NCBI GenBank assembly: GCA_947625615.1
Contig: CANQPB010000015.1
Span: forward strand, 1 to 53,229
From: an uncultured Clostridia bacterium
GTDB taxonomy: Bacteria; Bacillota; Clostridia; Oscillospirales; Ruminococcaceae
DNA: 53,229 bases
Direction: 5' to 3'
Positions within the stretch are counted from its first letter, which is position 1. Every line of letters begins with the position of its first letter. Both the position numbers and the translations under genes were made by a program. The notes beneath the pieces were generated by a model. It made no database searches. It saw nothing but the letters and a program-made list of their open reading frames with translations, and was not told where the DNA came from. Positions 1 through 53,229 of this stretch are shown here, one piece after another.

Positions 1-11
1 CGATTTTTCGG

Positions 12-40
12 TTGACATTCTCCGAAAAGTGTACTATACT
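12..40 (+). promoter_or_regulatory. sigma-A promoter of glnN
   Basis: A perfect -35 box TTGACA (12-17) and a -10 box TATACT (35-40) are separated by 17 bp. A second -10-like TATAAT lies at 56-61 but has no -35 box. The ribosome site GGAGGG (67-72) is five bases before the ATG at 78. No obvious nitrogen-regulator site was recognised. Confidence 0.8.
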
Positions 41-77
41 CTTACTGTCACACTTTATAATTTAACGGAGGGCATTT

Positions 78-2162
78 ATGTCTAACACCATTCTGGAATC
101 CTTCGGCTCGGCTGTCTTCAACGACAGCGTAATGCGCGAGCGCCTGCCTGTCGACGCTTATGAGGCGCTGAAAAAGACAAAAGACGCAGGCAGACCCCTT
201 GACCCGTCGGCGGCAGACAAGGTTGCGGCGGCCATGCGCGACTGGGCGATAGAAAAGGGCGCCACCCACTATACCCACTGGTTCCAGCCGCTCACCGGCA
301 TAACCGCTGAAAAGCACGACAGCTTTTTGAACGGCGTCTCCGACGGCAGACCGATAATGGAATTCAAGGGCAAGGAGCTCATAAAGGGCGAGACCGACGG
401 CTCAAGCTTCCCGTCGGGAGGATTGAGGGCCACCTTTGAGGCACGCGGATACACCGCCTGGGATCCCACCTCTTACGCGTTCATCAAGGAAAACACGCTT
501 TGCATACCCACGGCGTTCTGCGCCTATTCCGGCGAGGCGCTCGACACCAAGACCCCGCTTCTGAGATCCATGGAGGCGCTGAACCGCTCGGCGCTGAGGA
601 TCTTAAAGCTCTTCGGGAACGAGACAAAGCGGGTGGTATCCACCTGCGGGCCGGAGCAGGAATATTTTCTGATAGACCGCGACATGTACGCCCGCCGCAA
701 GGATCTGATATACACCGGGCGCACCCTTTACGGAGCAAAGCCCCCCAAGGGCCAGGAGCTTGAGGATCACTACTTCGGAATGCTGAAGATGAAGGTCAAG
801 GCGTTTATGCGCGATCTTGACGAGGAGCTTTGGAAGCTCGGCGTAATGGCGAAAACGGAGCACAACGAGGTGGCGCCGGCACAGCACGAGCTCGCCCCTA
901 TATTCAGCACCGCGAACATCGCCGCCGATCACAATCAGCTGACGATGGAGCTTCTAAGAAAGGTCGCTCACCGCCACGGCTTTAAGGCGCTCTTGCACGA
1001 AAAGCCCTTCGAGGGCATAAACGGCAGCGGCAAGCACGACAACTGGTCTATATCCACCGCCGAGGGGGCAAACCTCTTTGAACCCGGCAGGACCCCCCGC
1101 GAAAACGCGCAGTTTTTGCTCCTTCTTTGCGCGGTGATAAAGGGCGTCAACGAATATCAGGATCTTCTGAGGATCTCTGTGGCCTCGGCCGGAAACGATC
1201 ACCGCTTAGGCGCCAACGAGGCTCCCCCCGCGATAATCTCGATGTTTTTGGGCGACGAGCTCACCGATATTCTTAACTCCATAATCGAGGGCAGCGAATA
1301 TAAGGGCGCTAACCGCTCAGACCTTGAGATCGGCGTAGACGTTCTACCACACTTCCCGAAGGACACTACCGACCGCAACCGCACCTCTCCCTTTGCCTTT
1401 ACCGGCAACAAGTTCGAATTCCGCAGCCCCGGCGCGAGCACCTCTATAGCGAACCCCACCACTGTTCTGAACACCGTCATGGCCGACGAGTTAGACGGCT
1501 TTTACGCCGAGCTTAAGGACGCCGAAAACTTCAACGAGGCCCTCGACGAGCTCATTCGCCGCACGATCACCGAAAACCGCAGGATCTTATTCAACGGCGA
1601 CGGCTACAGCGAACAGTGGGTTGAAGAGGCAAAAAGGCGGGGCCTTATGAATCTCAAGACCACCCCCGACGCCCTGCCCCATCTTTTGGACGAAAAGAAC
1701 GTAGAGCTGTTTAAGCGGCAGGGAGTTTTCTCGAAGACCGAGCTTGAATCGAGGTATCACATCTTCATAGAAAACTACTGCAAGGTTATAAACATCGAGG
1801 CTCAGACCATGGTGGAGATGGCCAAAAAGGACATTCTGCCCGCCGTGTCTACATATGTTCGCAAGATGTCCGAGGCGGTATCCTGCGCAAGGAACATAGC
1901 CGACGTTGAATGCGGCTTCGAGGTTGACATGATAAAGCGGCTCACCTCGCTTTCGACAGACATGTACAAAAAAATGCAGAGCCTTGAAAAGCTCTGCTCA
2001 GGCATCACCGGCGAGGGGCAGGAGGCCGCCGACAGCTACCGCGACGTCGTCATTCCCGCGATGGCCTCCCTAAGGGCGGTCGCCGACGAGATAGAAACCC
2101 TTGTCGGTGAAAAGTACTGGCCATACCCCACTTACGGCAGAATGCTGTTTTCGGTGGAGTGA
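78..2162 (+). CDS. glnN: glutamine synthetase type III
   Basis: Makes glutamine from glutamate, ammonia and ATP in the cytoplasm, the entry point of nitrogen assimilation. At 694 residues it has the length of the large dodecameric GSIII class, not the roughly 440-470 residues of GSI. Visible family features are the N-terminal GSIII domain ending in the [17 protein letters not shown] stretch, a glutamate-binding segment GPEQEYFL near residue 190, [10 protein letters not shown] near 265, and GSGKHDNWS near 320. The start follows a good GGAGGG site and a strong promoter. It stands alone, converging with the PepSY gene across a palindromic repeat. Identification is secure; the gene symbol follows the usual GSIII name. 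Confidence 0.95.
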
Positions 2163-2189
2163 CCCGTCCAAAAAATTTCGGAAAATATT

Positions 2190-2510
2190 TTAAAAAGGGG
2201 ACGCCCTCTTGGCAGGGTGCCTCTTTTATTTGCCGAGCAAGGCTCGGCAAAGCTGGGAAAACCCCTGCGGGGTTTTCCCAGCGCCCTTTTCCGGGCTGCG
2301 ACGCTGCGGTCAAGCCGCCGCGCCGCAAAAAGGGGACGCCCTCTCTTACAGGGCGTCCCCTCTTGCAAAAACAGTCCACCGGACTGTTTTTGCAATTCAC
2401 CCCTTGCGGAGCGCGCGAAGCATAGGGATTTCGCGCTCTGCGGAGCGCGACGAGGGGCTGCGCGCCCCTCGACCTGCGCGGCCTTTTGAAAAAGGCCGGC
2501 GAAAACTTTT
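2190..2510 (+). repeat. mosaic palindromic element, copy A
   Basis: This gene-free stretch is packed with hairpins: TTTGCCGAGC/GCTCGGCAAA (2229-2251), a perfect 13-bp stem at 2253-2281, GGGGACGCCCT/AGGGCGTCCCC (2332-2360), a perfect 15-bp stem TTGCAAAAACAGTCC/GGACTGTTTTTGCAA (2363-2395), a CGAGGGGC/GCCCCTCG stem near 2450, and GGCCTTTT/AAAAGGCC (2480-2497) followed by GGCGAAAACTTTT. The right end touches the stop codon of the minus-strand PepSY gene. It lies between convergent genes, so it may terminate both. Related copies are at about 8.5, 17.6 and 26.3 kb. Confidence 0.85.
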
Positions 2511-4055
2511 TTATTCTGCTCGCGCGAATTTTTCGACCGCCGGGCCCTCGGCGCTGACAATCCCGCCGCCGAACGCGTCTACCCTAAAGCTTGCGTTGAG
2601 CTCCTCCACCGTAAAGCTTACGGCGTATTCGCTTCCGTCGTAGTTTACGGTCACGTCGTGAACCGCCTGCAGCTCGACGTCAAGGCTGTCAAGCACCACC
2701 GCCATTGCCACGGCTTCGGATATCCTGCCCTCCTCGGCCTCGGTGGAGGGTGTGTAGGTCTCAACGGTCTCGCAGCGGCTGACCGTTTGGTGAGACGTCA
2801 CCTCGCCGCTCAGACAGTCCACCGTGGCGTAAAGCTGGCGCCCGTTCGGGTCAAATGCGTCCATAAAGCAGACCGAATAATTCTCCCGCCCGTCGAAGGA
2901 ATCCTCAGCGCTGCGGTAGTTTACGATCGCGGGCTTATAGCCCTTTAAGGTGTCGGCGTCTATGCCGTAATATTCTGCCGCGATCTTTTCTGCGCCGTTC
3001 AGGCCGACATAGCCCTCTTTAGGTTCGGCCTTTATCCTTTCGCCCTCATAATGCGGGTTTTCCGAGATATCCTCGCTTATGAATTCAAGCGTTTCGGGGT
3101 CGATTATCGCGTGGTAGATATATCCCGCCTCGCCGCAGAATACCTCGGCGGTGCCGTCCGTAAGATACTCCGAGAACAGGATTTTTCCCTCCTCGGCGTC
3201 GGAATCGAGGTATGTCAGCCCATAGCGATCCATAAATTCGTTTTGGATCCTGTTTGCGGCTATCGCTGCGGCATATACGGGATCTTCGGGGTTGAAGTTC
3301 ATATTTGGCTGCATGCATTTGCGGATTATTTCGCCGTTCACGGCGTCGACGTAATAGGTATAGCCAAAGGCGACGTCGTCTTTAGAGGATACATATGCGC
3401 GGTACATCGGGGTGAAGAACGGGTTTTCCCGGCTGTCCTCCTCAATATACGCCGTGCTGTAGACCTCCGAGCCGTTGTCGGCAATATCCTTCTCGACTAT
3501 CACCTTTATGTCGTCCGCCGAAAGGGTGCCGGCAGGCTTTTCGGCCTCGGGCAGCGAGGGCTGCTGTCTTACCGGCGCCGGCTCGCCCGAGCTTTCAAGG
3601 ATCACCCCGGTTTTTGCGTCGACGGTATAGTGATAAAGCGTGTCGTAGATCTGGAAATTGAGCTTATAGACTATTCTGCCCGCTTTCAGCCCGAGATCCG
3701 CCTCGACTACCGAGGCGTCCAGCGGTTCCACCGTTCCCGCCAGCACCATAGTCATTATGTCATCGCCGTCCTCAGAGGTCAGCGTGAGATGCTCATAAGC
3801 CTTCACAAACGCCTCCTCCTCGCCGATAAGCCCGTTAAGGCTTGCGGCCGTCGCCGTAACAGCCAGGGCTGCGGCAAGCGCCGCGGCAATAAGCGCCGTT
3901 CTCAAAACATGCCGGCGCCACTCTTTTTTCTTATCGATATTCATTAAAACACTTCCTTTTTGTTCGTCGCACCGTTCAAGGACGGAGCCGAGGACGTCGG
4001 GAGCGGTTTTTGAAAAAGCGCTGCCGACCGTTTTTTCAATATCTTTTTTCGTCAT
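2511..4055 (-). CDS. PepSY-domain membrane protein, likely anti-sigma factor
   Basis: A 514-residue protein with a short cytoplasmic N-terminus, one membrane segment around residues 47-70 (rich in Ala, Leu and Val) and a large extracytoplasmic part. The latter holds several PepSY-like units, seen as repeated patterns such as YxYTVDAxTGxIL, YYVDAVNGEIIRK and YATVDCLSGEV. It starts 13 bp after the ECF sigma gene, and that pairing plus the topology suggests it restrains the sigma factor and senses an envelope signal. PepSY domains are otherwise linked to protease inhibition. The anti-sigma role is inferred; no classical zinc-binding anti-sigma motif was seen in the N-terminus. Confidence 0.7.
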   Translation of the reverse strand: MTKKDIEKTVGSAFSKTAPDVLGSVLERCDEQKGSVLMNIDKKKEWRRHVLRTALIAAALAAALAVTATAASLNGLIGEEEAFVKAYEHLTLTSEDGDDIMTMVLAGTVEPLDASVVEADLGLKAGRIVYKLNFQIYDTLYHYTVDAKTGVILESSGEPAPVRQQPSLPEAEKPAGTLSADDIKVIVEKDIADNGSEVYSTAYIEEDSRENPFFTPMYRAYVSSKDDVAFGYTYYVDAVNGEIIRKCMQPNMNFNPEDPVYAAAIAANRIQNEFMDRYGLTYLDSDAEEGKILFSEYLTDGTAEVFCGEAGYIYHAIIDPETLEFISEDISENPHYEGERIKAEPKEGYVGLNGAEKIAAEYYGIDADTLKGYKPAIVNYRSAEDSFDGRENYSVCFMDAFDPNGRQLYATVDCLSGEVTSHQTVSRCETVETYTPSTEAEEGRISEAVAMAVVLDSLDVELQAVHDVTVNYDGSEYAVSFTVEELNASFRVDAFGGGIVSAEGPAVEKFARAE

Positions 4056-4068
4056 GATCCTGCCCCTC

Positions 4069-4596
4069 CTATTGCAGCAGTTTTCTCAGCTTTTTAATTG
4101 ATCTGTTATATCTTGAAAGTACTGTCGGAAGATTTAGCCCCAAAAGCTCGGCGATCTCTCGGTGCTTAAGCCCGGCGACGGCGTGCAGAACTATTATCTC
4201 CCTTTCGGAATCCCTAAGCTCCTCAAAGCAGCCTTTCAGCGCCGTGATCTCCTCGGGGTCAAGCCCGCCCGCCTTTGTGAGCGGTTCCGAGCAGCTTTCA
4301 AGAGGCTCCTCGGCGCGGGCCTTTTGCTTTCTCAGCTTCATAAGGCAAATGCTTTTCGCTATCGATATCACCCAGCCCATAGGCTTCCCCCTGCTTTCAT
4401 AAGCGCCGGCCGAACGCCATATTTCAAGCAAAGTGTCCTGCAAAACGTCATCGGCGTCCTGCGGCGATCTCATCACCGACAGCGCGTAGGAATAAACCGG
4501 GATCCTGATCTTTTCGTAAAGCGCGGCAAGAGCGCTCTTGCTGCCCTTTGCTATCAGCCCGATCTGCTCATCGGCCCAGTCCCGGTTGTTTTGCAT
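4069..4596 (-). CDS. ECF-type RNA polymerase sigma factor
   Basis: A 175-residue extracytoplasmic-function sigma factor that would direct RNA polymerase to a small regulon. Region 2 is recognisable in YSYALSVMRSPQDADDVLQDTLLEIW and the following GKPMGWVISIAKS. Region 4 is recognisable as a helix-turn-helix in LKHREIAELLGLNLPTVLSRYNRSIKKLRK near the C-terminus. The start has an AAAGGAG site about nine bases upstream. It is the first gene of a two-gene unit with the PepSY membrane protein. The signal and target promoters cannot be told from this window. Confidence 0.88.
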   Translation of the reverse strand: MQNNRDWADEQIGLIAKGSKSALAALYEKIRIPVYSYALSVMRSPQDADDVLQDTLLEIWRSAGAYESRGKPMGWVISIAKSICLMKLRKQKARAEEPLESCSEPLTKAGGLDPEEITALKGCFEELRDSEREIIVLHAVAGLKHREIAELLGLNLPTVLSRYNRSIKKLRKLLQ

Positions 4597-4654
4597 CTTC
4601 CTCAGCTCCTTTCAATATGTAAATGCGCGGCGCGGCGGTTTTATTGCAAGCGTA

Positions 4655-4693
4655 TACAAAAAAACCGGCGCGTGGGGAAAGCCGCGTCGGTTT
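4655..4693 (-). terminator. terminator of carD
   Basis: Arms AAACCGGCGCG (4662-4672) and CGCGTCGGTTT (4683-4693) form an 11-bp stem with one G-T pair. On the minus strand the stem is followed by seven T residues. It lies 25 bp after the carD stop. Confidence 0.8.
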
Positions 4694-4717
4694 AAAATAT
4701 TTCGATGTCAGGGTTTG

Positions 4718-5236
4718 TCATGCCTTTACCGCCTTAAGATTTTCATGCGCCGAGGCTATATACGACTTTACCTCCTTGGGATCTATCCCGAGGACGAAGC
4801 CGAATTCGTTGTAAAGCATCTCCTCGGCTATCTTGAAGAATTTCATGTCGACAGCCGGCATGTTTCTCTTGACGGCCGCAAAGCTGCGCTGCTTTTCAAA
4901 GACATACTTTATCAGCGTGATAAGCTTCTGGCACTCATAGGTGCGCACAAGATCGCGGTAAAAGATATTCGCAAGCTTTGCGTCCTTGGGCACATCGAGA
5001 TCGCTGCTGATTTCGTCGAGGTCTCTGATAAGCTGCTCGGCCTGATTTCTTGTGATGACGCTTCTCATTCTTATGGTTGAATCCACCGGGGTGTAAATCT
5101 TCCCGCTCCTATAAACGGGAGACAGCGTGTAGTAGTCCTTCCCCCTGTCAAGCCCCGAAATATCGGGGTGGCCGATGCTTTCGACCCTGCAAACTCCCTC
5201 GCTGCCGTAAATAACATAATCATTTACGCAAAACAT
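4718..5236 (-). CDS. CarD-family transcriptional regulator
   Basis: A 172-residue protein with an N-terminal RNA-polymerase-interacting (CarD/TRCF RID) domain of about 60 residues, starting FCVNDYVIYGSEGVCRVESI, and a helical C-terminal part. CarD-family proteins bind the polymerase beta subunit and tune promoter opening at rRNA and stress promoters. The length matches the common 155-175-residue clostridial members. It is monocistronic, with its own extended -10 promoter and terminator. The exact targets are unknown. Confidence 0.88.
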   Translation of the reverse strand: MFCVNDYVIYGSEGVCRVESIGHPDISGLDRGKDYYTLSPVYRSGKIYTPVDSTIRMRSVITRNQAEQLIRDLDEISSDLDVPKDAKLANIFYRDLVRTYECQKLITLIKYVFEKQRSFAAVKRNMPAVDMKFFKIAEEMLYNEFGFVLGIDPKEVKSYIASAHENLKAVKA

Positions 5237-5293
5237 ATTCTACCTCAATTCTCGGCCGCACCCGCGGCATTTTTCCTTTTACGTTGCATTGTG

Positions 5294-5302
5294 ATTATAG
5301 CA
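5294..5302 (-). promoter_or_regulatory. extended -10 promoter of carD
   Basis: On the minus strand the sequence TGCTATAAT forms an extended -10 element (TATAAT at 5299-5294) about 60 bp before the carD start. No convincing -35 box is present, which fits an extended -10 promoter. Confidence 0.55.
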
Positions 5303-5489
5303 CATTTTTGCTCAAAAATAAAGCTATTTCAGGCATTTTCAGTAAAGATTGGTTATCTGTACAAACCGCTGCGGAGGCTTTTTGTGCATTTTTGCCTAAT
5401 ATTCATGTTAATTTTTTTACACTTTAACGAGTGAAACAAAGACAGCTAAAGCGTTTTTGGGAATAATTAACATGGCCCGCGTCATCTTC

Positions 5490-5518
5490 TTGCATTTGCC
5501 GCCGCGATATGCTATACT
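5490..5518 (+). promoter_or_regulatory. sigma-A promoter of thyA-folA
   Basis: The -35 box TTGCAT (5490-5495) and -10 box TATACT (5513-5518) are 17 bp apart. Transcription would begin near 5525, which rules out the ATG at 5523 as start and supports the one at 5553. The 170 bp between the carD promoter and this box is AT-rich and shows nothing else. Confidence 0.7.
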
Positions 5519-5552
5519 GTAGATGAAATATTTTTACCGGGAGGCCGTTAAA

Positions 5553-6458
5553 ATGTCACTCTTCGACGACGTTTACTGCAATCTTTTGAAAAGAATACTT
5601 TCCGAGGGGCGGGAGGTTGAAAACCGCACCGGGATAAACACCCTAAAGGTGCCGTCGGCGTATTTTCACCTCGACCTTTCTCGGGAGTTTCCCATTCTAA
5701 CGACAAAGCAGGTCTTTATTCGCCAGGCGGTTTTGGAGATGCTCTGGTTCTACAAGGCGCAGTCCAACGACGTCAGGTGGCTTCAGGAGCGCGGCGTTCA
5801 CATATGGGACGAGTGGGAGATCGACGAAAACGGCTACTGGAACGCCCTGCAGATGGTTCCCGACGGCGAAGGCGGGCTTGTGAAAAAGGAGATTCACAAA
5901 TTTTTCGGCCCCGAGTGGGCGCACACCATCGGCACGGCCTACGGCTGGATAGTCAAAAAATTCAACCTCACCGAGCAGCTCATAAAAAAGCTGAAAACGT
6001 CCCGGGGCGACAGGCGCATGGTTATGTCCCTCTGGCAGAACGATTATCTTGAGACCGCGGTGCTACCCTCCTGCGTCTGGTCGACGGAATGGGACGTCAC
6101 CGACGGCAGGCTGAACGCCTGGGTTCACCAGCGCTCCTGCGACGTGCCGCTGGGGCTTCCCTTCAACGTGACGCAGTACGCGGTGCTTTTAAGCATGCTT
6201 GCAAAGACCTGCGGCCTCGAGCCCGGCACTATAGACTGGTCGATAAAGGACGCGCATATATACGTCAACCAGCTTGACGGCGTGCGGGAGCAGATACGCC
6301 GCTACGACGAAAACGGCGGCGGCCTTGAAGCCCCGCAGCTCTGGCTGAATCCCGAGGTGACCGATTTCTTCGGCTACGACGATTCCGCCGAATGCCGCGA
6401 CGTAAAGCTTATAAATTACCGCCATATGGGCAAAATAAGCTTCCCGATAGCTCAGTAA
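5553..6458 (+). CDS. thyA: thymidylate synthase
   Basis: Converts dUMP to dTMP with methylene-tetrahydrofolate, producing dihydrofolate that the next gene product reduces. The 301-residue protein carries the folate/dUMP motifs: VENRTGINTLKV near the start, the catalytic cysteine in TAVLPSCVWSTEWDV, RSCDVPLGLPFNVTQYA, and DAHIYVNQ near the C-terminus. The catalytic loop reads PSCVW where E. coli has PPCH. The start at 5553 has a GGGAGG site (5539-5544); an in-frame ATG ten codons upstream sits at the expected transcription start and is unlikely. It is 12 bp from folA and surely co-transcribed. Confidence 0.95.
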   Translation: MSLFDDVYCNLLKRILSEGREVENRTGINTLKVPSAYFHLDLSREFPILTTKQVFIRQAVLEMLWFYKAQSNDVRWLQERGVHIWDEWEIDENGYWNALQMVPDGEGGLVKKEIHKFFGPEWAHTIGTAYGWIVKKFNLTEQLIKKLKTSRGDRRMVMSLWQNDYLETAVLPSCVWSTEWDVTDGRLNAWVHQRSCDVPLGLPFNVTQYAVLLSMLAKTCGLEPGTIDWSIKDAHIYVNQLDGVREQIRRYDENGGGLEAPQLWLNPEVTDFFGYDDSAECRDVKLINYRHMGKISFPIAQ

Positions 6459-6470
6459 AGGGGGATCGCC

Positions 6471-6956
6471 ATGTCTGTAATAATGATAGCGGCGATTGGG
6501 CGCGGCAGAGAGCTCGGCGCGGGCAATTCGCTTATGTGGAATATCCCCGAGGACATGAAATTTTTCCGCGAGACCACCCGCGGCTATACCGTGATAATGG
6601 GCCGGCTGACCTATCAGTCAATAGGCAGGCCGCTGCCGAAACGCAGAAATATCATAATCTCCCGCGACCTCGGCTTTCGCCCCGAGGGAACGGAGGTCTT
6701 CGGCTCGGTGGAGGAGGCTTTAAACGCCGCCTCGGGCGAGGAAAAAGTATTTATAATCGGCGGGGCGAGCGTTTACAGGCAGGTGCTCGGGCTCGGAGCC
6801 GCCGACGAGATGATACTCACCGAAATCGACGCCGATTTCCCCGGCGCCGACGTGTTCTTCCCGGAATTTGACAAATCCCTCTGGCGCCGCGAGGTGATCG
6901 GCGAGGGCGAGCAGGAGGGCCTCGGATACCGCTGGGTGAGATACGCAAAAAAATAA
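6471..6956 (+). CDS. folA: dihydrofolate reductase
   Basis: Reduces dihydrofolate to tetrahydrofolate with NADPH, restoring the cofactor that ThyA oxidises. The 161 residues match the usual DHFR length. Motifs seen are IAAIGRGRELGAGNSLMWNIPEDMKFF (substrate site with the catalytic Asp in PED), VIMGRLTYQSIGRPLP (usually MGRKTFESIG), IIISRD, and the cofactor-binding IIGGASVYRQ. The neighbour thyA confirms the assignment. The start has a GGGGGA-type site six bases upstream. Confidence 0.95.
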   Translation: MSVIMIAAIGRGRELGAGNSLMWNIPEDMKFFRETTRGYTVIMGRLTYQSIGRPLPKRRNIIISRDLGFRPEGTEVFGSVEEALNAASGEEKVFIIGGASVYRQVLGLGAADEMILTEIDADFPGADVFFPEFDKSLWRREVIGEGEQEGLGYRWVRYAKK

Positions 6957-7099
6957 AAAATTTTTATTCAATGCAATTTTTTCGGCGCCTCGCGCGTATT
7001 ACATATAGAAGCTTTTTTAGAGAGCTTTGGGGGGCGAACGGTAATGCCCCCGGAATCGGCCGCAAACGCCGCGGCCGCAACGCGAAAGGACGAATCGAA

Positions 7100-8467
7100 A
7101 TGAAAAAGATATTTTCACTTTTAACCGCGCTCGCCATGGCGCTCTGCCTTTGCTCCTGCGCGGAAAATCAACAGCCCGATCCCGATGATGATTTTGAGAT
7201 AATTTCCGAACCGGGAGACGCACCTGTCACCCTGCCCGAAGACGGCGGCGGGACTGACAGCACGACCGCGGATATCTCCGAGGCGGGCAAAGAGGACGCC
7301 GCGCCCGAGGCGCTTTCCGATCCCGAGCCGCAGGAGCCGGCCGGCGTTTCGGCTGCCCCGGAGTTTCCCGCTTTTCCCGCAGACCCCGAGGCGGAGCCCG
7401 TCAGCGAGGAGGCCGCGGGGCTTATCGGCCACGCCGTCAACACCAGCTATTTTTTGGAAGTGTTATATAACGGCGAGCATTACATGCTCTACGAGCCTAT
7501 AACCGGCAAGGACAGCGCCGAGTTTGACGCCATTATGCAAAGCGCGGAATTTATCGGCAATTCGATGGACAACGAGCCGGTGAATACCGAGATATCGGCC
7601 GACGGCGAAGTTCCGGCCGGAAACGACTGGTACCCCGTGAACGACCTTGAAAGCAACGCAATCCCCGACGGCACGCCCCTCTATCTTGTCGGCGACTGCA
7701 TCATCGGCGTTCCTCCCGAGCCGTTTATCTACCTCGACTGCTTCTATGTCGACGAAGACGGCGTGACAAAAAACAACCCCGATTACCTCTACGGGTGGCT
7801 TTTCAGAAATTGCCGCGGCGTTCACCTCCACCCGGGCGAGCAGATATCCCGCTCCGACGGCGCCTCTACCGTCTTAGGAAGCTTTGACAGCGTGAACACA
7901 AAGCAGTGCGCCGAATGGATAGGCTCCCTTGATCTCGTGCCGATAACCGCGGAGGAATATTACGAAAGCATTCCCGACGGCGGATATTCTTACACCTTCA
8001 CCTGCATGGAAAGCGGCTATGCGTTTATTTACAGCAGCGGGTTTGTCACCTCGCAGGCGGGGATATATAAGGCGAAGAATCCCTCCGAGCCGCCTTTACA
8101 GTTCCCGAACAGCGCCGACGTTCTTGCCGGCTGCACTCAGCCTTATCCCCACATTCACAACGCCGAAAGCGTGAGGATAGCGAGGGTCGATTTAAAGACG
8201 GATATCAGGACGGATATCCCTGCGCAGAGCGAGGCGGTCTTCGGCCCCGGGAGCGTTCAGGAGGTGCTCGACTGGTTCAACGGGCTCGATCTCATTCCCT
8301 ATACCGACGACGGGAGATACGCGCAGCTCAGCCTCGGCGAATGTTATGAGATAAGCTATCCGCGCTCGGTTCATCTGCCTATGAAATATTACGAGACCGG
8401 GCTTTTAATATCCACCGACGGCTCGCAGTTTATCGCGCAGAATCCGACCACCCCGCCGGGGTTCTGA
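7100..8467 (+). CDS. lipoprotein of unknown function with duplicated domain
   Basis: A 455-residue exported lipoprotein: MKKIFSLLTALAMALCLCSC is a lipoprotein signal peptide with the lipid-carrying Cys at residue 20, followed by a long acidic, Pro-rich linker. Two homologous units are visible in the C-terminal half. Each has the order GSVxxxxEWxxxLDLIPxT, then a Tyr-rich strand region, then an ending of the form ..AKNPSEPP or ..AQNPTTPP. An upstream in-frame start at 6971 would add 43 basic residues without a ribosome site, so 7100 is preferred (AAAGGA upstream). No known family was recognised. The gene ends directly before palindromic repeat copy B. Confidence 0.75.
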   Translation: MKKIFSLLTALAMALCLCSCAENQQPDPDDDFEIISEPGDAPVTLPEDGGGTDSTTADISEAGKEDAAPEALSDPEPQEPAGVSAAPEFPAFPADPEAEPVSEEAAGLIGHAVNTSYFLEVLYNGEHYMLYEPITGKDSAEFDAIMQSAEFIGNSMDNEPVNTEISADGEVPAGNDWYPVNDLESNAIPDGTPLYLVGDCIIGVPPEPFIYLDCFYVDEDGVTKNNPDYLYGWLFRNCRGVHLHPGEQISRSDGASTVLGSFDSVNTKQCAEWIGSLDLVPITAEEYYESIPDGGYSYTFTCMESGYAFIYSSGFVTSQAGIYKAKNPSEPPLQFPNSADVLAGCTQPYPHIHNAESVRIARVDLKTDIRTDIPAQSEAVFGPGSVQEVLDWFNGLDLIPYTDDGRYAQLSLGECYEISYPRSVHLPMKYYETGLLISTDGSQFIAQNPTTPPGF

Positions 8468-8485
8468 TAGGCAGAAGTAAAATAG

Positions 8486-8660
8486 AAAAGTTTTCGCCGG
8501 CCTTTTTCAAAAGGCCGCAGGGTCGAGGGGCGGCGCCCCTCGTCGCGCTCCGCAGAGCGCGAAATCCTATGCCTCGCGCGCCCCGCAAGGGGTGAATTTA
8601 AAAAACAGTCCGGTGGACTGTTTTTTAAAGAGGGGACGCCCTGTAAGAGAGGGCGTCCCC
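8486..8660 (-). repeat. mosaic palindromic element, copy B
   Basis: The shortest copy, in reverse orientation. It shows in minus-strand order GGGGACGCCCTCTC hairpin, a perfect AAAAAACAGTCC/GGACTGTTTTTT stem, CCCCTTGCGGGG, GCGCTCTGCGGAGCGC, CGAGGGGC/GCCCCTCG and GGCCTTTT/AAAAGGCC followed by GGCGAAAACTTTT. The GAAAACTTTT end lies 19 bp after the stop of the lipoprotein gene. The GCCGAGC and CTGGGAAA modules of copies A and D are absent. Confidence 0.85.
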
Positions 8661-8693
8661 TTAATTGTACGAAAATAAAAACAGCCTAATGTC

Positions 8694-8738
8694 AAAAAAT
8701 ACCCGCCTGCTTTTCGGCAGACGGGTCGATTTTTTATC
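8694..8738. terminator. bidirectional terminator
   Basis: Stem ACCCGCCTGC/GGCAGACGGGT (8701-8726) with one mismatch is flanked by six A residues on the left and six T residues on the right, so it can end transcription in both directions between convergent genes. Confidence 0.8.
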
Positions 8739-8743
8739 CTGTT

Positions 8744-10540
8744 TTATTCTATAGGTTCAAAGTCGGAGGCGCCGTGCTTGCAGAGCGGGCAGACAAAGTC
8801 TTCGGGCAGCTCGTCGCCCTCGTAGACATAGCCGCATATCTTGCATACCCAGCCCTTTTTGCCCTCGGTCTTCGGCTTCGGCTTTACGTTTGCGTGGTAG
8901 TAGGCGTAGGTCATCGATTCGGCGTCGGAGATCACCCTCGCTTCGGTGACCGAGCAGATGAACATTCCGTGGGTGCCGAGGTCTACATAATCCTCAACCT
9001 TCAAGGACATGAAAGCGTTTATATATCTCGGCAGGAAGACAAGGCCGTTGTCCGAGCGTAGGATCTCGGTGTCCTTGAATTTGTCAACAGCGCGGCCGCT
9101 CTGGAAGCCGAAGGTCTCGAAGATCTTGAAAGGCGCGTCGGTCGAAAGGCAGCAGACGTTCATCTTCCCCGTCTGTCTGATGACGTGGTGGGAGTAGTTG
9201 GCCTTGTTTATGCTCACCGCCACGCGGTGGGGATTGTCGGTGAGCTGGCTGACGGTGTTCACGATGAGGCCGTTATCCCTTGTGCCGTCGTTCGAGGTGA
9301 CTACATAAAGCCCGTAGCCGATTTTGTTGAGGGCGTTCATGTCCTGCTTGTCGGCGGTCGCGCCGTCCTGCGCGATGTAGTCGCGGCAGAGCTCGTCCGA
9401 GAGCTCCTCAATCTGCGCACGGCTGTCGTCGCTTAAGGCGGAGAGGATCTTTACGGTAGTCTTTGCGTAGTTGATGTTCTTGCATGGCTCAAGCATTGAC
9501 AGCATAGTCTTTGCGGCCAAAGGCGCCCAGGAGCCGTTTTCCATAAGGGCGACGGTGCGGTCGCGGTAGCCGCGCTCGGTGAGGTGGTTGATGAATTCAC
9601 GCATGAAGGGGAAGATCTCGGCGTTATAGGTGGTGGTGGCAAGAACCAGCTTTGAGTATCTGAAAGCGTCCTCGACCGCTTCGGCCATGTCGTCGCGCGC
9701 GAGGTCGGTGACTACCACCTTGGGGCAGCCCTTTGCCTTAAGCTTTGAGGCGAGAAGCTGCACGGCCTCCTTGGTGTGGCCGTATACCGAGGTGTAGGCT
9801 ATCAAAATGCCCTCGGTCTCGGGGCGGTAGCTCGACCAGATGTCGTAGAGGCCGATGTAGTGCCCGAGATCTTCGTTGAGAACGGGGCCGTGGGTGGGGC
9901 AGATGATCTTTATGTCAAGCGCGGCGGCTTTCTGCAAGAGCTTTTGCACCTGCATGCCGTACTTTCCGACGATGCCGATATAGTATCTTCTTGCTTCGCA
10001 GTCCCACTCGTCCTCGACGTCGTTGGCGCCGAATCTTCCGAAGCCGTCGGCCGAGAAGAGAACCTTGTCCTTAGAATCGTAGGTGACGATAACTTCGGGC
10101 CAGTGAACCATCGGGGCGGTGACAAAGGTGAGAGTATGCTCGCCGAGTGCAAGGGTGTCGCCCTCGCCGACAACGACGCGCCGATCGGAGTAATCGGTGC
10201 CGAAGAACTGCTTCATCATGGCGAACGCCTTGGCGGAGGAAACTATCGTCGCCTCGGGGTAGAGCTTCATGAAATTGGCGATATTTCCAGCGTGATCCGG
10301 CTCCATATGCTGGATAATGAGATAGTCGGGCTTGCGGCTGCCGAGCACCTTTGAGACGTTGTCGAGCCACTCGTGGGAGAAGCGGATATCCACGGTGTCC
10401 ATAACGGCGGTCTTAGAATCGAGAATGACATATGAATTGTAGGCCATGCCGTTCGGCACGGTATACTGCCCCTCGAAGAGGTCAATCTCGTGATCGTTCA
10501 CGCCGACGTATCTGATATCGTTTGTAACATTGGTATTCAT
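8744..10540 (-). CDS. flavodiiron protein fused to flavin reductase and rubredoxin
   Basis: A 598-residue soluble oxygen or nitric oxide reductase of the FprA/ROO type. In order it has a metallo-beta-lactamase-like diiron domain with the ligand motif HMEPDHAGN near residue 79, VHWPE, SADGFGRFG and CPTHGP; a flavodoxin domain starting ILIAYTSVYGHTKEA near 245; a flavin-reductase-like domain around residues 405-555 (MNALNKIGYGLYVVTS, NPHRVAVSINK); and a C-terminal rubredoxin with two Cys pairs, CKICGYVY and CPLCKHG. All diiron ligands are present, so it should be active. Fusing the electron-donor modules means that one polypeptide could carry electrons from a reduced nicotinamide or flavin to oxygen. 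It protects anaerobes from oxygen or NO. Strong own promoter. Confidence 0.93.
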   Translation of the reverse strand: MNTNVTNDIRYVGVNDHEIDLFEGQYTVPNGMAYNSYVILDSKTAVMDTVDIRFSHEWLDNVSKVLGSRKPDYLIIQHMEPDHAGNIANFMKLYPEATIVSSAKAFAMMKQFFGTDYSDRRVVVGEGDTLALGEHTLTFVTAPMVHWPEVIVTYDSKDKVLFSADGFGRFGANDVEDEWDCEARRYYIGIVGKYGMQVQKLLQKAAALDIKIICPTHGPVLNEDLGHYIGLYDIWSSYRPETEGILIAYTSVYGHTKEAVQLLASKLKAKGCPKVVVTDLARDDMAEAVEDAFRYSKLVLATTTYNAEIFPFMREFINHLTERGYRDRTVALMENGSWAPLAAKTMLSMLEPCKNINYAKTTVKILSALSDDSRAQIEELSDELCRDYIAQDGATADKQDMNALNKIGYGLYVVTSNDGTRDNGLIVNTVSQLTDNPHRVAVSINKANYSHHVIRQTGKMNVCCLSTDAPFKIFETFGFQSGRAVDKFKDTEILRSDNGLVFLPRYINAFMSLKVEDYVDLGTHGMFICSVTEARVISDAESMTYAYYHANVKPKPKTEGKKGWVCKICGYVYEGDELPEDFVCPLCKHGASDFEPIE

Positions 10541-10572
10541 GTTTTGCCTCCTTGATTTTTTCTGTATTATAG

Positions 10573-10601
10573 ATTATAGCGCATTTGCCGTGAAATGTAA
10601 A
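10573..10601 (-). promoter_or_regulatory. promoter of the flavodiiron gene
   Basis: On the minus strand TTTACA (10601-10596) and TATAAT (10578-10573) are separated by 17 bp. The ribosome site AAGGAGG lies shortly before the ATG at 10540. Confidence 0.75.
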
Positions 10602-10638
10602 GAGAAAGTTGAGGGATTTTGAAGTTCAATAACATCTG

Positions 10639-10679
10639 CCAAAACAAACCCACCCGCTTTGCGGGTGGGTTTGTTTTGG
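10639..10679 (-). terminator. terminator fused to the tRNA-Pro 3' end
   Basis: A perfect 19-bp stem with a TTT loop. The stem begins with the encoded CCA end of tRNA-Pro itself, so the tRNA 3' terminus would be paired in the terminator before processing. Confidence 0.75.
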
Positions 10680-10752
10680 TCGGAGTGAAGGGATTTGAAC
10701 CCCCGACATCCTGCTCCCAAAGCAGGCGCGCTGCCAGCTGCGCTACACCCCG
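10677..10752 (-). tRNA. tRNA-Pro (anticodon UGG)
   Basis: A 76-nt cloverleaf with encoded CCA. The acceptor stem CGGGGTG/CACTCCG has one G-T pair and discriminator A. The D arm contains GCGCAGCTGGCAGCGC, the anticodon stem is CCTGC/GCAGG with loop TTTGGGA, and the T arm contains GGGGGTTCAAATCCC. Anticodon UGG reads proline codons CCN. It stands alone between the flavodiiron gene and spo0A. Confidence 0.95.
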
Positions 10753-10760
10753 GTCTCATT

Positions 10761-10789
10761 ATTATATGCCCCCCGGCACAAATTGTCAA
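10761..10789 (-). promoter_or_regulatory. consensus promoter of tRNA-Pro
   Basis: Perfect TTGACA (10789-10784) and perfect TATAAT (10766-10761) with a 17-bp spacer on the minus strand, about eight bases before the mature tRNA 5' end. Confidence 0.9.
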
Positions 10790-10827
10790 GTGCTAATTTT
10801 TGAGATGCGGCCCAAAGACCGCATAAT

Positions 10828-10917
10828 GAAGATAGAAGTCGGAAATCAAAAGTTAGAGTTTCAAGGCGTCGCCTTCGGTGACATATTTAAATTTTATGAA
10901 TAATGCATGCAGAATAG
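10828..10917 (+). repeat. 90-bp dispersed repeat, copy 1
   Basis: About 90 bp starting GAAGATAGAAG, containing AAGTTAGAGTTT, a small palindrome around GTCGCCTTCGGTGAC and ending near ATGCATGC. It aligns along its whole length, by eye at roughly 75-80% identity, with the minus strand of 27521-27610. No coding potential or terminal-repeat/transposase structure was recognised. Confidence 0.75.
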
Positions 10918-11083
10918 GCGCTCCCCTTTTTTTGCCTCCCCACTCATGCCCCTGAATGGCAAAATGCACAACATATTGTACCTTGCTGCCCTATATGCCA
11001 CTATATTTCGACACAAATCCGCATTTTCGCAACGAAATTTCCCGCCCGTTTTTGTCTATTCCTCCGAATTTGTATCATATCTC
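10918..11083. other. AT-rich gene-free region upstream of spo0A
   Basis: No gene was found here. The region carries a candidate Spo0A box (listed separately) and otherwise unremarkable AT-rich sequence. The usual upstream neighbour of spo0A, spoIVB, is absent. Confidence 0.6.
11007..11013 (-). promoter_or_regulatory. candidate 0A box upstream of spo0A
   Basis: TTCGACA on the plus strand is TGTCGAA on the minus strand, the consensus heptamer bound by Spo0A, here in the context TGTGTCGAAATA. It lies about 94 bp upstream of the spo0A -10 box, a plausible position for autoregulation. A seven-base match could occur by chance. Confidence 0.45.
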
Positions 11084-11112
11084 TTGATTATTCTTCCATA
11101 TTATGGTAGAAT
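11084..11112 (+). promoter_or_regulatory. sigma-A-like promoter of spo0A
   Basis: TTGATT (11084-11089) and TAGAAT (11107-11112) with a 17-bp spacer. Both boxes differ from consensus, as expected for a regulated promoter. A sigma-H promoter was looked for and not recognised with confidence. Confidence 0.55.
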
Positions 11113-11166
11113 GTGAACAGATAAGGAAAATATTGTAAGTTTCCTTAAAAAGAACGGAGGATAATT

Positions 11167-11958
11167 ATGTCTAAAAAAATCAAAGTACTGGTAGGAGACG
11201 ATTCGCGCGAGTTCGGCGTGGCCTGCGCCGACGTGCTGAGGGGCATGGGCTTTTTCTGCATAACCCGGCCCAAGGACGGCCACATTCTTTTCGACGCGGT
11301 AAAGGACGAGAGCCCCGACGCCGCCATCATCGACCTTTCGATGCCCAACCTCGACGCCATTGAGCTGATGAAAAAGGTCAACCGCTCGGGAGCGAAAAAG
11401 CCGGTGTTCATCGTCACGTCGCCCTGCGACAACACCTTTGCGCAGCGGCAGGCCCTGCAGGCGGGCGCGGCCTATTACCTCATCAGGCCGTTTGACCCGA
11501 AGATGCTCGGTGACAGGATAAACGAGCTTTTGGGCTACGATTTTCTTGAGGACGCCCAGCCGGCGCTCGCCACAAACCGCGAGCTCAGCCTTGAAGTAGT
11601 CGTCACCGAGATGATACATCAGTTAGGGGTGCCGGCGCACATAAAGGGCTATCACTACCTTCGCAGCGCGATACTCCACTGCGTCGAGGACAGCGAGATG
11701 CTGGAATGCGTGACGAAGCTTTTGTATCCCACCGTCGCGGAGGAATTCGAGACGACGCCCTCAAGGGTGGAGAGGGCGATACGCCACGCAATTGAGATCG
11801 CCTGGGATCGCGGCGACATCGACACCTTAAATTCCTACTTCGGCTTCACGGTGAACACCGGCAAGGGCAAGCCGACGAATTCGGAATTCATCGCGCTGAT
11901 AGCAGACAGGATAAAGCTGAGATTCAAGGAAAAGGCCCGCACCTTTGAAAAGGCCTGA
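11167..11958 (+). CDS. spo0A: sporulation master regulator Spo0A
   Basis: A 263-residue response regulator that, when phosphorylated, binds 0A boxes and commits the cell to sporulation. The receiver domain (about 1-120) has the acidic pair D11/D12, phosphoacceptor D56 in IIDLSMPN, and T84. The C-terminal effector domain is nearly diagnostic: GVPAHIKGYHYLRSAI, TPSRVERAIRHAIEIAWDRG and KPTNSEFIALIADRI. The receiver lysine normally found in the KPF motif is Arg here (R107 in LIRPFD). The ribosome site CGGAGG precedes the ATG. Upstream genes are a tRNA and a flavodiiron protein, not spoIVB. Confidence 0.97.
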   Translation: MSKKIKVLVGDDSREFGVACADVLRGMGFFCITRPKDGHILFDAVKDESPDAAIIDLSMPNLDAIELMKKVNRSGAKKPVFIVTSPCDNTFAQRQALQAGAAYYLIRPFDPKMLGDRINELLGYDFLEDAQPALATNRELSLEVVVTEMIHQLGVPAHIKGYHYLRSAILHCVEDSEMLECVTKLLYPTVAEEFETTPSRVERAIRHAIEIAWDRGDIDTLNSYFGFTVNTGKGKPTNSEFIALIADRIKLRFKEKARTFEKA

Positions 11959-11967
11959 AACGCAAAA

Positions 11968-12001
11968 CCGCCGCCTCAGCAGGGGCGGCGGGATATTTTT
12001 T
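11968..12001 (+). terminator. terminator of spo0A
   Basis: Stem CCGCCGCC (11968-11975)/GGCGGCGG (11984-11991) followed by GATATTTTTTC, located ten bases after the stop codon and just before the convergent UPF0210 gene end. Confidence 0.85.
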
Positions 12002-12019
12002 CGGGAGCTTACGTCTCGC

Positions 12020-13375
12020 TCAGTTTTTAAGGCTGTGAAGCGGCGCGGGGATCTGCCCGCCGCGGTTTATGAATTTCGAGGGGGACATCTTATTCACCCT
12101 CATTATCGGCGCGTGGCCGAAAAGCCCGCCCCAGTCGAGCTCCTCGCCGTCCGAGCGGCCTATTGCCGGTATCACGCGAACGGCGGTGGTCTTCGAGTTT
12201 ATCATTCCTATGGCGGCCTCGTCGGCGATGATGCCGGCGATGGCGTCGGCGGTGGTGTCGCCGGGAATGGCTATCATGTCAAGTCCCACCGAGCAGACGG
12301 CGGTCATGGCCTCAAGCTTTTCTATCGTTAAGGAGCCGCTCTTTGCGTCGGCGATCATTCCGGCGTCCTCCGAAACGGGAATGAAGGCTCCCGAAAGGCC
12401 GCCCACCGACGAGCAGGCCATAACTCCGCCCTTTTTGACGGCGTCGTTCAAAAGCGCGAGGCAGGCCGTGGTGCCGGGGGCGCCGCACTGCTCAAGGCCG
12501 ATCTCCTCTAAGATATGCGCGACGCTGTCGCCGACGGCGGGAGTCGGTGCGAGGGAGAGATCGACTATTCCGAAGGGCACGCCGAGCCGCTCGGAGGCGG
12601 TAACGCCGACGAGCTGTCCCACGCGGGTGATCTTATATGCTGTAGTCTTTATAATGTTGCAGACCTCGTTGATGTCGGCGTCGGGGTGCTTTGCAAGGGC
12701 CGAGCGCACAACTCCGGGGCCGGAAACGCCGACGTTTATGATGCAGTCGGGCTCGCCCACGCCGTGATATGCCCCCGCCATAAAGGGGTTGTCGTCGACG
12801 GAATTGCAGAACACCACAAGCTTAGCCGCGCCGAAGCAGTCGGAATCAACGGTGGCCTCGGCGGTCTCGCGGATAATTCTGCCCATAAGCTTGCAGGCGT
12901 CAAGGTTTATGCCGGTTTTTGTCGAGCCAATGTTCACCGACGAGCAGACCCGCGAGGTCTTCGCAAGCGCCTCTGGAATGGATTCTATAAGCTCGCGGTC
13001 GCCGGCGGCGAAGCCCTTTTGCACCAGCGCGGAATATCCGCCTATGAGGTTTACCCCGACTGCCTCGGCGGCTTTGTCCATGGTGAGGGCAAATTTCACC
13101 GGGCTCTGGCGGCAGGCCGCCGACACTATCGATATAGGCGTCACGGATATGCGCTTGTTTATTATCGGAATGCCGTATTCCTTTTCTATCTCCTCGCCCA
13201 CCTTTACGAGATCCTTGGCGCAGGAGGTTATCTTTTTATATACCTTTTCGCATGCCCTGTCGATGTCGCTGTCAACGCAGTCCAAAAGGGATATGCCCAT
13301 GGTGATGGTGCGTATGTCGAGGCACTCGTCCTGAATCATGCGAATGGTTTCCAAAATATCGGTTATGTTTAACAT
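12020..13375 (-). CDS. UPF0210 (PFL family) protein
   Basis: A 451-residue cytoplasmic protein of the UPF0210/DUF711 family, recognised by the start [32 protein letters not shown], by [11 protein letters not shown] and by the glycine-rich ends of its conserved blocks such as [10 protein letters not shown] and [18 protein letters not shown]. Members keep full length at about 450 residues, as here. The biochemical function is not established. It is nearly always paired with a small ACT-domain protein, and here it starts 23 bp after one, so the two are likely one unit that responds to a small ligand. The ligand is unknown. Confidence 0.9.
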
Positions 13376-13398
13376 GCTGTCCCTCTTTACCTATTTTA

Positions 13399-13668
13399 TC
13401 AGATATGATGCATTGAATTGAAGATGTCTTCGTGCATGACGTAGATCGAAAGACCCAGCTTTTTGCCGAGACTGCTCATTCTGTCCGAAAGCTCGGCGAG
13501 GGGAATCGACAGCCCGGTGATGTCGACGAGCATTACCATGGCAAAGACGTCCTGCAAGACCGACTGTGTGACCTCGGTGACGTTTGCGTTGTATTCGGCG
13601 CACATGGCCGATACCTTTGCCAGAATCCCCACGGCGTCCTTTCCTATTACTGATATTACCGCTTTCAT
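13399..13668 (-). CDS. ACT-domain protein (UPF0237)
   Basis: An 89-residue single ACT domain: MKAVISVIGKDAVGILAKVSAMCAEYNANVTEVTQSV is the typical beta-alpha opening with the GxDxxGI turn that contacts amino-acid ligands. Such free-standing ACT proteins resemble the regulatory domain of GcvR and pair with UPF0210 proteins. The start has a CGGAGG site. It is the first long gene of a transcript that begins near 13815 and passes a 22-codon open frame. Confidence 0.9.
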   Translation of the reverse strand: MKAVISVIGKDAVGILAKVSAMCAEYNANVTEVTQSVLQDVFAMVMLVDITGLSIPLAELSDRMSSLGKKLGLSIYVMHEDIFNSMHHI

Positions 13669-13692
13669 ATTTATGTCCTCCGAAATAAAATA

Positions 13693-13761
13693 TTACGTTA
13701 TCAACGCAGTCAAGCTGATGATCATATTAAACAGAAGAAACAACGATTCATATGTAACCAT
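13693..13761 (-). CDS. 22-residue candidate holin-like toxin (Hol-Tox type)
   Basis: A 22-codon frame beginning MVTYESLFLLF and ending MIISLTALIT. The opening MVTYE(A/S)LFL followed by a hydrophobic helix is the pattern of the small putative holin-like toxin family common in Firmicutes. An AAAGGGGAG site lies ten bases upstream, a spacing slightly long. The usual charged C-terminal tail (Lys-rich) is missing, so it may be a shortened or decayed member. It sits in the leader between a good promoter and the ACT gene. No antisense RNA antitoxin could be shown. It could instead act as a leader peptide. Confidence 0.5.
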   Translation of the reverse strand: MVTYESLFLLFNMIISLTALIT

Positions 13762-13821
13762 CAAGCCGCCACTCCCCTTTCATTCTGAAAAGTGAGCAAC
13801 CTGACCGTCTCTGACGCTTGT

Positions 13822-13850
13822 ATTATCTCATAACAGGCGGCTTTTGTCAA
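13822..13850 (-). promoter_or_regulatory. promoter of the small toxin candidate/ACT/UPF0210 unit
   Basis: On the minus strand TTGACA (13850-13845) and GATAAT (13827-13822) are 17 bp apart. The -35 box overlaps the stop codon of spoIIP. Transcription would start near 13815, giving a leader of about 145 nt before the ACT gene. Confidence 0.65.
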
Positions 13851-15049
13851 TACCCCCGAAGCCCGAGTATCACCTTTGCCAGGCTTTTTCCGACGAGCTC
13901 GCCGCTGTAAACGGCCTCGCCGAGCGAGTTGGCGTTGGAGCCCATTTCTATAAGGAAGGAGCCGTGGGTGAGCTCCTGGTTGTAGTTCCGCTCGTCGAAG
14001 AGTATTGGCCGGGTGAGGCCGGGCCAGTCGGTCTCCATCTGCGACTGAAGCCGCGCGGCCGTCCGCAGGTTATATCTGTACTGCGGCACGTTTGTGCAGC
14101 CGCATATTATCATCACCTGCGCGGCGCTTTGCCCGTTTATCTCCGCCGCGGGCGCATAGCGCACCCCGTCCTCCTCTATGGCGTCGCGGTGAACGTCTAT
14201 TACGATTTTTATCGACGGATATTTTTCAAGATATTCTTTTACCGTTTCGGCGCTGCGGTCATACGCCCCGGTATAGCGTGGATAGTCGTGAACGGTCTTG
14301 TCGTGGATCACTCCGATTCCGGCGTCTTCGAGACCCTCTGCAATCGCTTCGCCCACCGCCGCGACGCTTTTTTCAAGGTCGGTCGTGCGGGAGGAAAAAT
14401 CGGCGTCGTAGTAGTCGCGCTCACGGGGCTCATAGCTTTCGGTGGTGTGGGTGTGCATTATAAGAACAAGCGGCTCGGCCGAGGGGTCGAAGCCGAAGTC
14501 GGGCTCCCGCGCGCACTGCTCCAAAAGATATCCCGAGTCTATGTCGGTGCAGTTCCGAAGAAGCCCGCCGCCAGGAAGCTCAAGATAGGTCGTCGAGGTG
14601 CGGTATGTATAGGTCTTTCTGACTATCCTGCCGTCCCGGCCGTCGATGTCATCTGGGTATGGGAGACCCTCCTCGTCCTTCGGCTCCTCGGCGTTCCCGC
14701 CGCTCTCCTGGATCTCCTGCGGGGCGGCCTCAATGTCCCAGCCGCCGAATCCCCCCAGCCGGATAAGCTCCTGCGCGGCCCTTGCGTCAAGGCCGGCTTT
14801 AGGCGCGGAAAGCGGCCCGCCCGCGTCTGTAATTTCGGCGTTTTCCTCCGGCAGGGATTTTTGAGCCTCCCGCCCGTTAAGCCCGCCGAAGCCGCTTATC
14901 TTTGCCGAAATCACGGCGATCCCCTTTGCGTAGTCGGACGACGGCGACGAGGCGAGCACCTCTCCCAAAAGAGTGAGCGTGAAAAAGAGCATGGCGGCGA
15001 AGATCCCGCCAGAGACAAATTCCGCGATGTCGCGGCGGCTGTTTCTCAT
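13847..15049 (-). CDS. spoIIP: stage II sporulation protein P
   Basis: A peptidoglycan amidase/endopeptidase that works with SpoIID and SpoIIM to thin septal wall and drive engulfment of the forespore. The 400 residues have one N-terminal membrane anchor (about 14-32), a low-complexity linker, and the catalytic SpoIIP domain in the C-terminal half. That domain contains MHTHTTESY, IVIDVHRDA, and HGSFLIEMGSNANSLGEA, with the metal-binding His and Glu residues in place. Ribosome site GGAG lies ten bases upstream. It is not linked to gpr here. A sporulation-sigma promoter was sought but not recognised. Confidence 0.95.
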   Translation of the reverse strand: MRNSRRDIAEFVSGGIFAAMLFFTLTLLGEVLASSPSSDYAKGIAVISAKISGFGGLNGREAQKSLPEENAEITDAGGPLSAPKAGLDARAAQELIRLGGFGGWDIEAAPQEIQESGGNAEEPKDEEGLPYPDDIDGRDGRIVRKTYTYRTSTTYLELPGGGLLRNCTDIDSGYLLEQCAREPDFGFDPSAEPLVLIMHTHTTESYEPRERDYYDADFSSRTTDLEKSVAAVGEAIAEGLEDAGIGVIHDKTVHDYPRYTGAYDRSAETVKEYLEKYPSIKIVIDVHRDAIEEDGVRYAPAAEINGQSAAQVMIICGCTNVPQYRYNLRTAARLQSQMETDWPGLTRPILFDERNYNQELTHGSFLIEMGSNANSLGEAVYSGELVGKSLAKVILGLRGY

Positions 15050-15128
15050 AAAACAACGTCTCCTTTCTTACGGAAATATCCTGAGAAAAAATTTTTCGCT
15101 TTGTAACCGATTATTTACCGGTTTGTTA

Positions 15129-15157
15129 TTGATTGTCCCGAAAAAATATGCTAATAT
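15129..15157 (+). promoter_or_regulatory. promoter of the VanY-type lipoprotein gene
   Basis: TTGATT (15129-15134) and TAATAT (15152-15157) with 17 bp between them, about 65 bp before the start at 15221. Confidence 0.55.
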
Positions 15158-15220
15158 AGTTATTGCGGCGGAGCATATCCGCCGACAGACCATAATAAAC
15201 TTGATAAGGACGTGACAGAA

Positions 15221-16279
15221 ATGTTCCATAGATTTTCAAGGCTTTCCGCCGCGGTAATTGCGGCGGCGCTTCTTTGCTCCTGCGCGCAGAAGGAAGGCGC
15301 GCCGCTCTCCTCCGGCGATTCTGCGGCAACTCTTCCCGTCACCGAGCCGACAGTCGTCTCGGAGACCGTGACCACCCAGACCGAGCCGCCCGTCACCACC
15401 GCGGCCACCGAATCGGCCCCGCCCGAGACCGGCGCCGCCGAGACCACCGCCGCGCTCGGCTACACCATAGACGCGCTTTCGGCGAAGATGTACGCCACCG
15501 ATATTTTGAATGTGCGCGAGTTTCCGACCACCGAGGCAAAGGTGGTGGGTCAGCTCAATGTCGGCGACGAGGCCGACGTAGTCGGGCTGACCTCGCACGG
15601 GTGGTATCAGATCCGCTACGACGGCGGGGCGTTCTTTGTCAAGGCCGAATATCTCTCGTCGGAAAAGCCCGCCGAGACCGAGGAGGAGCTCACTATCCCC
15701 GAAAACTATTATTTCGCATCTTCCGACGACTACTTCTTTGTAGTCAACAAAGACAACCCCCTGCCCGAGGACTACTCTATAGAGACCTCTTTCGTTCAGG
15801 GCAGCTATGAGATGGAGATCGTGGCGGCATATAACTGCCGCAGAATGATAGACGCCGCCGCCAAGGACGGCATCGACCTCAAGGTGCTCTCGGCATACAG
15901 GACTATTAAGTATCAGGAAAACCTCTTCGACCGCAACGTCAAATCCCGAATGGAGGACGACGGAATGTCCTATGAGGAGGCCTACGCCGACACCGCGGTA
16001 AACATCGCGCCTCCCGGCGGAAGCGAGCACAACGCTGGTCTTGCGGTGGACATAATAGACCGCAACCACTGGGACACCTATACCGATTTTGAGAACACCC
16101 CGGAATTTGCATGGCTTTCCGAGAACTGCACGAAATACGGCTTTATCCTGAGATATCCCAAGGGCAAGGAGGATATCACCGGGTATATCTATGAGCCGTG
16201 GCATTACAGATATGTCGGCGCAGAATACGCCTCGGCTGTAATGAACTCCGGCCTCTGCCTTGAGGAATACATAGGTTAA
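15221..16279 (+). CDS. VanY-type D-Ala-D-Ala carboxypeptidase lipoprotein with SH3 domain
   Basis: A 352-residue lipoprotein that should trim the terminal D-Ala of peptidoglycan stem peptides. The signal peptide ends LLCSC (lipidated Cys near residue 21), followed by a Thr/Glu/Pro-rich linker, a bacterial SH3 domain (LNVREFPTTEAKVVGQLNVGD) that may bind wall, and a zinc carboxypeptidase domain of the M15 VanY type. Motifs are LSAYRT, SEHNAGLAVDI (zinc His and Asp) and EPWHYRYV (zinc His). The ATG at 15221 is ten bases from AAGGA; a GTG at 15212 would be too close. It is followed 40 bp later by a CBS gene. Confidence 0.9.
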   Translation: MFHRFSRLSAAVIAAALLCSCAQKEGAPLSSGDSAATLPVTEPTVVSETVTTQTEPPVTTAATESAPPETGAAETTAALGYTIDALSAKMYATDILNVREFPTTEAKVVGQLNVGDEADVVGLTSHGWYQIRYDGGAFFVKAEYLSSEKPAETEEELTIPENYYFASSDDYFFVVNKDNPLPEDYSIETSFVQGSYEMEIVAAYNCRRMIDAAAKDGIDLKVLSAYRTIKYQENLFDRNVKSRMEDDGMSYEEAYADTAVNIAPPGGSEHNAGLAVDIIDRNHWDTYTDFENTPEFAWLSENCTKYGFILRYPKGKEDITGYIYEPWHYRYVGAEYASAVMNSGLCLEEYIG

Positions 16280-16319
16280 GGCGGGGCGGCAATCACACTG
16301 AAAGGAGGGTGACGCTTAG

Positions 16320-16751
16320 ATGAACGCGGCATACTTTTTGACGCCTAAAAACGAGACCGCCTATCTTTACGACGACTACACCCTGAGACAGGCCCTTGAA
16401 AAGATGCGCGCCCGCGGATATACGAGGATACCCGTCATCTCGCGGGACGGCAGATATATAAACGTCGTGGCCGAGGGGGATTTTCTGTGGTATATGCTCG
16501 ACACGGCGGAAAAGACCGGCGGCGGGATATCGATGCTCGGCGCCGAGGAGCTTAAGCTCAGCGATATTTTAAAGCGGGACTGCGAACGGCCCTACAAATC
16601 TGCGAGGATAACCGCCTCGCGGGACGAGCTTGTGCGCCTGGCGATGAATCAGAACTTTGTGCCGATAACCGACGACGACGGCGCATATATCGGCATAGTC
16701 ACGAGGCGAAACATCATAAGGCATTTTCTGCTGATGGAGGATCGGAAATAG
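16320..16751 (+). CDS. CBS-domain pair protein
   Basis: A 143-residue cytoplasmic protein made of two CBS motifs: TLRQALEKMRARGYTRIPVISRDGRYINVVAEGDFLWYM and a second ending NFVPITDDDGAYIGIVTRRNIIRHFL. Stand-alone CBS pairs bind adenine nucleotides or related ligands and act as sensors. An AAAGGAGGGTG site precedes the ATG. It lies 40 bp after the carboxypeptidase gene and may share its transcript, but a functional link is not evident. Confidence 0.85.
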   Translation: MNAAYFLTPKNETAYLYDDYTLRQALEKMRARGYTRIPVISRDGRYINVVAEGDFLWYMLDTAEKTGGGISMLGAEELKLSDILKRDCERPYKSARITASRDELVRLAMNQNFVPITDDDGAYIGIVTRRNIIRHFLLMEDRK

Positions 16752-16943
16752 GGGCGCTTCCCCGCTGTTTTCAGTTTAATCCGTGCCGGGCGAGAAGCTT
16801 GTCAAAAACGGGCGCCGGCGACTTTCGGGCTTTGCGGGCCGAACTTCAACGGTTTATAGTGAGATAGTCCGTTAAATCGCCCAAAAACAACTGGAAAAAC
16901 TGTGCATATATCACAATGTTTGAAAAGAAATTGTGAGATTTTA
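16752..16943. other. gene-free stretch
   Basis: No gene and no convincing terminator was found. The sequence before the strong promoter at 16944 is mixed GC-rich then AT-rich and shows only short imperfect palindromes such as GGGGCGCTTCCCC at the start. Confidence 0.5.
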
Positions 16944-16972
16944 TTGACAAGTTTTTTTATTGGTATTATAAT
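16944..16972 (+). promoter_or_regulatory. strong consensus promoter of small lipoprotein gene
   Basis: Perfect TTGACA (16944-16949) and perfect TATAAT (16967-16972) with a 17-bp spacer in AT-rich DNA; one of only two fully consensus promoters seen in the window, the other driving tRNA-Pro. Confidence 0.85.
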
Positions 16973-17023
16973 AATCTTGCGATTAACAAAATCGACTATT
17001 CTACTATCGGGGGATAATTTATT

Positions 17024-17467
17024 ATGAAAAAAATTATTTCATTGGCCTTGGTTTTAATGATGGCTATGCTCTGCCTGACCGCTTGCGGCGAAGAGCTGGT
17101 TGCTCCTGAAGGAACCTTCGCGAGCGATTCCGGCACCTACACCGCCGTCTTCTCCGACTACAACGCCGAAGAGAACACCGGCAAGCTCTCCATCACTTTC
17201 AGCGTTATGGATATGCCTGAGGTCGTCAGCGGCACCTTCTCGGTTGCTGTCAACGATCCTGATGCCGGCACCTATTTCGTAGATTTCACTCCTGACGGCG
17301 GCGAGCTTATCGAAAGCTTCATGATCTTCGATCCCGCTCAGCAGGTTGTCGGTCAGTATGCCGATGTCGGTGAGATCGGCGGCAACGGCATTACCTACTA
17401 TGCTGCCGCTCCTGAAGCTCCTGCCGAAGGCGAAGAGGCCGCTCCTGAGGCTGCTCCTGCCGAGTAA
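17024..17467 (+). CDS. small, probably abundant lipoprotein of unknown function
   Basis: A 147-residue lipoprotein with signal peptide MKKIISLALVLMMAMLCLTAC (lipid-carrying Cys at residue 21). The mature part looks like a small beta-sheet domain (GTYTAVFSDYNAEENTGKLSITF, GTFSVAVNDPDAGTYFVDF) with a C-terminal Ala/Pro/Glu tail. The codon choice favours GCT and CCT, unlike the GCC/CCC preference of its neighbours, and the promoter is consensus, both pointing to high expression. It has its own strong terminator. No family was recognised. Confidence 0.8.
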   Translation: MKKIISLALVLMMAMLCLTACGEELVAPEGTFASDSGTYTAVFSDYNAEENTGKLSITFSVMDMPEVVSGTFSVAVNDPDAGTYFVDFTPDGGELIESFMIFDPAQQVVGQYADVGEIGGNGITYYAAAPEAPAEGEEAAPEAAPAE

Positions 17468-17510
17468 TTGACGGCTGACAGCTAAAACGACAAAACGAAT
17501 ATGTTTTTCA

Positions 17511-17543
17511 GACCGGTACAGTTTTCTGTGCCGGTCTTTTTTT
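17511..17543 (+). terminator. strong terminator after the small lipoprotein
   Basis: Stem GACCGGTACAG/CTGTGCCGGTC (17511-17536) with a TTTT loop and one G-T pair, followed by seven T residues. Confidence 0.92.
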
Positions 17544-17815
17544 GCCTCGCTGCGCTCGGCAAAGCGGGGGCCCCTTTCCGTGTGCGAAGCGCCTTCGGCA
17601 CCTCGCCGGGGGAACCCCCGACGAGGGTTCCCCCGGCCCGAAACAGTCCACCGGACTGATTTCGGGCTCCCCCTCCTGCGTTTCGCTTCGCATTAACCGG
17701 AGTACGCCTGTTCGGCGTACTCCGGGGAGTTCCGCGGCTTCGGTCGCGGCCAGAGGCTGCTCGCCTCTGGACTCTCGCAAGCCTTTTGAAAAAGGCTTGA
17801 CCGAAAACTTTTTTC
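17544..17815 (+). repeat. mosaic palindromic element, copy C
   Basis: The most diverged copy. It keeps the hairpin order but with new arm sequences: a perfect 13-bp stem GCCGGGGGAACCC/GGGTTCCCCCGGC (17605-17637), an ACAGTCC/GGACTG stem near 17643-17659, a perfect 10-bp stem GGAGTACGCC/GGCGTACTCC (17699-17723), CCAGAGGC/GCCTCTGG, and AAGCCTTTT/AAAAGGCTT (17779-17798) followed by GACCGAAAACTTTT. It lies between two plus-strand genes, not at a gene end on its right side. Confidence 0.8.
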
Positions 17816-17873
17816 ATTATGCCGGCTTAAAACAAAACTATGTGAAAATCTGCTAAAAATTTATAAAAACCTA

Positions 17874-17901
17874 TTGCAATTTTTAAAATATATGTTAAAA
17901 T
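17874..17901 (+). promoter_or_regulatory. candidate promoter of the dehydrogenase gene
   Basis: TTGCAA (17874-17879) and TAAAAT (17896-17901) with a 16-bp spacer in very AT-rich DNA. The start codon has an AAAGGAG site. Confidence 0.5.
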
Positions 17902-17946
17902 AATAATCAAAGCCGGAACGGCTGTTTTGTAAAGGAGAGATTTTTT

Positions 17947-19095
17947 ATGGCTGATCGCATCGTACTCAACACAATTTCATACCACGGCAAGGGCGCTGTC
18001 GAAAACATTCTGCCCGAGCTTAAGGCGAGGGGCTTCAAAAAGGCCTTTGTCTGCACCGACGCAGATCTTCTGAAGTTCGGCGTCACGCAGAAAGTTACCT
18101 CGCTGATGGACGCCGGGGGCTTCCCCTACGAGGTCTACAGCGACATCAAACCCAACCCGACCATCGAAAACGTGATCCACGGCGTAGATTCCTTTAAGGA
18201 AAGCGGCGCCGACTGCATCGTCGCGATAGGCGGCGGCTCGGCTATGGACACCGCAAAGGCCATCGGAATTATCGTCAACAATCCCGAATTTGCCGACGTC
18301 AGGTCGCTCGAGGGAGTTGCTCCCACCAAAAAGCACGCCGTCTTCACGATCGCCGTGCCCACCACCGCCGGCACCGCTGCCGAGGTGACCATCAACTACG
18401 TCATCACCGACGTCGAGAAGAAGAGAAAATTTGTCTGCGTCGACGTGAACGACATTCCCGAGATCGCTGTCGTAGACCCCGACATGATGTCCACGATGCC
18501 GAAGAGCCTGACCGCCGCCACCGGCATGGACGCCCTCACCCACGCCATTGAGGGATATATAACCGCCGGGCATTGTCCGATAAGCGACATGTTCCACCTT
18601 GAGGCTATAAGGCTTATCTCGCACAGCCTGCGCGGCGCGGTTGCCAATACGCCCGAGGGCCGCGAGGGCATGGCTTTGGGGCAGTATATCGCCGGAATGG
18701 GCTTTTCCAACGTCGGCCTCGGCATAGTTCACTCTATGGCACACGGCCTCAGCGCACTCTACGACACCCCTCACGGCGTCGCCTGCGCGATAATCCTGCC
18801 GACGGGGCTTGAATACAACGCGCCGGTCGCCGGGGCGAGATACCGCGCCATTGGCGCCGCCATGGGAGTTGACGGCCTCGACAGAACGGACGACGCCGAA
18901 GCCGCAAAGGCGACGGTAGCCGCCGTCAAAAAGCTTTCCGCCGACGTCGGCATTCCCGCCGATCTCAAGGGCATTCTTAAAGAGGAGGATATCGATTTCC
19001 TTTCCGAGAGCGCCTATGCGGACGCCTGCAGGCCGGGCAACCCGAGAGAGACGAGCGTCGCCGAGATCAAGGAGCTTTACAGAAGCCTCATGTAA
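17947..19095 (+). CDS. fucO: iron-containing alcohol dehydrogenase, lactaldehyde reductase-like
   Basis: A 382-residue group III (iron-dependent) dehydrogenase that should interconvert lactaldehyde and 1,2-propanediol with NAD(H). It follows E. coli FucO closely by eye: AIGGGSAMDTAKAIGIIVNNPEFADVRSLEG, VPTTAGTAAEVTINYVITD, ATGMDALTHAIEGYITAG and GMGFSNVGLGIVHSMAHGLSALYDTPHGVACAI. The metal-binding Asp and His residues of this family are retained. No fucose catabolic genes are nearby, so it may serve general fermentative alcohol metabolism, and the substrate is less certain than the family. Confidence 0.88.
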   Translation: MADRIVLNTISYHGKGAVENILPELKARGFKKAFVCTDADLLKFGVTQKVTSLMDAGGFPYEVYSDIKPNPTIENVIHGVDSFKESGADCIVAIGGGSAMDTAKAIGIIVNNPEFADVRSLEGVAPTKKHAVFTIAVPTTAGTAAEVTINYVITDVEKKRKFVCVDVNDIPEIAVVDPDMMSTMPKSLTAATGMDALTHAIEGYITAGHCPISDMFHLEAIRLISHSLRGAVANTPEGREGMALGQYIAGMGFSNVGLGIVHSMAHGLSALYDTPHGVACAIILPTGLEYNAPVAGARYRAIGAAMGVDGLDRTDDAEAAKATVAAVKKLSADVGIPADLKGILKEEDIDFLSESAYADACRPGNPRETSVAEIKELYRSLM

Positions 19096-19112
19096 AATTT
19101 GCGCAAAAAACC

Positions 19113-19139
19113 GCGCGCAGGGAGTTTATCCCTGCGCGC
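19113..19139. terminator. terminator between convergent fucO and DNA glycosylase genes
   Basis: A perfect 11-bp stem GCGCGCAGGGA/TCCCTGCGCGC with loop GTTTA. Six A residues on its left give a T-run for the minus-strand gene; the plus-strand T-run is weaker. Confidence 0.75.
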
Positions 19140-19145
19140 TTTGCG

Positions 19146-19640
19146 TTATTGCGGTTTTATCGCCCTTGTCCATTCCTCAATCAGGCGCCCGAGGCCGAAA
19201 GCGGCGTTTGCCGGGCTTGTCGAGGGCGCCGTTCGGTGCTTTATCGGAAAGTCGGAGAAAAATTTTTCGAACAGCCGCTCCGCAGTCCTGCCGTTTAAAA
19301 TCACCAGCTCTATCGGGCACCGCTCCGAGAGCCGTAAAAGCTCCGTCGGCCTGACGTTTTTTATCGAAGAATCGCTCGACCCGGATATGTCGCACTTTTC
19401 CACGACGTCCCAGAGGGCGATTTTATTCTTTGCGAGAAATTCCCGTTTTTCAAAAAGCGTATCCGGCGGGTCGCAGCCGTATACAGCGCCCAAGACCTTC
19501 CAGAAGCGGTTCTGCGGGTGGCCGTAGTAAAACTGCTGCTCCCGGCTTTTTACCGAGGGGAAGCTCCCCAAAATCAGCAGCCGGCTGTCAGGCGTGTAAA
19601 ACGGAGGGAAGCCGTGCGTCAGCGTTTCTGTCGTTTTCAT
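19146..19640 (-). CDS. DNA-deoxyinosine glycosylase (uracil-DNA glycosylase superfamily)
   Basis: A 164-residue base-excision repair enzyme expected to remove hypoxanthine arising from adenine deamination. The family-6-like pattern LILGSFPSVKSREQQFYYGHPQNRFWKVL near residues 22-50 and the second motif VILNGRTAERLF near 110 identify it. Its ATG overlaps the msrA stop codon by four bases (ATGA), so translation is coupled with that oxidative-damage repair gene. The match is to the deoxyinosine branch, not to G/U-specific Mug, but substrate was not tested. Confidence 0.82.
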   Translation of the reverse strand: MKTTETLTHGFPPFYTPDSRLLILGSFPSVKSREQQFYYGHPQNRFWKVLGAVYGCDPPDTLFEKREFLAKNKIALWDVVEKCDISGSSDSSIKNVRPTELLRLSERCPIELVILNGRTAERLFEKFFSDFPIKHRTAPSTSPANAAFGLGRLIEEWTRAIKPQ

Positions 19641-20158
19641 TTTTTGCGAAATCCTTTTGCGTATTCAATCATAGCGGGGGAGACGTGGCAGTATCCCCCG
19701 GGATTTTTTTCGAGATATTTCTGGTGATACTCCTCGGCGGTGTAAAAGTTTTCAAGAGGCAGGCATTCCACGGCTATCGGCTCGGAATATTTTTCCGCGA
19801 GCTTTTTAAGCGCCGCCTCGGCGATATCCTTTTGCCCGGGTTCGGTATAGTAGATCCCCGTGCGGTACTGCTCGCCGACGTCTTCGCCCTGGCGGTTTAC
19901 CGATACCGGGTCGATTATCCTGAAATAAAGCTCCAAAATGTCCTCGAGGGAAATTTTTTCGGGGTCGTATTCCACCCTAACCGTTTCGGCGTGGCCGGTG
20001 TGGCAGTGCTTCACCTGCTCATATGTCGGCGAGGCGGTGCGCCCGTTGGCGTAGCCCACCGAAGTTTCGGTCACGCCCTCTACGGCGTCGAAAAAGCGCT
20101 GCGCGCCCCAAAAGCACCCCGCGGCGAGATATATTTCCGAAGCTGCCTTTTTTGTCAT
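19637..20158 (-). CDS. msrA: peptide methionine-(S)-sulfoxide reductase
   Basis: Repairs oxidised methionine in proteins. The 173-residue protein has the catalytic Cys in AAGCFWGAQRFFDAVEGV near residue 14, with GYANG, TGHAETVRVEYDP and DPVSVNRQGEDVGEQYRTGIYY, all typical of MsrA. No MsrB domain is fused. It starts 29 bp after the large lipoprotein gene and its stop overlaps the DNA glycosylase start, so the three minus-strand genes may share a transcript. Confidence 0.95.
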   Translation of the reverse strand: MTKKAASEIYLAAGCFWGAQRFFDAVEGVTETSVGYANGRTASPTYEQVKHCHTGHAETVRVEYDPEKISLEDILELYFRIIDPVSVNRQGEDVGEQYRTGIYYTEPGQKDIAEAALKKLAEKYSEPIAVECLPLENFYTAEEYHQKYLEKNPGGYCHVSPAMIEYAKGFRKK

Positions 20159-20187
20159 CTTAATAACCGTCCTTTCCCCGGGGCCGC

Positions 20188-22371
20188 TCAGTACATCGCT
20201 GCCCCGCTCTGATATTTTTCCGCTGCCCTGCCGTTTACCCTGATCTCGCAGTTTGCGTCAATCTTTTGCTCTATGCCGACCATGATCTGCCAGCCGGCCA
20301 TGTCATCGGTATACGTTTCCGGCGTTTCGACCGCCATGCCTATGTCGACGAAGCTGCCTGTCACCGCGATGTCGGTGACGGTCACCCTTGTCGAGCCGCT
20401 TCCGAATTCGCGGGCGACGATCACCAGCGTGTTATTTTTGAACCATTCCTCGGGATAGTTTTCCATAGCCTCGGCAAAGCCGTCGGGGCGAAATACCCGG
20501 TTCTTGATTTTATTATAGTAATTCTCAAGCTCCTGCCGCGAGTTGATAATCTCACAGTCGGGGTAGCCGTCGCCGTCGGTGCGGACATATTCCGCCGTAA
20601 AGCCGTCTTGGCGGCCTATCCCGCAGACAACGCCGCCCGACGCGTGCCGGTTGATGACGACATCGCCGGCGGTGATCTTTTTATCGAACTTAACAAAAAG
20701 AATCTTCAGGTCGATGGCCATGTCGCCGGTGGCGCAGTTTTCGATGTCAACCTCAAGCGTGCCGTTTTCAAGGCGCGCGCTCAAAACCTCATGCCCCTCC
20801 GAGACGGTCGGCTCATATAGAAGGCAGGCCATGACCGAGCGGGTCTCAAAGAAGCTTTCGTCGAATTCCGAGATATCGGCGCCCCCGGCAGCGCAGCTTT
20901 TTATATAGCTCTCAAGCTCCGCCGGGCTGTTTGCTAAAACGGCGTCCGAGCGCAAACCGTCCACGGGAAAGTCGTCGTCTTCCAAAACGCTTTTCTCGAC
21001 AGTCTCAAAGGAAAGCTCCTCCGAGGAAGCCCCGTCGGGCTCGTCCGGGGGCACGGGCGCTTCGGGAGTTTCTGAGGGGTCTTCCTCGGGCATATCGGCG
21101 GGAACGGTGCCGTCTGAAGCCTCGACGTCTCCGGCAAACTGCGCGCCGTAATGCTCCTCGAATTTTCCGGCGGAGCCGTAGTCCCAAGTCCCCAGCTGGA
21201 TAATCGCTCGCCCGCTCAAAAGGTAGTGTATAGGAAGCGCGTAGTCGATTATAATGCCGTTATATTCCGAGCCGTCTTTGCTGTAATTTTCCGATTCGTC
21301 CTCGGCGGTTTCTTCGCTGTCGTAGAGCATCATATAGGCGCAGCCGCCGTCGGTGAGATTCACGCTGTAAACGGCCTCGGGAACGTGCTCATAGCCGGAA
21401 AAATCGGCCTTTGGCGGGTTTTCGTATTCATACGATTCAAATATGCCGAGGTCTTTGGCAAGCCGGATCAGCTCCTTTGCCTCGGGGTCTTCAACGTCAG
21501 GCAGGGGATCGGCCTCATCGCCGTTTTCGGGATTTTCCGCAACGGTCTCGACGCCGTATTCGTCCACGGTGCCGAGGGAGGAAAGGCAGCCTTCGACGGC
21601 CCCGTCGCCGCCCTGTATAAGATAAACCACCGGGCCGACCTGGCAGATTCTCCCGCTGCGCTCCATCGGCTCGCCGCCTTCGGTGTAAAGCGCAAAGGTG
21701 GAGCCGAAGCCGCTGTTTGCCTCGCCCTCCGCAAAGGCCGCGGCGGCCTCCTTGGTGGCAAAACCGTAGGCGAAGACGGTGTTCCCGCCCCAGAACCACG
21801 ACATTCCGCTTATAGCGTCCCCGACGAGCGGCCGCATGACGGTATTTTCGATCTCAACGCCGGCGGCCTCAAGGCTTTGGGCGAACATCTCGGCCTGGGC
21901 GGCGGCGTCCTCGGCGGAATAGGTGCTTCCCCCGGCAAACTGGTCGCCGAAGATCGCTTCAAGCTTCATGCGGGTAATTCCGCCGCCGACGAACCTGACT
22001 ATGCAGTCGTCGCACTGCCACAGGTGAACGTCGCCGACGTAATCCACATTGACCTGATTGCCCGGCTCGCTGTAGGAAGTCCCGTCGGCGGAAAAATATC
22101 CCGCGCGGGTTATGGCGTCGTCGCGGCTTGCATAGCGGTAGACATATACCGCGCCGCCGTCGGTGTTATAGGCGAATATCTCCCCCGCCGAGCCGAAGGC
22201 GGGCCCGTCGTCTGTCGGCGTAACCCCCGCTTCGGGGAAAGCTTCGTCGAGGCGGCTGCACGCCTCTGCCACCTTCCAGGATACGGTGGGGTCTTCGCTT
22301 TCTGCGCCGCACCCAGAAAGCAGGATCGCGGCCGCAAGCAGCGCGGAAATAATTTTTTTAAGCTTGTTCAT
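20188..22371 (-). CDS. multidomain lipoprotein with internal duplications
   Basis: A 727-residue exported lipoprotein with signal peptide ending ILLSGC. By eye it contains two pairs of repeated domains. The first (about residues 30-145 and again about 325-425) shares the scheme DGGxxYxxxYxS, then YS..GS.Y, a strand region and a closing G.QFAG. The second pair fills the C-terminus, each beginning near a S(P/R)xELExYxxx motif and ending in a beta-rich block with a terminal VxxxKKI or VGIEQKI, resembling PrcB-C-like domains. Acidic Pro-rich linkers separate them. ATG 22371 has AAAGGAG eight bases upstream; the GTG three codons earlier does not. Function unknown. Confidence 0.7.
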   Translation of the reverse strand: MNKLKKIISALLAAAILLSGCGAESEDPTVSWKVAEACSRLDEAFPEAGVTPTDDGPAFGSAGEIFAYNTDGGAVYVYRYASRDDAITRAGYFSADGTSYSEPGNQVNVDYVGDVHLWQCDDCIVRFVGGGITRMKLEAIFGDQFAGGSTYSAEDAAAQAEMFAQSLEAAGVEIENTVMRPLVGDAISGMSWFWGGNTVFAYGFATKEAAAAFAEGEANSGFGSTFALYTEGGEPMERSGRICQVGPVVYLIQGGDGAVEGCLSSLGTVDEYGVETVAENPENGDEADPLPDVEDPEAKELIRLAKDLGIFESYEYENPPKADFSGYEHVPEAVYSVNLTDGGCAYMMLYDSEETAEDESENYSKDGSEYNGIIIDYALPIHYLLSGRAIIQLGTWDYGSAGKFEEHYGAQFAGDVEASDGTVPADMPEEDPSETPEAPVPPDEPDGASSEELSFETVEKSVLEDDDFPVDGLRSDAVLANSPAELESYIKSCAAGGADISEFDESFFETRSVMACLLYEPTVSEGHEVLSARLENGTLEVDIENCATGDMAIDLKILFVKFDKKITAGDVVINRHASGGVVCGIGRQDGFTAEYVRTDGDGYPDCEIINSRQELENYYNKIKNRVFRPDGFAEAMENYPEEWFKNNTLVIVAREFGSGSTRVTVTDIAVTGSFVDIGMAVETPETYTDDMAGWQIMVGIEQKIDANCEIRVNGRAAEKYQSGAAMY

Positions 22372-22449
22372 TTTTTGCACTCCTTTCGGGAGCCCTAAGG
22401 GCGTCCTCTACCCTTAATACTCTTTAAAAGGTAAAAATATTGCGCCCTC

Positions 22450-22487
22450 AAAAAATTTTTTTGCCCGGCCGTCTGAGACCGGGCAAA
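22450..22487 (-). terminator. terminator after the P-type-ATPase-like gene
   Basis: Stem TTTGCCCGG/CCGGGCAAA (22460-22487) flanked by runs of A and T (22450-22462), 22 bp after the minus-strand stop. Confidence 0.7.
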
Positions 22488-22508
22488 GATGTTGACTGTT
22501 TTTCGGCG

Positions 22509-25211
22509 TCAGGTCTTTGCGAGCGCCTGGGTGACGGCCGTTATCACCGCGAACAGCAGGATATAGGCTATCACCGTAGAGGAGCTGAGCGCGTTTACGA
22601 ATATTCCGATGAGCGCGAACACAACCGAGAGTATCACGCCGAGAATGCCGGAGAGAAGCTGTATTCCCACGCCCACCGCCGAGGCCCGCTGGAGTCTCTT
22701 TGTGCCGGTGATAAGCATGGCGAGGGAGGAAAAATGCCCGGAATAGATCATCGGGGAGGACATCTTGCCGACGTAGGAGGTCTGCTCGTCATATTCGCTG
22801 TGGAATCTGAACGGCAGCAGCTTGAACATATTGGGCGCCACGCCGAACAGCTCGGCTATGCGGGATATGCTGAGAAGCGAATCCACCGAACGAAGGATAA
22901 CCGTGATGTTCTGGCGCTCGAGGTCTTTTAACGCTCTCGCCACAGAAACCGAGGCCTTAAGCTTTATCACAAAGATCATCGCGAGCGAGCCGCCTATAGA
23001 AAGATACTGCAGGCTGGCGTCGTCCTTGGCATACTGCGCTTCCTTTTCGGGGGAGGGCAGGCCCTCGATCGAGTGGCTTTCCATAAGCGCGCGGTTTCCG
23101 AAGAGCACCCGCTTGTTCTGGATCCACCCCAAAAGCCCGAGGCCGTCTTCATAGAGGTAGCTCTCTACCGGGAAGAGCATTTCGGTCTTGCCCTTTATCA
23201 TCTTGTAGAATGTCGGCTTAAGTATGCTCTCCGTCTGGCAGCAGAGCGAAGCCGCGTAGATTATGCCGTCCTCAATGGGGGTTTTCTTGGAGGGCTTGAT
23301 GTTTATTATTTCCACCATTCCGTCCGGGAAGAGATCCACCGCGTCGACCAAAAGCGAATTGGTGTCGGCAAATTTTTCAACGGCCGAGTAGCCGAGCATA
23401 ACCGCCGAGCCCAAAAGATATTTCTTCGAGGCCTTTGCAAGAGGTATGTTAGCCACAAGCATCATTCCTGCGGCCGAGCACATGGCATAGGTTCCCGCCG
23501 CGCAGGAAAGCCCGAACATAAGCATTCTCGTGCCGGTGTTCACCTCTGTCGGGTGCAAAAACGCCGATATGATACCCACGACAAGGGAGATCAGCGTGAT
23601 TATCGGGACGTAGTATTTGCAGAACGAATCGGTCATATCGGCCGAATAGCTGTTCTTGATGAAGTCGGAAACGAATTCCGTCTTTCTTGATGTTGCGAGG
23701 GAGGGGAAATCGGTGAGGGCGCCCTTTGTGAATTTCGAGGCGACGTCCTCGTCGTCTATATGCATTACGCCGTATTTTGAATATCCTCCCGAAACATAGC
23801 GGAAGTTGCGCTCCGTTCTTGAAACTATGAACAGCTTGCCGACGGTGTTTATTAAAAGACCTATCACCGAGGCGCTGATGTATACGTTCGCAATTCTGTA
23901 CTGAACCAGCGAGGTGTCCGTTAAAAGCGCTATGCCGGAGGCTATGCTCAATATCGCCGAGACCGCCGCAAGGCTGTCGCTGTCGGCCTTAAGCGTGAAC
24001 AGCTTTTTCAGGCCGACCGCGATGACGGTATAGGAGACAAAGCAGGCGGCAAGGCCGAGCACTACGTTTACAAAGAGATAGGGCATGCCCTGGTTTTCCG
24101 AGCGGGACAGCAGGGATATCACAGGCAGGGAGAGATCGTTGGCGACCGAGATGTATGCCGAGACGAGCGACGCCACCAAAAGCACGCAGCATCTCACGAC
24201 AAGGCTCGCTTTCAGCGAGGATATGTTCCCCGCCATCTCCCGCGCCTGCTCGAAGCTTGTGAAATCGGCCACGCGATCCTTCTCCGGCTCCTCGTCCTCA
24301 TCTTCCGACTCAACGACAAACTGCTTGACCCTTTCGCGGCGCTTTGCGTTTAGATATGCAAGGCGCTCCTCCTCGGTGGCGTTTTCGTCAAGTCCTATTT
24401 CGGTGTTCGGGAGTATCTTTGAATCGAGATCGAGCTCAATGTCGTCTATCGAAGCGCGGTTCACCGGCGGCACCTTCGATTCGCGGTGCTTCGGGGCGCC
24501 CCTCTCCTTCTTGAGCTTTAAAAGTCCCTCCATTATAGCGGTGTTCGAGCCGTTTTCTCTTAGGGGTCTCAGCGGCTCGGTGCGGTGCACCGTTTCCTCC
24601 ACCGGCCTTATCTTCGGCTCCGCGGAAATATCCGGCTGCTCCTCGACCTTATGGCTCTTTGCCCCGGGGCGGAGGGGTTCTTGCTGCTCGGGAATTTCCG
24701 GCTCGGCGCGGCGTATTTCTGGCGCCGGCTCCTCAAGGATCTTTTCGAGGACGTCGGTGCCCTGTTCGGTGCGCGCGGCGTGCCTTAGACCCGTTTCAAC
24801 GTCTATCTCCGGCTCGGGCATCGCGGCGGGCTCGGTCTTCGGCGCGGAAATTTCGCTGTAAATTATCTCCGTCTCTCCCGTCGGCGCGGACTGCCCGTCA
24901 AGCTCCTCTTTGAAGGAAAATTCGGGTATAGTTTCCCGCGCGGTCTCGCTTTGAAGGCTTTCGTCCTGCGGGGCTTCTCCGTCGGTCTCCTCGGGGATAA
25001 AAACGCTTTGGTTGTCGCCGATTTCGAGCACGTCCTCGATGACTTCGGTCTTCGGGCCGAACTTTTTCGCCGAGACCGCCTCGCGGTCGTGCTTGCCGAG
25101 GCTGTTTATAAGATCGTCGATATCAAGCTCCCCGTCGCTGCGGGGAGTATGTGAAGTCTTTGAGGAGTATTCGCTGATGATGTCGTCAACAGAGAAATTC
25201 TTGTCTGCCAT
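22509..25211 (-). CDS. degenerate P-type-ATPase-like membrane protein
   Basis: A 900-residue protein. Residues 1-310 are acidic, charged and probably disordered. The remainder resembles a P1B heavy-metal ATPase: about eight membrane segments in a 4+2+2 order, a soluble loop with GNRALMESHSIEG matching the nucleotide-domain GNRxLM pattern, and ALKDLERQNITVILRSVDSLLSISRIAELFGV matching the usual ..GIxxVMLTGDN..A..IA..LGI block. The catalytic features are gone: the DKTGT site is DAVDLF (near residue 624), TGDN is RSVDS, and no GDGxND is seen. It is therefore likely a pseudo-ATPase with a structural or sensing role. It starts 33 bp after rlmB. Function unknown. Confidence 0.72.
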   Translation of the reverse strand: MADKNFSVDDIISEYSSKTSHTPRSDGELDIDDLINSLGKHDREAVSAKKFGPKTEVIEDVLEIGDNQSVFIPEETDGEAPQDESLQSETARETIPEFSFKEELDGQSAPTGETEIIYSEISAPKTEPAAMPEPEIDVETGLRHAARTEQGTDVLEKILEEPAPEIRRAEPEIPEQQEPLRPGAKSHKVEEQPDISAEPKIRPVEETVHRTEPLRPLRENGSNTAIMEGLLKLKKERGAPKHRESKVPPVNRASIDDIELDLDSKILPNTEIGLDENATEEERLAYLNAKRRERVKQFVVESEDEDEEPEKDRVADFTSFEQAREMAGNISSLKASLVVRCCVLLVASLVSAYISVANDLSLPVISLLSRSENQGMPYLFVNVVLGLAACFVSYTVIAVGLKKLFTLKADSDSLAAVSAILSIASGIALLTDTSLVQYRIANVYISASVIGLLINTVGKLFIVSRTERNFRYVSGGYSKYGVMHIDDEDVASKFTKGALTDFPSLATSRKTEFVSDFIKNSYSADMTDSFCKYYVPIITLISLVVGIISAFLHPTEVNTGTRMLMFGLSCAAGTYAMCSAAGMMLVANIPLAKASKKYLLGSAVMLGYSAVEKFADTNSLLVDAVDLFPDGMVEIINIKPSKKTPIEDGIIYAASLCCQTESILKPTFYKMIKGKTEMLFPVESYLYEDGLGLLGWIQNKRVLFGNRALMESHSIEGLPSPEKEAQYAKDDASLQYLSIGGSLAMIFVIKLKASVSVARALKDLERQNITVILRSVDSLLSISRIAELFGVAPNMFKLLPFRFHSEYDEQTSYVGKMSSPMIYSGHFSSLAMLITGTKRLQRASAVGVGIQLLSGILGVILSVVFALIGIFVNALSSSTVIAYILLFAVITAVTQALAKT

Positions 25212-25244
25212 ATAGATCTCTCCTTTTGCAAATGAATTCGCGGG

Positions 25245-26012
25245 TTACAGGCTGCGCTGCCTCACTACCTCGTACATGAATATTCCGGCCGCCACCGAAG
25301 CGTTCAGGGAGGTTATCTTTCCTTTCATCGGCAGCTTTAGCATGAAATCGCACTTTTCCGAGACAAGTCTGCCTATCCCGAAACCCTCTGAGCCTATCAC
25401 GAGAGCCACCGGGCCTTTCAGATCCGCCTTGTCGTAGTCGGTGCCCGAGGCGTCGGTGCCGTATATCCAGAGGCCCTGCTGCTTAAGCTCGTCGAGGGTC
25501 TGCGCGATATTCGTCACCCTTGCCACCAAAAGCCAGCTCGCCGCCCCTGCGGAGGTCTTGAAAACTGTGCCGCTCAATGAAGCAGAGCGCCTTTTCGGGA
25601 TTATTATCCCGTGAGCGCCGGCGCATTCGGCGGTTCTGATGATCGCCCCGAGGTTGTGGGGGTCTTCGATCTCATCGCAGACTATTATGAACGGCGGCTC
25701 GTTTTTTTCCTTTGCGGCGTTTAATATGTCGCTCACCGAGGCGTATTCGGCGCATGCGCCGACGGCGACAACTCCCTGGTGCGCCGCCCCGCCCGACATC
25801 TGGTCGAGCTTTTGCTGATCCGTTCTTTTTATGACGGCGCCGCTTTCGGCGGCAAGCTTTGCGATGAGATTCAGCGAGCCGCCCTCGCCCGAGATGTAAA
25901 CGGTGTCGATCGGCTTCTTTGCCTTAAGCGCCTCCAAAACGGGATTCCGCCCGATTATAAGGCCGTCGGGCTCCCGCTCGCGGGAGGTTTTATGAAGGGG
26001 TTTTCTGTCCAT
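25245..26012 (-). CDS. rlmB: 23S rRNA 2'-O-ribose methyltransferase (TrmH/SpoU family, RlmB-like)
   Basis: A 255-residue SPOUT methyltransferase that should modify G2251 of 23S rRNA in the peptidyl-transferase region. It has the N-terminal substrate-binding domain starting LIIGRNPVLEALKAKKPIDTVYI and the knotted SAM-binding domain with DEIEDPHNLGAIIRTAECAGAHGIIIP, VIGSEGFGIGRLV and PMKGKITSLNASVAAGIFMYEV, the three SpoU motifs. Length fits the family. Its promoter region (TATAAT on the minus strand at 26059-26054) lies about 42 bp upstream. It is the first gene of a pair with the ATPase-like protein. Confidence 0.93.
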   Translation of the reverse strand: MDRKPLHKTSREREPDGLIIGRNPVLEALKAKKPIDTVYISGEGGSLNLIAKLAAESGAVIKRTDQQKLDQMSGGAAHQGVVAVGACAEYASVSDILNAAKEKNEPPFIIVCDEIEDPHNLGAIIRTAECAGAHGIIIPKRRSASLSGTVFKTSAGAASWLLVARVTNIAQTLDELKQQGLWIYGTDASGTDYDKADLKGPVALVIGSEGFGIGRLVSEKCDFMLKLPMKGKITSLNASVAAGIFMYEVVRQRSL

Positions 26013-26053
26013 ATCCCTAATCCTTTAAAAGTAAACAAATTTATACGCATATA

Positions 26054-26059
26054 ATTATA
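26054..26059 (-). promoter_or_regulatory. -10 box upstream of rlmB
   Basis: A perfect TATAAT on the minus strand about 42 bp before the start codon. The -35 region (TTTCAA, spacer 16) is poor, so only the -10 element is claimed. Confidence 0.45.
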
Positions 26060-26193
26060 CCACAAATCGGGCGATTTGAAAAGTGTTTTTTTCGGGAATC
26101 ATCGCCAAAATATACCTGCGGTTTTTGGTGAAAAAATAGAAATGCGGAGCGAAAGCGCAAAAATTACGGGGAGTGGAGGGATATTGAGGCTTT

Positions 26194-26467
26194 CTTTTTG
26201 CCTCGCTTCGCTCGGCAAATCGGAGACAACCCCTGCGGGGTTTTCCCCGCGCCCTTTTCCGGGCTGCGCAGTGACGTTTGTCACTGCGTAAGGGGACGCC
26301 CTCTCTTACAGGGCGTCCCCTCTTGCAAAAACAGTCCACCGGACTGTTTTTACAATTCACCCCTTGCGGAGCGCCTGACGTATAAGATTCCGCGACTGCG
26401 GTCGCGGCTCAGGGGCTCCGCCCCCGAGACCCCCGCGGCCTTTTGAAAAAGGCCGGCGAAAACTTTT
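26194..26467 (+). repeat. mosaic palindromic element, copy D
   Basis: Shares with copy A an almost identical core of about 80 bp: the GGGGACGCCCT/AGGGCGTCCCC hairpin followed by the ACAGTCC/GGACTGT stem and CACCCCTTGCGGAGCGC (26290-26373). Its other hairpins differ: CCCCTGCGGGG, CGCAGTGAC/GTCACTGCG near 26267-26288 and CGCGACTGCGGTCGCG. It ends GGCCTTTT/AAAAGGCC then GGCGAAAACTTTT, touching the stop codon of the small minus-strand gene at 26468. Confidence 0.85.
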
Positions 26468-26743
26468 CTAATTGCAATGAAGCATATAAAGCGTCGCCAA
26501 AATCAGCAGCGCCGCAAGCGCGGCGGCAAGGCTCATCGAAAGAACCGCCACCGCAAGCCGCATGTTCCGGCGCTCGGGCGGCTCCTTCGGCTCAATCCCC
26601 GCGACGTATTCCTCGGCGAGGCGCTTTGCCTCGCGGCTTTTAAGCGGGGGCTCCCCCGGGCGCAGGTAAAGCACGGCGCGCTCAAAATAGCCGCTCGCCG
26701 GACTTTTTATCTCGACAATCTTCTTCGTTACTCCCTTAAGCAT
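26468..26743 (-). CDS. small C-terminally anchored membrane protein, unknown function
   Basis: A 91-residue protein: residues 1-60 form a soluble basic/acidic domain (VTKKIVEIKSPASGYFERAVLYLRP followed by a SREAKRLAEEYVAG helix) and residues 64-90 form one membrane helix. The N-terminal pattern resembles short conserved clostridial hypothetical proteins, but no named family could be given. A GAGG site lies about nine bases before the ATG. The stop codon is the edge of repeat copy D, as seen for the PepSY gene and copy A. Confidence 0.65.
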   Translation of the reverse strand: MLKGVTKKIVEIKSPASGYFERAVLYLRPGEPPLKSREAKRLAEEYVAGIEPKEPPERRNMRLAVAVLSMSLAAALAALLILATLYMLHCN

Positions 26744-26765
26744 TTTTCTACCTCAACCGTTATCC

Positions 26766-26789
26766 GCGGCCGCTCGGGCCGCTTTTTTT
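26766..26789 (+). terminator. terminator-like hairpin without an upstream plus-strand gene
   Basis: GCGGCC/GGGCCGC (26766-26782) followed by seven T residues on the plus strand. It lies just upstream of the minus-strand 91-residue gene, and no plus-strand gene precedes it. Confidence 0.4.
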
Positions 26790-26854
26790 ATCAGAGATTA
26801 TGTCCGCCTTAAAGGGGTTGTATACACTCTGTATAGTCAAATATCAACGCTTTT

Positions 26855-26935
26855 GTTGAAAAGTCGGTTGAAACCGTTGAAACTTTTTCAAATCCGCCCT
26901 CAATTCTGTTGAAAATTATGTTGAAATGTTGGAAA
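26855..26935 (+). repeat. cluster of GTTGAAA heptamers
   Basis: Five exact GTTGAAA copies start at 26855, 26867, 26876, 26908 and 26920, with a sixth inexact GTTGGAAA at 26928. Several are about one helical turn apart (12, 9, 12 bp). They lie in gene-free DNA. Confidence 0.6.
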
Positions 26936-27229
26936 ACCCGTGATTTTTCGCTGTCGGGTTTTTAACGGCCGGAAAATTTCGGTTATACCCCGGGTAGACA
27001 TTTTTTTATTCACGCGATTTTCATCTGTCACACGCGTCAACAGAATTTACCAAATTAAAGGAGCCCGAAAAAGAAAGCTTTCCGGGCTGTAAAATAATGT
27101 ATTATGAATTTTGCCCTGGCGGCAAAAGGATTTGCATATGCCCAAGTTTCGGGATTTTTCGGCGGAAAAGTACAATTTTCGGGACGCTTATTCAGAGAAT
27201 GAATAAATTGACGATTGCGCAAATCCGGC
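26936..27229. other. gene-free stretch
   Basis: No gene was recognised. A hairpin AGCCCG/CGGGCT (27062-27088) could end the XRE transcript but lacks a strong T-run. The remaining sequence shows no riboswitch or RNA gene that could be identified. Confidence 0.5.
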
Positions 27230-27242
27230 CTGACCTATCGGG

Positions 27243-27482
27243 TCAGCTTATCAGCTCGTCCGCCGAGACCTCAAAGAAAGCCGCAATTGTTTTCAGCTCG
27301 ATGTCCGTCACAAAGCGCTTTCCCGCCTCGATCCTCTGTATAGCGTTCTTGTCAACGTCCAGACCCATAAGCTGCAGGCCGTCGGCCAGCATTCGCTGGG
27401 ACATCTTTCTTTCGCTTCGCAGCGCCGCCACCCTGCCTCCGCAAAGATTATTCTTTCCCTCGGCCGTTTTGTTTATAAACAT
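27243..27482 (-). CDS. XRE-family helix-turn-helix regulator
   Basis: A 79-residue DNA-binding protein made essentially of one Cro/C1-type helix-turn-helix: VAALRSERKMSQRMLADGLQLMGLDVDKNAIQRIEAGKRFVTDIELKTIAAFF. The ATG at 27482 has a perfect AAGGAGG six bases upstream; a longer in-frame reading to 27572 runs into the 90-bp repeat and is unlikely. It is divergent from the PH-domain membrane protein gene, and the shared intergenic region carries a repeated TTGACATTCAGT motif that it may bind. Confidence 0.85.
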   Translation of the reverse strand: MFINKTAEGKNNLCGGRVAALRSERKMSQRMLADGLQLMGLDVDKNAIQRIEAGKRFVTDIELKTIAAFFEVSADELIS

Positions 27483-27520
27483 ATTTATCCTCCTTGCCCC
27501 GCAAATTAACACGGGAGCGT

Positions 27521-27610
27521 CCGCTCCGCACGCATTGTCAGAAAAATTTAGATATGTCGCCAACGGCGACACCTTAAAACTCTAACTTCTAATTTCTATC
27601 CTCTATCTTC
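27521..27610 (-). repeat. 90-bp dispersed repeat, copy 2
   Basis: On the minus strand it starts GAAGATAGAGG, contains AAGTTAGAGTTT, GTCGCCGTTGGCGAC (a clean palindrome here) and ends ATGCGTGCGG. It aligns end to end with 10828-10917. It begins about 39 bp upstream of the XRE start codon, so it would lie in that gene's leader or promoter region. Confidence 0.75.
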
Positions 27611-27626
27611 TTTAAGGCCACATCTT

Positions 27627-27699
27627 TTGACATTCAGTGCTTGACAATATCAGAATTATATGTTATACTTATGCCACTATTGACATTCAGTAAATGTCA
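27627..27699 (+). promoter_or_regulatory. promoter flanked by repeated operator candidates
   Basis: TTGACA (27641-27646) and TATACT (27664-27669), 17 bp apart, drive the PH-domain gene. An exact 12-base repeat TTGACATTCAGT occurs at 27627-27638 and 27680-27691, just outside each promoter box. The second copy is part of a palindrome TGACAT-7-ATGTCA (27681-27699). This is the layout expected for repression by the adjacent XRE protein. Confidence 0.6.
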
Positions 27700-27725
27700 A
27701 AATAAGCGACATGCGGAGGCAGGAC

Positions 27726-28196
27726 ATGAATAATATAGAAACAAGTTTAAGAGGGGACGAAAATCACATAATTACGGCTAAAGTATCCATGGTGGCGGTA
27801 ATTCCGACTGTTATTCTCGGACTTGTACTGTCTCTGGTTCCCATGTTCGGGTTGATACTTGCCGGTATTATAATTGTTGTTAAGATTATTAAATTAAAAT
27901 CCATTTCCCTTGTTGTTACCAGCAAGAGGATAATGGGGCATTACGGCATTGTGAAGCAAAAAATCATGGACGCGCCGCTTAATAAGGTAAACACCGTTTC
28001 AGTGGAAAAGGGTCTTATGGCCTCACTGTTCAACTACGGCACCGTCTGCGTGTCTACCTCTTCGGGCGAATACAAGTTGAAGAACATATCTTCTCCTGAT
28101 CAGATAAGGGCGGCAATCATGGAACAGGTCGACATTTTTGAAGAGGAAAAGCTGAGAATGCAGGCCGAACAGCTTGCAAGAGCGATTAACAAATAA
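27726..28196 (+). CDS. bacterial PH-domain membrane protein
   Basis: A 156-residue protein with two membrane segments close together (about residues 25-57) followed by a bacterial pleckstrin-homology domain: LVVTSKRIMGHYGIVKQKIMDAPLNKVNTVSVEKGLMASLFNYGTVCVST is the typical YdbS/YdbT-like pattern. The C-terminus is a charged helix. The start at 27726 has GGAGG six bases upstream; an ATG five codons earlier overlaps that site. Such proteins are membrane-associated with unclear roles. It is followed by a strong terminator and is probably controlled by the divergent XRE regulator. Confidence 0.8.
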   Translation: MNNIETSLRGDENHIITAKVSMVAVIPTVILGLVLSLVPMFGLILAGIIIVVKIIKLKSISLVVTSKRIMGHYGIVKQKIMDAPLNKVNTVSVEKGLMASLFNYGTVCVSTSSGEYKLKNISSPDQIRAAIMEQVDIFEEEKLRMQAEQLARAINK

Positions 28197-28223
28197 CGCC
28201 TCGCGGCGGGGCGCAAAAACATG

Positions 28224-28256
28224 CCTCCGGGTGAATTGACCCGGAGGTGATTTTTT
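28224..28256 (+). terminator. terminator of the PH-domain gene
   Basis: A perfect 9-bp stem CCTCCGGGT/ACCCGGAGG (28224-28247), loop GAATTG, followed by GATTTTTTC. Confidence 0.9.
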
Positions 28257-28375
28257 CAGAATCTAATGAAATTTCGGAAAAATCGGGGATTTACCGAAAA
28301 ATCGGCTGCCGAAACCGAGCAGGGACGGCGCCTTACAAAAATACAAATATATCCATAACAATTTTTTTCAAATCA

Positions 28376-28404
28376 TTGACTTTTATAAAAAGTAGTAGTA
28401 TAAT
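28376..28404 (+). promoter_or_regulatory. promoter of the LytTR regulator
   Basis: TTGACT (28376-28381) and TATAAT (28399-28404) with a 17-bp spacer. The leader of about 80 nt includes a GGCC-GAAA-GGGCC hairpin; a GAGGAGGG ribosome site lies before the ATG. Confidence 0.8.
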
Positions 28405-28489
28405 ATCTCTATATTTCAGCCCGCGGCCGAAAGGGCCGGGGACGGCGAAGCCCATGATTTTGAAAGGGAAATGAGAGGAGGGCGAGCCT

Positions 28490-29239
28490 ATGCGTATTGC
28501 TGTTTGCGACGACAATGAGATAGACCGTGAGATAGTCTGCACACTTTTGCAGAGGGTCTTTGAGGAGGACAGCGTTCAGCCTGCCCCCGCGCTTGAGGCT
28601 TACGAAAACGGTCTCGTTCTGTTGGACGACATTCGCGACGGCGACTGGTTCGACATTATTCTGCTTGACATTTACATGCAGGATCATCTCGGCATAGACG
28701 TTGCGCGCAAGCTGAGAGAGGCGCACTATACCGGCGCGATAATCTTTCTCACCGCGTCGTCGGATTTTGCCATCGACGGCTACGACGTCGAGGCGGCGGG
28801 GTACATATTGAAGCCGGCGACGGTCGAGCGGCTTTCCGAGGTGCTCACAAGGGTAATAAGAGCCATCGAGGAGCGCTCCTACCCCGTGAGACGCCGAAAC
28901 GCCATGCACCGCGTGCCGCTTAGGGAAATATTATATATCGAAAGCGTCAATAACAGATGCATTCTGCACCGCCAGAACGGCGAGAGCTATAACATCTATA
29001 AGCGGCTGGACGAAATAGAATCCGAGCTTTCAGACCCGAGATTCCTGCGCTGCTCCCAGAGCTTTATAGTGAATATGGACTATATTATAAAGGCGGACAG
29101 GTCGTTTTACCTCACCACCGGCGATATCGTCCTTATCCGCCAGCGGAGCCTTAAATCTATCCAGCAGGCCTATTACGACTACCTCGCGTCGAACCGCCCG
29201 GAGGGGGCAAAAGTCCCGCTTAAGACCTCAAACAAATGA
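28490..29239 (+). CDS. LytTR-family response regulator
   Basis: A 249-residue regulator of the AgrA/LytR type. The receiver domain (1-125) has the acidic pair in CDDNE, the phosphoacceptor Asp in IILLDIYMQ near residue 60, T/A in FLTASS and Lys in ILKPA. The LytTR DNA-binding domain (about 140-240) shows VPLREILYIESVNNRCILH and FLRCSQSFIVNMDYI. No histidine kinase gene lies nearby. A two-turn direct repeat just after its stop codon suits LytTR binding and stands in front of the giant surface-protein gene, so it is the likely activator of the locus that follows. Confidence 0.92.
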   Translation: MRIAVCDDNEIDREIVCTLLQRVFEEDSVQPAPALEAYENGLVLLDDIRDGDWFDIILLDIYMQDHLGIDVARKLREAHYTGAIIFLTASSDFAIDGYDVEAAGYILKPATVERLSEVLTRVIRAIEERSYPVRRRNAMHRVPLREILYIESVNNRCILHRQNGESYNIYKRLDEIESELSDPRFLRCSQSFIVNMDYIIKADRSFYLTTGDIVLIRQRSLKSIQQAYYDYLASNRPEGAKVPLKTSNK

Positions 29240-29248
29240 TTTTTTGCC

Positions 29249-29278
29249 GAATTCACAATAAAACCTGCGGAATTCACA
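29249..29278 (+). promoter_or_regulatory. candidate LytTR-binding direct repeat
   Basis: GAATTCACA occurs at 29249-29257 and 29270-29278, two exact nonamers separated by 12 bp (21 bp start to start). AgrA-type LytTR proteins bind nine-base direct repeats with a 12-13-bp gap. A -10-like TATTAT (29307-29312) follows 28 bp later, and no -35 box is visible, as expected for an activator-dependent promoter. Confidence 0.6.
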
Positions 29279-29318
29279 AAGTCCGTGAAAAAAAGGAGGG
29301 TTGTGTTATTATATAGAC

Positions 29319-29384
29319 GGACACTCAGACTGACCTATTGTCTGAGCTTTTGTCCTCAGTTGGAAGTACATACCAGGCGGTATG
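29319..29384 (+). promoter_or_regulatory. structured leader of the giant surface-protein gene
   Basis: Two hairpins are visible: a long one with arms GGAC..CTCAGAC and GTCTGAG..GTCC (29319-29354) and CATACC/GGTATG (29369-29384). Neither has a T-run. They could stabilise the long mRNA or control its translation; no known riboswitch was recognised. Confidence 0.45.
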
Positions 29385-29418
29385 AGTAGATTTAATATTT
29401 TTGAGGAGGAATCAGATT

Positions 29419-32400
29419 ATGTCAAAAATGTTGCAGAAACTTTTGGCAGTCGGCTTAGCGTTGGCATTTTTGCTCAGCATGCCCGGCGTGTCGGCGATTG
29501 TTGAAGCAGCGAGCAGCGCGGTGCTTACGGCAGAACAGCTTGAACAAGCTATTATTGCCGACGACGGCGAAATCGATCTCGACGGAGCAAATATTGCCGT
29601 AGAGCGTACGTTAACTATTGAAAACACCGTTACAATTTCAAACGGTACAATTTCGCGCAGCAAGGACGTTAATATTTTCGACGTTAAGGGCAATTTAACG
29701 CTTGAAAATGTGACCTTGCAGGGCAGCGAGAAAGAGAAGGACACCTTTAAAAGATCAGCAGTAAAGATAGAACTTGAAGGTTCCCTTACTATGAATAATT
29801 CTACCATTACAGGATTTTATGCACAGATAGGTGGAGGAATCTACACTAACGGCAAGGCTTATCTTAATAACGGCGCCCATGTAGACGGAAACCATGTTTG
29901 GGCAGACTGGTATAGTAATGAGTACTGCTATGGTGGTGGTATTGCAATTGAAGATGGTGGATTTGTTCAAATGAACGATGGCAGTTCAGTAAGCAACAAT
30001 GAAGCTATTGGCGTTGGCGTATATGCAACTGATGTTCCTATCCTCGGCGGCGGTATTGCCATAAAAGAAGGCGGCGCCTTTACAATGAATGGCGGCGAGG
30101 TAAATTACAACCATGTTGTTAAAGGCGAACGCAATTTTAGCGTAGGCGGCGGTATTTGCATCGGCAGCGATAGCAGACCTAATTTCAAAGATTTAGGCTC
30201 GCCAGATGGAAGTAAAATACAGTTAAATGCGGGAACAATAAAGGGCAATACGGCGCGACGCGCCGGAGGCATTTACGTTCATGCCGGTACAACAATTAAC
30301 GTTTCTCGTTTAGCTGTTGTGAACAATAGTGCTTATACTGGCGGTGGCGTTTGGCTTTGCGGCACTGGCTCAGCTACTTTTTATTCTGACAGCCTTCTCG
30401 CAAACAATAGTGCCGATGGATACGGAAAAGATTTTTATAAAAATGGCTATGATGGCATGTATTCCGTGTCAAGCCTCAACAAGATTGCCCTTTCTCAAAA
30501 TCATAGAGACGGCACTGAAGTTTCTTGGTTTGACGAAGTTTACAAACAATCTATTTCTAATATTCAAGATTATATCGAAGCTTATACCATGATACTTAAG
30601 TGGGGATTTGGAGACGAAAGAAATCCTGAAACTTTTGTATCAGATGAACAGTTAGAAACATGGTTTAATAAGCATGAAGAATTGCTATATCTTTATAACG
30701 ATGCTATGGATAATATACCGTGGTTCTATGATCCAGCCATGGTTGTAACAGGTACTACAACTGATGATGTTGATTTATCGGCATATAAGTTAGTCATATC
30801 AGATAATGTTTCAGAAACAGAAGGCGGCGGAATTGCTTGCAACGGAAATCTGATTGCAGGCGAGAAAACCGGCGACCTGACCGTTAAAAAGGAAGTTGTC
30901 GGTTATGACACCGGCAAGGACTTTAGCTTTAAAGTAACCCTTGATGAAAAGCTCAACGGCGTATTCGGCGACATGACCTTTGTCGACGGCGTCGCGGGAT
31001 TCAATCTTAAGAATGGCGAAAGCTTAACCGCTAAGGAAATCCCCGAGGGAACCGGCTACACCGTTGAAGAAAAAGCCGAGGACGGCTACAATATCGCCTA
31101 CATCGGCAAGGTTGGCGAAGAATCTGTCGGCGAAGACAAGGGCACTATCCAGGCCGGCAAAACCACGGAAGTAACAGTACAGAACACATGGCCGGTAGGC
31201 GATCTGACCGTTAGCAAGGCCGTAAACATCAAAAAGGGCGAGCTAACATTCGGCGATTATATAACTGAAGAAACATTCCACTTTAAAGTTACACTTTCAA
31301 ATAAAGAAATCAACGGCACATTTGGCAATATGGATTTCGAGAACGGTGAAGCGGAGTTTGACCTCAAAAAGGGCGAATCCAAGACCGCCACCGGGCTCCC
31401 CGCGAACACCCACTACACCGTTACCGAGACCGCCAAGGACGGCTACACCTCTAACTATGAGGGCAACACCACCGAGGGCGATATCACGGCGAACGGCAAG
31501 GCAAATGCCTCCTTCGTCAACACCCGCAAGACCGGCAACCTCAGCGTTAAAAAGGTTGTCAGCGCCAAGGATCTTGACAAAGTAAAATCAAAGGCCTTTA
31601 ATTTCACCGTAAAGCTTGATACGCCTCTCACCGACACTTACGGCGACATGACCTTTACCGACGGCGAGGCAAAATTCACGCTTACCCACGAGGAAACCAA
31701 GACCGCTACCGGCCTCCCCACCGGCATTAAATATACCGTTACCGAGGAGCACAGCGAGGGCTACATCACCTCCTACACCTCTATGACCGGCGAGGCCGAC
31801 GAGAACGGCGGCTGGACCGGCGAGATTGCCGAGGGAGTTGCCAAGGTAACCGTAACCAACATTAAAAATGTCGGCGATCTGACGGTTACAAAGGTCGTTG
31901 ACGGCAGCGGAGATTTGAGCAAAGAGTTCAATTTCATCGTAACCCTCAGCGGCACCGCGGAATCCGGCGAACATGGCGAAGGAATTAACGGCCAGTATGG
32001 CGACATGGCCTTTAGCGGCGGCGTTGCTCACTTTGAGCTTAAGAGCGGCGAAAGCAAATCGGCAAACAATCTTCCCATCGGCCTTGAATACACCGTCACC
32101 GAAGCCGAAGCCGATAAGGACGATTACAAGACCTCCTACGCTGTCACCGAGAAATCTGTGGACGAAGGCGAGCCCTCTTTAGGCGTCGAATCCACCCACA
32201 GCGGCAACAGCGGCAAGATCGGCAGAGATTCGAACGGCCGCAAATGCCAGGTGGTTGTTAAAGTCACCAATACCAGACCTTTCGGCAGCCTTTCGATTAG
32301 TAAAGCTATAACAGGCGCTGATTATAAAGATTACAAAGATCAAACTTTCAAATTCAAAGTAACAGGCCCGGGCTTCACCGCGGAGGATCCCCTTATCGCT

Positions 32401-35400
32401 GAAGTAATAGGTTCAGGTGCACACACCCTCTCTCATCTCATTCCCGGCGAATACACCATTGAAGAGGTTTCTGACAGTGCGCAGCTTAAAAATTACGATT
32501 GGAACGGCGTTAAGTTCACTGACGCCAATGGCAACGAGATTACAAAGGAAGGCAACACCATTAAGGTGATCGTCAAGGCCGACGAAAACACCGCTACCGA
32601 GGTCGTTGCCACCAACTCCTACACCTCTAAGCTCGGCAAGCTCACCATTACCAAGGAAGTTAAGGGACTTGACGACGTAACCGATGCGAATATCATACAC
32701 CAAAAGTATACTTTCGATATTATTAGGAATGCAGACAACAAAGTCGTTGAAACAGTAACTCTTACAGACGGTGAGAGCAAAACCGTTGAAGATCTCACTC
32801 CCGGCACCTACACCGTTGAGGAAGTCGACGGCGATATTGAAGGATACACCAAGACCGTCACTGTCAGCGGCGACGGAGCAGTTACCGTTGAGGCCAACAA
32901 GACCGCAGAGGTCACCGTCACCAACGCCTACACCCAGATACTCGGCAGCCTTAAGATAGTCAAGACGGCTAAGTACAGCGACGGCGCCCCTGTGCCCGAA
33001 CGCACCTTCAGGTTCACCGTCACCGGCCCGAGCTATCCCAACGGCACGACAGTAGATGTCGCCGTAGACGAAAAAGGCCATGGCGAGAGCGAAGTTCTCG
33101 ACAACCTCATTCCCGGCGAGTACACCGTCACCGAGGATGCCGAAGATGCCAAGATGGAGGGCTACGAGCTTGTCACCACTGTTGGCGGAGTTACCGGCTT
33201 CTCGAAGACCGTCACGGTAGATCACACGAGCGAAACCAAGCCCGTTGAGGTAGAGGCCGTAAACACCTACACTCAGATCCTCGGAAACCTTAAGATAGTC
33301 AAGGAAGCCAAGGACACCGATGGCAAACCTGTCGGCGGCGCTCACACCTTCACGTTCACCGTCACCGGCCCGAGCTATCCCGCCCCCGGCCGTGAAGTAA
33401 CCGTCACCGTAGACGAAAACGGCCATGGCGAGAGCGAAGTTCTCAAGAATCTCATTCCCGGCGAATACACCGTTGCCGAAGTTCCCGAAAGCGCCAAGCT
33501 CGACGGCTACTACGACCCGCAGGTTGAATATGTAAGCGGCGCGACGGTAAATGTTGAGGCCGACAAGACCGCGACCGCGTCGGTCACCGTTATCAACACC
33601 TATGAGAAGCAGTACGGCGGAATGAAAATTTCCAAGCACGTCGAGATTGACAATCCGAGCGAGCTTGATAATTACGAATACAACAAGCCATTCATCATTC
33701 ACATTTACAGAAACGAGGGCGGATTTGAAGCTCTCCGCGAGATAACCGAAGGTCAGACCATTATACTCGACAATCTCGAGCCCGGCGTTTACACCGTCGA
33801 GGAAATTGAAGGAGACCTTCTTGAACAGAAATACGAAGACGGCAGCGTGGTGCAGTGGTCTCACAAGGTAACCGGCGAGAGCACGCAGATCGTCGTAGAG
33901 CCCGCAACTACCGCCGAGGGATATGTTGAGGTAAATCTGACAAACATCTATTCCCCGATAGTTGAGTGGGGCGAGCTTGAACTCACCAAGGATATCGTCC
34001 TTAACAACACCAATCCTGAAGATTATGCCGGCATTCTTGCTGAAAAGAACTTCAGATTCATAATCGACGGCCCTCTCGGCTATCAGAAAGTTAAAACCCT
34101 TTCTTACAACGAGCCTTCCGTCACCCTGAAATATCTCGTTCCCGGCATCTATACCGTCACCGAGGAGCAGAGCCCCAAGATCGACGGCTATGAATGGGTC
34201 GAGGTAGGCAGCCTCACAGTCGAAGTCAAGGCCATGCAGCAGGCCCCGGCGGTTCAGGATATCCCTGCCGAAGTGCCGGCAGTAGTCTCGATCCCGATTC
34301 CCGAGGCTCCCGAGGTGATCGCGGCCGACATGATCGCCAATCCCGCTATGAACGCTCCCGCAGGCTTCGGCATGAACGTCTTCGGCGAGGTTCCCGAGGA
34401 TCAGCCCGAGCTCTTCCCCGAGGAGATCCCCGAAATGCTCGTCACCGACATGCCCGCCCCGTTCGCTCCTCTTGACGATAACACCGTAGGCGATCCCGCC
34501 CCGGCCGATCAGGTCGTAACAAATACCGAGCCCGCAAGGCTCACAGTCACCAACACCTATAACAAGCTCGGTTCGCTTGTTCTTACAAAGAACGTCACCG
34601 GCACCTACGCCGGCGCATACGGCAAGACCTACAGCTTCACCGTCACCGGCCCGAGCTATCCCAACGGCACGACAGTATATGTCGTCGTAGATGAAGACGG
34701 CCACGGCGAGACGCAGCTTGATAACCTCAAGCCCGGCACCTACACCGTCACCGAAAAGGACAAGGAAAACCTTAAGCAGAAAGGCTTCGTGTTCAATGTC
34801 ACCGGCGAGGGAACGGCAGCCGTCGAATACGGCGAGACCGCCGGAATCACCGTGACTAACGATTATAAGGAGCTCGGCAAGCTCACCGTTACCAAGTCGG
34901 TCAAGGGTCTTCCCGAAGATCTTCTCGGCACCGAGGAATTCAACTTCGAAGTCAGAAACGAAGCCGGCGAAGCAGTTGCGGAATTCACCCTTAAGAACGG
35001 CGAGAATTATACCGTTGAAGGCCTCGAGCCCGGCACCTACACCGTCACCGAAAAGGACGCCAAGGTTGAAGGCTACGACGTCAACGTCACCGTCGAGGGA
35101 ACCGCGGAAGTCAAATACGACGCGACTGCCCTTGTCACCGTAACCAACACCTATGAGGAGCTCGGAAAGCTCACCGTCACCAAAAAGGTCGAAGGACTTG
35201 ACGGCGTGACCGACGAGAATATCCTGAATCACGAATATTCCTTCGAGGTAAGAAACGAGAAAGGCGAAACCGTCGACGCGTTCACCCTTAAAGACGGCAA
35301 AAGCTACACCGTTGAAAACCTCAAGCCCGGCACCTATGAGATAATTGAAACCAACAACGAACTTGAGGGCTACAAGCTCGACGTCAAGACCGACGGCAGC

Positions 35401-36990
35401 GCCGAAGTCGAATACGGCAAGACCGCAAACGTCACCGTAACCAACAGCTATAAGGAGCTCGGCAAGCTCACCGTCACCAAGTCTGTCGCAGGCGACAGCG
35501 AAGAAGCAAAGTGCAAGCTTTACACCTTCAAGATCGAAGGCCCTGACGGCTTCGTGAGATATGTCACCGTCACCGGCAACGGCAGCGTGACAGTCGACAA
35601 GCTCGAGCCCGGCACCTACACCGTAACCGAGGTCACCGAGACCTACACCGATGAAAACGGCGAAGAAGTCAGCGTAAACCTCAACATCGACGGCTATGCC
35701 TGGGAAGTCACAGGCCAGGGTCAGGAGGTCGTCATAGACCTTGACGACGCCGATAAGGCCGAGGGCGAAGTAACCGTCACCAACACCTACACCCGCGAGC
35801 TCGGCTCGCTGACCATCACCAAGTCGGTCGAGGGCAACAGCGACGAGGCTGAGGATAAGGTTTACACCTTCAACGTCACCGGCCCCGACGGATATTCCGC
35901 CAGCGTTACGGTCACCGGCAGCGGCAGCACCACCCTTACCGGCCTTGTCCCCGGCACCTACACCGTAACCGAGGACGACGCCGAGATCGAAGGCTTCGAG
36001 CTTGAAGTCACCGGCGGCGTAACGGTCGACGTTATTGCAAACGAAACGGCCGGCATAACGGTAACCAACACCTACACCAAGGAAGTCGGCTCGCTGACGA
36101 TCACCAAGACCGTCGCAGGCGACAGCGAGGAGGCTGAGGGCAAGACCTACACCTTCGACGTAAGCGGCCCCGACGGCTATGCCGAGACCGTAAACATCAC
36201 CGGCAATGGCAGCGTAACCCTTACCGATCTTGTCCCCGGCGTTTACACCGTTACCGAGCGCAATTCCGAGATCGACGGCTATGAGCTCACGGTCACCGGC
36301 GGCGGAACGGTAAGCGCAGTCGTCGTCAAGGACGAAACCGCTACCGCGGCATTCACTAACACCTACAGAGAGCTTCGCAGCATCTCGGTCACCAAGGAAT
36401 GGTATGTAGACGGCAACCGTGCGTTCGCACCTGCGGGAGCTTCGATCACCGTAAACCTTCTCGCCAACGGAGCCGACACCGGCAAGTCGCTGGTGATAAG
36501 CGAATCCACCGGCTGGGCCGGAACATTTGAAGAGCTCTATGTGAACGACGAGAACGGAGAGCCGATAGCCTACAGCATTTCGGAGCAAAGCTATCTCGGC
36601 TGGCAGTCTTCGGTAACCGGCAGCGCGGATTCCGGATTCGTAGTCATCAACTCCACCACCACTCCTCCCGACACGCCGGATATCCCGAACATTCCCGACA
36701 ACCCCTACTACCCGACCATTCCCGAATATCCGACTCCCGAAGAGCCCTATATTCCTCCCGTTGACATTCCCGAGCCTGATGTTCCGCTGACCGACATTCC
36801 CGACGAGCCCGAGGTTCCTCTCACCGATATCGTAGACGACGAGGTTCCGCTCTTCGACAAGGTTCCCGAAACCGGCGACGAAAGCAACACCGCCCTTTGG
36901 ATCTCCATAGCGGCCTGCTCGGCTCTCGGAATAGCGATCCTTGCGGCAGCCCTCATTCGCGACAGCAAAAAGACCAGAAAAGAAGACTAA
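29419..36990 (+). CDS. giant sortase-anchored surface protein with beta-helix and 17 isopeptide-type repeats
   Basis: A 2,523-residue secreted, wall-anchored protein. The signal peptide spans about residues 1-30. Residues 35-480 form a beta-helix-like domain with repeated GGGI and NN-rich turns. Then follow 16 repeats of about 90-150 residues, each opening G(D/K/S)LTVTK and closing VTVTNTY with an internal YTVTE. These are the Lys, Asn and Glu expected to form intramolecular isopeptide bonds in SpaA/DUF5979-like domains. A Pro/Ala/Glu-rich insert (34200-34500) breaks the tenth repeat. A seventeenth, Cna-B-like repeat and a Pro-rich stalk precede the sorting signal VPETG (36862-36876), a membrane helix and the basic tail RDSKKTRK. 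The start has GAGGAGGA upstream. Likely an adhesin or fimbrial stalk; ligand unknown. Confidence 0.9.
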   Translation: MSKMLQKLLAVGLALAFLLSMPGVSAIVEAASSAVLTAEQLEQAIIADDGEIDLDGANIAVERTLTIENTVTISNGTISRSKDVNIFDVKGNLTLENVTLQGSEKEKDTFKRSAVKIELEGSLTMNNSTITGFYAQIGGGIYTNGKAYLNNGAHVDGNHVWADWYSNEYCYGGGIAIEDGGFVQMNDGSSVSNNEAIGVGVYATDVPILGGGIAIKEGGAFTMNGGEVNYNHVVKGERNFSVGGGICIGSDSRPNFKDLGSPDGSKIQLNAGTIKGNTARRAGGIYVHAGTTINVSRLAVVNNSAYTGGGVWLCGTGSATFYSDSLLANNSADGYGKDFYKNGYDGMYSVSSLNKIALSQNHRDGTEVSWFDEVYKQSISNIQDYIEAYTMILKWGFGDERNPETFVSDEQLETWFNKHEELLYLYNDAMDNIPWFYDPAMVVTGTTTDDVDLSAYKLVISDNVSETEGGGIACNGNLIAGEKTGDLTVKKEVVGYDTGKDFSFKVTLDEKLNGVFGDMTFVDGVAGFNLKNGESLTAKEIPEGTGYTVEEKAEDGYNIAYIGKVGEESVGEDKGTIQAGKTTEVTVQNTWPVGDLTVSKAVNIKKGELTFGDYITEETFHFKVTLSNKEINGTFGNMDFENGEAEFDLKKGESKTATGLPANTHYTVTETAKDGYTSNYEGNTTEGDITANGKANASFVNTRKTGNLSVKKVVSAKDLDKVKSKAFNFTVKLDTPLTDTYGDMTFTDGEAKFTLTHEETKTATGLPTGIKYTVTEEHSEGYITSYTSMTGEADENGGWTGEIAEGVAKVTVTNIKNVGDLTVTKVVDGSGDLSKEFNFIVTLSGTAESGEHGEGINGQYGDMAFSGGVAHFELKSGESKSANNLPIGLEYTVTEAEADKDDYKTSYAVTEKSVDEGEPSLGVESTHSGNSGKIGRDSNGRKCQVVVKVTNTRPFGSLSISKAITGADYKDYKDQTFKFKVTGPGFTAEDPLIAEVIGSGAHTLSHLIPGEYTIEEVSDSAQLKNYDWNGVKFTDANGNEITKEGNTIKVIVKADENTATEVVATNSYTSKLGKLTITKEVKGLDDVTDANIIHQKYTFDIIRNADNKVVETVTLTDGESKTVEDLTPGTYTVEEVDGDIEGYTKTVTVSGDGAVTVEANKTAEVTVTNAYTQILGSLKIVKTAKYSDGAPVPERTFRFTVTGPSYPNGTTVDVAVDEKGHGESEVLDNLIPGEYTVTEDAEDAKMEGYELVTTVGGVTGFSKTVTVDHTSETKPVEVEAVNTYTQILGNLKIVKEAKDTDGKPVGGAHTFTFTVTGPSYPAPGREVTVTVDENGHGESEVLKNLIPGEYTVAEVPESAKLDGYYDPQVEYVSGATVNVEADKTATASVTVINTYEKQYGGMKISKHVEIDNPSELDNYEYNKPFIIHIYRNEGGFEALREITEGQTIILDNLEPGVYTVEEIEGDLLEQKYEDGSVVQWSHKVTGESTQIVVEPATTAEGYVEVNLTNIYSPIVEWGELELTKDIVLNNTNPEDYAGILAEKNFRFIIDGPLGYQKVKTLSYNEPSVTLKYLVPGIYTVTEEQSPKIDGYEWVEVGSLTVEVKAMQQAPAVQDIPAEVPAVVSIPIPEAPEVIAADMIANPAMNAPAGFGMNVFGEVPEDQPELFPEEIPEMLVTDMPAPFAPLDDNTVGDPAPADQVVTNTEPARLTVTNTYNKLGSLVLTKNVTGTYAGAYGKTYSFTVTGPSYPNGTTVYVVVDEDGHGETQLDNLKPGTYTVTEKDKENLKQKGFVFNVTGEGTAAVEYGETAGITVTNDYKELGKLTVTKSVKGLPEDLLGTEEFNFEVRNEAGEAVAEFTLKNGENYTVEGLEPGTYTVTEKDAKVEGYDVNVTVEGTAEVKYDATALVTVTNTYEELGKLTVTKKVEGLDGVTDENILNHEYSFEVRNEKGETVDAFTLKDGKSYTVENLKPGTYEIIETNNELEGYKLDVKTDGSAEVEYGKTANVTVTNSYKELGKLTVTKSVAGDSEEAKCKLYTFKIEGPDGFVRYVTVTGNGSVTVDKLEPGTYTVTEVTETYTDENGEEVSVNLNIDGYAWEVTGQGQEVVIDLDDADKAEGEVTVTNTYTRELGSLTITKSVEGNSDEAEDKVYTFNVTGPDGYSASVTVTGSGSTTLTGLVPGTYTVTEDDAEIEGFELEVTGGVTVDVIANETAGITVTNTYTKEVGSLTITKTVAGDSEEAEGKTYTFDVSGPDGYAETVNITGNGSVTLTDLVPGVYTVTERNSEIDGYELTVTGGGTVSAVVVKDETATAAFTNTYRELRSISVTKEWYVDGNRAFAPAGASITVNLLANGADTGKSLVISESTGWAGTFEELYVNDENGEPIAYSISEQSYLGWQSSVTGSADSGFVVINSTTTPPDTPDIPNIPDNPYYPTIPEYPTPEEPYIPPVDIPEPDVPLTDIPDEPEVPLTDIVDDEVPLFDKVPETGDESNTALWISIAACSALGIAILAAALIRDSKKTRKED
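30871..36372 (+). repeat. 16 tandem isopeptide-type repeat units inside the giant gene
   Basis: Units begin at about 30871 and run without interruption except for the linker near 34200-34500. Some pairs are very close at DNA level; for example, a stretch coding VTGPSYPNGTT is repeated at about 33020 and 34643. The similarity of neighbouring units makes the region prone to recombination and to assembly errors. Confidence 0.85.
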
Positions 36991-37027
36991 CCCCTAAAAA
37001 GCAAACATTTTTAAAGGAGTGTACTCA

Positions 37028-38374
37028 GTGCAGAATAAGACAAAATGTGTGCTGATTCTGACAATGATACTCACCATTCTTACGACGACCGCCTGTTCGC
37101 AGGCGGCCGTCGATAAGGAGCCGGTGACAAGCCCGACTGCCCAGACCACGGCGGCCACTACCCTTGCGGCCTCGTCTACCGAGGGCACAAGGGCCTCGGT
37201 TTCTGAAACCGAGGTTGAATCGCAGGTGAAAAATCCCGAGACCTCGGCCACCGAGGCGGAATCGACCGTTACCGAGCAGTCCTCGCAGAGCCTGCCCGAG
37301 ACCGCCGAACCCCTCACCTCGGAGACGGCGACGCTTAAGACCTCGGCGGCGGTGGACAAGACCGACGGCGAGGATACGCCCACGCCCGCGCCCGACGAGA
37401 AAACCGACGAGGGCGAAAGCCCCGAAAGCCCACCGGACGAGACCGATTCGACCGATTCCACCGACGCGACCGCTTCCACAAATCCGACAGGCCTGACGAG
37501 CGTTCCGACCGAGGAGCTCACCACCATTGAAGACACCAAGGTGGCGATGTCCGATTCCGAGCCGAAAACCCCGTCATATCCGCCGGTGGGCGCCCCCGGA
37601 CTTTACGAGGAGCGCTGCTCCGACGCCGTCATCGATTACTCTAACACCGAAGACGGATACATAATGGTGAAGTTCACTTCATCTACGTCAAACAGATTAA
37701 AGGTGCTGGTGCAGGGCCCCTCGACTAAGTACCAGTACGACATAAAGCCGGACGAATGGTCGGCGTTCCCGCTTTCCGACGGCGACGGCACCTACGCGGT
37801 GGGGGTATATGAAAACGTGCAGGGCACGTCCTACGCACAGGTGCTCACGGCAAACATAAGAGTTTCTCTGACCGACGAATTCGCGCCGTTTTTGCGCTCT
37901 AACCAGTATGTCGATTTCGAGTCGGCGCCGGACACCGTTTCAAAGGCGTCCGATCTCTGCGAAGACGCCGACGGCACCCTTGAAAAGGTCAGCGAGGTTT
38001 ACGATTTTGTTGTGAGCGAGCTTTCCTATGACTACGATCTTGCTTCAAACGTAAAGAGCGGCTATGTGCCGGATCTCGACAAGGTGCTTTCAAAGGAAAA
38101 GGGAATCTGCCTTGACTACGCTGGGCTTATGACCGGAATGCTTAGAAGCCAGTGCATACCCTGCAAGCTTGTCGTCGGATATGCCGGCACGGCTTACCAC
38201 GCCTGGATAAGCGTCTGGTCGGACGAGGAGGGCTGGATAGAGGACGTCATCTACTTCGACGGCGAGAGCTGGAAGCGCATGGATCCGACATTTGCCTCCA
38301 CCGGCGACAGAAGCAAATCCACGATGAAATATATCGGCGACGGAAAGAACTATTCCGCCAAATATTACTATTGA
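37028..38374 (+). CDS. lipoprotein with transglutaminase-like domain
   Basis: A 448-residue lipoprotein starting at a GTG eight bases after AAAGGAG; an in-frame GTG at 37019 overlaps that site. The signal peptide ends LTTTAC (an acceptable, not ideal, lipobox). A Thr/Glu/Pro-rich linker of about 150 residues reaches through the wall to a small beta domain and a transglutaminase-like domain whose triad is visible: Cys in KGICLDYAGLMTGMLR, His in AYHAWISVW and Asp in RMDPTFAS. Such domains act as proteases or amide-bond exchange enzymes. It starts 37 bp after the giant protein gene, suggesting co-expression and possibly action on that protein. Confidence 0.85.
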   Translation: MQNKTKCVLILTMILTILTTTACSQAAVDKEPVTSPTAQTTAATTLAASSTEGTRASVSETEVESQVKNPETSATEAESTVTEQSSQSLPETAEPLTSETATLKTSAAVDKTDGEDTPTPAPDEKTDEGESPESPPDETDSTDSTDATASTNPTGLTSVPTEELTTIEDTKVAMSDSEPKTPSYPPVGAPGLYEERCSDAVIDYSNTEDGYIMVKFTSSTSNRLKVLVQGPSTKYQYDIKPDEWSAFPLSDGDGTYAVGVYENVQGTSYAQVLTANIRVSLTDEFAPFLRSNQYVDFESAPDTVSKASDLCEDADGTLEKVSEVYDFVVSELSYDYDLASNVKSGYVPDLDKVLSKEKGICLDYAGLMTGMLRSQCIPCKLVVGYAGTAYHAWISVWSDEEGWIEDVIYFDGESWKRMDPTFASTGDRSKSTMKYIGDGKNYSAKYYY

Positions 38375-38384
38375 CCTGTAAATA

Positions 38385-38410
38385 ACAGGAGGGCCTTCGG
38401 GCTCTCCTGT
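38385..38410 (+). terminator. hairpin after the transglutaminase gene, possible attenuator
   Basis: Arms ACAGGAG and CTCCTGT with imperfect GC-rich pairing inside. No T-run follows, so it may reduce rather than stop read-through into the pilus-like operon. The 93 bp after it hold no clear promoter. Confidence 0.45.
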
Positions 38411-38503
38411 CAAGTCGTTATATAAAGGCTTCGCCGCGTTGTCTGCGACGGAGCCGAAAGCACTGTTCAGACAAATAAAATCACACATTGGAGGAAAACG
38501 GCA

Positions 38504-39550
38504 ATGAGTAAAAAAATGCTGACAAACAGCGAAATCAGCGCCTTTTGCCTGGGTCTTTCACTGCTCATTCATTCGGGAGTGGGAGTGGGCGACGGCCTTG
38601 CGCTTCTTGCAGAGGAGGAGACCGACGGCGAATACCGCGACATGCTCAAGGAGCTCTCCGAGAGCGCCGACAGCGGCGTTTCGCTCGCCGAGGCGGTAAA
38701 GACAAGCGGCAGGTTCCCGGGCTATGTCTGCGGCCTTTTAGAGGTCGGAGAGAAATCCGGCCGCACCGAGGAGGCGCTTTCCGCCCTTGCGCGCTATTAT
38801 GAAGACCGCGCGAGGCTCGATCACCAGATCAAGACTGCCCTTTTGTACCCCGCAATTTTATTGGTGATAATGCTCGCGGTGATAGCCGTGCTGCTGATAA
38901 GGGTTCTACCCGTGTTCAACGAGGTTTACGCCTATTTGGGCGCAAGCCTTACCGGCATAGCCGGCGGACTTCTGTCCCTCGGCAGGGCGCTCGACGCCGC
39001 CATGCCCGTTCTTTTGGTGATACTCGGCATAGTCGTAGTGCTGATAATACTCTTTGCCGCGGTGCCGGCTTTCCGCGAAAAGCTCACCGGCTTTTGGCGC
39101 AGGCGAATGGGCGACAAGGGCGTCTCCAAGAAGATAAATACCGCCTGCTTTGCGCAGTCACTTTCGATGGGTCTTTCGAGCGGACTTCCCCTTGAGGAGG
39201 CGCTTTCGCTCGCGGGGTCTTTGCTGGACGACGTTCCCGCCGCAAAGGCAAGATGCGAGGACTGCCAAAAGCGAATCGAGAGCGGCGAATCGCTTTCGGC
39301 CGCGATGAAGGCTTCCGGCGCGCTGCCCAACACCGAATGCCGCCTTTTGGAGCTCGGCCTTCGCAGCGGCACCGGCGACGCAGCCATGGAGCAGATAGCC
39401 CGCAGGCTTTCCGAAGAGAGCGAGATCGCCCTTGAAGAATCCGTCGCAAGGGTTGAGCCCGCGCTCGTAATGGTCACCTCGGCGCTCGTCGGAATCATTC
39501 TTCTGGCGGTAATGCTTCCGCTGATGAACATTATGACGTCTATCGGGTGA
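38504..39550 (+). CDS. GspF/PilC-type inner-membrane platform protein
   Basis: A 348-residue integral membrane protein of the type II secretion/type IV pilus platform family. Two GspF domains are visible, each with the hallmark of a helix bundle ending in a G(E/L)xSG motif: LLEVGEKSGRTEEAL near residue 85 and LLELGLRSGTGDAAM near 285. Three membrane helices lie at about 115-140, 160-185 and 320-345. In these machines it links the cytoplasmic ATPase to the pilus base. It is the first gene of the seven-gene operon that ends with sortase B; the start has a TGGAGG site. Confidence 0.92.
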   Translation: MSKKMLTNSEISAFCLGLSLLIHSGVGVGDGLALLAEEETDGEYRDMLKELSESADSGVSLAEAVKTSGRFPGYVCGLLEVGEKSGRTEEALSALARYYEDRARLDHQIKTALLYPAILLVIMLAVIAVLLIRVLPVFNEVYAYLGASLTGIAGGLLSLGRALDAAMPVLLVILGIVVVLIILFAAVPAFREKLTGFWRRRMGDKGVSKKINTACFAQSLSMGLSSGLPLEEALSLAGSLLDDVPAAKARCEDCQKRIESGESLSAAMKASGALPNTECRLLELGLRSGTGDAAMEQIARRLSEESEIALEESVARVEPALVMVTSALVGIILLAVMLPLMNIMTSIG

Positions 39551-39555
39551 CGCAG

Positions 39556-39906
39556 ATGGGAAAATATACGGAAAAGAGATTTTTCGCGGTCTTAAGAGGC
39601 ATGTTCCTGCCGATAGCCGTTGTCATCGTTATCCTGATGTTCTTCACCGGGGTCTCGAATATCCAAAGCAGCAGCGGCGACGAGGGCATGCGCCAGCTTG
39701 AGGAATCTATCCGCCGCACAGCAGCCGCTTGTTATGCCTCCGAGGGGATATATCCCCCCACCGTTGAATATATGGAGGAAAAATACGGCCTGCAGATAGA
39801 TAAAGACCGCTATTACGTCGACTATAACATTTTCGCTTCAAATATAATGCCGGACTTCACCGTGCTCGACATTTCGGGAATGTCCGACGGCTCAGAAGGG
39901 CGGTAA
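39556..39906 (+). CDS. small pilin-like membrane protein 1
   Basis: A 116-residue protein with one N-terminal membrane helix (FLPIAVVIVILMFFTGVSNI) followed by a helical then mixed domain, including RRTAAACYASEGIYPPTVEYMEEKYG, a pattern seen in pseudopilin-like proteins whose globular part follows a long alpha-helix. No prepilin-peptidase site (G/A followed by a hydrophobic stretch with Glu at position 5) is present. The ATG is six bases after a GGGTGA site; a GTG at 39547 overlapping the upstream stop is an alternative start. The pilin role is inferred from size, topology and operon position. Confidence 0.65.
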   Translation: MGKYTEKRFFAVLRGMFLPIAVVIVILMFFTGVSNIQSSSGDEGMRQLEESIRRTAAACYASEGIYPPTVEYMEEKYGLQIDKDRYYVDYNIFASNIMPDFTVLDISGMSDGSEGR

Positions 39907-39910
39907 GGCT

Positions 39911-40399
39911 ATGCGTTTTAAAAGCACAAAACACCATATAGACGGCCTTATAGCGCTGCTGCTCTTCGGGGTGTTCGCGGCATGCATACTTTCGGTGCTG
40001 CTGACGGGTTCCGAGGCATACCGCCGCCTGACGGAGCGCGACCGCAGTTCCTTTGCCACGCGCACCTGCCTTGAATATGTCGCGACAAAGGTTAGGCAGG
40101 CGGGCTCGGCCGAAAGCATAAGCGTCGACAGCTTCGACGGCACCAACGCGCTTTTGATCACCGAGGACATCGGCGGCAGAAGCTATATCACCCGGGTCTA
40201 CTGCTATGACGGCTGGCTTCGCGAGATTTTCGCGGCGGCCTCCACCGAATGCAGCGCCTCTGACGGCGAAAAGATAATTCGGGCGGATTCTATGGATTTC
40301 AGCCTTGACGGCGGACTTTTAACCGCCACGCTTTCCGATTCCGATTCCGGCGCCGACAGCATCACGCTGTCGCTGCGCGAAGAGGGGGTAAGGCCATGA
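39911..40399 (+). CDS. pilin-like protein 2, DUF4860-like
   Basis: A 162-residue protein with a short basic N-terminus, a membrane helix (about residues 12-32, GLIALLLFGVFAACILSVLL) and a beta-rich exported domain containing RTCLEYVATKVRQA and ITLSLREEG. It resembles the DUF4860 proteins of clostridial pilus-like operons. The spacing of four bases from the previous gene and the ATGA overlap with the next gene show tight translational coupling. No canonical prepilin cleavage site was seen. Confidence 0.7.
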   Translation: MRFKSTKHHIDGLIALLLFGVFAACILSVLLTGSEAYRRLTERDRSSFATRTCLEYVATKVRQAGSAESISVDSFDGTNALLITEDIGGRSYITRVYCYDGWLREIFAAASTECSASDGEKIIRADSMDFSLDGGLLTATLSDSDSGADSITLSLREEGVRP

Positions 40400-40842
40400 G
40401 AAGCAAAGCGCCTCTTGCATTGATGGAACAGGCGGTTATGGTTTTGGTATTCGCGCTCGCGGCGGTTCTCTGCCTGAGGGTGTTCGTCTGGTCTGACCGC
40501 ACCTCCGAGATCGGCGCGGCGACGGATATGGCCGTTCTGAAAGCCCAGAGCGCGGCCGAGATCATTAAAAACGAAGGAAAATCCGGCCAAAGCGAGGAAG
40601 ATGTTTTAAAGGCAGTATCCACGCGCCTCGGCGGGACATACAGCGACGCGGACGCTAAGCTGACCGTCGGATATGATGCCGACTGGCAGCCGGCTGAGGG
40701 CGAGGACGTAAGATATGTTCTTGCAGCCTCGAAAGACGGCGAGGGCAGCGGCGCCCTCGGGTCGGTGCATATCGAGGTAACGGAGAACACGCAGGGCGAA
40801 ACGCTGTTTGAGATAACGGCGGCATGGCAGAAGGAGGCATAG
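40396..40842 (+). CDS. pilin-like protein 3
   Basis: A 148-residue protein with an N-terminal helix MEQAVMVLVFALAAVLCLRVFVW and a long following helix DMAVLKAQSAAEIIKNEG, then a beta-rich domain. The opening KAPLALMEQAV places a Glu five residues after a possible cleavage between Pro and Leu, the only hint of a prepilin site among the four small proteins, and it is atypical. Its start overlaps the previous stop (ATGA). Confidence 0.65.
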   Translation: MRSKAPLALMEQAVMVLVFALAAVLCLRVFVWSDRTSEIGAATDMAVLKAQSAAEIIKNEGKSGQSEEDVLKAVSTRLGGTYSDADAKLTVGYDADWQPAEGEDVRYVLAASKDGEGSGALGSVHIEVTENTQGETLFEITAAWQKEA

Positions 40843-40843
40843 T

Positions 40844-41263
40844 ATGAACGGTGAAAAAAGGCGTTTTTCTCCGCCGGCAGTAGGCGGAAGCTCGCTTCTG
40901 GTAATTTTTGCGGTTCTCTGCCTCACGGTGTTCGCCATGCTTTCAATGTCGACGGTTCAGGCCGAGGACAGGCTGAGAAATTCCTCCGCAAAGGCGGTGT
41001 CGCAGTATTACGCCGCCGACGCCGAAGCCGAGAGGATCCTTTCGGAGCTCAGATTGGGGAGTATCCCCGATGGCGTGGAGCTTTCGGAGGACTTTAAAGC
41101 GAAATATTCCTGCGAAATTTCCGACACGCAGACATTATTTGTTGAGGTCAGCTTTGACGGCGGCCTTGGCGACAGCTATAAAATCACCCGCTGGCAGGCT
41201 GTTTACACCGCCGACTGGACGCCCGACGACAGCTTAGGCGTTTGGACAGGCGAAGAAAGCTGA
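40844..41263 (+). CDS. pilin-like protein 4
   Basis: A 139-residue protein. The N-terminus GGSSLLVIFAVLCLTVFAMLSMSTV is a membrane helix preceded by SPPAVGG, and the next segment SAKAVSQYYAADAEAERILSELR is a long amphipathic helix, recalling PilX-type minor pilins that open with GxxLLVxxVLL. The Glu at position 5 is missing. One base separates it from the preceding gene and nine from the PilT gene. Confidence 0.65.
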   Translation: MNGEKRRFSPPAVGGSSLLVIFAVLCLTVFAMLSMSTVQAEDRLRNSSAKAVSQYYAADAEAERILSELRLGSIPDGVELSEDFKAKYSCEISDTQTLFVEVSFDGGLGDSYKITRWQAVYTADWTPDDSLGVWTGEES

Positions 41264-41272
41264 GGATAGATT

Positions 41273-42328
41273 ATGGAAATTGTTGATTATCTGTGCAAAG
41301 CGGTCGAAAGCGGCGCGTCCGATCTTTTCGTCGTCGCCGGCGGCACGGTCAGCTGCAAGGTCAAGGGGCAGATTTTAGGCGTAAGCGAGCAGAAGATCTT
41401 CCCCGACGAGACCGAGCGCCTTATAAGAGATCTTTACGTCCAGGCGGACAGGGATATCTCCCGCTACATAGAATCGGGGGACGACGACTTTTCCTTTGCT
41501 GTCGGCGGCCTTGCAAGATTCAGGGTGAACGCCTACCGCCAGCGCGGCTCGATGGCCGCGGTGGTAAGGGTGGTTGCGTTCAATATCCCCGACTATAGGG
41601 AGATGCACATTCCCGAGCAGGTTATTGACCTCGCCGAGGTAGACCACGGAATGGTGCTCGTCACCGGCACGGCAGGCAGCGGAAAATCGACCACGCAGGC
41701 CTGCATTATAGACCGCGTGAACCGCACCCGCAGCTGCCATATCATCACCCTTGAAGACCCGATAGAATATCTGCACCGCGACCAGAAGAGCATTATAAGC
41801 CAGCGCGAGATAGCCATAGACACCGAAAACTATCTCACCGCGCTGCGCGCATGCCTAAGGCAGGCGCCCGACGTCATACTTCTCGGCGAAATGCGTGACC
41901 ACGAGACCATTCGCACCGCGATGACCGCTGCCGAGACGGGCCACCTTATCATAGCCACGCTTCACACAAGCGGCGCCGTGAACACCATCGACAGAATAAT
42001 AGATTCCTTCCCCTCGGCCCAGCAGGCGCAGATAAGGATCCAGCTCAGCGCGGTTCTGCACACCGTAGTCTCGCAGCAGCTTATCCCCGCAAAGGACGGC
42101 GGAATGGTGCCGGCATATGAGATCATGCATATGAACAGCGCGATAAAAAGCCTTATCCGTGACAGCAAGAGCCACCAGATAGACAACGCCATCACCTCGG
42201 GCGGCGCCGAGGGAATGATAACAATGGATCAGTCGATACTCAATCTCTATAAAGAGGGGCTTATCGACAGGGAGACCGCGCTTGGATATGCGGTAAATGC
42301 CGAACAGCTTAAGCGCAGAATGATTTGA
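41273..42328 (+). CDS. PilT-type hexameric ATPase
   Basis: A 351-residue cytoplasmic motor ATPase of the type IV pilus retraction family. It has an N-terminal PAS-like domain (SDLFVVAGGTVSCKVKGQI) and a RecA-like core with Walker A GTAGSGKST near residue 133, Asp box ITLEDPIEY, Walker B VILLGEMRD, and His box TLHT. Near the C-terminus AIKSLIRDSK matches the AIRNLIRE signature that separates PilT from PilB. It is the only motor gene here; no PilB-type assembly ATPase accompanies it. It could power pilus extension and retraction alone or work with an ATPase encoded elsewhere. Confidence 0.93.
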   Translation: MEIVDYLCKAVESGASDLFVVAGGTVSCKVKGQILGVSEQKIFPDETERLIRDLYVQADRDISRYIESGDDDFSFAVGGLARFRVNAYRQRGSMAAVVRVVAFNIPDYREMHIPEQVIDLAEVDHGMVLVTGTAGSGKSTTQACIIDRVNRTRSCHIITLEDPIEYLHRDQKSIISQREIAIDTENYLTALRACLRQAPDVILLGEMRDHETIRTAMTAAETGHLIIATLHTSGAVNTIDRIIDSFPSAQQAQIRIQLSAVLHTVVSQQLIPAKDGGMVPAYEIMHMNSAIKSLIRDSKSHQIDNAITSGGAEGMITMDQSILNLYKEGLIDRETALGYAVNAEQLKRRMI

Positions 42329-42339
42329 CGGAGGCATTT

Positions 42340-43203
42340 ATGAGCACCGGCGGAAAAAACATCAAACGACCTATCCTTATAACCGCGATAGTCATTTTAT
42401 GCGTCGTCTTCTGCGTTTCGGGCGGAATAGTCATCTTTGACACCGTAAGAAACGTCCGCGAAGACAGGGCTTTTGACGATCTCAAAAAGAAGCTCGGCCC
42501 CCCGGCGGCTTCCTCCGAGGCCGCGGATATCCCCGACGGCGCCGGGGAAGCGAATACCCACGCGGACGGCGAAAACGCCGAGGCTTCGGCACCCGAAAGC
42601 CCCGCAGCGGATCCTTCCGCCGAGGAGGATATAAGCGGCAGATATGACGCGCTTTACGCCGAAAATTCCGATCTGTTCGGGTGGATAACCGTTGACGGCA
42701 CAAAGATAGACTACCCGGTGATGTATACCCCCGACGACCCGGAATATTACCTCCACCGCTCATTCGAAAAGAAATATTCCTCGAGCGGCGTACCTTTCAT
42801 GGACGGCGACTGCTATGAGGGCTGCCTCAACTACATAATCTTCGGCCACCACATGCGAAACGGCACCATGTTCGCGGCGCTTATAGACTACCGCAACGAG
42901 GATTTTTGGAAGGAGCACAAGACGGTAAAGTTCGACACCCTGAAGGTTCACGGGGAATACGAGATAATCTCGGCGTTTTACAGCCAGGTTTATCATGTCG
43001 ACGAAACCGGGGTGTTCCGCTGGTATAACTACACCGATCTCACCGACGAGGCAGTGTATAACGAGTATATCGAAAACGTCAAAAAGGCGAGCCACTACGA
43101 CACCGGCGTCACCGCGGAATACGGCGACGAGCTTTTAACGCTTTCCACCTGCGGCAAGGACAATATCCAGCGGTTTGTAGTGGTTGCAAAGAAAGTAAAA
43201 TAA
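42340..43203 (+). CDS. class B sortase
   Basis: A 287-residue membrane-anchored transpeptidase. One N-terminal membrane helix (about 12-32), an acidic linker, then the sortase B fold: DLFGWITVDGTKIDYPVMYTPDDPEYYLHRSF, catalytic His in IIFGHHMRNGTMFAAL, catalytic Cys in LLTLSTC near residue 269, and Arg in NIQRFVVV. The ATG has GGAGG nine bases upstream. Sortase B enzymes of clostridia accept (S/P)PxTG-like signals, so the VPETG protein of the same locus is a likely substrate. It is the last gene of the pilus-like operon, 11 bp after the ATPase gene. Confidence 0.93.
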   Translation: MSTGGKNIKRPILITAIVILCVVFCVSGGIVIFDTVRNVREDRAFDDLKKKLGPPAASSEAADIPDGAGEANTHADGENAEASAPESPAADPSAEEDISGRYDALYAENSDLFGWITVDGTKIDYPVMYTPDDPEYYLHRSFEKKYSSSGVPFMDGDCYEGCLNYIIFGHHMRNGTMFAALIDYRNEDFWKEHKTVKFDTLKVHGEYEIISAFYSQVYHVDETGVFRWYNYTDLTDEAVYNEYIENVKKASHYDTGVTAEYGDELLTLSTCGKDNIQRFVVVAKKVK

Positions 43204-43222
43204 AGCCCCTCTTAGGGAATCA

Positions 43223-43262
43223 AAAAATCGCGGTATGACCTCGGTCATGCCGCGAGTTTTAT
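43223..43262. terminator. bidirectional terminator between the two surface loci
   Basis: Stem CGCGGTATGACC (43229-43240)/GGTCATGCCGCG (43243-43254) with one G-T pair, preceded by AAAAAAT and followed by AGTTTTAT. It ends both the plus-strand pilus/sortase operon and the minus-strand Pel-like operon. Confidence 0.85.
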
Positions 43263-43269
43263 GTTTGGT

Positions 43270-44682
43270 TCAGTCGGAGGAAACCTTTTCGTCGGGGTTG
43301 AAGGTGTAGATAATCTGCACGCCGTCGATATATTCGGTGTCCATGGCAAGGCGGGCGCGCACGCTTTCGTCCGGCGAGGTTATTCCCACGCCGATTCTGT
43401 ATCCCTTTCGGAAACTGTCGGTAAAGGGAATGTGCGAAAGGGTTTCGGCGTTGTCGCCCGGCGCGAGCTTACTGAGGTCAATGTCCACCGATTCCCAGTA
43501 TGTGAGCTCGCCGTCGAGATTGTAGACATACATCGTCACCGGCCATTCCCAGTATATCGGCGCAAGGCCGACGTTCCCCCATTTCATCGTCACCTCAAGG
43601 TCGCCCTCCGAGAAGGAATATTCCGTCTTTAGGTTTGAGATGTAATAGCGGTAGCCCATTTTTTCCCGGATTTGCTGAGCGTTTTTGGTGTCCTTTGTCT
43701 CGCCCGAGGGGCAGCGCGGGCCCATAAAGCTCAGGTGGGTGCCGGAAACGCAGTCGTCCATAACGGATATCCAGCGGCCGAAGAGCTCCTCGGCGGAAAG
43801 GTCTCCGCCTATTTCTCCGCCGACGGGCGCCTTTTCCCAGAAGCGCTCGGTCGGCTTGAATACAAGAGGTTCTCCGTCGGTGTGATATTCTCCGCCCGAT
43901 CTCGTCCATTCCAGCCATTCCTCGGTGTCATCGGCGTCGCCGGTCATGTCGTTATAAAGCCCCAGCCCGCCGTCGACGGCTATTTCATAGTTTCGGCGGG
44001 TCAGAAGCCTTGCGTTTTTGAAGCTGTCCGAATAGGTGAGGATATATTCGTTGCAGATCTCCTCGTCGGGCAGCGGCAGAGCGCCCTCAGCGGTGTTGGT
44101 GTGCCATTCGCCCCAATGCCCGAGGCTTCCGAGCTCGACATACGCCACAAAGCTGTCGCGGTTGCAATAGTCGGCAAGAGCCTTTATCGCCGCCGTGTGC
44201 CGCTCGCGGAAATATCTGTTCGCGTAGTTGGGGCAGTATCCCTTGCCGTAACGGCAGTTGTAGAATACCCCGTCGTGGGTGGCGGTGTAAAGATAGGCGG
44301 GGATATCCATGTGCTCCTCGTCGTCGGGAATGTCGCAGACAAACCTCAGGACGGCGTTTTTATGCTCCGATTTCCAGCGCTGAATGTGATATTTTTCTTC
44401 TAACGATTCTATGTCGTAAAAATCCTTTTCCGGCTCCCAGTCCGACCACTTCACCTGAATGTAGACAAGCTGCGAATCCTCGCATTCCTCGGTGTTTTCA
44501 CCCCAGGGCGCATAGCCGGTCAGGGGGTTGTCGAGGGGGATATCCGAGCTTTCAAGGTCGACCGAGACGTTTAGGCCGTAGCGAAAGGGGATTATGTATA
44601 AAAGCAGCCCGATTATTATAAGTCCTAAAATAATTATGACTATATAGGGCAGAACAGATTCGCGCTCTTTTCGTTTAGCCAT
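43270..44682 (-). CDS. DUF4832 membrane-anchored glycan-associated protein
   Basis: A 470-residue protein with one N-terminal membrane helix (about 11-32) and a large extracellular part. The middle region resembles a glycoside-hydrolase-like barrel (VQVKWSDWEPE, VAYVELGSLGHWGEWH, GGLGLYNDMTG) and the C-terminal 110 residues form a beta-sandwich, the arrangement of DUF4832 proteins. These are found beside exopolysaccharide and CotH genes. Its start overlaps the DUF4956 gene by eight bases, so it is the last gene of the operon. A hydrolytic or binding function on the polysaccharide is possible but not shown. Confidence 0.8.
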   Translation of the reverse strand: MAKRKERESVLPYIVIIILGLIIIGLLLYIIPFRYGLNVSVDLESSDIPLDNPLTGYAPWGENTEECEDSQLVYIQVKWSDWEPEKDFYDIESLEEKYHIQRWKSEHKNAVLRFVCDIPDDEEHMDIPAYLYTATHDGVFYNCRYGKGYCPNYANRYFRERHTAAIKALADYCNRDSFVAYVELGSLGHWGEWHTNTAEGALPLPDEEICNEYILTYSDSFKNARLLTRRNYEIAVDGGLGLYNDMTGDADDTEEWLEWTRSGGEYHTDGEPLVFKPTERFWEKAPVGGEIGGDLSAEELFGRWISVMDDCVSGTHLSFMGPRCPSGETKDTKNAQQIREKMGYRYYISNLKTEYSFSEGDLEVTMKWGNVGLAPIYWEWPVTMYVYNLDGELTYWESVDIDLSKLAPGDNAETLSHIPFTDSFRKGYRIGVGITSPDESVRARLAMDTEYIDGVQIIYTFNPDEKVSSD

Positions 44683-45358
44683 GGTATTCTCCGTTGTACT
44701 GAATCAGCGTCGCGTCCGAAACACCCTCGAGCGCCTGTATTTTTTCAAGGAAAAGCGAGTTGCCGCCCCGGCAGAGCACCTCGTAGGTGACTTCGGTGGC
44801 GCCGGCGCGCATGGTTTTCGATTTCAGCTGGAATTTCATCTTGCCGAGGCAGCGCTGAATTTCGTCGCCGGTCTTATCGCCGGTATAGTGGGCGACGAGT
44901 ATATATATCACCCCGCGCTTGCGGCGGTGGTAAAAAACGTGCACCACAAGAATTATCACCGGGAAGGTGGCTATCGCAAGCAGATAGAGCCCCGCGCCGA
45001 GCGTGATCCCCACCGAAATGGCCCAGAAGAGGTAAAAGAGATCCATGGGGTCTTTTATCGCGGTGCGGTATCTCACTATTGACAGCGCGCCGACCATACC
45101 GAGGGAGATGATGACGTTCGAGCTTATCGCAAGGGTGAGCATAGCCGTCAGAACGGTCATGCCGACAAGGGTCGTCGCAAAGGAGCTTGAAAACACCACG
45201 CCGCCGTAATAGTGGCTGTATATCTTATAGATAAGCATGCCGAGCAGCACCGACAGCACCATCGAAATTATCACCGACGCCACAAAGTCGGTCGTGACGC
45301 CCTGCCCGCTCAAAAAGTCCTCAAGCACCGACTTCTTGAAATAATCGCTTAATTTCAT
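44675..45358 (-). CDS. DUF4956 membrane protein
   Basis: A 227-residue protein with four or five membrane helices in its first 150 residues and a soluble C-terminal domain. The segment ALSIVRYRTAIKDPMDLFYLFWAISVGI is the conserved core of DUF4956. This family is regularly encoded next to VTC-domain and CotH proteins. The ATG at 45358 has AGGAGG upstream and overlaps the VTC stop by four bases; an upstream in-frame reading to 45430 lacks a ribosome site. A role in polymer export or in supplying a substrate to the VTC partner is conceivable; function is unknown. Confidence 0.88.
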   Translation of the reverse strand: MKLSDYFKKSVLEDFLSGQGVTTDFVASVIISMVLSVLLGMLIYKIYSHYYGGVVFSSSFATTLVGMTVLTAMLTLAISSNVIISLGMVGALSIVRYRTAIKDPMDLFYLFWAISVGITLGAGLYLLAIATFPVIILVVHVFYHRRKRGVIYILVAHYTGDKTGDEIQRCLGKMKFQLKSKTMRAGATEVTYEVLCRGGNSLFLEKIQALEGVSDATLIQYNGEYHG

Positions 45359-46122
45359 ATTCTGTTCCTCCTGTTTGTCTTTGAAACTCCCGCAAGGGTA
45401 TCCGTAAGGTGATATGCCCGCTCGTAGCAAAGGGTATATTTGCTGACGGCGGTGAATTCGTGGCCGTTAAGCGGCAGAAGCTTGTGGATATGCGCGGGCA
45501 GAAATTCGGTGAATTTAACCTCTAAAACAAGCTTGCCGGGCTCTAAGGTCTCAAGCGTGGGAAGCGAGGCGTCGAAGATGTCAAAGCTTCCCACGGCCGC
45601 CCTCACGTTGCTGTCAAAGGTGATCCTCACGTCCCCCTCGTTATAAATGAAGGGCTCGCGGTCGTAGTCGACTATCACCTTCGGCTTCACGAGCTTTGTG
45701 CGGCAGTCGAAGAAAAATTCGCGGCATAACGGGTGGCGGTGATATAAAAGAAAATCTATCTTTCCGTCGATGATGTCGCAGGTCTCCTCGCGGGTGATCG
45801 TTGCGGAATCCTTGTGGATATAGTTTCCCCGCTTCATTTTGCGCTCAAGCTTTATCGAGGAATCGGAGCAGTTGTAGCAGCGTATCCGCCATTTGCTTCG
45901 CTCCTCAATTCCCATCATCTTTTCGTTATATGAGGAATCCCAGATGTCGTCGAAATAAAGGCTGCGCAGCATATATTTTCCGTCGGTGGCGTGGGGGTCG
46001 TGCTGCATGACGCTCAAAAGCCGCTCACGCATGAAATATGCCTCGGGTTCCGAGATGAGATATTTCCACTCGTTTCTGAATTTAAGCCTCGGCGGGGCGC
46101 TCAGAATTTTTTCGCTTTCCAT
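45355..46122 (-). CDS. VTC-domain protein (polyphosphate polymerase-like)
   Basis: A 255-residue protein with the tunnel-fold VTC domain that in yeast Vtc4 makes polyphosphate from ATP. Visible elements are KFRNEWKYLIS near the start, MLRSLYFDD, SKWRIRCYN, KLERKMKRGNYIHKDSATIT and LVLEVKFTEFLP near residue 205, giving the basic and acidic residues that line the tunnel. Three bases separate it from the upstream CotH gene and it overlaps DUF4956 by four bases. In bacteria this domain next to CotH may use another substrate, so polyphosphate synthesis is only a family-based guess. Confidence 0.87.
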   Translation of the reverse strand: MESEKILSAPPRLKFRNEWKYLISEPEAYFMRERLLSVMQHDPHATDGKYMLRSLYFDDIWDSSYNEKMMGIEERSKWRIRCYNCSDSSIKLERKMKRGNYIHKDSATITREETCDIIDGKIDFLLYHRHPLCREFFFDCRTKLVKPKVIVDYDREPFIYNEGDVRITFDSNVRAAVGSFDIFDASLPTLETLEPGKLVLEVKFTEFLPAHIHKLLPLNGHEFTAVSKYTLCYERAYHLTDTLAGVSKTNRRNRI

Positions 46123-46125
46123 AGG

Positions 46126-47877
46126 TCACTCCCCGTAATATTCGTTCACCGAAATGCCGCCGTTCGGCGCCACATAGAAGCATAGCGTTCCGAAGACCGT
46201 CCTGTCCGTCTCGGTGAGATAATACTGCTTCGCGTCCTGAGAATAGCCGCTCGGGCCGTTCGCCCGCACATACAGAAAGTACTGCCCCTCGGGGAGCGCG
46301 TCGCAGGTGTATTCGTTTTTGTCAAGATCATTTAGGCTGAATATGCAGTTTTCAAAGTCGGGCGACTGCGAGAGCTCGACGGTGTAAACCGACTTTCCGC
46401 CGTAAAGATAGGCGTCCTCCCAGCTGAATGTAATTTTATCGCCGTTTGCCGCGGGTGCCGAAATATTAAAGGGCCAGGGCTCCGAAAGGCTGTCGCAAAA
46501 AGCCTTGTAGTTGCTTTCAATCTCGGTCGTGAGCGCTTCGGTGAGAATGTCGTAGTCCGATTCCGTCACCCTTTCGTAGGCGGAATCGGGATAGCTGAAC
46601 ACCGAGGATTTTATAAGATCGGAATATTTCACCGCCGCCTCGGATATCGCCTCGTCTGTCAGGTAGTTTTCCCTCAGGTCGTCCACCGTGTCCTGAAGCC
46701 TTTGGCGGCACTCGGCGTCTTGGAACATTCGCTCAAAGAGACGCGCGCTCACAAGCGGGAAGATCCCGTGGCTCCAGCCGGGGCTGAAATTCTCGTCCTT
46801 TAGCTTTTCATAAGCCTCGGGGAGTATTTTATCGTTATCCCAGCTTATGAAATAAAATTCGTCCGACCCCTGCGGGCTGTAAAGATAATAGTTTTCGGCC
46901 TCGATGTCCCGGTTGCCCATCAGAATGTGAAACGCGAGCCAGCTGTAAAGATTGTCCCTGTCGAAATATTTATCCACAATGTCGCCTATCGGCGTTTCCT
47001 CACGGTCTATCGCCGCAAGCATGTTTATAAGCTTTGTGTGATCGGGATCCCCCTTGATCTCTAAAATATCTTCAAAGGCGTTCTGATCGAAATTCGGCGA
47101 GGTCGCCGGCATGATGACGTCGGCGTGGGGCCGCCAGTCGAAATTCTCGGCCTTATAGAAATTTCCGTCGGCGTCAAGGCTGCGGTTTCTCAAATATTTT
47201 TTGTTTATCTGCTCGACGGCGGTGTAAAGGCCGTAGTCTTCAAAGAGACCGTCCTCGCCCTCGCTGCGGTCTTTGACATAAAGGTGTACAAACCAAGTCC
47301 GCGCGCTGAACATTCCGGGTATCGTCGCCATCAGGTCGTAGGCGAGCTTTTGGCGGAATCTCAGTGGATCGGCGGAATGCTTGTTTAAAAGGACGGCTTT
47401 TTGGCCGTTCCAGCTGCCCTTGCCGTTTTTGATGTCTATGCGGTAGCTCTTCTGCGGCTTTTCCGAAGCGCCCTTCCCCCTCAGCCTTACGGTGGCGTTG
47501 GCGTTCACCTCGCCGTAGCCGAATTCTCCGGAAAGCGGGCCGATTTCGTCCCCCACCTGCAAAAGCGCGTCGCATTTATAGGGCTCTATGCCCAAAGAAT
47601 CGTACCAGCCGGTGGGGTGCTCGTTCACCTCGGCCCATGTGTGATCCGCCCCCTCGGAGGCGAGCCCCTTTCCGACCGTCAGATACATTGTGATTATCCC
47701 GCCCGAATCGGTGTAGATGTCCTTAAGATCCTCAAATTCATATCCGCCGACGGATTCCTTTTCATAGGTCTCGCCGGGGCTCAAAAGGCTTGCGACGCCC
47801 TTTCTTAAGGCGTCGTCGCAGCCGGCGAGCGCAAGCGCCGAAACCGCCGCAATCAACAGCGATAATATCCTTCTCAT
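46126..47877 (-). CDS. CotH-kinase family lipoprotein 2
   Basis: A 583-residue lipoprotein (signal ends LALAGC). The CotH kinase fold spans about residues 90-450: VRLRGKGASEKPQKSYRIDIKNGKG carries the nucleotide-binding Lys residues, YGLYTAVEQINKKYL is typical, and SWDNDKIL is the metal-site region. A fibronectin-like C-terminal domain follows (SWEDAYLYGGKSVYTVELSQSPDF). CotH of Bacillus phosphorylates spore-coat proteins; other members act on surface or polysaccharide-associated proteins. It is a paralogue of the gene immediately upstream, ten bases away. Target unknown. Confidence 0.88.
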   Translation of the reverse strand: MRRILSLLIAAVSALALAGCDDALRKGVASLLSPGETYEKESVGGYEFEDLKDIYTDSGGIITMYLTVGKGLASEGADHTWAEVNEHPTGWYDSLGIEPYKCDALLQVGDEIGPLSGEFGYGEVNANATVRLRGKGASEKPQKSYRIDIKNGKGSWNGQKAVLLNKHSADPLRFRQKLAYDLMATIPGMFSARTWFVHLYVKDRSEGEDGLFEDYGLYTAVEQINKKYLRNRSLDADGNFYKAENFDWRPHADVIMPATSPNFDQNAFEDILEIKGDPDHTKLINMLAAIDREETPIGDIVDKYFDRDNLYSWLAFHILMGNRDIEAENYYLYSPQGSDEFYFISWDNDKILPEAYEKLKDENFSPGWSHGIFPLVSARLFERMFQDAECRQRLQDTVDDLRENYLTDEAISEAAVKYSDLIKSSVFSYPDSAYERVTESDYDILTEALTTEIESNYKAFCDSLSEPWPFNISAPAANGDKITFSWEDAYLYGGKSVYTVELSQSPDFENCIFSLNDLDKNEYTCDALPEGQYFLYVRANGPSGYSQDAKQYYLTETDRTVFGTLCFYVAPNGGISVNEYYGE

Positions 47878-47887
47878 TCTGATTCCT

Positions 47888-49714
47888 CTATTCTTTGTTG
47901 ATGTCGGTCGAGAATGTGCCGTCGGCGTTGGCGATAAAGCTCATGCAGCCGTAGCGCTTTCCCTTGAAATTCGGATCCTTGTTGTAGTAGTCGAAGCAGT
48001 CTTGCGTGTAGCCCGATTCGTTTTTCGAGATCACCCGAATAAAGTAGTTCCCCGGCGCTAAATTCACGTCGAAATAAGCCTCCGGGACTTTTATGTCCGA
48101 TTCCTCGGCGATAACGTCGGTAAAGCCGGAATCCCTCGCAAGAATGCAGGTGTAGGTTATGTCTTCGCCGTCAAGATCATATGAAACGCCCCAGTCTATT
48201 TTCAGTCTGCCGTCGACGCTTTCCGGGATATCAACGTAAAACGGCCACGGTCTGTTGAGGGAATCAAGATAGATTTTGTAATTTTCGTATATTTCTTTAT
48301 GCAGTGTGCTTGTGACGTCCTGAAATTCTTCAAGATTTCCGGGCCAACGCAACGAATCGACGCCGGTTAAATAGGGCAAAACAATTTCACTGTACTTTTT
48401 GACGTGATATGCCACAATATCTTCGGTCAGGTAATTTGCCATGAGATCGTTAACGGCGTCGTCAACCGCCTTGCGATATTCCGGAACCATCAGAAACCGT
48501 TTGAGCAATATTGCGTTGGTAAATTTTGTTATTCCGCATTCCCATGAAACGCCGTCGCTTTGACCGACAAGTTCATTATATCGCAGTTCAAAAGTACTGT
48601 CGCAGTCCCAGCTGAAAAGATACCATTTTTCAGAGTTGAGAGGACTGTAAATATAAAGATTGCGCGCGGGCACGTCGTTATTGCCGGTAAGGGTGTGAAA
48701 AGCGATGTAATAGCTGATATTTTCAACGTCAAAATGTTTTTCTATTATCTCCTCGGTCGGAATTGTGTAGTCATTGAGCTCTTTTAAAACTTCCTGAAGC
48801 TTTTCGGGGTTGTCGTTGCCCTTTGTTTCAAGATAATATTCAAAAGTGTCTTCGTCGGTCTTAGGCGACGATATATATTCATAAGAATTATAATTTATAA
48901 TCGGATCGTAGGCATACCATTCAAACATTTCGCCTATTTTATAAAGATATCCCCGCTTATCAAAGCCGCGGCTTTCAAGCCAGCTGCGGTTTATCTGCTC
49001 CATTCTTGTGTATAGGCCGTAATCAACAAATTCCCCACTGCCGCCATCTGTCTCGTCTTTAACATAAAGGTGGACAAACTGAGTTCTTATAGCCGTCATC
49101 TGCGGAATGGGCTGCATAAGGTCGAATGCCAGCTTGTTGCGAAATCTCAATCGGTCATAGGGCATTTTATTGAGCGGAATAGTCTGCATATCTTTATAGG
49201 TGCCCTTGCCGTCTTTAATGCGTATTTTGTAGTTTTTCTGCGTTGCTCTCGACGAGGTCTGCCCCCTGACATTAACGGTGGCATTCGGCGTTGTCTCGCC
49301 GTAGCCGAATTCTCCCTCTTTGGGGCCGTTTTCGTCGCCCACCTGCAAAATTGCCTCGCAGGCATAGCGCTCTATGCCGAGATCGTGGTAATAATAGGTG
49401 TCGTAGGTGTTTACCTCAGTCCAGGTGTGGTTGGTGGAGTCCTCCGCGTTGCCCTCGCGCACCGTCAGATACATCGTCACAACGTCGTAAAGCTCAGAAG
49501 CGTCGGAATAAACGCTCTTGTCCTCCCGCAATCCCCCCGAGACAAGCGACGGGGGATCCGCAATATCGGCTACGCTGCCCTCGCGGTTCTCTGTGTCATT
49601 TACGACACTTTCGGAGGCCGAAACATTTGAAACAGCCGGCTCGGATATGCGGGTGCAGCCGGTAAAAAGGAGGATAAACGCCAGGGCAGCCGCGACGGTT
49701 TTTTTAAGGCTCAT
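47888..49714 (-). CDS. CotH-kinase family lipoprotein 1
   Basis: A 608-residue lipoprotein with signal peptide ending ILLFTGC. It shares the whole layout of its neighbour: NVRGQTSSRATQKNYKIRIKDGKG for nucleotide binding, LRFRNKLAFDLMQPIPQM, YGLYTRMEQINRSWL, SWDCDSTFELRYNE as metal-site region and a C-terminal fibronectin-like domain ending near DCFDYYNKD. Parts of the gene (48300-49100) look more AT-rich than the second copy, suggesting old duplication or separate origin. The start overlaps the PelG stop by four bases (ATGA). Confidence 0.88.
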   Translation of the reverse strand: MSLKKTVAAALAFILLFTGCTRISEPAVSNVSASESVVNDTENREGSVADIADPPSLVSGGLREDKSVYSDASELYDVVTMYLTVREGNAEDSTNHTWTEVNTYDTYYYHDLGIERYACEAILQVGDENGPKEGEFGYGETTPNATVNVRGQTSSRATQKNYKIRIKDGKGTYKDMQTIPLNKMPYDRLRFRNKLAFDLMQPIPQMTAIRTQFVHLYVKDETDGGSGEFVDYGLYTRMEQINRSWLESRGFDKRGYLYKIGEMFEWYAYDPIINYNSYEYISSPKTDEDTFEYYLETKGNDNPEKLQEVLKELNDYTIPTEEIIEKHFDVENISYYIAFHTLTGNNDVPARNLYIYSPLNSEKWYLFSWDCDSTFELRYNELVGQSDGVSWECGITKFTNAILLKRFLMVPEYRKAVDDAVNDLMANYLTEDIVAYHVKKYSEIVLPYLTGVDSLRWPGNLEEFQDVTSTLHKEIYENYKIYLDSLNRPWPFYVDIPESVDGRLKIDWGVSYDLDGEDITYTCILARDSGFTDVIAEESDIKVPEAYFDVNLAPGNYFIRVISKNESGYTQDCFDYYNKDPNFKGKRYGCMSFIANADGTFSTDINKE

Positions 49715-51303
49715 CTTTTCATCTCCTCAAGATGCTTTGAGATCTCGTCTATATGATTAAGGCTTTCGTCCATTTCCTCTTGCAGGTGCATGTAAACGCT
49801 TTCGCGGCGCTTATCCGCCTTTTTCTCAAGCCGCAGGCGCGCTTTTTCCTCAAGTCTTTCCTGCCGGGCGTCGAGGACGTTGCACAAAGACGTAAATAAG
49901 CCGTGCTCAAGATCGGGTACAACCGCCTGGCGGCAGAGAAGGTAATAGGGCAGGCGCTTTACGTACCATTCAAGCCTCAGCCAGACTATAAGGTAAAAGC
50001 ATAGCCCGCCGAAGAAGAATCCGAGGCCGTAAAGGGTGACGGGAAGATAGAGTATTGAAAATACCGTCGCGCCGACGCTTATCGAGGCAAAGGCGAAGGT
50101 GCCCAAAAGCGCGCCGAAATAGTCCTGAAAATATAAAAGTATAAGCATTATCGAGTTTGCTATCGCGTAGATTCCGTAGCCCGCGCACTGGAACCTGAAA
50201 ATTCCTATCGAGAGGTCGCCGAAGCCCATAGAGGTGCTCTCCATGAAAAACGTGCCGAAAACGACGAACATCACCGTGCAGACAAACTGCTTGTGGCCGG
50301 CATATGTCAGCTCGCGCCGCAGAACGCTTATCATCTCGGTGTTGGCCTGTTCGATGTCGCGGATAGAGCCGTTGTCGTTGAAAAGGCTGTAATAGTTTCG
50401 GTATTTGGGGTAGAACCGCACCTCAACCGAGGTGACGAAATTTATCGTTGTTATAAGTATCGAGAAAAAGGCAAGCAGCGCGGGGACGTCGTGGGCGGGC
50501 GCGCCGTAGAAAAGCCCCTGCACCTGAACCTTGAGCGGGCCGAAGTACATTATCACCAGGTGTGCAAAAAGGCCGATGTTCACAAACCCGCCTATCAGGG
50601 CGAGGCTGCGGTATTTGTCGAGCCACCTTAAAAACGTGAATTTCGAGCCGCGGCAGGTGGGAAAGTAGTCCAAAAGCAGCTTATAGTACCACACCATCAA
50701 AATTCCGTAGGAGACTATCACGCAGAGCATCAGCGCGGATATAGTCGCGTGGCCCAAAATTACAAGCACCAAAGCTATTATAAAGCCTATCATCAGGGAG
50801 ATAGCGAACGCGAGGACTATGCCTTTATAGTCCTTAAGCGCCGTCAGATAGACCGTCTCCGTCCAGACGACCATTAAAACAAGGGAGAACCACAGGCATT
50901 CGAGCCGATATATAAGCGGCACGCCGGAAAAGTGAAGAAAAATTCCGTATAAGACGGCGCCGACGGTCAGCATTATGGAAAGGCTGCCGTAAAACGACGG
51001 CATTACGCGATCCGGCTTATCCTCGTAGAGCATGTCTGAGGCATAGCGGGTGATGACCATGTTGAACCAGCTTGTTACGGTGAGCGACCACAGAAGGCTG
51101 TAGGTGAGCATCGAGTTCATAAGCTCGCGCTCGTGCGAGCTCACCCCGGCAAGCCTTGCCACAAGCGCCATGCCGGAAAGAAGTATTACGCCGAGAACCA
51201 TAGGCCCCGCGCAGATGATTCCGGCGTAGCCGTAGGCCTTGCAGAGGGCGAACACGCCCTTTTTGGAAAACAGCCTTTTCAGACTGAATCCGATGCCTGC
51301 CAT
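49711..51303 (-). CDS. pelG: PelG-like exopolysaccharide flippase
   Basis: A 530-residue integral membrane protein with about 12 membrane helices, recognised as PelG by its opening GIGFSLKRLFSKKGVFALCKAYGYAGIICAGPMVLG and by VTSWFNMVITRYASDMLYEDKPDRVMPSFYG. PelG belongs to the MATE/PST polysaccharide exporter superfamily and should move the growing polymer across the membrane. An unusually charged C-terminal tail of about 80 residues (coiled-coil-like, EEKARLRLEKKADKRRESVYM) follows. It overlaps pelF by 25 bp. Confidence 0.93.
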   Translation of the reverse strand: MAGIGFSLKRLFSKKGVFALCKAYGYAGIICAGPMVLGVILLSGMALVARLAGVSSHERELMNSMLTYSLLWSLTVTSWFNMVITRYASDMLYEDKPDRVMPSFYGSLSIMLTVGAVLYGIFLHFSGVPLIYRLECLWFSLVLMVVWTETVYLTALKDYKGIVLAFAISLMIGFIIALVLVILGHATISALMLCVIVSYGILMVWYYKLLLDYFPTCRGSKFTFLRWLDKYRSLALIGGFVNIGLFAHLVIMYFGPLKVQVQGLFYGAPAHDVPALLAFFSILITTINFVTSVEVRFYPKYRNYYSLFNDNGSIRDIEQANTEMISVLRRELTYAGHKQFVCTVMFVVFGTFFMESTSMGFGDLSIGIFRFQCAGYGIYAIANSIMLILLYFQDYFGALLGTFAFASISVGATVFSILYLPVTLYGLGFFFGGLCFYLIVWLRLEWYVKRLPYYLLCRQAVVPDLEHGLFTSLCNVLDARQERLEEKARLRLEKKADKRRESVYMHLQEEMDESLNHIDEISKHLEEMKR

Positions 51304-52703
51304 CTTCTCATCACCTCCTCGTAGGTGTCCTGATAGTTGCGTATCATATCTTTATGCAGATAATATCTTTTTACCCTTTCCTTGCCGGCGAGGCCCATTC
51401 TGTAGCGCTCCTCGGGGTGGGTGCAAAGATATTCCATGGCGCCGCTTATAGCCTCGCGGTGAATCGGCGGAACGCAAAGCCCCGCCGGGCCGAGGCCGTC
51501 GCCCGACATGCCGCCTATAAGCTCCTTGCAGCAGCCTACGTCGGTGGTTACGCAGGGTCTGCCCGCCGCAAATGATTCGAGCACCGAAAGCGGCATTCCC
51601 TCGGATATGCTCGTTAAGATAGTGAAGTCAAACTCCTCCATTTTTTCAAGGACGTTCACCGTCCCCGGGAACAGGACGTCGCTTATCTTAAGCTGTTTGA
51701 CAAGGTCGTAGCATTCGCGGGCATAGTCCTTGTCGTCCTCGGGGCCGCATATGTGAAGCCGTGCGTTCGGAACGCGGGTTTTAAGGTCGGCAAAGGCGTA
51801 GATCATCGTCTTCACGTCCTTTATAGGCGCGATCCTTAAAACCGCGCCGATGTCCACCCAGCCGTCCGGCTTTTTATAGGGGATATCGCAGAAGCGGTCG
51901 TAATGTATGCCGTTGACTATATAGCGGCACTTTGAGGGCTCGCAGCCCATGTCAATCTGCAAAAGCCTCGCCCTTTCGAACAGGCTGGTTATCATCGTTG
52001 CCTTTGCGTATGCCCCCGCGGAGAGCATGTAAAAGAATTTTACCCAGAAGCGCTTGAAAGCGGGTAGCACCCACTTTGCACGAATGATCTCCTCCTCCCG
52101 CTCGCGGGTATAGATTCCGTGCTCCGAGATCATATAGGGGACGTTGTATTTATAGCTGCCCAGCCTTGCAAGGATCCCCGCGTAGCCTGTGGCTATGGCG
52201 TGATATACGTCCGCCTTCGGGACTTCGGACTGAATGGTGTATAGAACCGGCAGCATCATCGAGCGCACCGTGTGAAACAGATCGGAAAACGCGGCGTAGG
52301 GATATTCCTCCCGGCATATCTCGGTGAGTATCTCCAAAAATCTCTCGCTCATCAAAAACGCGATGGGGGATACCCCCTTGTCGTGGTATATCCTGAAAAG
52401 GGTGTCCCAGTCGGGGTTGCCGCAGCGTATAAATTCGCACAGCTCGGCGCGCTCCTTCTCGGTAAATTTATATTTCGAGCTGCGAAACCTAAGCGACAGC
52501 GCGTCGTTTAAAAATATCTCCTTAACCTCGACTACGTTGTCGGGCAGGGTGTATTTATATTTTCCCCGGTCTTCGGAATTTGCGCCTATGGCCCATATTA
52601 CGAATTCGTGCTGGCTCATCGCCTGGATATACTGGTGCATCCAGGAGGACACGCCGCCCGTGACATAGGGGTAAGATCCCTCAAGTATGACGCATATGCG
52701 CAT
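51279..52703 (-). CDS. pelF: PelF-like GT4 glycosyltransferase
   Basis: A 474-residue cytoplasmic glycosyltransferase that uses UDP-sugars (GlcNAc or GalNAc in known Pel systems) to make the polymer. The N-terminus MRICVILEGSYPYVTGGVSSWMHQ is nearly diagnostic for PelF. The C-terminal Rossmann domain has GAVLRIAPIKDVKTMIYAFADL and the donor-binding ITSISEGMPLSVLESFAAGRPCVTTDVG, with the E-x7-E pair of GT4 enzymes. AAGGAGG precedes the ATG. It lies 14 bp after the DUF2194 gene. Confidence 0.94.
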   Translation of the reverse strand: MRICVILEGSYPYVTGGVSSWMHQYIQAMSQHEFVIWAIGANSEDRGKYKYTLPDNVVEVKEIFLNDALSLRFRSSKYKFTEKERAELCEFIRCGNPDWDTLFRIYHDKGVSPIAFLMSERFLEILTEICREEYPYAAFSDLFHTVRSMMLPVLYTIQSEVPKADVYHAIATGYAGILARLGSYKYNVPYMISEHGIYTREREEEIIRAKWVLPAFKRFWVKFFYMLSAGAYAKATMITSLFERARLLQIDMGCEPSKCRYIVNGIHYDRFCDIPYKKPDGWVDIGAVLRIAPIKDVKTMIYAFADLKTRVPNARLHICGPEDDKDYARECYDLVKQLKISDVLFPGTVNVLEKMEEFDFTILTSISEGMPLSVLESFAAGRPCVTTDVGCCKELIGGMSGDGLGPAGLCVPPIHREAISGAMEYLCTHPEERYRMGLAGKERVKRYYLHKDMIRNYQDTYEEVMRRWQASDSV

Positions 52704-52717
52704 TTTCCGGCCTCCTT

Positions 52718-53229
52718 TTATTTAAAATTTATGACCGCTTCGCTGCTTTCGGCCTTTAACAGATACAGCCCCTGCTGAAGCCTTGTCAGCTCGCCGCCCG
52801 ACACCCCCGAAGGCTCGCGGCCGTTTAATCGCACAAGAAAATATGCTTCGCCGTTAAAATTGCCGAGCGAAAGCTTAAGGCAGTTTTCTTCAAGCGTTCT
52901 TTTGACGGTCACCGCGCTCGAGCGCTGCACCGCCGCCGCAAGACCCGAGGCCGTTCGCCGCTCGATATCGGGCGCCGCGCCGTAAAGCCAGTCCATATAG
53001 CCGCTTAAGTTGTTATACATTTCCTCCCACCCCGAAGAAGCCCCGCGGTTCGGATCCAAAACGTCGGAGACATGCACCGAATGGGAATTGACATAGTGAA
53101 AATTCAATTCGCTGAGCGCCGCAAGCTTTGCGCCGCTGTCGGTGACGGTGCCGGACGTCACCTTCGGGATATTCACAACGCCGTCCTCGCCAACGTCAAA
53201 TTCCTGCGAGTAAAGCTCCCCCTCGGGGA
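52718..53229 (-). CDS. DUF2194 protein, PelA-like (C-terminal part, cut by window edge)
   Basis: The last 169 residues of a protein whose frame stays open to the window end, so the start lies beyond 53229. LNFHYVNSHSVHVSDVLDPNRGASSGWEEMYNNLSGYMDWLYG matches the late deacetylase-like region of DUF2194 proteins, which occupy the place of PelA in Gram-positive Pel clusters, and a small beta-sandwich follows. In Pel systems this enzyme trims or deacetylates the polymer outside the cell. Its position directly before pelF and pelG supports the call; catalytic residues cannot be judged from the fragment. Confidence 0.75.
   Translation of the reverse strand, partial: PEGELYSQEFDVGEDGVVNIPKVTSGTVTDSGAKLAALSELNFHYVNSHSVHVSDVLDPNRGASSGWEEMYNNLSGYMDWLYGAAPDIERRTASGLAAAVQRSSAVTVKRTLEENCLKLSLGNFNGEAYFLVRLNGREPSGVSGGELTRLQQGLYLLKAESSEAVINFK

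Follow-up and report, generated by a model that had tools for sequence, protein, structure and literature searches.

The window, a 53,229-nt stretch (contig CANQPB010000015.1) from an uncultured Clostridia bacterium of the Ruminococcaceae (GCA_947625615.1), contains ten plus-strand genes in a row between 28376 and 43203; gene calls and domain matches place all ten where an earlier note on this DNA had put them. All features described below are on the plus strand. A sigma-70-like promoter predicted by consensus only (TTGACT-17-TATAAT, 28376..28404; 11/12 consensus positions) is upstream of a gene for a LytTR response regulator (28490..29239; Pfam Response_reg and LytTR). The 161 bp between this gene and the next contain two copies of GAATTCACAA with a 21-bp period (29249..29279). 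In a pattern search, the pair was the sole match in the window at up to three mismatches and did not occur in 100 shuffles; it is a candidate binding site for the LytTR regulator. The next gene encodes a giant wall protein of 2523 amino acids (29419..36990) with DUF7601, DUF5979, SpaA and Cna_B repeat domains and a VPETG sorting signal. The gene was listed from TTG 29401, and ATG 29419, which stands after GAGGAGG, appears the likelier start. It is followed by a gene for a transglutaminase-like protein, TGL (37019..38374; Transglut_core), listed from GTG 37019, with GTG 37028, better placed after AAAGGAG, as its likelier start. TGL is probably secreted and perhaps lipid-anchored: it has a lipobox-like TTAC, and a loose form of the pattern occurs in 34 of 56 TGLs with starts as annotated, not curated.

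A 129-bp interval with a strong hairpin lacking a T tract (38385..38410; -20.1 kcal/mol) leads to a gene for a GspF/PilC-family membrane platform of short form (38504..39550; T2SSF, 156 bits). Four small proteins span 39547-41263, and the second alone has a Pfam match: p119, a major-pilin-like protein of an unnamed family (39547..39906), the DUF4860 protein (39911..40399), the minor-pilin-like p148 (40396..40842), and p139 (40844..41263). A PilT-family ATPase (41273..42328; TIGR01420, 412 bits against a cut-off of 319), a class B-like sortase (42325..43203), and a terminator-like stem-loop (43228..43255) complete the locus. The sortase scores just under the srtB cut-off (TIGR03064, 144.5 against 153.75 bits) and above that of PF04203 (41.5 against 26.6 bits), and has the TLSTC motif. 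Because the genes from GspF to the sortase are tightly packed (gaps of -4, 4, -4, 1, 9, and -4 bp), the seven-gene operon proposed earlier is credible, and given the 129-bp interval with its hairpin and the 161-bp spacer, it is probably separate from the upstream genes. The operon lacks a PilB extension ATPase. The description "PilT-only" is right for this locus and wrong for the genome, which encodes PilB, PilC, a pilin, PilD, and PilM on another contig (C19), in a locus where no PilT was seen.

We compared 84 loci from 81 genomes, chosen by DUF4860 (the G set), with 80 TGL loci in named genomes that are the best matches to the window's TGL; the combined count of 164 loci includes at least four shared records (L161/L120, L191/L043, L210/L051, and L155/L068). 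The constant unit in the G set is GspF (84/84 loci) and the four pilin-like proteins, usually with PilT (73/84). Where the five genes from GspF to p139 are all present (81 G-set loci), their order and strand are the same in 80, so the grouping is not due to chance, and the conserved block anticipated by the earlier note is borne out. The arrangement is preserved from family to family and beyond the class. TGL also co-occurs with the block, as had been proposed, and is the partner common to the group, a point that the earlier note missed: it is found in 56 of the 84 G-set loci (54 once two weak matches are dropped), and in the reverse direction all six pilus genes are present at 65 of the 80 TGL loci listed. 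The catalytic triad Cys364/His394/Asp422 (numbered from 37019) is intact in 54/54 aligned homologues. TGL may crosslink or hydrolyze its substrate, predicted here to be surface proteins. The open-licence PMC literature yielded no description of this pilus-like unit, no mention of DUF4860, no report of type IV pili with transglutaminase in clostridia or gut families, and none that links a transglutaminase-like protein with sortase and type IV pili in Firmicutes; transglutaminase is not mentioned in the main text of PMC3244431 and PMC6668835.

We defined the prepilin cleavage motif as a class III signal peptide with Gly at -1 and Glu at +5. The window's p119 lacks it, as do those of 82/84 loci, and the two exceptions are both in canonical PilB loci. 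The minor subunits have the motif in 17/84 (DUF4860), 33/83 (p148), and 0/81 (p139) loci; this partial retention in two subunits occurs above all in one early-branching family, and loci of family f29 keep the motif in minor subunits, including loci in genomes that gave no peptidase match. Glu5 of p148 is invariant (83/83), with Gly at -1 in 35/83, and a Gly of p139 is invariant (81/81); we take the p139 N terminus to resemble GspK/PilX. A p148 profile matches solved pilins (best E 8.6e-4), and the same searches with p119, DUF4860, and p139 gave nothing usable. The p119 model (pLDDT 89.5) has type IV pilins as its six best VIA rows, and p119 has 2654 relatives at E<=1e-3. The DUF4860 protein is modeled with a long N-terminal helix and a GspJ-type beta domain and matches GspJ/XcpW; it is thus predicted to be a GspJ-type minor pseudopilin.

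The operon PilTs form one clade (support 100/99) lying within a larger group of PilTs to which those of PilB loci also belong, and alignment columns show the Walker A Lys and Walker B Glu in 73/73. Ten of 12 PilB loci examined have their own PilT, and all ten in the tree fall outside the operon clade. A prepilin-peptidase match (PF01478) was found in 48 of the 81 carrier genomes, including the window's own, and none was found in the other 33. In 25 of these 33, two of them single-contig genomes, there was also no T2SSE match over the cut-off besides the operon PilT. Eleven of the 40 genomes from the order that carry the operon have an MshEN match. That many carriers lack an extension ATPase as well as a match to prepilin peptidase is a point the earlier note did not notice. 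We interpret the unit as derived from a type IV pilus by loss of the extension ATPase and of dependence on the peptidase.

Of 197 genomes in the order, 140 encode 1-8 sortases of the SrtB type, and SrtB matches lie near 8 of the 84 G-set loci and 12 of the 80 TGL loci listed. Fifteen of these 20 share the strand of the unit and lie no more than 300 bp away (15/164 loci overall), at different places in the unit. In a tree of 19 nearby and 22 other rows, with L199, L112, and L224 on long branches, a single clade of nearby sortases is rejected (AU test, p = 3e-6); the tree needs three label changes, which one gain and two losses could also account for. Since the adjoining sortases occupy varied places and are not one clade, the link is more than accident. 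The joining of pilus parts with a sortase, central to the earlier note, fails as a conserved core (20/164 loci) and stands as a recurrent optional addition to the pilus unit.

The giant wall protein is also sporadic. A search of the window, L005, and L040-L078 found only the protein itself, and the proposed association with the pilus block is repeated in one relative, locus L134 of a related MAG, where giant protein (37% identity over 1837 aligned columns), TGL, pilus genes, and sortase follow the window's order. We reject the ten genes as one conserved unit in the general case because most loci lack the sortase and giant protein in their flanks. Two loci (L136 and L137) encode a true LytTR regulator, TGL, and a giant wall protein, with no pilus genes within their 8-kb flanks. 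LytTR is not supported as the general regulator of the unit: profile matches occur in 14/84 loci, and those of L054-L056, L081, L084, and L086 resemble other receiver-domain proteins, one of them CheY-like with 120 amino acids. A BTAD-type regulator is commoner (45/164 loci, 26 of them with the gene at most 600 bp upstream of TGL). An xPxTG protein is encoded at most 1.5 kb upstream of TGL in 11/120 loci against 2.2 expected, a comparison that ignores kinship; one case is spurious (L044), L159, L162, L184, and L194 seem closely related, and L184 is without pilus genes. A control interval 2.0-3.7 kb upstream of TGL also held six xPxTG proteins.

We propose, with a probability of about 40%, that the unit is a PilT-driven short pseudopilus that needs no prepilin peptidase, forms no filament, and cooperates with TGL in acting on surface proteins. 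It would have kept GspF, the major-like p119, the GspJ-like DUF4860 protein, p148, the GspK-like p139, and PilT, and shed its extension ATPase, alignment genes, and need for the peptidase. At least p119 would stay uncleaved in the membrane, and therefore no long filament would grow. A short pseudopilus complex, cycled in the envelope by PilT and GspF, would work with TGL, presenting or gating the enzyme's action on surface proteins. In the window's lineage, the giant wall protein behind the LytTR gene and the sortase would have joined the unit, and the sortase could anchor the giant protein.

The operon could instead supply a second platform, minor pilins, and PilT to an ordinary retractable type IV pilus with PilB, PilD, and alignment proteins encoded elsewhere. 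The operon PilT could serve the C19 locus, which locus L131 of genome G093 resembles, and the peptidase matches in 48 carriers and the motifs kept in f29 fit as well. This is nonetheless unlikely, given the 25 of 81 genomes with neither a peptidase nor another T2SSE match, the PilB loci with PilTs of their own outside the operon clade, and the p119 motif missing nearly throughout. We consider it more doubtful still that, as first suggested, the ten genes are one system in which a sortase-coupled machine places the covalently anchored giant protein. The L134 arrangement, the directly adjoining sortases from more than one clade, and the excess of xPxTG proteins upstream of TGL argue for it; the rarity of nearby sortases, the control interval, the pilus-free flanks of L136 and L137, and the hairpin that parts TGL from the pilus genes argue against it.

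The comG operon has a short platform and a small major-pilin-like protein, and is not known to include a PilM-type gene. The block shares all three traits, with a major-pilin-like protein of about 107 amino acids, so a competence-like DNA-uptake pseudopilus with PilT in place of ComGA was considered. It seems improbable because the ATPase scores 412 bits as PilT but 128 as ComGA (NF041000, cut-off 300), GspF scores 187 bits as GspF but 98 as ComGB (NF041012, cut-off 240), and 33 of 81 carriers have no peptidase match. We disfavor a decaying type IV pilus remnant most strongly: lost cleavage motifs and a block without PilB, PilD, and PilM would be expected of one, but the gene order preserved from family to family and beyond the class, the invariant catalytic residues of PilT and TGL, and the many p119 relatives speak against it.

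One of the steps taken to define type IV filament systems is cleavage by prepilin peptidase behind a conserved glycine. A conserved, ATPase-intact clostridial group that seemingly does without it would directly test the roles of cleavage and extension, and PilT as the sole motor in many carriers would test whether PilT can do work besides retraction. Through its association with a transglutaminase-like enzyme, a PilT-type motor would have an output of a novel kind. The system is testable because loci also come from cultured anaerobes; TGL and all six pilus genes occur together in Anaerotignum neopropionicum DSM-3847, Flintibacter muris DSM 110149, Intestinibacillus massiliensis, Parablautia intestinalis D8-82, and Oscillibacter sp. 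1-3. More broadly, and somewhat more tentatively than for the pseudopilus itself, the unit may represent a widespread, undescribed type IV filament branch: a membrane-held pseudopilus, independent of peptidase and extension ATPase, driven by PilT, never growing a filament, operating an extracellular transglutaminase on wall proteins, and joined time and again by sortases and giant wall proteins.

A 2014 review describes prepilin leaders as invariably ending with Gly, archaea apart, and among phyla with prepilins reports the peptidase as undetected only in Nanoarchaeota (PMC4471445). The unit shares with type IVa pili a PilT over the NCBIfam cut-off, a GspF/PilC platform, and pilin-like proteins; unlike them, its operon has no PilB, PilD, or PilM, the cleavage motif is missing in p119 and eroded in other subunits, and many carriers have no peptidase match. 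Its likeness to the minor pseudopilins of type II secretion (GspI/J/K, XcpVWX) is that of the DUF4860 model to GspJ/XcpW, whereas a PilT-type motor replaces GspE and p119 has no cleavage motif. A small platform, a small major-pilin-like protein, and one PilT-size ATPase are common to the ComG pseudopilus, which differs in its type of ATPase and in the peptidase that many carriers appear to lack. The SpoIIIA-SpoIIQ envelope complex, as described in PMC2703783, has a secretion-type ATPase (SpoIIIAA) and the weakly GspF-like SpoIIIAB; the likeness to this pair is an analogy only, and in the unit pilin-like subunits stand in for the other SpoIIIA proteins. TGL shares the Cys-His-Asp triad of the transglutaminase-core enzymes 3isr and 6g49 (profile E 5.8e-9 and 5.4e-8) and is set apart from them by its own conserved N-terminal region and its genomic tie to the pilus block.

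Gene calls and domain matches bear out the positions that the earlier note gave for ten plus-strand genes, which encode a LytTR regulator, a giant wall protein, a transglutaminase-like protein (TGL), GspF, p119, a DUF4860 protein, p148, p139, PilT and a sortase. The genes from GspF to the sortase are closely packed, and the 129 bp between TGL and GspF contain a strong hairpin without a T tract. Ahead of the giant gene, GAATTCACAA occurs twice without mismatch, at 21-bp spacing and nowhere else in the window; the pair is situated downstream of the LytTR gene and upstream of a -10-like TATTAT, and may be bound by LytTR. A minus-strand open frame of 1391 aa (32413-36588), lying opposite the giant repeat gene, is probably a by-product of that gene's repeat composition. 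On the minus strand directly after the sortase gene is a Pel-like exopolysaccharide cluster (43270-52703) with a DUF3492 glycosyltransferase, PelG exporter, two CotH kinases, a VTC domain, DUF4956 and DUF4832.

The DUF4860 profile (PF16152) matches 40/197 genomes of the order, 43/392 of the class and 7/299 of the phylum, in overlapping samples. With the window, the 83 fetched loci give 84 mapped loci from 81 genomes. GspF, p119 and DUF4860 occur in all 84, p148 in 83, p139 in 81 and PilT in 73; order and strand of the five genes from GspF to p139 agree in 80 of the 81 loci in which all are present. L116-L118 represent canonical PilB loci, and their DUF4860 match is weak. L078 is without PilT, and in five loci of genus g135 PilT is missing from the block; in three genomes (G220, G356, G393) the contig carries a PilT-size match some 40 kb from it. 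A receiver-domain (CheY-like) gene follows p139, in PilT's usual place, in g135 loci L080, L081, L082, L084 and L086. The GspF-DUF4860-PilT part of the synteny proposed in the earlier note is kept; SrtB is not supported as part of that core (8/84 loci).

The proposed co-occurrence of TGL with the pilus genes holds. TGL is encoded in 56 of the 84 loci (54 once weak matches in L069 and L098 are dropped). In the reverse direction, named GTDB genomes were scanned with a TGL alignment; of the 80 loci retained, whose TGLs most resemble the one in the window, 65 have all six pilus genes, 7 none and 8 some. Of the 76 loci with enough flanking sequence, 63 have GspF downstream of TGL, same-strand and no more than 7 kb away. 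LytTR profiles match in 14/84 loci. A BTAD-type regulator, found in 45/164 loci (including L040, 3860-5056, minus strand) and within 600 bp upstream of TGL in 26, may be the more frequent regulator of this unit.

SrtB-profile matches occur near the unit in those 8 loci and in 12/80 of the TGL set (one record counted twice). The sortase is within 300 bp of PilT, TGL or GspF on the same strand in 15/20. Since TIGR03064 is found in 140/197 genomes of the order at 1-8 copies each, we roughly estimate the chance of a sortase as random neighbor within about 20 kb at a few per cent at most. A single clade of unit-adjoining sortases was rejected (AU p 3e-6). Two further sortases are on contig C14 of the window's genome. 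The end of an xPxTG protein falls in the 1.5 kb upstream of TGL in 11/120 loci (10 without L044), where the background rate in these loci predicts 2.2; the enrichment is loose because a control stretch 2.0-3.7 kb upstream also holds 6. A looser count of sorting-signal proteins, false positives included, gives 9/20 sortase-positive versus 24/144 sortase-negative loci. Locus L134, from the uncultured Clostridia MAG Lapin-012 (probably from rabbit, going by the name), has the window's gene order: repeat protein, TGL, six pilus genes, sortase. Its repeat protein (at least 2568 aa, C-terminal FPATG) has 37% identity to the giant protein. L136 and L137 encode LytTR, TGL and a divergent wall protein of 2.0-2.2k residues, with no pilus genes in their 8-kb flanks, the left half of the window's locus as an independent module.

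The prepilin peptidase profile (PF01478) has no match in 33/81 operon genomes (24/40 of the order, 9/41 others). For 25 of them, no T2SSE match over cut-off exists besides the operon PilT. Among the remaining eight, no PilT was found in G011 and G066, G065 and G162 have a second match, and G256, G261, G280 and G384 have further ATPases. An extra 25-bit T2SSE match in a 767-aa frame of G176 was taken as spurious. The one-contig genome G327 (3.0 Mb, 100% complete) has the operon's T2SSE match as its only one and no PF01478 match; G156 (one contig) resembles it in matches over cut-off.

The Gly(-1)/Glu5 cleavage motif is in p119 in 2/84 loci, DUF4860 in 17/84, p148 in 33/83 and p139 in 0/81. Glu5 of p148 is invariant (83/83), and its residue -1 is Gly in 24/50 peptidase-positive and 11/33 peptidase-negative loci. 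As a control, 12 PilB loci were examined, one in the window's genome and 11 in other operon genomes. Each encodes one or more motif-bearing proteins, mostly of GFTLVE-like form. Two weak profile matches in these loci lack the motif, and TGL has no match in any of the 12. The window's genome (2.17 Mb, 58 contigs, 99% complete) encodes its ordinary type IV pilus on contig C19, with PilB, PilC, a GFTLAE pilin, PilD, PilM and two genes without Pfam match at the usual PilN/PilO place. No PilT was seen there (L005) or in the PilB locus of G093 (L131), unlike the other 10 of the 12 examined; in each of these two genomes the operon PilT is immediately followed by a sortase gene. Beside the C19 locus, a 1838-aa subtilase (Peptidase_S8; L005, G000:C19:2000-20000, 887-6403, minus strand) has NPKTG followed by a hydrophobic tail at its C terminus.

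In the PilT tree, the 33 operon sequences group as a single clade (support 100/99). Its sister group includes PilTs of L111, L113, L114 and L122, where PilT is upstream of GspF, and of canonical L116-L118; PilTs beside PilB in operon-carrying genomes fall outside that group. Cleavage-type sequences persist in several of these loci and in L115: p148 retains GFTLVE/GFTLIE (L111, L113, L115, L122, L117, L118) or AFTMVE (L114), DUF4860 has a cleavage-type site in L116-L118 and L122, and p119 only in L117 and L118. This pattern suggests stepwise loss of the motif, p119 first. Catalytic residues are intact: PilT Walker A Lys and Walker B Glu in 73/73, TGL Cys/His/Asp in 54/54.

We assign a probability of about 0.4 to a type IV pilus derivative, a short, non-extending, PilT-cycled pseudopilus working with TGL. 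Most likely, PilT and GspF would drive a short, membrane-held complex of pilin-like proteins; a long filament is disfavored because p119 is without cleavage motif and Glu5. As TGL is the partner common to the loci, the output is probably the positioning or gating of TGL on wall proteins, and in the window the giant protein, whose gene immediately precedes that of TGL, would be the probable client. We hold tentatively that the unit may represent a widespread PilT-driven branch of type IV filaments, independent of peptidase and extension ATPase, that operates a transglutaminase on wall proteins. Family f29 retains the motif (p148 12/12 loci, DUF4860 10/12), including in three genomes without a Peptidase_A24 match (G261, G384, G506; L094, L104, L100), where both proteins keep it. 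This speaks against a simple loss story; it lowers the odds of both readings and raises those of an ordinary retractable type IV pilus with PilB, PilD and alignment proteins encoded elsewhere, which we still consider unlikely.

Our searches of open-licence PMC papers turned up no description of such a machine. By descent it is a member of the type IV filament superfamily. The sequence features tested do not establish it as a type IV pilus: the operon has no extension ATPase of its own, the major-pilin-like p119 nearly always lacks the signal-peptide motif, and a peptidase match is present in 48/81 carriers and missing from 33. As an analogy, SpoIIIAA, a secretion-type ATPase, and the weakly GspF-like SpoIIIAB show that such components can work in a different envelope complex (PMC2703783).
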